DNA of 33,348 bases from a virus. The notes beneath the pieces were generated by a model. It ran no database searches, was not told the DNA's origin, and saw only the letters and a program-made list of their open reading frames with translations. The position numbers were made by a program, and so were the translations under genes. The stretch lies in the IMG/VR virus record IMGVR_UViG_3300020109_000077, positions 1 through 33,348 of that record; one strand, written 5' to 3'. This document shows positions 1-33,348 of the stretch, piece after piece. Position 1 is the stretch's first letter, and each line of letters begins with the position of its first letter.

Positions 1-179
1 ACACCCAATTCATCGAGCAGCTCTCTGATTGGCGACAAAGGGTCGTCCGGGCGGAGTATCCACCCCCATCCGCCGTCGCGATTTGGCTGGTTTTTGCGCT
101 TGCTGTCTCGCAGATAAAAGTGCCAACCATTGTACAAAACCGCATCACAAAACTCGGCAATCAAAAACCGCTTCATCAT
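1..179 (-). CDS. Small hypothetical protein, C-terminus cut by left edge
   Basis: The reading frame starts at one of two adjacent ATG codons (176 or 179) behind a strong AGGAGG and runs off the left end of the window after about 59 codons. The peptide begins MMKRFLIAEFCDAVLYNGWH and carries aromatic and basic stretches (HFYLRDSKRKNQ). I recognise no family. The Shine-Dalgarno sequence overlaps the stop codon of the preceding gene (188-652), so the two are probably translated from one leftward message. Base composition is visibly more A+T-rich than most of the window. Function unknown; the case for it being a gene is the RBS and clean frame. Confidence 0.5.
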   Translation of the reverse strand, partial: MMKRFLIAEFCDAVLYNGWHFYLRDSKRKNQPNRDGGWGWILRPDDPLSPIRELLDELG

Positions 180-187
180 CCGTCCTC

Positions 188-652
188 CTAAACGTCCCTC
201 GGCATGCTCTCGTTGACCGCCACGGCAGCCAAACAGATCGCAGTCGCCGCGCTCTCGTGGACCCGATCAATCGACGGCTTGGGCGCCCCGGCGCGGCAAA
301 ATGACGCCCGCCAAGTTCCGTCCCGCATGTCATAGAGGTTGAACCACACGCCTAGTTCGCGCAGATACTCGACGACCTCCCAGGCGGCTTTCATGTCCTG
401 GCTGTAGCGCGGGATTTCCCGCAGGCCGGTGTCGCCAACCTCGCTGCCTTGCGGCCCCCATTCGTAAACCCAAGTTTCCAAGTCCGTCTTCGCAAGGCAG
501 GGGCCAGCATAGGCCGCCCAGCCGCAACTTGACGGCGTGTACCAGTAGGCCAGGTGCCCTTTCTGGACGCGCGGCAAGCACATGAGCTTGGCCGCGGCCG
601 CGTCAAGATCGTTTGCGCCTTCGACGGCAAAGCAGTCAGCAGGGATGCTCAC
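188..652 (-). CDS. Phage ABA-sandwich domain-like protein
   Basis: A 154-residue soluble protein starting at GTG, with GGAGGTGTC immediately upstream supporting that start. The central and C-terminal part (PRYSQDMKAAWEVVEYL, then WFNLYDMRDGTWRASF, then an Ala-rich helix ending AICLAAVAVNES) resembles the small alpha/beta 'phage ABA sandwich' domain found in many phage early proteins, where predicted strand-helix order and the 'YS-D..AAWEVVE' helix recur. The biochemical role of that family is not established. It overlaps the upstream gene 636-845 by 17 nt, and its own stop lies within the RBS of the next gene, consistent with coupled translation. Family assignment is from memory of the motif, so moderate confidence. 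Confidence 0.6.
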   Translation of the reverse strand: MSIPADCFAVEGANDLDAAAAKLMCLPRVQKGHLAYWYTPSSCGWAAYAGPCLAKTDLETWVYEWGPQGSEVGDTGLREIPRYSQDMKAAWEVVEYLRELGVWFNLYDMRDGTWRASFCRAGAPKPSIDRVHESAATAICLAAVAVNESMPRDV

Positions 653-845
653 GACACACCTCCACAGGCATCATGGCTCTTCGCCGTAATTCGGCTTCTA
701 CGTCTTCCTTCGTCCAGCCATTGACCATCCACCATTCCTTTCGCGTTCGGTCGTCGCTGAAAAACAGTTGCAAATTGCCGCAGCATGGGCAGTTCGCATC
801 ACAAAACATCAATCCCGTAAGCCTGGAAATCTCTGCGATTGTCAT
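636..845 (-). CDS. Small Cys-rich (zinc-binding type) protein
   Basis: A 69-residue protein; the start ATG at 845 follows AGGTAGCA two bases after the previous stop codon. It contains a Cys cluster (CDANCPCCG at residues 15-23) and another Cys pair near the C-terminus (CREHPC), a spacing compatible with one zinc knuckle or ribbon. Between them is a charged helix (WTKEDVEAELRRRAMM). I infer zinc binding from the Cys spacing; no DNA-binding or enzymatic motif is visible. It sits in a run of overlapping small genes, downstream of another zinc-ribbon miniprotein (848-1027) and upstream of the ABA-sandwich protein, whose GTG start lies inside its last codons. Confidence 0.55.
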   Translation of the reverse strand: MTIAEISRLTGLMFCDANCPCCGNLQLFFSDDRTRKEWWMVNGWTKEDVEAELRRRAMMPVEVCREHPC

Positions 846-847
846 TG

Positions 848-1027
848 CTACCTGCCCTTCCGATGACAAACGACCCCGTAGCACCGCCCGCACAGGCAGC
901 CGATGCCGTTGACGATGTACTTGGTGCGGTTCGTGAGATCCCGACTGCACCGGCGACAGACCATGGACGAATTGTGCAAACGCGGTTTGTAGTTATGGCC
1001 CGGCATTCCGCCAATAATGGGGCTCAT
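848..1027 (-). CDS. Zinc-ribbon miniprotein
   Basis: A 59-residue ORF too short for usual callers, starting MSPIIGGMPGHNYKPRL. It contains CRRC at about residues 24-27 and a second cluster CLCGRC followed by a further Cys, the usual two-knuckle layout of a zinc ribbon. Its ATG at 1027 overlaps the stop of gene 1024-1236 as ATGA, and its own TAG is two bases from the next ATG, so it fits tightly into the operon. An AAAGG lies at a usable distance upstream. A second ATG eight codons in is possible but has poorer spacing. Function unknown; zinc binding is inferred from the cysteines. Confidence 0.6.
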   Translation of the reverse strand: MSPIIGGMPGHNYKPRLHNSSMVCRRCSRDLTNRTKYIVNGIGCLCGRCYGVVCHRKGR

Positions 1028-1236
1028 GTATTTTGGCCTTTCTTCACCTCGGTTGAATCGTGCCGTTCAATCGCTTTGTCTAGTTTCGCTGGGCTGATCC
1101 CCCGATGTGCCGCGACAAGCAGCGCATCGAAGGCTCGCTCTTCGCGCTCTTGCTGTGGCACTGACGCATCGGGCCATGGGCCAATAAGCGGGCTTTCTGA
1201 TAGTCCGTAAGATACTCGCGGGTCTTGTCCAGGCAT
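1024..1236 (-). CDS. Hypothetical 70-aa protein
   Basis: The frame begins ATG at 1236 behind AAGGAAACCGCCG and encodes a hydrophilic, probably helical peptide (PQQEREERAFDALLVAAHRG, then SPAKLDKAIERHD). No signal peptide, membrane segment or metal site is visible. The stop codon forms an ATGA overlap with the zinc-ribbon gene 848-1027, strong support for both being real. The pattern 'ISPAKLDKAIERH' resembles a short helical DNA- or protein-binding segment, but I do not recognise a family. Confidence 0.5.
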   Translation of the reverse strand: MPGQDPRVSYGLSESPLIGPWPDASVPQQEREERAFDALLVAAHRGISPAKLDKAIERHDSTEVKKGQNT

Positions 1237-1250
1237 CGGCGGTTTCCTTT

Positions 1251-1408
1251 CTATGGCAATTCTCTCCTTCTAAACGTCCCTCGCACGGTCAGCACGCGGA
1301 AGCCGTCGCCGAACTCGAGCAGGAACTTGCCCCGGCTCGCCCGCAGCAGGCGGCACGGCTGGCCGCGAGCCCGGGCAGCCAGCGACGGCTAATCCAGTAG
1401 TGGCTCAT
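1251..1408 (-). pseudogene. Small gene broken by a frameshift (or undetected recoding)
   Basis: A good start (ATG at 1408 behind GGGAGTTGCC) opens a frame MSHYWISRRWLPG that then becomes compositionally odd (repeated Ser, Ala, Cys) and stops after 39 codons. A shifted frame over the rest reads RLLRASRGKFLLEFGDGF and continues to a TAG at 1251-1253; this second half looks far more like a real protein (alternating beta-strand pattern) but has no start codon after its upstream in-frame stop. The simplest reading is one gene of about 50 codons with a single-base frameshift near 1370, either a real mutation, a sequencing error or recoding. Function unknown. Confidence 0.4.
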
Positions 1409-1429
1409 GGCAACTCCCTGGTTTCCCAG

Positions 1430-1723
1430 TCAATGTGGCAACGGGAACGGCTCGTCGATGTTGGCGAACGCCCTCGCCAGCACCACGGCCGGATCGGGCG
1501 ACGGCTTGTAGGGGTTCTGTATCCGGCGCCTGGCCCACTTGCTCTTTTTCACCGGCAGCAGATCCAGCAGGATATCGACGGCGCGCTTGCCCCACCGGCC
1601 CACCGCAAGCCGAAGATTCTCCTCCGTTGTCTCCGCGCCATCCGGCCACTGGCACCAGAACGCGGTAAACATCTGCTCGCACCGATAGCCGGCATCGCGC
1701 AGCGTTTGACATGTGATTAGCAC
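1430..1723 (-). CDS. Hypothetical 97-aa protein
   Basis: The GTG start at 1723 has an ideal AGGAGG seven bases upstream. The protein has an aromatic/Cys-rich N-terminal part (CQTLRDAGYRCEQMFTAFWC) followed by a basic helix (GRWGKRAVDILLDLLPVKKS, then KWARRRIQ). The tryptophan and Cys content suggest a compact fold, but I do not recognise it. It overlaps the 29-codon ORF 1717-1806 by seven bases, and that ORF carries its Shine-Dalgarno sequence, so translation of the two is probably linked. It lies directly downstream of the replication-initiator candidate, which suggests (inference only) a role in DNA replication or its control. Confidence 0.5.
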   Translation of the reverse strand: MLITCQTLRDAGYRCEQMFTAFWCQWPDGAETTEENLRLAVGRWGKRAVDILLDLLPVKKSKWARRRIQNPYKPSPDPAVVLARAFANIDEPFPLPH

Positions 1724-1806
1724 GGATAAGCCTCCTCATATACGAACAGGTTTTCCGGTTCTCTCGACCCGCACCGCCATTCATTCACCAGGCGAGGTTC
1801 ATTCAT
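1717..1806 (-). CDS. 29-codon coupling ORF between initiator and next gene
   Basis: A very short frame (MNEPRLVNEWRCGSREPENL...) whose ATG overlaps the stop codon of the initiator gene as ATGA and whose end contains the AGGAGG and GTG start of gene 1430-1723. Arrangement, not conservation, is the evidence: both ends interlock with neighbours. It may be a real micropeptide or only a translational bridge that carries ribosomes to the next gene. Confidence 0.35.
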   Translation of the reverse strand: MNEPRLVNEWRCGSREPENLFVYEEAYPC

Positions 1807-2738
1807 GACTGCTTCCTCTCCCGGGCTCGCTCGATGCGGGCCACTGCTGCCGGCCCGAACAGCGCCAGCACGTCGGCCAGCCGATCCTCCGGCTTGTACG
1901 CCGCTTCCTCGACCGCCGACTGCGGATTCCTTGCGGCGCCCGTCTCGCTACCAAACGCATTCCTGGCCGCCTCTAAGACCGCCCGATCAACTGCCAAGCC
2001 GTTGACCCGTCGATCGTACATGCACCACGCGCCTTCGGGGTCGAGCCGGTTGCGCAGGGTGCCCTTGACCACGGCCAGCCGGCGACCGGGCGGGACCTTG
2101 CGGCCTGCCGCGATCGCCGTGGCCAGGTCTTCCGTGGAAAGCGTTCCCCGGGCCACTGCCTGGGCGATTTTCACCAATGACGGCAGTTCCCGGCCGTCGA
2201 ATGGCAATCGGCCGGCAGCCGGCCAAAGGTCCGCCACGATCCGCTCGATGATTTGCCGCGCGTCGTTTCCGTCGTCGTTAGAAGAATTCAACGACGACGA
2301 CGGACGCGCGCGTGGGGTTTCCCCTCCGGGATTGGGCACGTTGGGACAAGTTGGCCCTGCGTGGGCCAAGTTGGCCCTGCCTGGGACAACTTGGCCCTGC
2401 CTGGGACAAGTTGGCCCTACGATGGACAGCCTATCCATGGCGGCGATCTGGTAGCACGTGCCCTGGCTGTCGGTTTGGGATCGCACCAGCCCCAGGCGGA
2501 TCGCCGTGGCCACCGTCCGCCTGGCCGTCTTGACGTGGCAGTCGAGCAGGTCTCGCCGCGTCAGTTCCTCTACGCTGATTGGCCACCATTCGTCTTCGCG
2601 TCCCTCGTGCGTATTGTCAAACACAGCCCGGCAAAAATCACGCACCCTTTTCCCCGCCCTGACCCTTTCAAGAGCTAGACTGAGCGCCGTCTCGCGCTCC
2701 AGACTCCGTTCGCCCGAAAAGTCCAAGGCTTCCTGCAT
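1803..2738 (-). CDS. Probable phage replication initiator (lambda O-like layout)
   Basis: A 311-residue protein. I place the start at the ATG at 2738 because GAGGAG then lies six bases upstream; the ATG at 2744 directly abuts it. The N-terminal 100 residues are helical and end in a winged-helix-like stretch (WPISVEELTRRDLLDCHVKT, then ARRTVATAIRLGLVRSQTD). Residues 107-137 form a Pro/Gly-rich linker containing GPTCP twice, 20 residues apart, because the DNA there is an array of four 20-bp repeats. The C-terminal half is helical (QIIERIVADLWPAAG, LAVVKGTLRNRLD). An N-terminal DNA-binding domain, a repeat-encoded linker and a C-terminal partner domain is the plan of lambda O and other phage replisome organisers. 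The function is inferred from this layout. The stop is ATGA-coupled to the next ORF. Confidence 0.55.
   Translation of the reverse strand: MQEALDFSGERSLERETALSLALERVRAGKRVRDFCRAVFDNTHEGREDEWWPISVEELTRRDLLDCHVKTARRTVATAIRLGLVRSQTDSQGTCYQIAAMDRLSIVGPTCPRQGQVVPGRANLAHAGPTCPNVPNPGGETPRARPSSSLNSSNDDGNDARQIIERIVADLWPAAGRLPFDGRELPSLVKIAQAVARGTLSTEDLATAIAAGRKVPPGRRLAVVKGTLRNRLDPEGAWCMYDRRVNGLAVDRAVLEAARNAFGSETGAARNPQSAVEEAAYKPEDRLADVLALFGPAAVARIERARERKQS
2270..2299. repeat. Perfect 10-bp inverted repeat beside the iterons
   Basis: CGTCGTCGTT (2270-2279) and AACGACGACG (2290-2299) are exact reverse complements around a 10-bp A+T-richer centre (AGAAGAATTC). It lies about 40 bp from the iteron array, still within the initiator gene, and encodes a Ser/Asn/Asp-rich stretch. 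It could be part of an origin (unwinding or hairpin element) or a by-product of the low-complexity codons. Confidence 0.5.
2341..2420. repeat. Four 20-bp direct repeats (iterons), candidate origin of replication
   Basis: Units 2341-2360, 2361-2380, 2381-2400 and 2401-2420 share the pattern TGGGacAAgTTGGCCCTgC with one to three differences each; unit 3 has AAC for AAG. Each unit contains an imperfect dyad, and in unit 2 it is perfect (2363-2377, GGGCCAA-G-TTGGCCC), as expected of a site for a dimeric protein. The 20-bp period is close to two helical turns, so all sites face one side of the DNA. The array sits inside the initiator coding region and encodes its linker. A degenerate partial unit may precede it at about 2331-2340. 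Confidence 0.75.
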
Positions 2739-2925
2739 CGGCATCTCCTCACTGGCGCCAAACAGTGCCGGCCTTGCACCGGCCCGGGGGTCCCCTTGCG
2801 GGCTGCTAGTCTCTCAACCCCTAAGCGCTACTCAGTTCGCAGTGCCCGCTTTGCGGCGGCCGCCGCGCTCCCAGCCGTGGCCGCGATTCAATTGGCTGGG
2901 TCGGCAAACAGGCTCATGGTTCCTC

Positions 2926-3612
2926 TTACGTCTCCACCGCGGTCCGCAGATCGTTGCGCCGCAGGTGCGCAGGCAGGTCGCTCTTGGGGTACTTTGCGGA
3001 CACGACCGCGGCCGTTGCCAAGCGGGCGCGGCGGTGCAGCTCGTCGATCTCCTTTTCGTGGTGCGCGATGAGCGGGGCGATTTTGACCTCTTCCGCGGCG
3101 TGGATTGCGGCCGCCAGTTCGTTGATCGCGATCTGTTCACGCCAGAAGACGCGCAGGTCCTCGTTGGTGTCGCCGCACAGTTCCAGTTCGAGATGGAACT
3201 GCCAATGCCTCCTGGCATACGCCTCCCGCCAGTTGGCCGGCTCGCGGGCCTCGTCGGCAAATGGTCTTCGCGTCAACATGCCGTCCTCCTCCTGAGCAGT
3301 GTTCTCAACCGGCGCGCCGACCGCGGTCTCGGCGAGGTGCTTCTCCACTCGGTCGCGCGTCAGTCCGGACAGGGAAGGCAAGGCGCGGCGATACCAGAAG
3401 GCGGCCCGGGCGCGCAGGTTCGCGGCCGCGTCTTTGTCTTTTTCCGCAGCGTCGTAGGACTCCGCCAGTTTCCACCAGGCGTCGCCCAACTCGACCTGCT
3501 GCTGGGCTGTCGCCGGCCCCTGGCGGTCCTGTTTGGCCAGGTCGGCCAGGGTCGGGTCGCTCCCCTTGGCCAACCGCGGAATCCCTCCCATGCCCGGCGT
3601 GCCGTGGCTCAT
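2926..3612 (-). CDS. Protein with Planctomycetota-type helical domain; probable internal second start
   Basis: A 228-residue frame. Residues 15-97 (TLADLAKQDRQGPATAQQQV, GDAWWKLAESYDAAEKDKDA, ARAAFWYRRALPSLSGLTRD, RVEKHLAE) match a helical domain I know from many cellular multidomain proteins of Planctomycetota, where a 'GD.WW.LAE' and '.R.A.YWY..ALP.L.GL....VEK' signature recurs; its function there is unclear. The C-terminal 117 residues (from MLTRRPFADEAREPANWREA) form a charged helical region. An ATG at 3279 has CAGGAGGAGGACGGC just upstream, so the C-terminal part may also be made as a separate protein (2926-3279). A 187-bp spacer with no convincing gene separates it from the initiator gene. 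Domain identity is from memory; role in the phage unknown. Confidence 0.6.
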   Translation of the reverse strand: MSHGTPGMGGIPRLAKGSDPTLADLAKQDRQGPATAQQQVELGDAWWKLAESYDAAEKDKDAAANLRARAAFWYRRALPSLSGLTRDRVEKHLAETAVGAPVENTAQEEDGMLTRRPFADEAREPANWREAYARRHWQFHLELELCGDTNEDLRVFWREQIAINELAAAIHAAEEVKIAPLIAHHEKEIDELHRRARLATAAVVSAKYPKSDLPAHLRRNDLRTAVET

Positions 3613-3615
3613 TGT

Positions 3616-3649
3616 TCATCCCTCATCCTTCATCCCATCCCTCATCCCC
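3616..3649 (-). repeat. Heptamer repeat array before gene 2926-3612
   Basis: On the minus strand the leader reads as GGATGAG/GGATGAA units of seven bases with one 5-base interruption (GGATG). The array spans the end of gene 3623-4081 and the start region of gene 2926-3612 and supplies the Shine-Dalgarno-like GAGG/AAGG of the latter. A related array occurs at 4077-4118. Confidence 0.65.
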
Positions 3650-4081
3650 CTTCCTCTCCGCTGTCGCCTCATGCAGCCGCACGCGCAGCGTCCTCGCCTC
3701 CTCGCGGGTCACCTCAATAGTTCTCTGGAGGCGATCTAGCCGGCGCTCCAGCGTTTCGCACCGCGCTACGGTCGCCGGAATTGATATCAATAGATTCTCC
3801 GTCTGCGACACCTCCTGGGCCGCCTCAATGGTGCTCAGCACGCGATCTACCCGGCGTTCCGCTGCCTTCTGGGCGAGCCTCAGGTCCGAGAGTTCCGCCA
3901 GGATCGCCGAAATCTCGCCAGCCAGGGACTGCTGGCGGTCCCCCAGGGCGACGACGCTCCGGCTAATCATGCGGTGATTCCTGCAGACGGCGGCAATGAA
4001 CGTGACAAACGCCAACAAGAAAACCGCTAGCGCGGTGATTCCTACGGACGGTGGCAGTGAAGCGGTGAACATTTCCATCAT
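3623..4081 (-). CDS. Single-pass membrane protein with long coiled coil
   Basis: A 152-residue protein. Residues 12-33 (GITALAVFLLAFVTFIAAVC) form one N-terminal transmembrane segment, preceded by a short acidic and Ser-rich tip and followed by NHRMISR. The rest is a predicted coiled coil with regular Leu/Ile heptads (EISAILAELSDLRLAQKAAE, CETLERRLDRLQRTIEVTRE). The layout recalls Rz-type inner-membrane spanins, or membrane-tethered phage exclusion proteins, but there is no partner Rz1 lipoprotein or endolysin nearby. Two or three in-frame ATGs at 4081-4072 compete for an upstream heptamer array that provides GGATAAGGG; I list the first. Function not established. Confidence 0.5.
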   Translation of the reverse strand: MMEMFTASLPPSVGITALAVFLLAFVTFIAAVCRNHRMISRSVVALGDRQQSLAGEISAILAELSDLRLAQKAAERRVDRVLSTIEAAQEVSQTENLLISIPATVARCETLERRLDRLQRTIEVTREEARTLRVRLHEATAERKGDEGWDEG

Positions 4082-4118
4082 CCCTTATCCTTCATCCCTC
4101 ATCCTTTATCCTTCATCC
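4077..4118 (-). repeat. Six-unit heptamer array between integrase and membrane protein genes
   Basis: Read on the minus strand, 4118 to 4077 gives GGATGAA, GGATAAA, GGATGAG, GGATGAA, GGATAAG, GGATGAT: six seven-base units differing only at two positions. It begins just after the integrase stop codon (4127) and ends at the ATG of gene 3623-4081, so it supplies the ribosome-binding region. Confidence 0.75.
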
Positions 4119-4126
4119 CCCGCCCC

Positions 4127-5098
4127 TCATCCCACTAGCCCGAAGCCGGGCGTGAACCCGGCGGGCAACTCGACCCGCTCCATCGCCGCCCGCGCCTCGT
4201 GGGCCTGACTGACGTACCACTGGGCCGTGGTCACGTCGGCGTGGTCGAGGATTTCCTGGAGCACGTGGGCCGACACGCGCGGGGCGAATAGTTGCGCGCA
4301 GGCCCGCTTCAGGTCGTGGATCGTTAGGTGCGGCACGCCGGCGATCCGCTGCAATCGCAACCATTGGCGCCACAGGGCCGGCCACGAGCACGACCGGGCG
4401 AACACGCGAGGGTCGCGGGCCTGCCGGATCACCACCAGGTGCCGGATCGCCTCGGGGCATAGCCCCTTGATCCGCTCGCAGCCTTCCTTGTCGTCCTCGG
4501 CCTCGATGCGCACGCTGCGCCCGGCCAGGTCCACGTGATCCCAGCGGAGGCTCAGCATGGCCCCGCGCCTCAGGCCAGTGGTCAGGGCCACGACGATCCA
4601 GGCGCGCCACCAGGCGGCCGGTGCCACCCCATGGATGATTGGGCATGTGGCATACTCCGCGGTCTGGTACACGCGGGCCAGCGCTGCCAAGTCGACCCGC
4701 TTGGGCAGGCGCCGCGGCAGTGTGAACGGTCGTGGACGCGGCACGCGGTCGAGCGCCTCCTTTCCCTCGGCCGCGTACCGCAGAATTGTCACCAGCGCCG
4801 TAAGCGTCTTGTTCACGGTTCGCCGGGACAGTTGCGCCGCCTTGCGCCCGGGCCGGCCCGCCAGCCAGTCCCGAAACTCCTCGAGCATGCGCTTGTCGAT
4901 CGCAGCCAGTGCTGGCTCTTCGCCTCGCCCCTCTTCGTGCCACCGCTCCCAATGTCCGATCGCCTCCGTGTAGCTGGCCATGGTCCCCGATTTCGCCTGG
5001 AACAAGAATTCCGGACGAAACCACTGGTCGAAGAAACTCCTGAATGTTGCCTTGCGGATCGCCGTCTTGGTGGTCCGATCGCTCGATGCAGCTCTCAT
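4127..5098 (-). CDS. Tyrosine recombinase / phage integrase
   Basis: A 323-residue integrase starting at ATG 5098 with GGAGGTACACC upstream. Residues 20-125 resemble the SAM-like core-binding domain (SFFDQWFRPEF, RRTVNKTLTALVTILRYAA). The catalytic domain shows Arg I in TTGLRRGAMLSLRWDHVDL (R177), a candidate Lys at 204, the HxxR box as HDLKR (H261, K264), the second His in LDHADVTTAQWY (H286) and the nucleophile Y295, nine residues after H286 as in canonical enzymes. The second catalytic Arg is replaced by Lys, which is unusual and could lower or abolish activity unless R265 substitutes. Length is typical of short phage integrases. The candidate attachment region lies about 5 kb away (10.1 kb), not adjacent. 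Confidence 0.9.
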   Translation of the reverse strand: MRAASSDRTTKTAIRKATFRSFFDQWFRPEFLFQAKSGTMASYTEAIGHWERWHEEGRGEEPALAAIDKRMLEEFRDWLAGRPGRKAAQLSRRTVNKTLTALVTILRYAAEGKEALDRVPRPRPFTLPRRLPKRVDLAALARVYQTAEYATCPIIHGVAPAAWWRAWIVVALTTGLRRGAMLSLRWDHVDLAGRSVRIEAEDDKEGCERIKGLCPEAIRHLVVIRQARDPRVFARSCSWPALWRQWLRLQRIAGVPHLTIHDLKRACAQLFAPRVSAHVLQEILDHADVTTAQWYVSQAHEARAAMERVELPAGFTPGFGLVG

Positions 5099-5202
5099 GG
5101 TGTACCTCCACGGCTAGAGCCGAGCGATCCTCCCTGAGCAAAGCCGCGGCTCCACGCGCCGCGGCAGACGATGCCGCTATGGTAATTCGCCCCAGCATGG
5201 TG

Positions 5203-5367
5203 TCACCCCTCGTCGTCCCAGTCCTCGCTGAACCACTCGTCGTCGTCGCGGTCCCATTCGTCCAGGTCGTCGTCCAGGCACTCGCATTGGCAGTCGTCCG
5301 GGGCCTCCTGCCAGAGGTCCTCGCCGTCGCAGTCGCAGGCTTGGTTGCACATCGGGCACTCGTGCAT
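5203..5367 (-). CDS. 54-aa acidic Cys-rich miniprotein
   Basis: A short gene beginning MHECPMCNQACDCDGEDLWQ. The first half holds CxxC, CxC and later CQCEC, enough cysteines for one zinc or Fe-S type site; the second half is almost entirely Asp, Glu and Trp (LDDDLDEWDRDDDEWFSEDW). Estimated charge is strongly negative, so it could mimic DNA or bind a basic protein, but that is inference. GGAG lies nine bases before the ATG, which is three bases after the stop of the GIY-YIG gene. The Cys spacing and uniform acidic codons argue against a chance ORF. Confidence 0.6.
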   Translation of the reverse strand: MHECPMCNQACDCDGEDLWQEAPDDCQCECLDDDLDEWDRDDDEWFSEDWDDEG

Positions 5368-5370
5368 GGC

Positions 5371-5387
5371 TCACAACTCCAATCGCC
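5371..5387. repeat. 17-bp direct repeat, left copy (GIY-YIG cassette end)
   Basis: TCACAACTCCAATCGCC, identical to 5805-5821. On the minus strand it encodes the last residues and stop codon of the GIY-YIG protein (RLEL-stop) and carries the GGAG used by the next gene. Confidence 0.8.
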
Positions 5388-5805
5388 GATTCCTGCGCGT
5401 GCGGCCTTTGGGTTTTTGTCTCGCTAGTTTGCGGACCCTCATCACAGTCGCCGCTAATACCCTTCGGTATGGCATCGGATTCCATCTACGGCGACAAATC
5501 TTGATCGAGCGAAATGCGTTTTTCCAAGTCTCAGTCAATGGGAACTCTCCATGAAACCTCCGCAGAACGCGGCGGATTTCCTGGATGGCCAAGAACCACT
5601 CGCCCCTGACATTGATCGGAGCTAGCTTTCGATGTAGCCAATTCTCATCAGCCCAGCATCCGTCGAATCTGGCTAGTTCTCGGACTTCACTTGGGCAGCT
5701 TGATTGAATGTTTCTGAGTCGTCTGTCGACCCCAGAGTCGGTTTCGGAGAAACCAATCTTGATGACATGCAATCCGACTGCTTCGGCAAAGTAAATCATG
5801 GTCAT
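5371..5805 (-). CDS. GIY-YIG family nuclease (T5orf172/Mug113-like), probable mobile cassette
   Basis: A 144-residue protein starting at ATG 5805, where RecT stop and this start overlap as TGATG and GGAG lies five bases upstream. The fold signature is visible in order: IYFAEAVGLHVIKIGFSE (the GIY...YIG strands, degenerate as IYF...IKIG), DRRLRNIQSSCPSEVRELA (conserved helix Arg and the CP.....L strand), then WLHRKLAPINVRGEWF, the E/H-helix and 'GEWF' hallmark of the T5orf172/Mug113 branch. A basic C-terminal tail (RRRW, ARQKPKGRTRRNRRLEL) could bind DNA. The gene is clearly lower in G+C than both neighbours and is bounded by 17-bp direct repeats, which suggests recent insertion. Its role (freestanding homing-type nuclease or host-DNA nuclease) is not shown. 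Confidence 0.75.
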   Translation of the reverse strand: MTMIYFAEAVGLHVIKIGFSETDSGVDRRLRNIQSSCPSEVRELARFDGCWADENWLHRKLAPINVRGEWFLAIQEIRRVLRRFHGEFPLTETWKNAFRSIKICRRRWNPMPYRRVLAATVMRVRKLARQKPKGRTRRNRRLEL

Positions 5806-5821
5806 CACAACTCCAATCGCC
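5805..5821. repeat. 17-bp direct repeat, right copy (GIY-YIG cassette end)
   Basis: TCACAACTCCAATCGCC, identical to 5371-5387. On the minus strand it encodes the RecT C-terminus RLEL-stop and the Shine-Dalgarno sequence used by the GIY-YIG gene. Confidence 0.8.
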
Positions 5822-6629
5822 TCTGCTGTGCCGCGGTGGCGAACCGGCTGAACGCCTCCGGGTCGAGCTTCCGCTTTGCCTCCATCACGGCCTGGTTGAT
5901 CTCGCGCTGGCAGGTCGCCTCGCGCAGGCGATCGGCCAGGTGCTCGTCGGCCAGCGGGTCGCCGGGCTGCTCGGCTGGCTCGTCCTCCGATTCCGGCTCG
6001 CCCGAGGCCGGCGGCTCGGGGCCTTCCTCTTCTGTCGGCCCGTGCATCGCTTCCTCGGCGGCGTGAAGTCCGCGCAGCACGTCAGCAAACGCATCGCGCA
6101 GCGCCCACGACCGGGCTCGCAGTTGGAGCATGCGCCGCGGGTACTGCTGCCACGGCCCGGCCTTCTCGGTCAGGCCGGCCGTCTTGGCGTCGGCCATCGA
6201 GAATGATCGAGTGACCGGCTTGCCGTCCGGCAGCCGGCGCACGGTGCAGGTGGCCGTTAGCACGCCCCCTTGGCTGGCCGTCGATTCACTGAATGCCGAT
6301 TCGTCAAACAGACCCGAGGCCCGGCAGACGCCCAGCATGGCGTCGCCCCAGATGCTCGGTCTGCCGTTGATGACGGCGATGTTTTGCAGCGCGGCCATGG
6401 GCGGCAGGCCCAGTTCGGCCCCGAGCTGGATCGCCACCAGCACGGCGGCCGGGGACTTGACGTTGGCCGGGGCCAAGCCTGAGGCGATCACCTGTTCGGC
6501 GAATGCCATCATCTCAGCCATGGTCGAGAGCTGGAGTCCCCGCGGCCCGCGGGCCGGGGCCGCCGGCGCGGCGTGCGCCGGCAGCGGGGCGAGTTGGTTG
6601 GGGTTGTGGGTGGTGGTTGCGGTGGTCAT
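5805..6629 (-). CDS. recT: RecT-family single-strand annealing protein
   Basis: A 274-residue protein starting at ATG 6629 with AAAGGAGCCACGC upstream. After a Pro/Ala-rich N-terminus, residues 29-105 (PRGLQLSTMAEMMAFAEQVI, then KSPAAVLVAIQLGAELGLPP, then MAALQNIAVINGRPSIWGDA) carry the conserved core of phage RecT-like annealing proteins, including the 'G..A....IQ.G.ELGL.PM.AL..I.VINGRP.I.GD' signature. A following stretch (KPVTRSFSMADAKTAGLTEK, GPWQQYPRRMLQLRARSWAL) matches the family's strand-annealing core. The C-terminal 60 residues are acidic and probably flexible. The family pairs complementary single strands during phage recombination and replication and usually acts with an exonuclease; the PD-(D/E)XK protein just upstream is the obvious candidate. 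Confidence 0.85.
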   Translation of the reverse strand: MTTATTTHNPNQLAPLPAHAAPAAPARGPRGLQLSTMAEMMAFAEQVIASGLAPANVKSPAAVLVAIQLGAELGLPPMAALQNIAVINGRPSIWGDAMLGVCRASGLFDESAFSESTASQGGVLTATCTVRRLPDGKPVTRSFSMADAKTAGLTEKAGPWQQYPRRMLQLRARSWALRDAFADVLRGLHAAEEAMHGPTEEEGPEPPASGEPESEDEPAEQPGDPLADEHLADRLREATCQREINQAVMEAKRKLDPEAFSRFATAAQQRRLEL

Positions 6630-6651
6630 GCGTGGCTCCTTTGGGTTGAGG

Positions 6652-7281
6652 CTACTCGCTTAGCGGCGAGCCCAGCAGGGCCCACCGTTCGCCGTTCACC
6701 GTGAACGGCTGCTGTCTCGACCAGATAACCAGCTTGGAAAAGTCGATGTATCTGAATGGTGTGCCGCTGTAGTCTTCGGTTGGCCGAAAGTCCGGGTTCT
6801 GTCGCGGTGCAACCCACCCATCCTCGTCGATGGGCCAGCGGCGAGCCGGGTCGTATCGGCTTAGTCGCGCGTAGGAGTCAATGAACTGCAATTCCTGAAT
6901 GTCCTGCCAAAGCAACTGCTGATTCGCCAGCGGGACGCTCTTGAGTCGTTTGAAGAACAGCACGACCCGATGGCCGATGGCGTGGTATTTCAGGTACGAC
7001 TCATAGGCGTCGCGCTCGATGGCTTTGGCCGCTTTCGCATCCCAAAGCACGACCCGCTCATCCGTGCGACACAGCACGCCATCGGGGCTGTGTCGCAGGA
7101 GTTGTGCTCCCGGATCGTTCGATCGTCTGATACGAGCCGACACAACCGGGGCAATGCTTTCTCCGCCGTACCGTTCCACCGCCGCCACCTCTCGACAGGA
7201 TTGAAGCAGGGCCATCAACTCTTGCTCGAATTGCTGCCCGGGGCGCAGCCGCGCCTCGAACAATCTATTTGTGTGTCCCAA
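6652..7281 (-). CDS. PD-(D/E)XK-type nuclease candidate
   Basis: Up to 209 residues. An N-terminal helix with EQELMALL is followed by a strand-rich core in which SPDGVLCRTDERVVLWDAKA gives the D...(D/E)xK arrangement (Asp of SPDG, Asp and Lys of DAK) typical of restriction-like nucleases, and then a helix AIERDAYESYLKYHAIG. The rest (FFKRLKSVPLANQQLLWQDI and a Trp-rich C-terminus) is unassigned. It lies immediately upstream of recT, where phages often encode the exonuclease partner, but it does not look like RecE or YqaJ, so that role is inference. The start is uncertain: TTG at 7281 overlaps the upstream methyltransferase by 17 nt; an in-frame ATG 22 codons later has a weak AAGAG. Confidence 0.6.
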   Translation of the reverse strand: MGHTNRLFEARLRPGQQFEQELMALLQSCREVAAVERYGGESIAPVVSARIRRSNDPGAQLLRHSPDGVLCRTDERVVLWDAKAAKAIERDAYESYLKYHAIGHRVVLFFKRLKSVPLANQQLLWQDIQELQFIDSYARLSRYDPARRWPIDEDGWVAPRQNPDFRPTEDYSGTPFRYIDFSKLVIWSRQQPFTVNGERWALLGSPLSE

Positions 7282-8530
7282 AGATCATCAAGTCGCGGTT
7301 GATGTACAGGATCTCCCGCTTTTCCTGGGCCATCTTGACGAATGCCGCGCTGTGGATTTCCGTGTTGTAGGGGACGATAATCCGGGCCAGGGGCGTCAGG
7401 TACTTTGCGATCCGCGCGTAGCAGAGAAACGGCAACTCGATGTATCGCCCGTCCTCTTTCCACGGGCCGATCAACAGGGCGAGCTTTCCCTTGTGGTTCC
7501 CCTGCCACTTGCGCTTGATCCACTTGGCGATGTTGGCGATGCAATCCAAGAACGCCTCCAGGCCCATGTTCGCCAGGTCGGTCGCCTTGTCGCTGTACTT
7601 CCCTTTTGCCTGCTGCCAGTAGGGCGGGTCGAGGAAGACCATGTCGGGGACGGGCAAATCGTCAGGCAGCCCCGTCGTGATGTCGTGCTGCCGAATTTCG
7701 TGCTTGCGGGCCTCGATCGGCGTCAGGTCCGAAACGTAGTACCGTCGCCAGCGTTTGCGGCACACGTCGATGGTCACGGCCCCGCCACCGAACGGATCAA
7801 ACACCACGTCAAACGGCTTGGTGTAGTAGTAGAGCAGGTTGTCGATGATCTCCGGCGGGATGTTGCCGAAGATCCGGATCTGGTTGGTGGCCATCGGGAA
7901 GCTCCAATTCGCGTAGACCTTACGCTCAAAGTCTGACTCGTGCGAGATTGCAGATTTTTTCGCTTTCGGAAGTGCTTCCGATTCCGAAATTTTCTGCAAG
8001 AACTCGTTTACGGCTCCAATAGCAAGCCCCACCGCGTCCGCGATTTCCTGTTGCGTATGGCAGGCCAGCCACATGGCGGTCATCTTCTCTTCGCGCTCCG
8101 CCTGTAGCTGGTCGTCGATGTCTTGGAGGTAGGTGCGGACCTGGCGTTCCGTCACTGACAGCACTTCAGCGATCTCAGCCTTCTCGCAGCCCTCGCCTCC
8201 CATATAGAGCCGGATGGCCATCTTGGACTTATCCCGCTCCGTAAGCTGCTTGCCAGCCGTGGCGTTGCGTCGGCAGGCGAGGGCCATGAACTCCGCGTCG
8301 CTGGCGGTCTTGGTGACTGTCACCCGGATCGTCTCGCACTTCCTCGTCTTGTGCGCCGTCCAGCGATGCCAACCGTCGATCAACTCGTTGTGCTGGTTGA
8401 CCTCGATGGGTGGCAGCAACTCGACCACCTCGGCGTATCGCTGAACCAGGGCCGGATCTTTCTCGATGCGCGGATACAGGTCTTCACGCATCACGACATC
8501 GGCAACGGGCAGTTCACCGTTCGTTTTCAT
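7265..8530 (-). CDS. ParB-N domain / HTH / DNA methyltransferase fusion
   Basis: A 421-residue protein; ATG 8530 is chosen because GGAG lies at good spacing. Residues 1-90 form a ParB/Srx-like domain with the signature LIDGWHRWTAHK (50-61). Two HTH segments follow: KAEIAEVLSVTERQVRTYL (117-135) and TQQEIADAVGLAIGAVNEFL (159-178). The C-terminal half is an amino-methyltransferase with motif I VFDPFGGGAVTIDV (243-256) and the catalytic DPPYW (301-305), so it should methylate the exocyclic amino group of adenine or cytosine. The motif order (I before IV) is opposite to the other methyltransferase at 31-33 kb. Such fusions are common in phage early regions; DNA protection, partition-like binding or transcription control are all possible. 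It overlaps the upstream zinc-ribbon gene by 17 nt. Confidence 0.85.
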   Translation of the reverse strand: MKTNGELPVADVVMREDLYPRIEKDPALVQRYAEVVELLPPIEVNQHNELIDGWHRWTAHKTRKCETIRVTVTKTASDAEFMALACRRNATAGKQLTERDKSKMAIRLYMGGEGCEKAEIAEVLSVTERQVRTYLQDIDDQLQAEREEKMTAMWLACHTQQEIADAVGLAIGAVNEFLQKISESEALPKAKKSAISHESDFERKVYANWSFPMATNQIRIFGNIPPEIIDNLLYYYTKPFDVVFDPFGGGAVTIDVCRKRWRRYYVSDLTPIEARKHEIRQHDITTGLPDDLPVPDMVFLDPPYWQQAKGKYSDKATDLANMGLEAFLDCIANIAKWIKRKWQGNHKGKLALLIGPWKEDGRYIELPFLCYARIAKYLTPLARIIVPYNTEIHSAAFVKMAQEKREILYINRDLMIFGTHK

Positions 8531-8720
8531 TCCTGACTCCATGCCAGACTGGAAACCCCACAAACCTTCCGCAGCGGGCGCAGTCGCGGCGGGTGGACCG
8601 GCCCTCGTGGATCGGCACGTCGCGGAACTCTCCAGCCCCGCACCGCGCACAGCAGCCCGGCGGCCGCTCCGCGGGCCGTCTGACCGACAGAATCGCAATC
8701 GTCCGGTCACTCGGGATCAT
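8514..8720 (-). CDS. 68-aa zinc-ribbon protein
   Basis: The ATG at 8720 has GGGGAGGAGAGC upstream, much better than the longer in-frame alternative from 8990. The protein begins MIPSDRTIAILSVRRPAERP and carries two Cys knuckles, CCARCG at 28-33 and DCARCG at about 51-56, with a basic stretch between, the spacing of a small zinc ribbon. Ribbons of this type bind nucleic acid or stabilise a small fold; no further assignment. Its last codons overlap the methyltransferase start. The 260 bp upstream (8721-8980) hold no ORF with a credible start; a TTG-initiated 78-codon frame there looks like chance. Confidence 0.6.
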   Translation of the reverse strand: MIPSDRTIAILSVRRPAERPPGCCARCGAGEFRDVPIHEGRSTRRDCARCGRFVGFPVWHGVRNENER

Positions 8721-8980
8721 GCTCTCCTCCCCTCCCCGCCAGCCGCCGCGCGCAGAATGGGCCGGGCGCCGTGTCGGGTGACCGCCCGGCGATGCCGCTG
8801 GATGAGAAGGCGCGCGGCGGGCTGGGCAGGACGGAGACAACCACGGACGAGACAACAACCAAGAATCAAGCACAAGACCCCGCCCCGGCCCCGTGCGCGC
8901 TGGGCTGACCGCACCCAGGCCGCCGCAGGCAGCCGGTCTGCGCGGAATGACAACGCGCACGGGAGACCGAGGGCGTGGTG

Positions 8981-9556
8981 TCAGGCGCATGGCATGGCCC
9001 CCTTTGGCCGGTCAACGTGCTCGGCTTCGAGCCGATCCTTTTCCGCCATTGCGTCGCGTTGCCGGCGGAACAATGCGACCACCGTTTCCTCGCCCGAGGG
9101 CGACAACCCCGACAGGCTCCACTTGGCCAGCCGAACCCTGTCGATGCGCAGCGTGCCGAAGAGCACGCCGCAGGCCATGACGTGGCGGTGTTCGACGAAA
9201 TACAGTCGGCACTCCAGACTTGACCCCAGGTGCGCGAAGAGCGCCCAGGCCGAAAACCTTGCCAGTGCGATGCCGCAGGCCCGGCAGCGGTAGCGGCGGT
9301 CCAATATCTCGAGTGGCCGCCTCGCGCCTTCGTGGCGCTCGGCTTCGGCGGCCGTCTCAATGAGCATCCCGCCGCACTTGAGACAGCGAGGTCTGGCTGC
9401 CCGGTGCAGCTCCAGCGACGTGATGAAGCGGACCGCCCCGCACACATCGCAGCGAAACGACTGGTGGGTGGCGCTCGTGCGCCGCACACGCCGACGCCCA
9501 GCCGGGCGATCATGGGCGTAGCCGCCATAGTCGTCGGTGTAAGGCGATCGTCGCAT
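8981..9556 (-). CDS. Zinc-binding hypothetical protein, first gene of the early operon
   Basis: A 191-residue protein from ATG 9556 (GGCGGGAGGCAGTG upstream). A basic N-terminus (RPAGRRRVRRTSATHQSFR) leads to CDVCG and CLKCGG, a two-knuckle zinc ribbon at about residues 36-65, then a third knuckle CRACG in LDRRYRCRACGIALARFSAW. The C-terminal half (CRLYFVEHRHVMACG, LFGTLRIDRVRLAKWSLSGL, EETVVALFRRQRDAMAEKDR) mixes strands and a charged helix; I do not recognise it. As the first gene behind a strong promoter with a built-in operator (9688-9716), it is likely expressed early. A nucleic-acid-binding regulator or an antirepression factor would fit, but that is inference. Confidence 0.6.
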   Translation of the reverse strand: MRRSPYTDDYGGYAHDRPAGRRRVRRTSATHQSFRCDVCGAVRFITSLELHRAARPRCLKCGGMLIETAAEAERHEGARRPLEILDRRYRCRACGIALARFSAWALFAHLGSSLECRLYFVEHRHVMACGVLFGTLRIDRVRLAKWSLSGLSPSGEETVVALFRRQRDAMAEKDRLEAEHVDRPKGAMPCA

Positions 9557-9687
9557 CACTGCCTCCCGCCGGCGGCGCCGCGGGGGAAAGGAGTAAAGAC
9601 CCACGGCGCCGCCAAGCCAAGGAACTCAGGTGATACTGGCGGCCGATGGACTAAACCCTCTGACACCAGCCGCCACAACAGCGAGAT

Positions 9688-9716
9688 AGATTACAGAATC
9701 CTGTAACCGCTGTCAA
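9688..9716 (-). promoter_or_regulatory. Sigma-70-type promoter of the leftward early operon
   Basis: On the minus strand: consensus -35 TTGACA (9716-9711), 17-bp spacer, -10 TAATCT (9693-9688). Transcription would start near 9681, about 125 nt before the first early gene (8981-9556). The match and spacing are close to ideal for a housekeeping sigma factor. Confidence 0.7.
9691..9706. promoter_or_regulatory. Palindromic operator inside the early promoter
   Basis: TTACAGAATCCTGTAA: perfect 6-bp arms around AATC, lying entirely between and over the -35/-10 elements. A bound dimer would block the promoter. Its left half with flank (ATTACAGAAT) recurs at 9972-9981 over the promoter of the HTH gene. 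Confidence 0.65.
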
Positions 9717-9761
9717 CAAGAAGTCCGCCACAAAATGTGGTGGGCTGTGCGGGGGGGCCTA

Positions 9762-9962
9762 CTACCCCTTGTCACCCTGCTTTCGGGCGTCGAGTAGGCG
9801 CTGAATCTCCGAGTTGGGAATCGCCCAGGAGTGTTTGCCGAGCCTTTGGGCCCTGATTTGGCCCGCGCGGATCATCTGGCAGATGCGCCCATCGGTCAAG
9901 CCGAGGGCCTCTGCTACCTCGTGGGTCGATAGGTAAGTCTCGGAAGCTAGCACGTTTTCCAT
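9762..9962 (-). CDS. Excisionase/HTH_17-type DNA-binding protein
   Basis: A 66-residue protein starting at ATG 9962. ETYLSTHEVAEALGLTDGRI is a winged HTH of the excisionase (HTH_17/MerR-like) type; CQMIRAGQIRAQRLGKHSWA is its recognition wing, and IPNSEIQRLLDARKQ the C-terminal helix. Such proteins bend DNA for excision or repress promoters. GGAGG lies only one base before the ATG, too close for normal initiation, while a promoter -10 (9970-9975) sits such that transcription should start at the ATG itself. A leaderless mRNA is therefore likely, or else a GTG four codons in is used. It is next to a candidate attachment region, which suits Xis, and to shared operator half-sites, which suits a repressor. 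Confidence 0.7.
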   Translation of the reverse strand: MENVLASETYLSTHEVAEALGLTDGRICQMIRAGQIRAQRLGKHSWAIPNSEIQRLLDARKQGDKG

Positions 9963-9969
9963 GCCTCCA

Positions 9970-9997
9970 TTATTACAGAATTCCGAAGTCCAATCAA
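9970..9997 (-). promoter_or_regulatory. Promoter of the HTH gene, predicted leaderless transcript
   Basis: Minus strand TTGATT (9997-9992), 16-bp spacer, TAATAA (9975-9970). The expected start site, seven bases on, falls on the A of the gene's ATG. The 10-bp ATTACAGAAT half-operator (9972-9981) overlaps the -10, as in the early promoter. Confidence 0.5.
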
Positions 9998-10107
9998 TCC
10001 GTTTCGAGGCGCTACGCTCGGGCAACTCACCACGGTGGTTCTCTCGGGGGGACACGCGCAACGGGTCCCCAACCCGATAACGCGCAAACCCACCACAAGC
10101 GGCAGAG

Positions 10108-10130
10108 TGGCCACGACTCAGTCGTGGCCA
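10108..10130. repeat. Perfect 23-bp palindrome
   Basis: TGGCCACGACT-C-AGTCGTGGCCA: 11-bp arms around a single base. No T-run follows on either strand, so it is not a standard intrinsic terminator. It lies eight bases from the tRNA-like 3' end, inside a 309-bp gene-free stretch (9963-10271) that otherwise holds the HTH promoter and the tRNA-like piece. A recombinase, excisionase or dimeric regulator site is possible. Confidence 0.7.
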
Positions 10131-10137
10131 GTCCGAG

Positions 10138-10183
10138 CACCCCCTAGGGGAGTCGAACCCCTGTTCTCGGACTGAGAACCCGA
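10138..10183 (-). other. tRNA 3'-part (anticodon arm, T-arm, acceptor 3' strand); candidate attachment core
   Basis: Read on the minus strand from 10183: a 5-bp anticodon stem TCGGG/TCCGA closing the 7-base loop TTCTCAG (anticodon CUC if real), a four-base variable loop, a perfect T-arm AGGGG-TTCGACT-CCCCT (10162-10146) with the invariant TTCGA, and AGGGGGT plus a discriminator base. The 5' acceptor strand and D-arm are missing: upstream I find no ACCCCCT partner. tRNA 3' halves of this kind are the usual identity segment of integrase attachment sites. GTTCTC/GAGAAC also forms a 6-bp inverted pair within it, as in recombinase core sites. Confidence 0.55.
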
Positions 10184-10271
10184 TGTGCAGTTAGGGTGGG
10201 TCTAGTTGGGCCAGAACAGCCCGAGAATCGCCGCCACGGGCCAGCTAGGGCCATTGGCGACGGCAAGAGAG

Positions 10272-10484
10272 TTAGGATGGCCGCCAGCGCGATTCCATGG
10301 CATCCAGCCCGCACCGTAGAGCGACCCAAAGCACGTCTTCCGCCGACCAGTCGCGCCTCGCCGGGTCGGGATCGGGCCGGATCGCGTTGCGCGCGACCGC
10401 GATCCTTTCCGCCTGGGCGGTCAGGGCGGGGTCGTACCGGCTGAGCAATCGCTCGAATCGGCCGTAGTTGAGTACCGCTGCCAT
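10272..10484 (-). CDS. Hypothetical 70-aa protein
   Basis: ATG at 10484 with GCAGGAGGGAGGCA upstream. The sequence (MAAVLNYGRFERLLSRYDPA, then RIAVARNAIRPDPDPARRDW, then SAEDVLWVALRCGLDAMESR) is helical with a conserved-looking C-terminal helix but no known motif. The RBS is the end of a structured element (10486-10533) that contains a complementary CTCCTG, so initiation may be controlled by RNA folding. Last gene of the leftward small-gene operon before the attachment-like region. Confidence 0.5.
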   Translation of the reverse strand: MAAVLNYGRFERLLSRYDPALTAQAERIAVARNAIRPDPDPARRDWSAEDVLWVALRCGLDAMESRWRPS

Positions 10485-10485
10485 T

Positions 10486-10533
10486 GCCTCCCTCCTGCGG
10501 CCGTCGGGCCGCGATGCAGGCCAGGAGTCTCAC
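10486..10533 (-). promoter_or_regulatory. Structured RBS element, short form
   Basis: Minus strand: CTCCTGGCC near the stop of gene 10530-10850, then GCGGCC-CGAC-GGCCGC hairpin, ending in CAGGAGG, the Shine-Dalgarno of gene 10272-10484. CTCCTG is the exact complement of CAGGAG. It looks like the 11712-11905 element with its middle removed. Confidence 0.5.
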
Positions 10534-10850
10534 CTATGGTGGCGGCCCTGATGACCGCCCCCCTTTTCGCGCACCCGGACGAGTTGCGGCTGATCCCCTT
10601 CCGGCCGGGGCTGCTCAGCCACATAGAGTTCCAGCCGCACACGGCGGCCGCGGATCGTGACTTTGACCTCGTAGATCGCCGCCATCCGATTTTTTTCCTT
10701 AGCCGCTTTCTTCAGCCGCGCCTCGTCGCAGGCTCGCTCCAGTTCGGCGGCCGCCCGAGCAAACAGCGGGCCCTCGTCCTGCGCCGGCAGACCGGCGATG
10801 GCCATATACTCGCGCACGGCCTGGACCGTGACGTACCACCCCTGGATCAT
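10530..10850 (-). CDS. Hypothetical 106-aa protein
   Basis: ATG at 10850 behind AAGGAGATTGCC. The N-terminal half is helical (VQAVREYMAIAGLPAQDEGP, LFARAAAELERACDEARLKK), followed by a Lys-rich turn and a beta-rich part (YEVKVTIRGRRVRLELYVAE) and a Gly/His/Arg-rich tail. An A7 run (minus strand, 10696-10690) precedes an in-frame ATG at the junction, so transcript slippage or an internal start giving the beta-rich half alone is conceivable. No family recognised. Confidence 0.5.
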   Translation of the reverse strand: MIQGWYVTVQAVREYMAIAGLPAQDEGPLFARAAAELERACDEARLKKAAKEKNRMAAIYEVKVTIRGRRVRLELYVAEQPRPEGDQPQLVRVREKGGGHQGRHHR

Positions 10851-10944
10851 GGCAATCTCCTTTTTTTCCAGGGGGCCGGCGCGGCAGGTCCTACATCACG
10901 CCGCGCCAGCCCTCCCGTCGACGGGCAGAGCGGGGCGGGGGAGA

Positions 10945-11187
10945 TCATGGGCACTTACGGGCAGCCGCTTGTCGGAGGGATAAATCCTCGCCAGTTTCGC
11001 CGTCGGAGAATCGGTACTCCGCGACGCTGCCGGTCTGCCTGTTGCTGCTCTGGTGCCGATGCAGAGAGCACACCCTACATGTGTCGGTGCTGCTCAGTTG
11101 CGTGCCGGCACCAGCGTAGACCGGGCCTTCAGCCCAATCGTGGGCGGCGTCGATGGCGTCCAGTAGTTTTTGCGTGGTCGCTTTCAT
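10945..11187 (-). CDS. Hypothetical 80-aa protein with Cys/His cluster
   Basis: ATG at 11187 with a purine-rich AAAGAGAGAAAAGCC leader. It starts MKATTQKLLDAIDAAHDWAE and includes DTCRVCSLHRHQSSNRQTG, a Cys-x2-Cys with nearby His residues that could form a small metal site, then a charged C-terminus. Preceded by structured element copy 11203-11352. Role unknown. Confidence 0.5.
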   Translation of the reverse strand: MKATTQKLLDAIDAAHDWAEGPVYAGAGTQLSSTDTCRVCSLHRHQSSNRQTGSVAEYRFSDGETGEDLSLRQAAARKCP

Positions 11188-11202
11188 GGCTTTTCTCTCT
11201 TT

Positions 11203-11352
11203 CGTGCCGGCTGCCGGCCGGCTCGGTTGCGCCCTGTTGCCCGGGCGCTGGGCATGTCAGCCCCCGCCTGCGCTGGGCGGGGTAGCGGCTCGCGCCGCAA
11301 GTGTAACCGTGGCCGGTGACTGGTCGGCCGCGGCGCCGGCCAGGAGAGTCAA
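11203..11352 (-). promoter_or_regulatory. Structured intergenic element, copy 1
   Basis: About 150 bp, clearly homologous to 11746-11905: both contain CTCCTGGCC, GCGGCC, AGTCAC, GCGCGxGCCGCTxCC, CGCCCGGGC and CAGGGCGCAAC in the same order, though the middle has diverged. It fills the space between two small genes and contains several G+C-rich self-complementary stretches. This copy lacks the terminal CAGGAGG. Confidence 0.55.
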
Positions 11353-11708
11353 TCGGCCAGGGCCGCCAGCACGGCGGCCTGCCGACGCCGCACTTCAGCG
11401 TCATCAAGGGGTTGCCATCCCTCGCGGAGGGCAACCCGGATTCCCCAACGCCTTGGCTCGCCCACCCCATCGCCAGGCTCGGGGGAGAGCTCCACGTAGC
11501 CAAGCCCCAAGGATTCGCCAGCGGGTGTCGGGACCAGGACGACCCGGCCCGATCCCCAGAAGGAACCGGGCGGGTACTCCTGCACCTCCTTTTCCAGCAG
11601 GCCCTTCTCTAGGGCCTGCTGTCTCTGCGCAGCGGAGAGCTTCATTTCTCCGCCGTAAGCCAGCCAATCCAGCTGGCTGCGGTTGTACTCACCAAGCGTG
11701 AGAATCAT
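11349..11708 (-). CDS. Hypothetical 119-aa protein
   Basis: ATG at 11708 with CAGGAGGAAGCG upstream. MILTLGEYNRSQLDWLAYGG is followed by a helix (SAAQRQQALEKGLLEKEVQE), a strand region (GSGRVVLVPTPAGESLGLGY, VELSPEPGD) and a C-terminal helix (DDAEVRRRQAAVLAALAD). Compact alpha/beta protein; no recognised family. Flanked on both sides by copies of the structured intergenic element, so its expression may be controlled at the RBS. Confidence 0.5.
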   Translation of the reverse strand: MILTLGEYNRSQLDWLAYGGEMKLSAAQRQQALEKGLLEKEVQEYPPGSFWGSGRVVLVPTPAGESLGLGYVELSPEPGDGVGEPRRWGIRVALREGWQPLDDAEVRRRQAAVLAALAD

Positions 11709-11711
11709 CGC

Positions 11712-11905
11712 TTCCTCCTGCGGCTCTTAGCCGCGCTGCCCGGAGTCCGCCGGGCTCGGTGTTGCGCCCTGAAGCCCGGGCGCGGGGCGTGTCAGTCAGT
11801 CCCCGCCGGGGCTCCCGTCGATGCCCAGAGCAGGGAAGCGGCCCGCGCCGCGCAATGTTGGGCCAGTGACTAGCTGGCCGCAGCGCGGGCCAGGAGGGTC
11901 AACCA
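11712..11905 (-). promoter_or_regulatory. Structured intergenic element, copy 2 (complete form)
   Basis: Begins (minus strand) with CTCCTGGCC at about 11896 and ends with the hairpin GCGGC-TAAGA-GCCGC directly joined to CAGGAGG, the Shine-Dalgarno of gene 11349-11708. The hairpin stem differs from the short copy at 10486-10533 by paired changes (GCGGCT/AGCCGC versus GCGGCC/GGCCGC), which favours a folded RNA. The start CTCCTG can pair with CAGGAG and hide the RBS. Confidence 0.55.
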
Positions 11906-11923
11906 GCCTCAGAGGTCGCGGTC

Positions 11924-12073
11924 TCAGACTCCAAGCACCGAGCTGTTAGCACCGCTGAATCGGTCGCGCAGGTAGATCGCCAGCCGCTTCTCCGGCCGGC
12001 ACCAGCAGCCGGTCGGCTGGTGGTGGGACCGGGCCCGCTTCGCGTCGCCCCGGGTTGTTTTGGCTCTCGTCAT
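11924..12073 (-). CDS. 49-aa ORF resembling the N-terminal part of a phage HNH endonuclease (remnant)
   Basis: ATG at 12073 with GAGGAGAAAGCC upstream, downstream of a consensus TATAAT. The peptide contains CRPEKRLAIYLRDRF, which resembles the '.R..KRLAIYLRD.F.C.YC' segment leading into the HNH core of small phage HNH nucleases. Here the frame ends shortly after without the Cys pair or HNH residues, and no other frame downstream restores them. It is either a decayed HNH gene or a short protein reusing that helix. The following DNA is structured element copy 2. Confidence 0.4.
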   Translation of the reverse strand: MTRAKTTRGDAKRARSHHQPTGCWCRPEKRLAIYLRDRFSGANSSVLGV

Positions 12074-12080
12074 GGCTTTC

Positions 12081-12300
12081 TCCTCACTGCCCCAATTATA
12101 GCCGATCGGTTAGGGTTATCGAGAGCGATTCCGTCCGTTTTCTCAACTTTTTCCCGGGATCGGCCATAACCTATTGCGAGAGCTAGAGTTACGACCAGAA
12201 AAAAAACGGCCAGGCTCCAGCGAATTTTCCCCTTCAACCCTAACTGGACAGTTAGTATTTAAGACTCCCGCCCTAACCTCTTGCGACCGTTAGGGTTGCG
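12081..12300 (-). promoter_or_regulatory. Control region with five GTTAGGG-type boxes and a TATAAT promoter
   Basis: A+T-richer intergenic DNA. Boxes: GGTTAGGGTT 12108-12117 (+), GGTTATGGCC 12162-12171 (-), AGTTAGGGTT 12236-12245 (-), GGTTAGGGCG 12269-12278 (-), CGTTAGGGTT 12288-12297 (+); CTAACT-GGAC-AGTTAG (12240-12255) is a perfect dyad. TATAAT (minus, 12100-12095) has no good -35; box one occupies the spacer just downstream of the -35 position, which suggests activation or repression by the box-binding protein, perhaps the HTH product of 12259-12516. The last two boxes lie in that gene's 3' end. Confidence 0.5.
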
Positions 12301-12516
12301 TCTTTTGCGGCCGGCAGTGCCAGCGGGCGCGATGAGGGACGGGTTGCCCGGGCGCCGCGGCACCTGGGCAAACGCATCGACGGCCCGGGCTGGCAGGGCC
12401 AGATCGCGGCCGAATTTGCCGGCCGGCAGCCGGCCGGCCAGGATGAACTGGCGGACGCGGCCCGGGCTGACTCCCAGCACGGCCGCGGCCTGGGCCACGG
12501 TGTAGACGTTTTGCAT
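12259..12516 (-). CDS. HTH_17/excisionase-like DNA-binding protein
   Basis: An 85-residue protein from ATG 12516 (GAGGAGGCAACGCC upstream). MQNVYTVAQAAAVLGVSPGR, VRQFILAGRLPAGKFGRDLA, LPARAVDAFAQVPRR is a complete HTH_17-type winged helix with its Gly-Arg-Leu wing, followed by a Pro/Arg-rich basic tail. Unlike the other HTH gene it has a normal leader. A consensus promoter with a palindromic operator lies directly upstream, diverging from the membrane-protein gene 12606-12866, a layout typical of an autoregulated switch protein. Whether it acts as a repressor, an activator at the GTTAGGG boxes or an excisionase cannot be told from sequence. Confidence 0.7.
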   Translation of the reverse strand: MQNVYTVAQAAAVLGVSPGRVRQFILAGRLPAGKFGRDLALPARAVDAFAQVPRRPGNPSLIAPAGTAGRKRRNPNGRKRLGRES

Positions 12517-12539
12517 GGCGTTGCCTCCTCGCGTAAAAT
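12511..12539 (+). promoter_or_regulatory. Candidate rightward promoter for the membrane protein gene
   Basis: TTGCAT (12511-12516), 17-bp spacer, TAAAAT (12534-12539). It overlaps the leader and start of the leftward HTH gene, and its -10 overlaps the leftward -10 (12537-12542), so the two promoters cannot be occupied together. Confidence 0.45.
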
Positions 12540-12564
12540 ATAGCGTTGGCAATACAAATGTCAA
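12537..12564 (-). promoter_or_regulatory. Sigma-70-type promoter of HTH gene 12259-12516
   Basis: Minus strand TTGACA (12564-12559), 16-bp spacer, TATATT (12542-12537); transcription would start near 12530, leaving a short leader that contains GAGGAGG. Confidence 0.7.
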
Positions 12565-12574
12565 GCCGCTTGAC
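12560..12574. promoter_or_regulatory. Palindromic operator over the -35
   Basis: GTCAAGC-C-GCTTGAC: perfect 7-bp arms around one base, covering the leftward -35 element. Likely site for a dimeric regulator, possibly the HTH protein itself. Confidence 0.6.
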
Positions 12575-12605
12575 GCGCCCGTGGCCCGGGCGGGAGGAGG
12601 AAATC

Positions 12606-12866
12606 ATGGTTGCGCGCGAGAGAAGGGGGAATGCGCCGGCGATTGCCGCGCTTTGCTGTGTAGCGTTCGGTCTGTTGGGCACGCTGATCTTTCCGCCGAT
12701 CGGCCTGGTGATTGCCGTTTTGGGGATCGCTTGCGCGGTGCTAGGAATCCTGCTGGCCTGCTTTCGCCGCGGTGAGGGCCTATTCTTTTCGCTAATCGCC
12801 CTGGCACTCTGCGCGCTGCCGTTCCTCCTCGTGATCGGCTACCTCGCAGTGCTGTTTGGCCGATAG
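12606..12866 (+). CDS. Small three-helix membrane protein, the only accepted plus-strand gene
   Basis: An 86-residue protein; ATG 12606 follows GGAGGAAATC. After a short basic N-terminus (MVARERRGNAPA) come two hydrophobic segments split by a Pro-Pro kink (IAALCCVAFGLLGTLIF, IGLVIAVLGIACAVLGILLA), a short polar loop RRGEG and a third (FFSLIALALCALPFLLVIGY). Size and three predicted transmembrane helices match class I holins, but there is no endolysin next to it and it is transcribed alone, opposite to everything else and under a switch-like promoter pair. A lysogenic-conversion or superinfection-exclusion protein fits that setting better. Both are inference. Confidence 0.6.
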   Translation: MVARERRGNAPAIAALCCVAFGLLGTLIFPPIGLVIAVLGIACAVLGILLACFRRGEGLFFSLIALALCALPFLLVIGYLAVLFGR

Positions 12867-12894
12867 TCGCAGCCGTGGCCGCGGCGATCGCCGA

Positions 12895-13518
12895 TCAATC
12901 GGACTGAGGCGGGCGCCAGTGGAACTGGGCGATGTCCCACTCGCACGCGCGGCCCACGAGGTCGATCAATTCGGGCGTCCAACGGCCCGGCTCGCGGTCG
13001 GCTCGGCTTAGGTGCGGCAGTTCCACGGCGGCGGACACGCACGGGATGGCTCGCCAGCCGTATCGCAGCGCCGGAAACAGGATCGGGCGCACGTGGTATA
13101 GCGTGACGCAATGATGGAACCACGGCGACTTGGCTTCGCGTCCCCATTCAGCCTGGACGTAGGCGGCGAAGTCCGGGTAGGCCGCCGCGCGGCGCAGTTC
13201 GTCGGGCACGCGCCAGCCGGAGTCCAGACGCATTTCGGTCGTGATCGGGATGGTTTCGGCCCGGTCGCGGCGCCAACGCCAGGAACTCTCCACGATCTCC
13301 CAGGGCGACCGGGCGACGCTCCAGTAAGTGTAGCGCCCAGGGTCGTCCTCCATCTCCACGTCAATCAGACGGATGATGTCGGCTGCTGTCGCGTGCTTGA
13401 AGGCGACCAGATCGACCAGGCCATGCCGGCATGAGTGCGCCAGCGCGTGCTGGACCGAGGTTCCGCCGGTGCGCGGGATGTGGACGAAGACGGCTCGGTG
13501 GTGCGGGCAAATCCACAT
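12895..13518 (-). CDS. Sulfotransferase-family protein
   Basis: A 207-residue protein from ATG 13518, which overlaps the glycosyltransferase stop as TGATG. It opens with the sulfotransferase P-loop: FVHIPRTGGTSVQHAL (residues 11-26), the 'hIPKTGGTS' signature that binds the 5'-phosphosulfate of PAPS. Later YTYWSVARSPWEIVESSWRW contains the second PAPS-binding element (R-x-P..R/S region), as in the family of carbohydrate sulfotransferases. Sulfate transfer to a sugar or protein is the expected reaction. It is the last gene of the late operon; coupling to a glycosyltransferase suggests that it may modify the sugar that enzyme adds, on the virion or on a host glycan. It converges with the membrane-protein gene; the 28-bp gap has no clear terminator. 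Confidence 0.75.
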   Translation of the reverse strand: MWICPHHRAVFVHIPRTGGTSVQHALAHSCRHGLVDLVAFKHATAADIIRLIDVEMEDDPGRYTYWSVARSPWEIVESSWRWRRDRAETIPITTEMRLDSGWRVPDELRRAAAYPDFAAYVQAEWGREAKSPWFHHCVTLYHVRPILFPALRYGWRAIPCVSAAVELPHLSRADREPGRWTPELIDLVGRACEWDIAQFHWRPPQSD

Positions 13519-15518
13519 CAATAGCGGACCTCGCGGCGCCAGCTTTCGGGCCACGCGGCGGGCGGGCCGAACAGTCGGGCCAGCCACTCGCGCGTGGTGG
13601 TCAGATTGTACTGTGCCGAAGGATTCGCGCGAACCTCGGTCCACGGGGCGTCGTGCCACTCGTGGTAGATAAGGTCGGGGATCGCCAGCGGGCGGCCGTG
13701 CTCGCCTACGGGCAGGGCACGCAGGGCGTCGAGCGACTCGCCCGTGGTGATTGCCATGAACAACCGGAGCCCCCAGTCCCAGGTCGGGTTGCCAACAAGC
13801 CAGTCCGGGCACTGGCTGCGCACTCGCTGCCACCACGCTGGCCGGAAGCAGAACAGGTCCGCGCCGGCGTAGGGACTCAGGCGAGAGACGGCTTGACGGT
13901 CGAGAAGCGCGGGGCGAGGGGCGGGGGATGACGGGAAATCGCGGCGAAACGTGAAGCCGCACTCGTGATCTGCCAGGTGGGCGCGGATCGCGCTGGTGGC
14001 CTCGGGCACGATGCCAACATCAGCATTGCTATAGACCACCAAGTCCTCGGGCTCGGCCGCCCGGCAGCCGGCGTCCAGCAGATCGCGCAAGAAGGGCACG
14101 CGGCGAGGATCGTCCGGGGCGACCGAACCGGAGTCGCGAGCCAGGTCCGGGGGTGTGACAAAGCAGGGCACCCAGGCCGCGCCGTCATAGAGCCGCTGCC
14201 ACGATCGCCACGCCTCGGCCATGCGCCGTTTGGTCTCGCCCGACGCCGCCCAGAGATTGACCGCGTGGACGATCTTCGCGGCCGGCCGGTCCGGCGGCTT
14301 CGGGTGGGCGGCGAAGTGGTCGCGGGTGCGGTCATAGATTTCGACCAGGCGAGGCGAGTGGAGCTTGCGATGGGCGCACGTCTCGGAGCCGGCCCAGACG
14401 CCGTAGCGCGTCAAGGCTTGGTCGAGGTAGAGGAACTCGAAACACTCGGCGGCATGGCGCAGGCCAAGCAGCAGGTCGTTGCCGACCATCATTGTGGGCC
14501 GCGTGTGGAATGCCGGGCCGAACGCCTCGGCGCATTCCTTCAGCGTGCGGATCGCCAGGTCGCGGCGAAACACCTGGACGACCGGCGATCGGGCGTACGC
14601 GCCGCGCGCGGTCATGGCCGGTAGGGCGGCGGTGCTCGGGTGGATGCCGGCCGGGCCGTGGTATTGGCGGTGATAGCCCTTGGGGCCCACGCCCCAGGAT
14701 TGGCCGTCCCAGACGATCCAATCGACGCGGCCCAGGGCGGGCAGGATGCGCTGGGCCAGGGCCGCGGCGTAGTCGGGCGCCAGAAAGTCGTCGTCATGGA
14801 GGATCTGGACGTAGGGCGTGGCGGCGGCGTACAGGCCGCGCAGCCACAGTTCGTTGCAGCCCAGGTCGGTCGAGGTGGCGGTGACTCGCAGATCGGGCCG
14901 AGCGCGGCGGGCGCTGGACAGCACGGCGATCTCTTCAGGCCCCGGGCAGGCGATCGAGACGACCACGGGCACGCCGGGCGGCACGCTGGCCAGGCAGCGG
15001 GCGAGCAGGGCGGGCCGGCGGAACGCGGTCACCACGACGGTCAACGGGCACTCGGGCGCCCGGGCGGTGGGCAAGAGCTGCCACTGGTCAACGGCCGCCA
15101 GGCCCCAGCGTGCCTCAGGACAATCTTCGGTCGCCATGCGGGCCTTGTTCAGCACGGCGACCCGGGACTGGTTCACGCGACACCCGCACACCACACAGTG
15201 ATCGTCGCGAAAACGGCAACAACCTCGGCAGATCGCGGCGAGATGATTGACCGTTGCATCGTCGCGCGTAGGTCGGCCGGCGGCGACCCAACGGATCACG
15301 GCCTCGCCCCAAGTCAGCACGCGGCGGACGAGCGAGGTCCGTGCGGCCCGAGGCGTGATGTTGGGCGATTGTCGTCCGGGCCCTCGGCCAGCTTCCCACA
15401 GGCGCCAGTAATCCTCTCGCGTGCGGCACAGCCGAACCCAGGTGGCCGTCTTGCGCACGCCGTGCCGCGGGCAGTCGCCGCCGTTGGGTATCGGACAGTC
15501 CGCGCGGCAGTCGCTCAC
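13518..15518 (-). CDS. Two-domain glycosyltransferase (GT2-like) with zinc-ribbon N-terminus
   Basis: A 666-residue protein starting at GTG 15518 (GTGA overlap with the upstream stop; GGAG upstream). Residues 1-125 are Cys-rich: CPIPNGGDCPRHG, LCRTREDYWRLWEAGRGPG, then CRGCCRFRDDHCVVCGCRV, a likely zinc-binding module. A GT-A type domain follows: PLTVVVTAFRRPALLARCL (158-176), and the metal/nucleotide-binding ILHDDDFLAPDY with D242-D244. The last part (from about residue 480) contains LVVYSNADVGIVPEA, a second nucleotide-sugar-like or inactive GT unit, and ends near the sulfotransferase. It probably transfers sugar to a tail or capsid protein or host polymer. Its position downstream of the tail-fibre candidates favours virion glycosylation, as inference. 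Confidence 0.75.
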   Translation of the reverse strand: MSDCRADCPIPNGGDCPRHGVRKTATWVRLCRTREDYWRLWEAGRGPGRQSPNITPRAARTSLVRRVLTWGEAVIRWVAAGRPTRDDATVNHLAAICRGCCRFRDDHCVVCGCRVNQSRVAVLNKARMATEDCPEARWGLAAVDQWQLLPTARAPECPLTVVVTAFRRPALLARCLASVPPGVPVVVSIACPGPEEIAVLSSARRARPDLRVTATSTDLGCNELWLRGLYAAATPYVQILHDDDFLAPDYAAALAQRILPALGRVDWIVWDGQSWGVGPKGYHRQYHGPAGIHPSTAALPAMTARGAYARSPVVQVFRRDLAIRTLKECAEAFGPAFHTRPTMMVGNDLLLGLRHAAECFEFLYLDQALTRYGVWAGSETCAHRKLHSPRLVEIYDRTRDHFAAHPKPPDRPAAKIVHAVNLWAASGETKRRMAEAWRSWQRLYDGAAWVPCFVTPPDLARDSGSVAPDDPRRVPFLRDLLDAGCRAAEPEDLVVYSNADVGIVPEATSAIRAHLADHECGFTFRRDFPSSPAPRPALLDRQAVSRLSPYAGADLFCFRPAWWQRVRSQCPDWLVGNPTWDWGLRLFMAITTGESLDALRALPVGEHGRPLAIPDLIYHEWHDAPWTEVRANPSAQYNLTTTREWLARLFGPPAAWPESWRREVRY

Positions 15519-16573
15519 GGGGCGGTCTCCGTGATCGTCAGCGTGATTGACCGATCTCCAGGGCCGGCCAGGCAGCAGAGCAACACTTGAACACTGCCGG
15601 TCAGCGTGTAGATCAGGTTCAGGGGGGAGCAGTCGCTCGCGTCCTCGTCTACGGTCATCGGGTTTCCAGCGTTGCACAGGTTGTCGGGGTCCTCCAGGCA
15701 GCTCTCTTCACTTGCGCACGAGTTTCCAATCCAGGCTTCAGGAAACCCTGCATCGGCGCACCCGACCTCGACGCACCACTTCTCACACGTTGCGCCGCAC
15801 GAGATGTCCGAGTATCCGCGCCATATCACCTTGGGCTGCGCGGCGCAGCCGTAGTATTGCGGCGTCAGTGTGAACTCGCCGACGCAATCCGCGCACGCCC
15901 CTGTGCCCGAGAGCACAGCGTAGAGCGTCTTGGGTAGGATGCGGTCTTGGCAAAAGCAGAGGCAGTACGGGCAATCGTCCTTATGGTTGGCCAGGTAGTG
16001 CTCCCACACGGCGAAGTTGTCCCAAACAATTGCATTTGCGCCGCTATTCGCCAGGCCGGTTTTGCCGCCATAGGGGTCGTATCCCGTTTCCGACCAGGCC
16101 GCAATTCCCTCCACGTCGGCCACGCAAAAGACAGTTTCTTCGTCGTGAACACAGAACCTGAAACGCCTCGTGCCCGTCAAGCCGTCGCTGTATGTGTGGA
16201 GAGCTTCAGCGACCGTGCTCTCCACGCCAGCCGTGCGCTTGATGATCTTGATCGTCGCCGTGCCGCTGCCGTCGATCGCATACTCTCCGCACAGGTAGTT
16301 GTCCGCGTCCGCGTAGCAGGCAAGCACGCGGTACGTCTCGTTGACGTGGCGGTCGGGCGCCTCGGCGTAGATCACAATTCCGTGGAAAGCAATCGCCTCG
16401 CTGCGCACTAAAATCGTCGGGCCCCCGGCCGATTGCCAGAGTCGGTTGCTGGCGATGTCGGAATCACCCGCGACCTCGGCGTACGCGCCGCCAGGATCAT
16501 CATTGTCGGCGCGGTTGAAATCGTCAGCAAATCGCCAGCATCTGCAGCAGCACTCGGTGACACCGACCAGCAT
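15515..16573 (-). CDS. Cys-rich tail-fibre / tail-tip candidate
   Basis: A 352-residue protein from ATG 16573 (GAGGTGGCGCG upstream). The N-terminus is CCCRCWRFADDFNRAD; residues 17-190 look like a concanavalin/LamG-type beta-sandwich (DDFNRADNDD, then ASNRLWQSAGG, then FRFCVHDEETVFCVADVEGI, then GLANSGANAIVWDNFAVWEH), a fold used for sugar binding in adhesins and fibres. The C-terminal half has regularly placed Cys (CPYCLCFC, CADC, SCGATCEKWCVEVGC, CASEESC); I count about 25 in the protein, suggesting disulfide or metal cross-linking. Placement after the tape measure and before the glycosyltransferase fits a receptor-binding structural protein. The Cys richness is unusual for a phage fibre. 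Confidence 0.55.
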   Translation of the reverse strand: MLVGVTECCCRCWRFADDFNRADNDDPGGAYAEVAGDSDIASNRLWQSAGGPTILVRSEAIAFHGIVIYAEAPDRHVNETYRVLACYADADNYLCGEYAIDGSGTATIKIIKRTAGVESTVAEALHTYSDGLTGTRRFRFCVHDEETVFCVADVEGIAAWSETGYDPYGGKTGLANSGANAIVWDNFAVWEHYLANHKDDCPYCLCFCQDRILPKTLYAVLSGTGACADCVGEFTLTPQYYGCAAQPKVIWRGYSDISCGATCEKWCVEVGCADAGFPEAWIGNSCASEESCLEDPDNLCNAGNPMTVDEDASDCSPLNLIYTLTGSVQVLLCCLAGPGDRSITLTITETAP

Positions 16574-16582
16574 CGCGCCACC

Positions 16583-17380
16583 TCATGCGTAGTCGGGATC
16601 GTAGTAGTACGATGGCTGCGGGCATCCGGCCGCGTACCACTTGCGGTAATCGCGGAACCAGGTCACCGAGCACCAGGCCGGGGCCGCGGGCACAGCCACG
16701 TCGGTGTTGATCGCTGCGATGGCATCCACAATCCGGCCTTCCCACTCAGCGTCCGGGATGCCGTCCAGGTCCTGGTCTTTCCAGATTTGCACCGTGCCCT
16801 TGTGACCCGGCGAAATCTCTGTGCTGGCCTTGCCCCAGAAACTACGGTCGCCGCCGCCAGGGCCGATCTGGACAACGCCCCAGCCGGAGTCCGTGTCGAG
16901 GTATTCGACTTTCGCCCCGCCCGCTGGCAAGAGGATGAGGCCGCTGGTCGATCCGGGCGAGATGTCGGCGTAGCCGTACCATTCCGTGCCCGAGACCTGG
17001 ACCGGGGCCAGGCCCGAGACGATCGCCCGGCCCAGCTTGCCCGAGGCAATAGGCTCGGTCAAGACGGCGAACTTGCCGTCGTGGTCAGGAAAGCCGGGCG
17101 CGACCGCCTTGAGCGTCTGCTGGTTCTTGAAGCCGTGAAGATTGGCGGTCGGCAGGTAGACCGAGCCGCCCAGGCCGACCACTGAACAGCGGGCCAGGTC
17201 GCCGCCCGTGTCGTTGCGCACGTAGCGCGTGGTGGCGTAATGGGCAAGGAATCGCGGCAGGGCGCCGGTCACGTCGCGCTGGGTGTGCGCCCAGCGAACC
17301 ACGTCGATGATGTCATTCCAAAATCGGGCGGATATCTCGAGCGGCTGCCCGGCCTGCACTTTCTTGTAGATGTCGCCCAT
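16583..17380 (-). CDS. Tail-associated structural protein (tip or fibre attachment candidate)
   Basis: A 265-residue protein; ATG 17380 lies three bases after the previous stop and has only a weak Shine-Dalgarno, so coupling is likely. It begins MGDIYKKVQAGQPLEISARF followed by WNDIIDVVRWAHTQ, an N-terminal helical anchor I associate with minor virion proteins of phages from Planctomycetota-like genomes, then beta-rich repeats (VVGLGGSVYLPTANLHGF, LTEPIASGKLGRAIVSGLAP, SFWGKASTEISPGHKGTVQI) and a Trp/Tyr-rich C-terminus. No enzyme motif. The position between tail-tip and fibre genes and the strand-rich sequence support a structural role. Confidence 0.5.
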   Translation of the reverse strand: MGDIYKKVQAGQPLEISARFWNDIIDVVRWAHTQRDVTGALPRFLAHYATTRYVRNDTGGDLARCSVVGLGGSVYLPTANLHGFKNQQTLKAVAPGFPDHDGKFAVLTEPIASGKLGRAIVSGLAPVQVSGTEWYGYADISPGSTSGLILLPAGGAKVEYLDTDSGWGVVQIGPGGGDRSFWGKASTEISPGHKGTVQIWKDQDLDGIPDAEWEGRIVDAIAAINTDVAVPAAPAWCSVTWFRDYRKWYAAGCPQPSYYYDPDYA

Positions 17381-17383
17381 GGC

Positions 17384-18166
17384 TCACGTGCCGATCCCCA
17401 GCAAGGCGAAGTTGGCCGAACCGTACATCTTCTCGACGTGGACGGCGATGGCATCGATCACGTTGCGGTTGACTGCGCCAAGCTCCTGTTGCTGGTATTC
17501 GATCCAAAGGTAATGATGCGGCGGTTTGTCCACGCCACTGATCGAGCCGTAGGTGAGGTTGGTCTGGCCGACATCGCGCACGAAGTGGAATGTCACCTCC
17601 ACCCGGTCCGGGTCTTTGTTACTCCCGCTCCCCTGGGCGCCCATGAACAAGACCGACCCTGCCGGCTTGCCGCGGAAAACGGCGTTGTTGACTTTGCCGG
17701 TGAGCAGCTCCAGCGTGTCGCTATACGCGAAGCTCGCGGCGGCCAAAGGGAGCTGCCAAACCTCGGTCCACTTGAACTGGGCTACCACGATTTCGCAGCC
17801 CTCGACCTCGCCGTTCTGATTGACCCCGATTGCGCCGTTGTTGTTGTGCGCGGCCGGGTAGTCGGCGATGTGCTGGAAGGCGTGAGTAACCTTGGCGGTG
17901 CCGCCCGTGGTGTCGAAGTTCCACTTGAACTCCCACGGGTCGATCGGGCCATACTCAGCGTCGATGTACCACAGGTTGAATCCCTGGGGATCAATGCGGA
18001 TCGTCTCGCGCCACAGGCCGTGGTAGATCGCCGGCAGGTTGGCTTTGGCATAGGCCAGCACGTACTGGTCGTCCTGGGTGCCGCTCAGCCAGTAGCGCAA
18101 AACGGCGCGGTCCGGCGTGTCGGTGAGGTCGCGCGAGAGCGGCCGTTCATTCCAGATGATTGCCAT
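17384..18166 (-). CDS. Tail-tip / baseplate candidate
   Basis: A 260-residue beta-rich protein from ATG 18166, directly after the tape measure gene. The sequence (WNERPLSRDLTDTPDRAVLR, YWLSGTQDDQYVLAYAKANL, YIDAEYGPIDPWEFKWNFDT) lacks membrane or enzyme motifs. The gene immediately after the tape measure in siphoviruses usually encodes the distal tail protein or another tip component, and size and strand content fit. The repeated Asn/Gly region (HNNNGAIGVNQNGE) is probably a surface loop. Assignment rests on gene order. Confidence 0.5.
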   Translation of the reverse strand: MAIIWNERPLSRDLTDTPDRAVLRYWLSGTQDDQYVLAYAKANLPAIYHGLWRETIRIDPQGFNLWYIDAEYGPIDPWEFKWNFDTTGGTAKVTHAFQHIADYPAAHNNNGAIGVNQNGEVEGCEIVVAQFKWTEVWQLPLAAASFAYSDTLELLTGKVNNAVFRGKPAGSVLFMGAQGSGSNKDPDRVEVTFHFVRDVGQTNLTYGSISGVDKPPHHYLWIEYQQQELGAVNRNVIDAIAVHVEKMYGSANFALLGIGT

Positions 18167-18172
18167 GGGATC

Positions 18173-20089
18173 TCACGGGCCGAAGGCAACGGCTTGGCCA
18201 AACAGGCGGGCCTGGACTCGCCACCAGCGGGCGTCTTCTTGCATTTGGCGCAGCATGGCCTGGGTGTTGCGGGCGGTCTGCCGTTGGGGGTCGGCCAGCG
18301 GGCCGCCGAACTGCATGGCTGCGGCGGCCCAGCCGCTGAACGTGCCCCCGATGCGGTCCGCGCCGCCTCCGAGGGCGCCCAGCAGGCCGCGCTTAGGTAA
18401 CTCGGGGACCTGGCCCTGACGCAGCGCACGGGCCTGGTCGACTAGGGCGACCAGTTCGGCCCGCGTCCGAGCCTGCTGCGCCTGGGCGGCCGGCAGGCCG
18501 GCCCCGGCGGCTGCGGCTTTCCACGCAGCTTGCTTCCGCTGGCCCCAAGCCTGGATGGCGGCGAGCTGCTGCTGCTGGGCGGCAAGCGCCCCGGCCATCT
18601 TCGTGCCGGCGGCGGCCCAGACAACAGGGGCCGCCCGGCCGACCGGCGCCGGCCGGATGGCTGCGGGCAGCGAGGCGAAAATGCTGTTGAGCAGGTTGTT
18701 GAACCCGATCTCCACTTCGGCCATGAGTTGGTAGAGGGTGATCTTCAGCGCGCCTACGGCCTTTGGCCAGAGCGAGCCCATAGCGACTGCGATGTCCACA
18801 ATCGTGTCGATAGCAAACCCTTTGACGTTCTCCCAGGCCATGTACCCGGCGACCTTCAGCGTGTCCCAGACGTACTGAAAGCCTTTGGCGAGAATCTTGG
18901 CAGCCAGCATCACGTCGCCGCCCGCCAGCGCATCGACGATGCCGCCGGCCGCGTAGCCCAGCCATCGGGCGAGGCTCGTGAAAACCCGGCGCAAGAAGGT
19001 CCAGGTGTTTGCCAGCACGCTGCGCAAATTGAGAAGGGCGCCCGCGACAATAGCCAATATGCCGACCACGAGGCCGAGGGGCGAAGTGATGGCCGTCACG
19101 AGCATTCCGCCGAGGGCGAAGAATCCGCTTACAAGGGCCGCGATGATCGGCCCGCCGATGCGCGTTAGCAGCAGGGCCAGCGGGCGGAGGAATTGCAGGG
19201 CCTTGCCAAACACGGCCAGCGACGCGCCCAGGGCGACCAGGGCGCTATTGACCCCGAAAATCTGGCGCACCAAACGCTCGTTGTTCTCGATCCACTCCCG
19301 CAGACCCTTCATGGCCAGGATCGCCTTGTCGGTGTAGACCTCGGTGACCGGGGCCAGCGCGCCGCCGATGGCCCGGGCCGCGCTGGTCGAGACCATGGCG
19401 AGAACGTGGAACTTGTCGTTGAGCCGCCCTGCCGCGGCCGCGGCCTGGGCGTTGACGATGAGGCCCAGGTCTTTGGCGTTCTGCATGAAGCCGCGCAGGG
19501 CCTTGGCCCCGCCCTGGATCATGGGCAGCAGCTTTGTGCCGCTTCTGCCGAAGACGGACATAGCGACCGCGGCCCGGTCGGTAGGGTTTGGGATCTTGTC
19601 GATGGCGTCGGCAATCGCCAGGAACTGCTCGTCCATGCTGAGGTTGGCGAGGCCGCGCATGTCCAGCCCGAGCTGGCGCAGCAACTCTCGCGGGCCCTTG
19701 GAGCCGTGGGCAGCTTCAGAGAGCATCTTGGCCATGCGGCGCAGGCCGACCTCCAGGTCTTCGCCGGTCGCCCCGGACTGCTCAGCGGCGAATCGCAGGC
19801 CGCCGAACGCCTCGACCGCCATGCCCGCGCGCGCGGCCGCTTCATCGAGGGCCTCGCCGTAGGCGGCCCACATTTTCACGGCCAAGCCCATGCCGGCCAC
19901 GATCCCGGCCGGCGAGGCGAATCGCTCAAGGATCGCCATCATAGGGCCGGGCAGGGCGCCGCCGAACGCGCGCATCCCGAAGCCCTGGATCGCGGCGCCG
20001 GTCCGGGCCAGGGCGCTGAGGAACTTGCTGTTCTTGAGATACAGCTCAACGTGGGCACGGCCGGCCGCGATGTCAGCTCGGGTTGCCAT
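18173..20089 (-). CDS. Tail tape measure protein
   Basis: A 638-residue protein; I prefer ATG 20089 over the TTG two codons earlier. It begins MATRADIAAGRAHVELYLKN and has the family's pattern: helical N-terminal tape region with SGATGEDLEVGLRRMAKMLS and FGRSGTKLLPMIQGGAKALR, the classic tape measure signature 'FG.SG..LLP', then a hydrophobic segment (IIAALVSGFFALGGMLVTAI, LGLVVGILAIVAGALLNLRS) that may enter the membrane during DNA ejection, and a Gln/Ala-rich C-terminus. Tape measure proteins set tail length at roughly 0.15 nm per residue, which would give a tail near 95 nm, and drive DNA ejection. It overlaps the end of the chaperone frameshift product by 17 nt. Confidence 0.85.
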   Translation of the reverse strand: MATRADIAAGRAHVELYLKNSKFLSALARTGAAIQGFGMRAFGGALPGPMMAILERFASPAGIVAGMGLAVKMWAAYGEALDEAAARAGMAVEAFGGLRFAAEQSGATGEDLEVGLRRMAKMLSEAAHGSKGPRELLRQLGLDMRGLANLSMDEQFLAIADAIDKIPNPTDRAAVAMSVFGRSGTKLLPMIQGGAKALRGFMQNAKDLGLIVNAQAAAAAGRLNDKFHVLAMVSTSAARAIGGALAPVTEVYTDKAILAMKGLREWIENNERLVRQIFGVNSALVALGASLAVFGKALQFLRPLALLLTRIGGPIIAALVSGFFALGGMLVTAITSPLGLVVGILAIVAGALLNLRSVLANTWTFLRRVFTSLARWLGYAAGGIVDALAGGDVMLAAKILAKGFQYVWDTLKVAGYMAWENVKGFAIDTIVDIAVAMGSLWPKAVGALKITLYQLMAEVEIGFNNLLNSIFASLPAAIRPAPVGRAAPVVWAAAGTKMAGALAAQQQQLAAIQAWGQRKQAAWKAAAAGAGLPAAQAQQARTRAELVALVDQARALRQGQVPELPKRGLLGALGGGADRIGGTFSGWAAAAMQFGGPLADPQRQTARNTQAMLRQMQEDARWWRVQARLFGQAVAFGP

Positions 20090-20273
20090 CGGCAAGGGCC
20101 TTCAGGACGTTTGGATCGTAGGGCACCGGTTCGCGCTTCTGGGGCAGTTCGCCGGTCAACGCCAGGCACAACATGGCGAGGAAGTCCTCGCGCTTGCCGC
20201 GCACCATCAGGACGAGTTGGCGGGCGGTGAACGGCCGGGGGTCGAGCCCAAGGACGCCACCGCACTCCCAAAG
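20073..20273 (-). CDS. -1 frame extension of the tail assembly chaperone (gpGT-like T domain)
   Basis: In the frame shifted by -1 relative to gene 20207-20743, the DNA encodes SLLWECGGVLGLDPRPFTAR, then QLVLMVRGKREDFLAMLCLA, ending PYDPNVLKALADGNPS. The 'LWE.....G.DPRP.T.REL..M..G' pattern is what I know from the T part of tail chaperones or the short ORF after them. There is no start codon and RBS in this frame at the right place, so a ribosomal frameshift that fuses it to the upstream chaperone is likely, as in lambda G/GT. No ideal X-XXY-YYZ heptamer is present; CTTTGGG (20273-20267) sits exactly where the similarity begins. Confidence 0.55.
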   Translation of the reverse strand, partial: LWECGGVLGLDPRPFTARQLVLMVRGKREDFLAMLCLALTGELPQKREPVPYDPNVLKALADGNPS

Positions 20274-20743
20274 GAGCGACTCAACTCCTCGGCCATCGCC
20301 CGCTCCACCTCGGCGTCGATCGCCGGGTCGTTCGCTTTTTCGCGGTACATCGCGATCGCCTTCGTCCTGAACGTCTCCGCCTTCTCCAGCAGCGTCGTCA
20401 GGGCCGGCTGCCGGAGCTTCTGGAAAAAATCCAGCCAGTCGGCCAAAAAACAGTCTTGGGCGGCTGTGAAGCATTCGGCGAGGATCAGGTCGGCGAAGGC
20501 TTCGGGGGCAACGCCGCGGCGCTCCATCTCGCTGGCCAGCAAGTAACAGAGCAGCTCCCAGAAGGCAACCGGGTCGTACTGGATGGCGTGAAGCAACGGC
20601 AGCTTGTCGTCGCCGGCAAACGGCCCAGCCGGGTCCAGCAGGTTGAAGCGGCCGCCCGATTCGCGCTTGATCTTCAGAAACAACCCGAAGGTGAAGTCGG
20701 GCAACTTCCATTCCGTGCCGTCGGCGTCCCGAAACGCGCTCAT
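20207..20743 (-). CDS. Tail assembly chaperone (gpG-like)
   Basis: A 178-residue protein from ATG 20743, ATGA-coupled to the upstream gene, with GGAGGACAGC upstream. It starts MSAFRDADGTEWKLPDFTFG followed by a helix, the usual start of siphovirus tail chaperones, where a short beta hairpin about a virion-linked 'D..G.EW.L' element precedes helices (LHAIQYDPVAFWELLCYLLA, PEAFADLILAECFTAAQDCF). It lies one gene downstream of a structural protein and just before the tape measure, the invariant place for gpG. The frame ends after SRSFGSAVASLGSTPGRSP; a -1 shift near 20270 continues into the T domain. Confidence 0.65.
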   Translation of the reverse strand: MSAFRDADGTEWKLPDFTFGLFLKIKRESGGRFNLLDPAGPFAGDDKLPLLHAIQYDPVAFWELLCYLLASEMERRGVAPEAFADLILAECFTAAQDCFLADWLDFFQKLRQPALTTLLEKAETFRTKAIAMYREKANDPAIDAEVERAMAEELSRSFGSAVASLGSTPGRSPPANSS

Positions 20744-21360
20744 GGTGTGCTGTCCTCCAGGCTTAGGATCTTCAGCGTGGCGGCGGCAGTCGTGTCGTTG
20801 TGACTCGCCTTGGTGGAGACAATCGGGTTGCCAGTGAACACGTTGGTATCGCCGCCGTCGATGTCCCAGACTTCGGGCTTGTTGGCCGCCAGGTCGATTT
20901 CTTCGATCGTCACGGGCGCGCTGTCCACCATGTCCACGTGGCCCAGGCCGATCGCGTCGGCGTCTTCATAGTGCAGCTCGACGCCGAGAATCTTCACGGC
21001 ATCGCCGTCGATCTGGGTGTTGACGGCGACCTGGCGGCAGACGATGCACGAGGCGCCGTTGGCCGGGAAGTCGTCGCCGGCGCCGCCGTTGAGCGACAGG
21101 GCGTTGCCGGCGATTGTGCCGGGCACGCTGTAGCGGAGGCCGCCCGACCAGTACACGTCGAAGTTGCCGTTGGCGTAGCCGTGGCCCGCGGGCAGGTTGC
21201 ACGCGGCGATGCTGGCGCTGGTCTTCACCCAATCGGTCGCCGTTTTGGCCGCTGGCAGCGCGATCTCATAGTAATTGGGATGATCCGCGCTGCGAGTCGC
21301 GTGGCGGTGCAGCGCGAACGAACCGCAGCTCAGACTTACGGCGTAGTTGACGGCGGGCAT
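20740..21360 (-). CDS. Beta-rich virion structural protein, unassigned
   Basis: A 206-residue protein from ATG 21360, four bases after the stop of the previous gene. It contains VSLSCGSFALHRHATRSADH, LNGGAGDDFPANGASC, then ILGVELHYEDADAIGLGHVD and EEIDLAANKPEVWDIDGGDT, mostly predicted strands with two Cys. It lies between a small decoration-like protein and the chaperone, where siphoviruses sometimes carry a second tail-tube or tube-decorating protein. I do not recognise the family; role inferred from position. Confidence 0.45.
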   Translation of the reverse strand: MPAVNYAVSLSCGSFALHRHATRSADHPNYYEIALPAAKTATDWVKTSASIAACNLPAGHGYANGNFDVYWSGGLRYSVPGTIAGNALSLNGGAGDDFPANGASCIVCRQVAVNTQIDGDAVKILGVELHYEDADAIGLGHVDMVDSAPVTIEEIDLAANKPEVWDIDGGDTNVFTGNPIVSTKASHNDTTAAATLKILSLEDSTP

Positions 21361-21364
21361 GTTA

Positions 21365-21772
21365 TCAAGCAATCTGGGCGCTGGTGGTGGTCAAGAGCAG
21401 TTGCACCAGCGACGTGGAAATGCCCACGCCGATCACGGTGATAAAATTGGTGGCGACCAGGTCGGCGGCCGGGGCGATCTTGCCCGCGGCGGCGGAGAGC
21501 ACGTAAAAGGTGCCCGCGGCCACGGTCGCGCCGAGGTTGATCTGGCCGGCCCGCTGCACGAGGATCGGCTGGTTGACCGCCCCGCCGTTCAGCGCAATGC
21601 CGTACACGTCGTCGTCGGTGGCAGCGTCGCACTGGGCGAGGTACACCTTGCCGTCAGCGGCCTTGACGTAGACCGGCGCGCCGGCGGTGATCGTCTCGCC
21701 GGCCGTCTTGGTCATGGTTTCCGCGCCGGTTCCGCTGACCACGCTGGTTGCTGTTTGGGTGAGGTCTGCCAT
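21365..21772 (-). CDS. Decoration/head-fibre-like beta protein
   Basis: A 135-residue protein from ATG 21772. TMTKTAGETITAGAPVYVKA, DGKVYLAQCDAATDDDVYGI, ALNGGAVNQPILVQRAGQIN and GKIAPAADLVATNFITVIGV follow the beta-strand layout of DUF2190/capsid-cement and similar small virion proteins ('AGETI.AG..VY......K...A......YGIAL......V.....G'). It is located among tail genes, so it may decorate the tail or be a displaced head protein. Its leader is a heptamer repeat array rather than a normal RBS. Confidence 0.55.
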   Translation of the reverse strand: MADLTQTATSVVSGTGAETMTKTAGETITAGAPVYVKAADGKVYLAQCDAATDDDVYGIALNGGAVNQPILVQRAGQINLGATVAAGTFYVLSAAAGKIAPAADLVATNFITVIGVGISTSLVQLLLTTTSAQIA

Positions 21773-21780
21773 GATGGACT

Positions 21781-21810
21781 CAGGGTTCAGGGTTCAGGGT
21801 TCAGGGTTCA
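21781..21810 (-). repeat. Heptamer array (AACCCTG x4) between tail tube and decoration genes
   Basis: Plus strand CAGGGTT repeated four times exactly (21781-21808) plus CA; on the minus strand it starts at the tail-tube stop codon and ends seven bases before the ATG of gene 21365-21772. Period is seven bases as in the arrays at 3616-3649 and 4077-4118, though the unit differs. Confidence 0.8.
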
Positions 21811-22230
21811 CACGTAAAGCTGTGGATCGCGGTCCTCGGCGGTGGGCGTGGCGGTGAACTGCCAGGTCTGCTCCGCGCCGTGGGGCTCGCCCTTTTTGCA
21901 GTCCAGGATGCAGTCGCCGTCAAAGCCCTTGGCCGAGGCGTAGTCTTTGGTGCGGATTGCCACGGCGGCGCCGGTGAAGGCCGCGGCCTTGAGGGCCTCC
22001 AGACTCGTATCGCTGGTCTTTTCGAGCATCGTGAACTCGATGGTGACCCCAAGCTCGGTCACGCGCTGGCTGGTGATCGGCGGTGTGGAGCCGCTGCCGC
22101 GCGTGGTGGTGTCGCCCTTCTTGGGGTCAAGGTTGTAGTTCACGTCGCGCACGTTGGTGAGCTTGGTGCTTGCCGTGGCGCCTTTTGCGCCGTAGTAGAT
22201 TTCGCCCTCAAACGCCATTTTCGTGGCCAT
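21808..22230 (-). CDS. Major tail tube protein
   Basis: A 140-residue protein from ATG 22230 with AAGGAGAATCCT upstream. It starts MATKMAFEGEIYYGAKGATA and continues VRDVNYNLDPKKGDTTTRGS, VTELGVTIEFTMLEKTSDTS, AVAIRTKDYASAKGFDGDCI and WQFTATPTAEDRDPQLYV. This N-terminal beta hairpin, the 'VRDV......KGDT..RG...........T...E.T' core, and the helix plus C-terminal strand pattern are typical of siphovirus tail tube proteins. It follows the tail-completion genes and precedes the chaperone and tape measure, as expected. Forms the helical tube through which DNA passes. Confidence 0.75.
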   Translation of the reverse strand: MATKMAFEGEIYYGAKGATASTKLTNVRDVNYNLDPKKGDTTTRGSGSTPPITSQRVTELGVTIEFTMLEKTSDTSLEALKAAAFTGAAVAIRTKDYASAKGFDGDCILDCKKGEPHGAEQTWQFTATPTAEDRDPQLYV

Positions 22231-22257
22231 AGGATTCTCCTTGTTGGTCGGTTGGTT

Positions 22258-22647
22258 TCATGCGCCGATGGAGCCTCGCCAGCTTGCTTGGAACTGGCCA
22301 GCCATGGCCAAAAGCGCGGGAAACATGAAGGGCCGCTCGTCGTATTGCCGGCCGCGGAACTCGCCGCCGTGCTCGTGCGCCCCGCCCACGCCGCCCGAGA
22401 GGCTGAAGGCCGGGCCGATGACCGCGCCGTAGGCGTCGGCCCAAAACACGATCGCCTTGGGGAGGCGTCGCGTGTGGGTGTGCGGCGGCTCGCCCGGGGG
22501 CGAGGCGCCCTTGCGCTTGCGCATCAGCGACATGGCCCTCTTGCGGATGACCGAGGCGGCGTGGCGGAAGTTCTCAAAGCCAGCCTTCTCGGCGGCGTCG
22601 CGCACCTGGCGGGAGCGGTCTTCGTAGCTGATTTCGACGCCGATCAT
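22258..22647 (-). CDS. HK97-gp10-like head-tail/tail completion protein
   Basis: A 129-residue protein from ATG 22647, ATGA-coupled to the upstream gene. FRHAASVIRKRAMSLMRKRK gives a basic helix, SPPGEPPHTHTRRLPKAIVF matches the 'PG.PP.....L..SI.F' part of the HK97 gp10 / tail-completion family, and DERPFMFPALLAMAGQFQAS matches its 'RPFM.PAL' C-terminal element. It should act where the tail joins the neck. Confidence 0.65.
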   Translation of the reverse strand: MIGVEISYEDRSRQVRDAAEKAGFENFRHAASVIRKRAMSLMRKRKGASPPGEPPHTHTRRLPKAIVFWADAYGAVIGPAFSLSGGVGGAHEHGGEFRGRQYDERPFMFPALLAMAGQFQASWRGSIGA

Positions 22648-23114
22648 GCCATTTCCCCATGCACCGCGTACTCCAGCTCGATCACGGCCACAAACAGGTC
22701 GGCCTGCCGGAGGCGCGTCGGCAAGTAAGGCATCAGGCCGCCCTCGGGCAACTCGACGAACTTTGCGTCCGGGTATCCGGCCAAGGCCGGCTCGCGGCTA
22801 GCCAGGTATTCGAGGATCGCCCCGGCCAGTTTGGCCAGGCCGTCGCACAACGCGGTGTCGCCCTGCGACACCGCCTTGCGCACGCAAATGTCGATCGGCA
22901 CATCCACTCGCCAGCCGCCCACGGTGATCCTCTCGACGCGCGGGCGGCCGTAGAGAACGTGAACTTGGAGGGCGTCAGCCGATTCTCGCCAGAGTTCCGT
23001 GTCGTAGCTCCGCGCCGGCGTAAACGTCTCGGTAAACGCATCACGGGCCACGGCAAGCTGTAGCTCGTCGACCACGGCGTCGGCAACGGCGATGGCGATC
23101 GCGGCGGGGTTCAA
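22644..23114 (-). CDS. Tail terminator-like protein
   Basis: A 156-residue protein. The start is TTG at 23114, overlapping the previous stop as TTGA; no better start lies nearby. ARDAFTETFTPARSYDTELW, ALQVHVLYGRPRVERITVGG, RVDVPIDICVRKAVSQGDTA and LCDGLAKLAGAILEYLASRE give the strand-helix pattern of tail terminators (lambda gpU/minor tail type), in which a central sheet and a long helix cap the tail tube. The position between a stopper-like and a gp10-like gene supports this. Confidence 0.6.
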   Translation of the reverse strand: MNPAAIAIAVADAVVDELQLAVARDAFTETFTPARSYDTELWRESADALQVHVLYGRPRVERITVGGWRVDVPIDICVRKAVSQGDTALCDGLAKLAGAILEYLASREPALAGYPDAKFVELPEGGLMPYLPTRLRQADLFVAVIELEYAVHGEMA

Positions 23115-23485
23115 CGGGCAAGCTCCAGCTTGGTGTGGATGCGGTAGCGGCTCCGGGCGGCATCGACCTCGAACACCCGGCCATCGGACAGGGGCAACAC
23201 CAGATAGGTGTCAACCTGGGCGCCGCGGTCCCATTCGATCTTGTCGCCACGGGCCGGCGTGATCGGCACGTCGTCCACCATCAGCTCGGCAACGGCGACC
23301 AGAAAATCGGTAAAGATTTCCGTTTCAATGAAGCTGCGTTCGTTGGCCACTTGGTGCTCCGTGCGCCCGACTGTGGCGGAGAGCGAAATCGCCGTGGCCC
23401 CGCGCCAGTAGACGACGGACTGCGAGACGTGCTCGGCCAGCACGTCGCTGAGCCAGGCGGCGGCAGTGGCCAAGAGGTCGCTCAT
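23111..23485 (-). CDS. Head-tail connector/stopper-like protein
   Basis: A 124-residue protein, ATG 23485, one base after the upstream stop. SDLLATAAAWLSDVLAEHVS leads into a beta domain VVYWRGATAISLSATVGRTE, then TDFLVAVAELMVDDVPITPA and YRIHTKLELAR. The pattern 'R.G.....L.AT.G.T......G......DFL....L........P..GD.I' matches the head-closure or head-tail joining proteins seen between capsid and tail genes in siphoviruses. Assignment from gene order plus pattern. Confidence 0.6.
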   Translation of the reverse strand: MSDLLATAAAWLSDVLAEHVSQSVVYWRGATAISLSATVGRTEHQVANERSFIETEIFTDFLVAVAELMVDDVPITPARGDKIEWDRGAQVDTYLVLPLSDGRVFEVDAARSRYRIHTKLELAR

Positions 23486-23486
23486 C

Positions 23487-24209
23487 TCACGCTTCTTCAG
23501 CCCACACGCCCCGCTGGGCGAGGATCATCCAGGTGTGCGCGGCGCCGTAGCCTAGCTGGACGTAGTCGCCTTTCCGGCTGGTCGCGGCGGCCAGTATGCG
23601 GCCTTTGCCGGCGGTCCCCGCGATGTTCGGTCCCGCGACCTTGTCGGCCGTCTCGTCCTGATTGGTTTTGACGTGAACGCGCTGGCCGGTCGTCCCGCAG
23701 CGGATCACGTATTCCAGGCCGGCGGCGGCCTCGGGGAGCATGATGCCGTTGGCGGCGTCGCCGACCGTGCAATTCATGCACTTGCCGCAATCCTGGATGT
23801 CCAGGGTCTTGTCGCCCCCGGAGACGTCCACGTCCTCCCAGAGCAGGTCGGCCGCGTACTCGGGCAGTTCGTCGGGCGCCAACTGGGCGTCAACCCACGC
23901 CTGATTGGTTCCTGCGGCCGCCACGCACTGGCCAAAGTACACGCAGCCCGAGCCGCCGGTCCGCACCGCCAACTCGTTGACGAGATCCCAAAACACGGCA
24001 TCGCCAACGGCGAACACCGGCCCGTCCGTGCCGTCTTTCGTCAGCCGGAACACGCCCTCCGTGTCCAGCGCGCCGACGGCCGAAGCCGCAATGGCCCGCT
24101 CGGCGACGCCCAGCAGGTTGCCGAGGTCCACGATAGCGCCGGTGGCTATGATCGCGCTCGGCGTGTATTTGATCTTCCGGCCTTCGCCGGTCACTCGTGT
24201 TGCGTTCAT
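23487..24209 (-). CDS. Capsid cement/decoration protein, DUF2190 family, copy 2
   Basis: A 240-residue protein from ATG 24209. The first 65 residues (MNATRVTGEGRKIKYTPSAI, VDLGNLLGVAERAIAASAVG, LDTEGVFRLTKD) are the DUF2190 head with the typical 'ATGAIVDLG.LLGVA...IA....GAL...GVF.L' pattern. The second half adds a Cys-containing domain (TLDIQDCGKCMNCTVGDAAN, RCGTTGQRVHVKTNQ, LAAATSRKGDYVQLGYGAAH) absent from minimal members. It is a tandem duplicate of 24258-24971, nearly identical at DNA level over the first 150 nt and diverged further in. Such proteins stabilise the capsid lattice or project from it. Confidence 0.75.
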   Translation of the reverse strand: MNATRVTGEGRKIKYTPSAIIATGAIVDLGNLLGVAERAIAASAVGALDTEGVFRLTKDGTDGPVFAVGDAVFWDLVNELAVRTGGSGCVYFGQCVAAAGTNQAWVDAQLAPDELPEYAADLLWEDVDVSGGDKTLDIQDCGKCMNCTVGDAANGIMLPEAAAGLEYVIRCGTTGQRVHVKTNQDETADKVAGPNIAGTAGKGRILAAATSRKGDYVQLGYGAAHTWMILAQRGVWAEEA

Positions 24210-24257
24210 GGATTGGCTCCAGGATGAAGGGCGCAAGCGGCCCGGCTGCCGAGGGAG

Positions 24258-24971
24258 TTACGCTTCCGCCGCCCAGATGCCGCGCTTGGCCCGGATCAGA
24301 TAGCCGTCGGCCGATCCGTATTGCAAGAACATGTAGTCGCCCATCTTGCTGGTGGCGGCGGCAAGGATCTGGTCCTTGTTGTCCACCCCGGCAATGTCCG
24401 GCCCCATGATCTTGTCTGCCGCATTGGGGCTGATGGCCACGCGCTGGCCGGTGGCCCCACAACGGACGAGAAACGAGAACCCGGCGGCGACTGCGGGCAG
24501 CGTGACGACGTTGGTGGCGTGGCCCACCGTCACGTTCATGCACTTGCCGCAATCCTCAATGTCGAGCGTCTTGGAGCCGCCGGCGAGCGTCACGTCCTCC
24601 CAGAGCAGGTCGGCCATCCAGCCGGGCAGGCTCTGCGGGGCCAGGCGCACACGCACGAGTGCCACGCTGGCCCCGGCCGCCACGGTGCAGGGGCCGAAGT
24701 AGACGCAGCCGCTTCCGCCAGTGCGGACCGCCAGCGAATTGGCGGTATCCCAGAACACGGCGTCGCCGATGGCGAACACCGGCCCGGCCGCGCCGCTCTT
24801 GGTGAGGTCGAACACGCCCTCCGTATCCAGCGCGCCGACGGCTGAAGCCGCGATGGCCCGCTCGGCGACGCCCAGCAGGTTGCCCAGGTCCACGATCGCG
24901 CCGGTGGCCACGATCGCGCTCGGCGTGTATTTGATCTTCCGGCCTTCGCCGGTCACTCGTGTTGCGTTCAT
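24258..24971 (-). CDS. Capsid cement/decoration protein, DUF2190 family, copy 1
   Basis: A 237-residue protein from ATG 24971, directly downstream of the major capsid gene. Same two-part layout as copy 2: DUF2190 N-terminal portion and a Cys-containing C-terminal domain (TLDIEDCGKCMNVTVGHATN, RCGATGQRVAISPNAADKIM, LAAATSKMGDYMFLQYGSAD). Comparison by eye of 24822-24971 with 24060-24209 shows about seven differences, all near the inner end, with the outermost 58 bases identical. Two paralogues allow two different outer surfaces on one capsid anchor, or host-specific variants. Confidence 0.75.
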   Translation of the reverse strand: MNATRVTGEGRKIKYTPSAIVATGAIVDLGNLLGVAERAIAASAVGALDTEGVFDLTKSGAAGPVFAIGDAVFWDTANSLAVRTGGSGCVYFGPCTVAAGASVALVRVRLAPQSLPGWMADLLWEDVTLAGGSKTLDIEDCGKCMNVTVGHATNVVTLPAVAAGFSFLVRCGATGQRVAISPNAADKIMGPDIAGVDNKDQILAAATSKMGDYMFLQYGSADGYLIRAKRGIWAAEA

Positions 24972-24993
24972 CTTTCACGCTCCGTTAGCGGTT

Positions 24994-25028
24994 TCGGTTT
25001 GTCAGGCGGTTGTCGGTTTGTCAGGCGG
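24994..25028. repeat. Two 16-bp direct repeats between capsid and decoration genes
   Basis: TCGGTTTGTCAGGCGG occurs at 24994-25009 and 25013-25028 (19-bp period), just downstream of the capsid stop codon. Probably a small local duplication; no hairpin of note. Confidence 0.6.
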
Positions 25029-25032
25029 ACGA

Positions 25033-27261
25033 TCAGGCCCCGGCCGACTTCACGCCGGCCCGCCACTCGGCTGCTGCCACCCCAAAGTCCCAGTACACTC
25101 GCCAAGCCACGGCGAGCGAATCCGCGTCCGTCTCCAAGCCGAAATATTCGACGATCGGCGACTGCTGGCCGTTGAGGTAGGCGATTTCGTAGCAAGGGAG
25201 GATCGACGGATCGGCGAACAGATACCAGTACGCGGTCGAGTATCCGGCGATCAGAGAGTTCTCCAGGTAGCTGGACGTGAGCGGGAACCCGCCGAACTTG
25301 CCGGCGTAGGGATTGCCGGCCCCGGTCAGCGCGAGCGTGCCGTCCACGTCGATGGAGATCGGCACCAGCGGGGCGTCGGGCATCAACAGGGTCCGCGCGG
25401 CGAACTCCAGGGTGGGCGGGACCAGCACGATTGCCGGATCGACCATCACCGGATCGCCGTCCGCGCCCGTGAGGTTGCGGAACGCCTTGATCGCGTTGGC
25501 CAGCCCGGCGGCGGCGAAGGCAGTGCCCGCGCCCGTGACGTAGTTGCCGCGGGCCGCAGTGAAATGGCTGGCACCCGCGCCGCTGGCCATCAGCAGGGTG
25601 AAGAAAACCTTCTCGCGCGTGGCGTAACTCTTGCGGGCGAGGGCGGTCGCCATCCGGTCGAACGCGCCCAGGTCGTCGTTGACGATGTCCGTGCGCGACA
25701 GGCGCAGCACGGCGCCGCGGGTTCCGACCTGGCGGGTGTACGTCTCTTCGCCCAGATTCAGGTGTTCCAACTCGCCGGAGGGTGCAACCGTGGCCAGATC
25801 CCCGTTGAGGGCCAGGCTGCAAACGGTGTGGGCGTGAAAATTGCTGTGATTGGCCAAGCCGCAGAGTCCGGGCACCAGCCAGGTCGGCTCAGCGGCGACC
25901 TTGGCCATGGCCTTGTTGGCCACGGCGCCCAGGATGTTGGACAGGTCGATCGAGGAGAGACCGGCCGCCCGGACGCGGATGTCGGGGATTGCCCAGCCGA
26001 GGACCTCGCGCCAGTTGCCGGTGGTGATCCGCTGGCGGCCGATGTAGCCGTTGGCGGTGGCTGCGGCGAGGATAATCTCCTGAAGTCCGATCTGCCGGCC
26101 GAACTGGCGCTGGGCCGACTCGACGGTCCGCTCGCCGCAGTCCTTGACTACGCGGTCGGCCGCGTGGCCCGCGGCCAGAAGCGCCGCGGCCTGGAGCGTG
26201 TCGCCGTTGCTGGGTTCGGCCCGCCGTTCGTGGATCGTGGGGCCTGTGGGCCGCAATCGCAGGAGTTCCATGTCAAAATCGCGCACGGTCGTGCCCGCCT
26301 CGATAGCGCGGGCGGCCAGTTCGCGGATGCGTTCGGCGAAGACCGGGTCTCGGTTGAGGCCCCGGACCGCGCCCACGGCCATGTTCTCGATGGCCTCGCG
26401 GCGGCGGAACTCCGCGATCTCCGCGTCGATCCGGGAGAGGCCGCCGGCGTGGGCAGGCGCCTTCGGCTGATCGGCGGAAGCCGCCGCGCCGCTTCCGGTA
26501 ATCGCTGCGCTGGGGACCATGGGCGGCTGGGCCGCGGCCGCCACGGGCGCGCTGGGGTGCTCGACCTGGAATTGGGCCAACAGCGTCTGGAACTCGGTCG
26601 CGGTCATTTTCGCGCTGTCCAGGTTCTTCGACTTCAGCCATTGCTCGAACGTCATGGGATTCTCCTTGCGAGGTTGTGCTGCGATGGAAGCGGTGGCGTT
26701 CTCGTCGGCGCCGATGCCGACGAAAGAGACTTCGCCGAGGCGGCCGGCGCGGACGACGTAGATCGGGCCGTTGAACTCGCGGCCGTTGACGGTAGCTTGC
26801 TGATTGGCGTCGATAGGCTCGATGCGCTCGGGGATCACGCCGACCGAGGCCGCCCAGACAAAGCCGTTCTTGGCGTGCGAAACGACCTGATGGGCCGGGG
26901 TGCCCGGCGACGTGTCGCCCGTGATTTCGCCCTCGACGGTGATCTTGGCGTCGGCGATCGCCGCCTTGCCCTGGCCCACGATCTGGCTGGGGTCGTGGTC
27001 CAAGAGAATCGTGGTCCGGCCGGCCCGCAGGCCAGCCAGGTCCACGACCAGGGGGCGCGACCAGCCCACGCGCAGCAGGCCGCCGGTATAGGCCAGGATG
27101 GAAAAGCTGGGGCGCTTCGCGTCGCGGCCGCCAGCAGCTTCCACGGCCTGCTCGATCGTCACGCGCTCCGCGGCGCAGAGGATCGGCCCGGCCGGCTCCG
27201 CGGCGAGAATCGCGGCCAAGGCCCGCTTATTCTTCTTCTTCAGTCGATCGCGTCGACTCAT
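25033..27261 (-). CDS. Prohead protease - scaffold - major capsid protein fusion
   Basis: A 742-residue protein; ATG 27261 has AGAGGAGTTGGACG upstream. Residues 50-185 are a prohead serine protease: ILLDHDPSQIVGQGKA with the catalytic His (H89), strand EGEITGDTSPGTPA, and FVWAASVGVIPERI with the catalytic Ser (S139). Residues 200-330 form an acidic/Ala-Pro-rich scaffold-like linker and helix (GGLSRIDAEIAEFRRREAIE). The rest is the capsid shell protein (GWAIPDIRVRAAGLSSIDLS, NRDPVF..., RTDIVNDDLGAFDRMATALA, GVAAAEWRAGVKSAGA). An in-frame ATG at 26655 with AAGGAG six bases upstream would yield a 540-residue scaffold-capsid product without protease. It overlaps the portal gene by 35 nt. Self-cleavage should release mature capsid protein. 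Confidence 0.85.
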   Translation of the reverse strand: MSRRDRLKKKNKRALAAILAAEPAGPILCAAERVTIEQAVEAAGGRDAKRPSFSILAYTGGLLRVGWSRPLVVDLAGLRAGRTTILLDHDPSQIVGQGKAAIADAKITVEGEITGDTSPGTPAHQVVSHAKNGFVWAASVGVIPERIEPIDANQQATVNGREFNGPIYVVRAGRLGEVSFVGIGADENATASIAAQPRKENPMTFEQWLKSKNLDSAKMTATEFQTLLAQFQVEHPSAPVAAAAQPPMVPSAAITGSGAAASADQPKAPAHAGGLSRIDAEIAEFRRREAIENMAVGAVRGLNRDPVFAERIRELAARAIEAGTTVRDFDMELLRLRPTGPTIHERRAEPSNGDTLQAAALLAAGHAADRVVKDCGERTVESAQRQFGRQIGLQEIILAAATANGYIGRQRITTGNWREVLGWAIPDIRVRAAGLSSIDLSNILGAVANKAMAKVAAEPTWLVPGLCGLANHSNFHAHTVCSLALNGDLATVAPSGELEHLNLGEETYTRQVGTRGAVLRLSRTDIVNDDLGAFDRMATALARKSYATREKVFFTLLMASGAGASHFTAARGNYVTGAGTAFAAAGLANAIKAFRNLTGADGDPVMVDPAIVLVPPTLEFAARTLLMPDAPLVPISIDVDGTLALTGAGNPYAGKFGGFPLTSSYLENSLIAGYSTAYWYLFADPSILPCYEIAYLNGQQSPIVEYFGLETDADSLAVAWRVYWDFGVAAAEWRAGVKSAGA

Positions 27262-28714
27262 CGTCCAACTCCTCTTGGTCTTCATCTTCGTCGTCGTCTT
27301 GTTCGCCCGGGCCGGTTGCTTTGGCAAACAGCAGTCCGCGCAGCGCTTGTTGATATTCCTCCAGCGTCATGCCCAGCGCGTCGGCCTGTTTGGTGAACTC
27401 GGTCCGCCAGTCCCTGCCCTGTTTGGCGTACAGCGTCGGATACGTGAGCGAGCCGTTGCGCAGGTCGCGGTCTTGCGCGGCGGATTCTTTGGAGGGGTCA
27501 ACGTGGGATCGCGTGTCCCAGTGCCATTCGTGCGGATATTGGCCCAGGTCAATGTCTCGCGGCGAAATCCCGGACATCTCCGAGAGCGTCTCGCGGAGCC
27601 ATGCGGCGAAGACCGGCTCGATGATGACAATCCGTATATCATCCCGGTCGATCATGTTCGAGAGGTCGTAACTCTGGTTGTCCAGACGGCCCGAGGCGTA
27701 GTTGTACTTTGAGCTGTTGCCGGTCGCGATGTTGGCGGGCATCAGGAGCGGCCGCGCCTCTTCGGCCACGATCTGCTCGTTGTATTCGGCGAGCGTGGTG
27801 GCCGGGTGCTCGGCTTTGACCTGGCCCAGCGTATAGCCGTCCGGCGCGATCATGGCCGAGCCGAACTCCAGAGAGATCGTGTCCAGCGGCTCGGGCGCGG
27901 GCTCGCCGATCTCCGGCGGCTGGGCCGTCTGAAGGACCGCGGCGATCTCGGCGGCGGTCTCGGCCGCGCGGATGGTCGCCTTCAGGAACCGGCGGTGATT
28001 CGCCAGCAGGGCAAGGCTTGGGGTGAACTCGCTCACGCCCCGGTGCTGTTCGGGCCGGTCTTCGTCGTACCAGTGAACGACAAACTCCGCAGGGTACGCG
28101 GTGGCCTTGGGCGTGCCAAATGACTCGCCGCCGGGGTGCTCGTCGAGAATCCAGTAACGGGTCGGATTCCCGTCCGCGTCGAAGTCGATCCCGTCCACGC
28201 GGTTCTTCTGTCCCGGGCGCAGGTCCGGCGTGGTCAGCCGATCACACTCCACGAGGCGCAAGTGGACCTTAGCCAGCGTGGGCAGTTTCGGATTGTTGGC
28301 GATGATCCCCAGGGCCTCGCCGCAGCGCACCTTGGCCCGGCAGGCGGTGCGGAGCGTGCGCGCGAAGCGCGTGGCGTCCGACCATCGCCGCCACTCGGCC
28401 TCCAGCCTCTCATTTTGCCCCTCGTCGTCGGTCAGGATCTGCAGGCGCGGCCCGGTGCCGATCAGATCGTTGGCCTTCTGCTTGTTCATGCCGTTGGCGT
28501 AGCCGCCGTTGGCCAGCTCGTAGCGGGCCCGCTGGCGAAGGATGCGGCGGATTTCCGGGCTGGCCGCGGCATCGGCTGAGAGGGCGTCGGCGGCCGCCCA
28601 GTGGCGCACGTTCTCATCGGTCGTCTGGGCGGCGTCATAACGCGCCACGACGCGCCGATGGGCCACCGCGCGCCGCGGGGCGGGAGCCAGCCAGCGCTTG
28701 AGCCATGCGAGCAT
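27227..28714 (-). CDS. Phage portal protein, lambda family
   Basis: A 495-residue protein from ATG 28714 (TGATG overlap with the upstream gene). The pattern RYDAAQTTDENVRHWAAADA, SADAAASPEIRRILRQRARY and ELANGGYANGMNKQKANDLI, where 'R.RAR.E..NN.YA.G....... DLIG.GP.LQ' is the signature of lambda gpB-like portals, identifies it; KVHLRLVECDRLTTPDLRPG and HWYDEDRPEQHRGVSEFTPS are further conserved blocks. It forms the dodecameric channel at the capsid vertex for DNA packaging and tail attachment. The C-terminus is an acidic Asp/Glu tail (DEDEDQEELDDESTRSTEEE). Confidence 0.9.
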   Translation of the reverse strand: MLAWLKRWLAPAPRRAVAHRRVVARYDAAQTTDENVRHWAAADALSADAAASPEIRRILRQRARYELANGGYANGMNKQKANDLIGTGPRLQILTDDEGQNERLEAEWRRWSDATRFARTLRTACRAKVRCGEALGIIANNPKLPTLAKVHLRLVECDRLTTPDLRPGQKNRVDGIDFDADGNPTRYWILDEHPGGESFGTPKATAYPAEFVVHWYDEDRPEQHRGVSEFTPSLALLANHRRFLKATIRAAETAAEIAAVLQTAQPPEIGEPAPEPLDTISLEFGSAMIAPDGYTLGQVKAEHPATTLAEYNEQIVAEEARPLLMPANIATGNSSKYNYASGRLDNQSYDLSNMIDRDDIRIVIIEPVFAAWLRETLSEMSGISPRDIDLGQYPHEWHWDTRSHVDPSKESAAQDRDLRNGSLTYPTLYAKQGRDWRTEFTKQADALGMTLEEYQQALRGLLFAKATGPGEQDDDEDEDQEELDDESTRSTEEEE

Positions 28715-28902
28715 CAGGTCATACCCGGAGGAAGCAGCTTGGCGAATCGGATGCCCGGTTTGCGGGAAGCCGCCGCCTGTTTGCTGGAGAGGTAGCGGTC
28801 CATGGCGATCAGGTCGGGCAGGCTCCGCTGCTGGGCTGATGTGCCGTCCACGGTCGCGCTGGCCGGAGTGGTGGCCGCCGTTTCGAGAGTTTCGCTGTCC
28901 AT
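28714..28902 (-). CDS. gpW-like small head-tail protein candidate
   Basis: A 62-residue protein from ATG 28902. After an Ala/Thr/Ser-rich N-terminus it reads SLPDLIAMDRYLSSKQAAAS, then RKPGIRFAKLLPPGMT. The gene lies between the large terminase and the portal, exactly where lambda encodes gpW, and the size (gpW is 68 residues) and the helix-then-strand end 'L.DLI..DRYL.........R..KL.PP' fit that family. gpW plugs the portal after packaging. Assignment is by position, size and pattern. Confidence 0.5.
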   Translation of the reverse strand: MDSETLETAATTPASATVDGTSAQQRSLPDLIAMDRYLSSKQAAASRKPGIRFAKLLPPGMT

Positions 28903-28963
28903 GACTTCAGCCTGACAACGGCTTTGCCTCTGGGCGGAAAGCGGGGCTGAATGGCGAGAAAAT

Positions 28964-28979
28964 GTTCCACCCGTGGAAC
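28964..28979. repeat. GTTCCAC-CC-GTGGAAC palindrome
   Basis: Perfect 7-bp arms around CC, just after the zinc-ribbon gene stop codon (minus strand). On the plus strand it is followed by TTTTT, so it could terminate rightward transcription; on the minus strand the hairpin is followed by ATTTTC. The arms resemble parS half-sites (GTTCCAC) but the centre has two extra bases. Confidence 0.6.
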
Positions 28980-28982
28980 TTT

Positions 28983-29159
28983 TTAGCTTACCCGCTCTGA
29001 GGTGATCAGCTTCTGGCCGCAGTAGCGGCAGATCCGGACGCGCCGGATATAGCCGGCGCGGCGGCGGACGTAGAACACGCGGAAGTGCCGGCAGCCGCAG
29101 TGGCGGCAGACGAGGCCCAGCTCCGCGTTCGTGCCGTCGTTTTTCGTGTCGCCGGTCAT
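28983..29159 (-). CDS. 58-aa zinc-ribbon protein
   Basis: Starts ATG 29159, overlapping the terminase stop as ATGA. LVCRHCGCRHFRVFYVRRRA and VRICRYCGQKLITSERVS form the two CxxC knuckles of a zinc ribbon with a basic hairpin between, the 'C..C......V.Y.R......R.R.CR.CG....T.E' pattern of small phage ribbons related in layout to NrdR/Ogr N-terminal domains. Ogr-like proteins activate late transcription, so a late-gene regulator is possible; equally it may assist packaging given its location. Only the fold is well supported. Confidence 0.6.
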   Translation of the reverse strand: MTGDTKNDGTNAELGLVCRHCGCRHFRVFYVRRRAGYIRRVRICRYCGQKLITSERVS

Positions 29160-31210
29160 TGGGCGGCCCGCTGGCGCTGAATTTCGGAAAGTTTGACGCG
29201 CTTGCGGCGCCCAGCCGGCTCGGCGCCAGGGAACGCGATGCCGAGCATCGAGGCCCCTACGGCGGCGCCGACGATCGCGTCCCACCAGTGGTTGTCCTGG
29301 CCGGGCTTCTGTTTCCACTCCAGCACGGTTCGCCCCTTGGCCGTGGTCTCCACAGGCGTCTCGGCCGTGCAATGATCGGCGAAGAGGCGATGGGCCTCCG
29401 CGTCGCGGCCGAACAGGAGCCATGAGCCGGGGGTGCCGGGGGCCATCATCAGCCGGCCGGCGGCGCAGGTCTTCCACCAGTTCACGTCGATCAGCACGTA
29501 GCGATCGCCGGCGCGTGGGGGTGGGACCCGCCAGCGGTGGCCGGCCATGGCCCCGGGCTCCGGGCGGTACTCGTGGTAGGGCTTAGACGAGGCCCCGACG
29601 TACTGCCCGATGGACGCGCAAACGATCGTCCAGGATTGCACGTGGCGGCGGCAGAACGCCTTGACCAGTTCGGTCTTCTGGCCCCAGTGCGCATCGATCA
29701 AAAGCTTGGCCACGCGCAGGCTCGCCCCGTCCTCGCGTTGGAAAACGCGGCCTAAGATCGCGCCGGTCGCCTCGGTCAGGCCAGCCAGGAGCCAGGCGTC
29801 TTCGGCTGTGCCCGGATGGGCCGCGGCCAGGGTGCGCGGCGGGTTGCGCTGGGCGAAGTAGCGGGCGGGCTGTTTGGGGTGGGTGCCGTAGTCGAGCACC
29901 CAGCCCGAGAAGTCGGCGGCCCAGGCGCAGGCAATCCAGTAGAGGATCTCGCTATGCACATCAATGAAGGCCGTCAGGTGCTCGGCCGTCTTGGGCACGG
30001 CGCCGCGCGGCACATTGGAGAGCTGGCGGGCCACGCCCTCGGCAGTGAGCTTGACCGAGGATTCATCGGGCACCAGCGGCTCGTTCTGGTATTCGCTGGC
30101 AAAAGACGCCTCGCCCACGTCCAGACGCAGGTTCCAGGCGTGCTGGAGCGCGCTCAGCTCGTCGGGGGCGTGGCGCTCGGGCCAGGCCACGCGGGCGCCG
30201 GCGTCCATCTTCTCGCGGTTAGCGCGGTAGAACTCGGTCGCCTCGACCGGCTCCTGCCCGGCCCGCTGGGCGTCGGCCCGGAGTTGGGCGTATTGTCGCC
30301 AGGGCTTTTCGTCGGACCAAGTGTAGACCAGCTTGGTTCTCAGCCCGTGCCACTGGGGATGTTTGGCGGCGTCGATGATCTGGTCGGCCATGTCGCCCGG
30401 CGCGATCACGGTGCAGGGCATCACGCCGGCGATGGTCTGGCCAGGGCCGGCCAAGCCGAGGATTGCGCCGGTCAGTACGCTCAGGCGCCGGGCGACTTGA
30501 AACGGGGAATTGGCGGACTCTTCGGTCTGCGGGTCGTCGATCACGGCCAGCGACGGGCGCAGGGAGGGGCGGCCCTTGCGTTTGACCATCATGCCACGTA
30601 TGCGCCCAGTGATGCCCCGCGCCCGCACACGGCAGCCGCTTGACGCGCTGCCGGGAATCGTGGGCAGGACGATCTCGGCCCGGTGCCAGGCGATGTACGT
30701 GCGCTGGCCCTGGTAAGTCTGGCCTTTGGCCCGGTTGGCAATGCCCTCAAGGCGCCGGATCGGCACGCACAGCTCGGGGAAATCGGCGGCCAGCAGCTCG
30801 TTGGTTTCCAGCTCCAGTTTGACGTTTTCCAACATCGCACTGGCGTGGGCCTCGTCCGCGCCGATGAGGACGGAGAATGGGCGGTGGCCGTAGACCAGAC
30901 ACCAGAGGACGGCCGCCTCGACCAGCGTGGTCTTGCCCGAGCCGCGGGGCATGGCCAGGGCGAACAGGCCGCCGCGCAGCACGGCCGCCTCGATCCGCTC
31001 AATGGCCACGAGGTGGTCGGGCGACCAGGCTAGGCTGAAACGGTCGGCCAGGTACGTCTCGCAGAAGCGGCGGAAACTGTACGCCCCCTCGCCCCGCCGC
31101 GCCGGATTGACGATCGGCGGCAGTGGGCCGATGTCCCGGCCGCTCGCCGATTGGCTCGCCTGGCGGGCCCGCGAGCGTTCCTTGCGGCGCTGGTAGGATC
31201 GGTCGGCCAT
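29156..31210 (-). CDS. terL: Terminase large subunit (GpA-like)
   Basis: A 684-residue protein from ATG 31210. The ATPase domain shows Walker A at residues 87-95 (MPRGSGKTT) within FALAMPRGSGKTTLVEAAVL, and a Walker B-like SLAVIDDPQTEESA (D225/D226). The C-terminal nuclease domain has Asp residues in HLTAFIDVHSEILYWIACAW (D417), LLIDAHWG (D506) and, near the end, DNHWWDAIVGAAVGASM, which is the usual third acidic site. Length and order match lambda gpA-type terminases, which cut the DNA concatemer and pump it into the procapsid. Small subunit and methyltransferase lie upstream, portal downstream. Confidence 0.9.
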   Translation of the reverse strand: MADRSYQRRKERSRARQASQSASGRDIGPLPPIVNPARRGEGAYSFRRFCETYLADRFSLAWSPDHLVAIERIEAAVLRGGLFALAMPRGSGKTTLVEAAVLWCLVYGHRPFSVLIGADEAHASAMLENVKLELETNELLAADFPELCVPIRRLEGIANRAKGQTYQGQRTYIAWHRAEIVLPTIPGSASSGCRVRARGITGRIRGMMVKRKGRPSLRPSLAVIDDPQTEESANSPFQVARRLSVLTGAILGLAGPGQTIAGVMPCTVIAPGDMADQIIDAAKHPQWHGLRTKLVYTWSDEKPWRQYAQLRADAQRAGQEPVEATEFYRANREKMDAGARVAWPERHAPDELSALQHAWNLRLDVGEASFASEYQNEPLVPDESSVKLTAEGVARQLSNVPRGAVPKTAEHLTAFIDVHSEILYWIACAWAADFSGWVLDYGTHPKQPARYFAQRNPPRTLAAAHPGTAEDAWLLAGLTEATGAILGRVFQREDGASLRVAKLLIDAHWGQKTELVKAFCRRHVQSWTIVCASIGQYVGASSKPYHEYRPEPGAMAGHRWRVPPPRAGDRYVLIDVNWWKTCAAGRLMMAPGTPGSWLLFGRDAEAHRLFADHCTAETPVETTAKGRTVLEWKQKPGQDNHWWDAIVGAAVGASMLGIAFPGAEPAGRRKRVKLSEIQRQRAAQ

Positions 31211-31211
31211 G

Positions 31212-32933
31212 TCAGCGGCACCAGTGGGCGAGGCGGCGGCGGGCGAGATCGCAGTAGGCGGGGTTCAAGTCGATGCCGACGCAGGATCGGCCAAGCTGGA
31301 GGGCCACGAGGCCGGTTGTGCCCGCGCCGAAGAATGGATCGAGCACTGTGCAGGGCACCGGCAAGCCGCCGCACTTGCAGCCGGAACGCCAACCGACGGT
31401 GCGGGATGTCGTTTCAATTCTCTCTGCTCTGCCGCCATCGTTTCGGCTTGAATCAGCCTTGATTGGGTTCCCCGGCCTGGTTGCGTATCGATCCTTCTCC
31501 ACCACCCGCACCCACGGCGTCCCGCACGTCGGGCAGCAGCCGCGCTCGCTTGTCCCCGCCTTGATGCAGGGCTCGATCAGCGCGGGCGGGAACGTGGCAA
31601 AATGCGCCTCGGAGTAAGGCTGAGGGGCGACCGTCCAGACGGAGCGGCGGTTGCGGCCTGTGCGAGACACGCCATACCCAGAAGCCCCACGGGCATATCG
31701 GTTGTCTGCACCGCCGCTTATCGCCCCTCTATAGACGGTTTTGTCCTCTGGCTTCGGTTGCGGCCTGTCTATACTTGCCGCCGCCTCCTTCACTGCCTCC
31801 GCATCGTAGTAGTACCGGGCCGATTTGGTGAGCAGGAACATGTACTCGTGGCTTGGCTCTGGCGCATCCATCGGAGGACGGCGGACCTCGAATACGTGAC
31901 CGCAACCACACGGGCACGCCTCGCGGGCGATTACGTCGCCTTCATCCGTGGCGACCGTCCAGACGGATCGGCGGTTGCGGCCGGTCACTGTTCCGTCTTC
32001 ATTCCACGCGCGTCCTTTGGTATCGCTGTCGTTACGTCCCGCGCCGCGGGAGTATCCGTTTCTGTAGTTGCCAGGGTTGCCCATTCGCTCATCCGCAAAC
32101 GGCTCCCTCACCGCCTCCGCATCGTAGTAGTACCGCGCCGATTTGGTGAGCAGGAAGATGTACTCGTGCGCCTTGGTGCAGCGATCCCGCACGCTCTCCG
32201 GCATCGGGTTCGGCTTGGCCCAGATGATGTCCTGCCGCAGATACCAGCCGTGCGCTTGCAGGGCGAAGGCGACACGCCACGGGATGCCGACGAGGTCTTT
32301 GCGTTTGAGGCCGTGCTTCAATCGTATGGGATTCATGCGCTGTCCGTTGTGTTCGGCTTTGGTGCCAACAAGGGTCGATGATGTGTCGGGGCCACCGCTA
32401 CCCTTAGTGTCGCTCGCATACGAATCGCCCAGATTCAGCCACAGCGTGCCGTCGTCGCGCAGCACGCGCCGCACCTCGCGGAACACCTCGACCATGCGGG
32501 CGACGTAGGCTTCCGGCGTGCCCTCCAGGCCGATCTGCTGGTCGATGCGGGTGGCGCCGCACTTGCCGCATGTCTCACGGTACTGGATCGACATTTCCTC
32601 GTCTTTTCTGTTCTCTTGTTTCCTGTTGCCTCCATCGCATTTATTGGCGGCGTTTGCCAGATTTGTCCTTACACCATACTTGACCGATGCAACGTGATCG
32701 CACGCCGGGTCGCCTCCATCCCACTTCGCGGTTCCGTAGTCCCGCAGGCCCCAGTACGGCGGCGACGTGACGCAACAGTGGACGCTCGCGTCGGGCAACG
32801 TGCGCAGCACATCCAGGCAGTCGCCCGTGAGCACGCGGCAAGCGTTGCCCTGGTCGCCGCGCAGCACCACCAGCCGCGCCCGGGCGCGTCTCGGCTTTCG
32901 GCGGCGTCGCGTCTCGGTGATTCTCTTCGGCAT
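31212..32933 (-). CDS. Beta-class DNA methyltransferase with duplicated central block
   Basis: A 573-residue amino-methyltransferase. Catalytic motif IV comes first (CVTSPPYWGLRDYGT, residues 54-68) and SAM-binding motif I last (VLDPFFGAGTTGLVALQLGR, 530-549, then SCVGIDLNPAY), the order of beta-class N4-cytosine/N6-adenine enzymes. In the middle, HEYIFLLTKSARYYYDAEAV (256-275) recurs as HEYMFLLTKSARYYYDAEAV (362-381), and GRNRRSVWTVA recurs at 318-328 and 426-436. Between the two copies is an insert with CPCGCG. A Cys cluster (CGKCG, 122-126) and others (CCPTCG) may bind zinc. The duplication covers the part that usually contacts the target, so two specificities are possible. It probably protects phage DNA. 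Confidence 0.85.
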   Translation of the reverse strand: MPKRITETRRRRKPRRARARLVVLRGDQGNACRVLTGDCLDVLRTLPDASVHCCVTSPPYWGLRDYGTAKWDGGDPACDHVASVKYGVRTNLANAANKCDGGNRKQENRKDEEMSIQYRETCGKCGATRIDQQIGLEGTPEAYVARMVEVFREVRRVLRDDGTLWLNLGDSYASDTKGSGGPDTSSTLVGTKAEHNGQRMNPIRLKHGLKRKDLVGIPWRVAFALQAHGWYLRQDIIWAKPNPMPESVRDRCTKAHEYIFLLTKSARYYYDAEAVREPFADERMGNPGNYRNGYSRGAGRNDSDTKGRAWNEDGTVTGRNRRSVWTVATDEGDVIAREACPCGCGHVFEVRRPPMDAPEPSHEYMFLLTKSARYYYDAEAVKEAAASIDRPQPKPEDKTVYRGAISGGADNRYARGASGYGVSRTGRNRRSVWTVAPQPYSEAHFATFPPALIEPCIKAGTSERGCCPTCGTPWVRVVEKDRYATRPGNPIKADSSRNDGGRAERIETTSRTVGWRSGCKCGGLPVPCTVLDPFFGAGTTGLVALQLGRSCVGIDLNPAYCDLARRRLAHWCR

Positions 32934-33348
32934 CAGGATCGGGATCGCAGGCGGATGATCTCCACGGCCGCCAGGCGGGCCAGTTCGGCGGCCGGCTCGT
33001 TGCCCTGGCCCAGGCCGAGCGGCTCCAGGTGCTGTCGCACGGCGGCAAGCTCGGGGTCGGGGGTGGAGGCGGCGGGGTCGAGGTCGTCAAGGCTGAAACG
33101 CGGCTCGTAGAGTCGCAGCAGCCGGTTGAGTTCGCGCTGCGTCTGAACGGCGGTCTTGATGTCGCTAATGGCCATGCTCTTCGCGTAGCAGTCGCTCAGC
33201 CGGGCAATGGCCGCGCCCAGGGCCTCGTCGCGGTCATAGTTGGCTGCGATGATCAGCCGGGCCCGGGCCTCGCGCAGGGCGCGGCGGGCCGCACGCTTGC
33301 TGGCCCCGAGCTTCTCAGTCGCCGTAGCCAGGATCGACTCCTCGCTCA
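32933..33348 (-). CDS. Terminase small subunit candidate, N-terminus cut by right edge
   Basis: The frame is open to the right edge; the C-terminal 138 residues are present. EESILATATEKLGASKRAAR, RALREARARLIIAANYDRDE, ALGAAIARLSDCYAKSMAIS and DIKTAVQTQRELNRLLRLYE form an HTH-like basic N-terminal part followed by long helices, the layout of small terminase subunits and of their helical oligomerisation region. It precedes the methyltransferase and large terminase with a TGATG overlap. An internal ATG at 33175 exists, but the frame clearly continues upstream. Assignment is by position and helical pattern. Confidence 0.5.
   Translation of the reverse strand, partial: SEESILATATEKLGASKRAARRALREARARLIIAANYDRDEALGAAIARLSDCYAKSMAISDIKTAVQTQRELNRLLRLYEPRFSLDDLDPAASTPDPELAAVRQHLEPLGLGQGNEPAAELARLAAVEIIRLRSRS

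Follow-up and report, generated by a model that had tools for sequence, protein, structure and literature searches.

The locus and its candidate initiator gene

The window, meaning the whole stretch of DNA that was analysed, comprises 33,348 bases catalogued as a virus record, and nearly all of its genes lie on the minus strand. Gene 4127-5098 codes for an integrase and gene 5805-6629 for a RecT-like annealing protein; head, portal, tape-measure and large terminase (TerL) genes are also present, and the phage is tailed and probably temperate. Positions 17718-33348 are shared at 99.97% identity with a further viral record, L084, which extends 4 kb beyond the right end of the window; the window is therefore a phage fragment. 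The best 80 terminase matches kept from species genomes were nearly all from Planctomycetota, at about half identity, so a planctomycete host is probable. Among the genes tested in this fragment, none was recognised as encoding a helicase, loader or primase, and no tRNA or Rfam family was found in the window.

Several other features of the window were recorded. Segments 23489-24209 and 24260-24971 are ~75% identical in DNA; these are tandem copies of one structural-region gene, located upstream of the gene for the head protein. Gene 7265-8710 encodes 481 aa with weak ParB-like and helix-turn-helix matches together with a DNA methyltransferase domain. Degenerate 7-bp repeats (TCATCCC/TCCTTCA) were found at 3616-3648 and 4074-4132, at gene ends flanking ORF 3623-4081, and a perfect heptamer array (TCAGGGT x4.4) at 21780-21810 is unexplained.

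Coordinates of the candidate initiator gene and of the features within it are given in Table 1. The open reading frame starts at 2744 and encodes 313 aa (P0001, whose numbering is used throughout), but the start at 2738, as in the initial annotation, was preferred because of the GAGGAG motif ahead of that ATG. The gene was considered real, as it lies on the same strand as all main genes and has a GC content by codon position of 0.68/0.54/0.75.

Table 1. Features of the candidate initiator gene and its iteron array (window coordinates; strand left empty where not applicable).
Feature	Coordinates	Strand	Details
Candidate replication initiator gene	1803-2738	minus	311 aa from ATG 2738; orphan protein
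Ribosome-binding site GAGGAG	2745-2750	minus	6 nt before ATG 2738; read from sequence
Predicted winged-helix domain	2439-2702	minus	residues 15-102 of P0001; H-H-H-H-E-E; low-confidence models
Unstructured linker	2277-2438	minus	residues 103-156 of P0001; contains iterons
Helical C-terminal part	1806-2276	minus	residues 157-313 of P0001; about residues 200-230 at pLDDT 70-79
Iteron unit 1	2342-2361		dyad 2343-2357 GGGACAAGTTGGCCC, 6/7 pairs
Iteron unit 2	2362-2381		dyad 2363-2377 GGGCCAAGTTGGCCC, 7/7 pairs, perfect
Iteron unit 3	2382-2401		dyad 2383-2397 GGGACAACTTGGCCC, 6/7 pairs
Iteron unit 4	2402-2421		dyad 2403-2417 GGGACAAGTTGGCCC, 6/7 pairs
Possible fifth, degenerate dyad	2423-2437		TGGACAGCCTATCCA, 6/7 pairs, 8/15 identical to consensus
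AT-rich patch, candidate unwinding element	2272-2291		65% AT in 66% GC sequence
Perfect inverted repeat	2268-2304		TCCGTCGTCGT / ACGACGACGGA, 11-bp arms, 15-nt gap

Two single-sequence AlphaFold models of P0001 were obtained, both of low confidence (mean pLDDT 44-45). Both show helices followed by two strands to residue 102, no structure to residue 156 and then helices, so that the predicted order is winged helix, disordered linker and helical C-domain. The putative recognition helix falls at about residues 71-83 of these low-confidence models, and the C-terminal part is proposed, from the layout, to contact a helicase or its loader. Winged-helix proteins were frequent in the Foldseek list obtained with the N-domain, none of them significant, and no match at E<=0.001 came from the fold searches. 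The initial annotation had suggested a structure prediction for an N-terminal winged helix; the predicted secondary structure agrees with one, but the models are of low confidence and the fold matches not significant. A match to PDB entry 3f85, which involves fimbrial fusion chains and spans the linker together with the first portion of the C-part, was rejected as spurious.

P0001 had no Pfam or NCBIfam match; its sole PHROG match was a weak one to phrog_22054 (function unknown, E 0.007), and no O-like PHROG was reached at E<=0.05, in agreement with the earlier description of the protein as not recognisably O. Relatives were sought by pattern-plus-tblastn in IMG/VR and 84,980 genomes, in 18 related viral records and 392 Planctomycetota genomes, and by phmmer against 12,445 ORFs of fetched loci, and nothing credible was found in any of them; among 50,697 phage records, tblastn yielded nothing at E<=0.01. 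A match in L216 was discarded because it looks compositional and lies in non-phage DNA around RuvA-like and peptide-release-factor-like genes.

A tandem array of dyads in linker-coding DNA

Tandem Repeats Finder and a repeat search identified a repeat of period 20 at 2342-2418 (3.8-4 copies, 91% matches, 0 indels). The four contiguous units read, in order, TGGGACAAGTTGGCCCTGCG, TGGGCCAAGTTGGCCCTGCC, TGGGACAACTTGGCCCTGCC and TGGGACAAGTTGGCCCTACG. Each contains a dyad of 15 bp. Between units, the centre base varies (G or C), as do one arm position (A or C) and the spacer. Four contiguous 20-bp dyad repeats with a perfect second unit had been described at 2341-2420; the repeats and their location were confirmed, with the exact ends shifted by one base to 2342-2421. 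The candidate fifth dyad keeps the 20-bp register of units 1-4.

An 18-bp pattern derived from the array was found, with <=3 mismatches, at four sites in the 33,348 bases, which are exactly the four units; shuffled sequences held 0.08 such sites on average and never more than one. The tandem dyad-array detector found 0 arrays in 60 dinucleotide-shuffled windows, and the window holds neither a second array nor other copies near its other promoters.

The array corresponds to residues 109-134 of P0001 and so lies within the linker, as first reported. Since the 20-bp period shifts the reading frame by two per unit, the units are read in phases 2, 1, 0 and 2 and encode the unlike peptides VGPTCP, GQVVP, ANLAH and GPTCP. 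What is repeated is therefore the DNA and not the protein, and the original argument that selection on protein sequence cannot explain a period that is not a multiple of three holds.

The AT-rich patch lies on the gene-downstream side of the iterons and is only ~20 bp long; among the 14-mers of the window, its best one ranks in the top 0.1%. It is surrounded by the inverted repeat 2268-2304, which is partly a trinucleotide repeat. A hairpin formed by this repeat was rejected as a structured element, as its fold was no better than that of shuffles (z -1.1).

Dyad arrays in other phages and in known initiator genes

Loci of RecT- and TerL-related phages (2.85 Mb) were scanned with a looser dyad-array detector, which replaced a stricter one that had found only three arrays. 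The scan gave 22 arrays, as against 0 in 2.85 Mb of shuffled related DNA. Thirteen of them, a count that includes the near-duplicates L041/L050 and the same record under L106/L123, lie in genes with PHROGs for replication initiation (O-like), DnaD-like helicase loader or primosomal functions. The remaining 9 arrays are low-complexity coding repeats with spacings that are all multiples of three. The palindromes in initiator genes vary from phage to phage, their spacing is often, for example, 19, 22, 23 or 25, and most of these arrays directly follow the winged helix. Arrays in initiator-type genes were present in three TerL relatives of the window: CGGCCAAAATGGCCG x3 in L133 (46% identity), GTGACG..CGTCAC in L123 (48%) and GGCCAACTTGGCC in L232 (33%). 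The layout is not universal, since in the TerL relative G010/L124 an initiator-like gene beside recT has no detectable iterons.

In the O-like and DnaD-like PHROG genes of the RecT- or TerL-related phages L004, L007, L033, L036, L043 and L056, and likewise in those of L063, L133, L217, L255 and L268, palindromic iterons lie between an N-terminal winged helix and a C-domain. Their spacing is 18-25 bp in most cases, compared with 20 bp here, but P0001 reaches none of these families by sequence. Ten phages (L004, L007, L033, L036, L037, L043, L056, L057, L063 and L133) carry phage-specific palindromic iterons in the linkers of winged-helix initiators, and many of these iterons have the form xCCmA-n-TTGGx.

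IMG/VR was searched for two close copies of GGCCAASTTGKCC and then with a wider pattern. Near-identical palindromes were found in the linkers of initiator-like genes of five phages (L217, L218, L232, L255 and L268), where they encode different amino acids, for example AAKLAAPEGKLAAGAAKLAAP in L232. The initial annotation had proposed to compare related phages for repeats conserved despite changing amino acids; the five phages show such a pattern, but the searches gave no relative of the protein itself in which repeat conservation could be followed. Among the 80 loci of the wider pattern, 41 were pentapeptide-repeat-like genes, in which GCCAACTTG codes for ANL, and many others were unrelated coding repeats; all of these were discarded. 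None of 392 Planctomycetota genomes contained the palindrome pair. In L219, two pairs of GGCCAAsTTGGCC-like palindromes (6217-6252 and 6736-6768) lie outside recognised initiator genes and flank an HTH ORF (6326-6661); they may be operators.

L232 and L218 come closest to the full palindrome and also give the best alignments with the N-domain of P0001, at the putative recognition helix. In this segment KTARRTVATAIRLGLVR of P0001 resembles RSVRRAVADGRRLGLLR of L232 (p 0.017) and VRSCRRYTAMAVELGLL of L218 (p 0.007), with p-values obtained by shuffling and uncorrected over eight comparisons. The coincidence of palindrome closeness and recognition-helix likeness in these two phages is suggestive only. 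A more speculative proposal, to which we give perhaps one chance in several, is that dyads and recognition helices belong together in initiators that are otherwise unrelated, GGCCAASTTGGCC being paired with [RK][ST]xRRxxAxxxxLGL. If so, initiator specificity in phages might be readable from sequence, and the N-domain would travel with its origin as a single cassette, joined to different C-domains.

The locus was further compared with three established systems. In phage lambda the origin iterons lie inside the initiator's own gene, O (PMC7466680). In both ori-lambda and the present locus, some four imperfect palindromes follow one another as iterons in mid-gene. Lambda has an AT-rich stretch beside them, for which the patch at 2272-2291 is a candidate counterpart here. 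The O protein has an N-terminal DNA-binding domain, a variable middle and a C-terminal partner domain (PMC7466680), an order like the one predicted for P0001. Tandem inverted-repeat iterons are found between the N- and C-parts of the gene, as in the lambda O family, but the N-domain matches none of the family profiles: neither Phage_rep_O (PF04492) and TIGR01610 nor the O-like PHROGs. The palindrome is also unlike that of lambda, the AT-rich region has only about 20 bp, and no P-like loader was recognised among the genes tested in this fragment.

Phage SPP1 provides a second established case of an origin, oriL, inside the gene of its own initiator, gp38, with direct repeats adjoined by an AT-rich element (PMC6316719). 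Here, no second origin and no gp39- or gp40-like genes were found in the window, and P0001 has no sequence match to this system, although the phage records searched by tblastn may lack SPP1.

A similar arrangement is seen in a plasmid protein, pSK41 Rep of the RepA_N family, which has about 319 aa; four boxes located centrally in rep are bound by its N-terminal domain, the origin DNA encodes the linker, and the helical C-domain is similar to DnaD (PMC5703833). P0001 differs in being encoded by a phage, its helical C-domain is a prediction, and it gave no RepA_N or DnaD match in Pfam and no PDB relative of that kind.

Interpretation as a probable replication origin, and alternatives

The array is probably an intragenic origin in the style of lambda, SPP1 and RepA_N, bound by the product of its own gene. 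Here we infer a mechanism of protein binding, dimerisation, unwinding and helicase recruitment. The four, perhaps five, boxes would be binding sites of the product of the gene that contains them and would make up the origin core. The N-terminal winged helix would bind each 15-bp dyad, probably as a dimer, and boxes 20 bp apart, or about two helical turns, would bring the bound protein into a compact complex. The AT-rich patch beside this complex would then open, which is the weakest step of the proposal because the patch is short, and the helical C-terminal domain would bring in the host helicase or the loader of that helicase. The origin DNA would happen to encode a flexible inter-domain linker, which tolerates almost any sequence.

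Three other explanations were weighed, and all are less good than an origin because the comparative pattern fits them worse. The dyads could be operator or silencer sites for a transcription regulator, either a phage repressor or P0001 itself. Palindromic 15-mers are typical of dimeric regulators, the N-domain of P0001 weakly resembles winged-helix regulators, and the similar palindromes of L219 lie outside an initiator gene and near an HTH ORF. However, the start codon is about 320 bp away from the array, which lies in mid-gene; a search of 1700-3000 gave no promoter-like site of the sigma-70 type; no copies accompany the other promoters of the window, and such arrays of other phages fall in replication-initiation genes. 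We consider this explanation improbable.

Still less probable is a neutral or coding minisatellite, that is, a recent tandem duplication in a tolerant Pro/Gly linker with no function of the DNA. The linker does tolerate expansion and the units are similar enough for a recent duplication, but every unit retains its dyad, the fifth has lost sequence identity yet kept dyad symmetry, the 20-bp period scrambles the protein sequence, and a near-identical palindrome occurs at the same gene position in other phages. Least probable of all is a centromere-like partition site or other nucleoprotein site for a different protein, such as the weakly ParB-like methyltransferase encoded 5 kb away at 7265-8710. 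Tandem dyads do also serve as centromeres, but the integrase argues for integration over plasmid maintenance, the window lacks a second array, and the linker of a winged-helix gene is the typical location of an origin in the phages compared.

Under the preferred reading as an intragenic origin, the earlier suggestion that an unrelated initiator had converged on the lambda layout finds no support and is not needed, as the predicted winged helix and the likeness of the recognition helix are just as compatible with a divergent protein of the broad O/DnaD-like class. Phage lambda and others already provide examples of the intragenic-iteron layout, which is found here in a protein without recognised relatives.

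Few genetic tools exist for the phylum Planctomycetota. If this reading is right, a candidate initiator and its origin are now available from a phage of this phylum, and segment 2338-2440 together with the gene could serve directly as a candidate replicon. More generally, initiator genes that are missed by family models would then be recognisable by short palindromic arrays in the DNA that encodes a linker.
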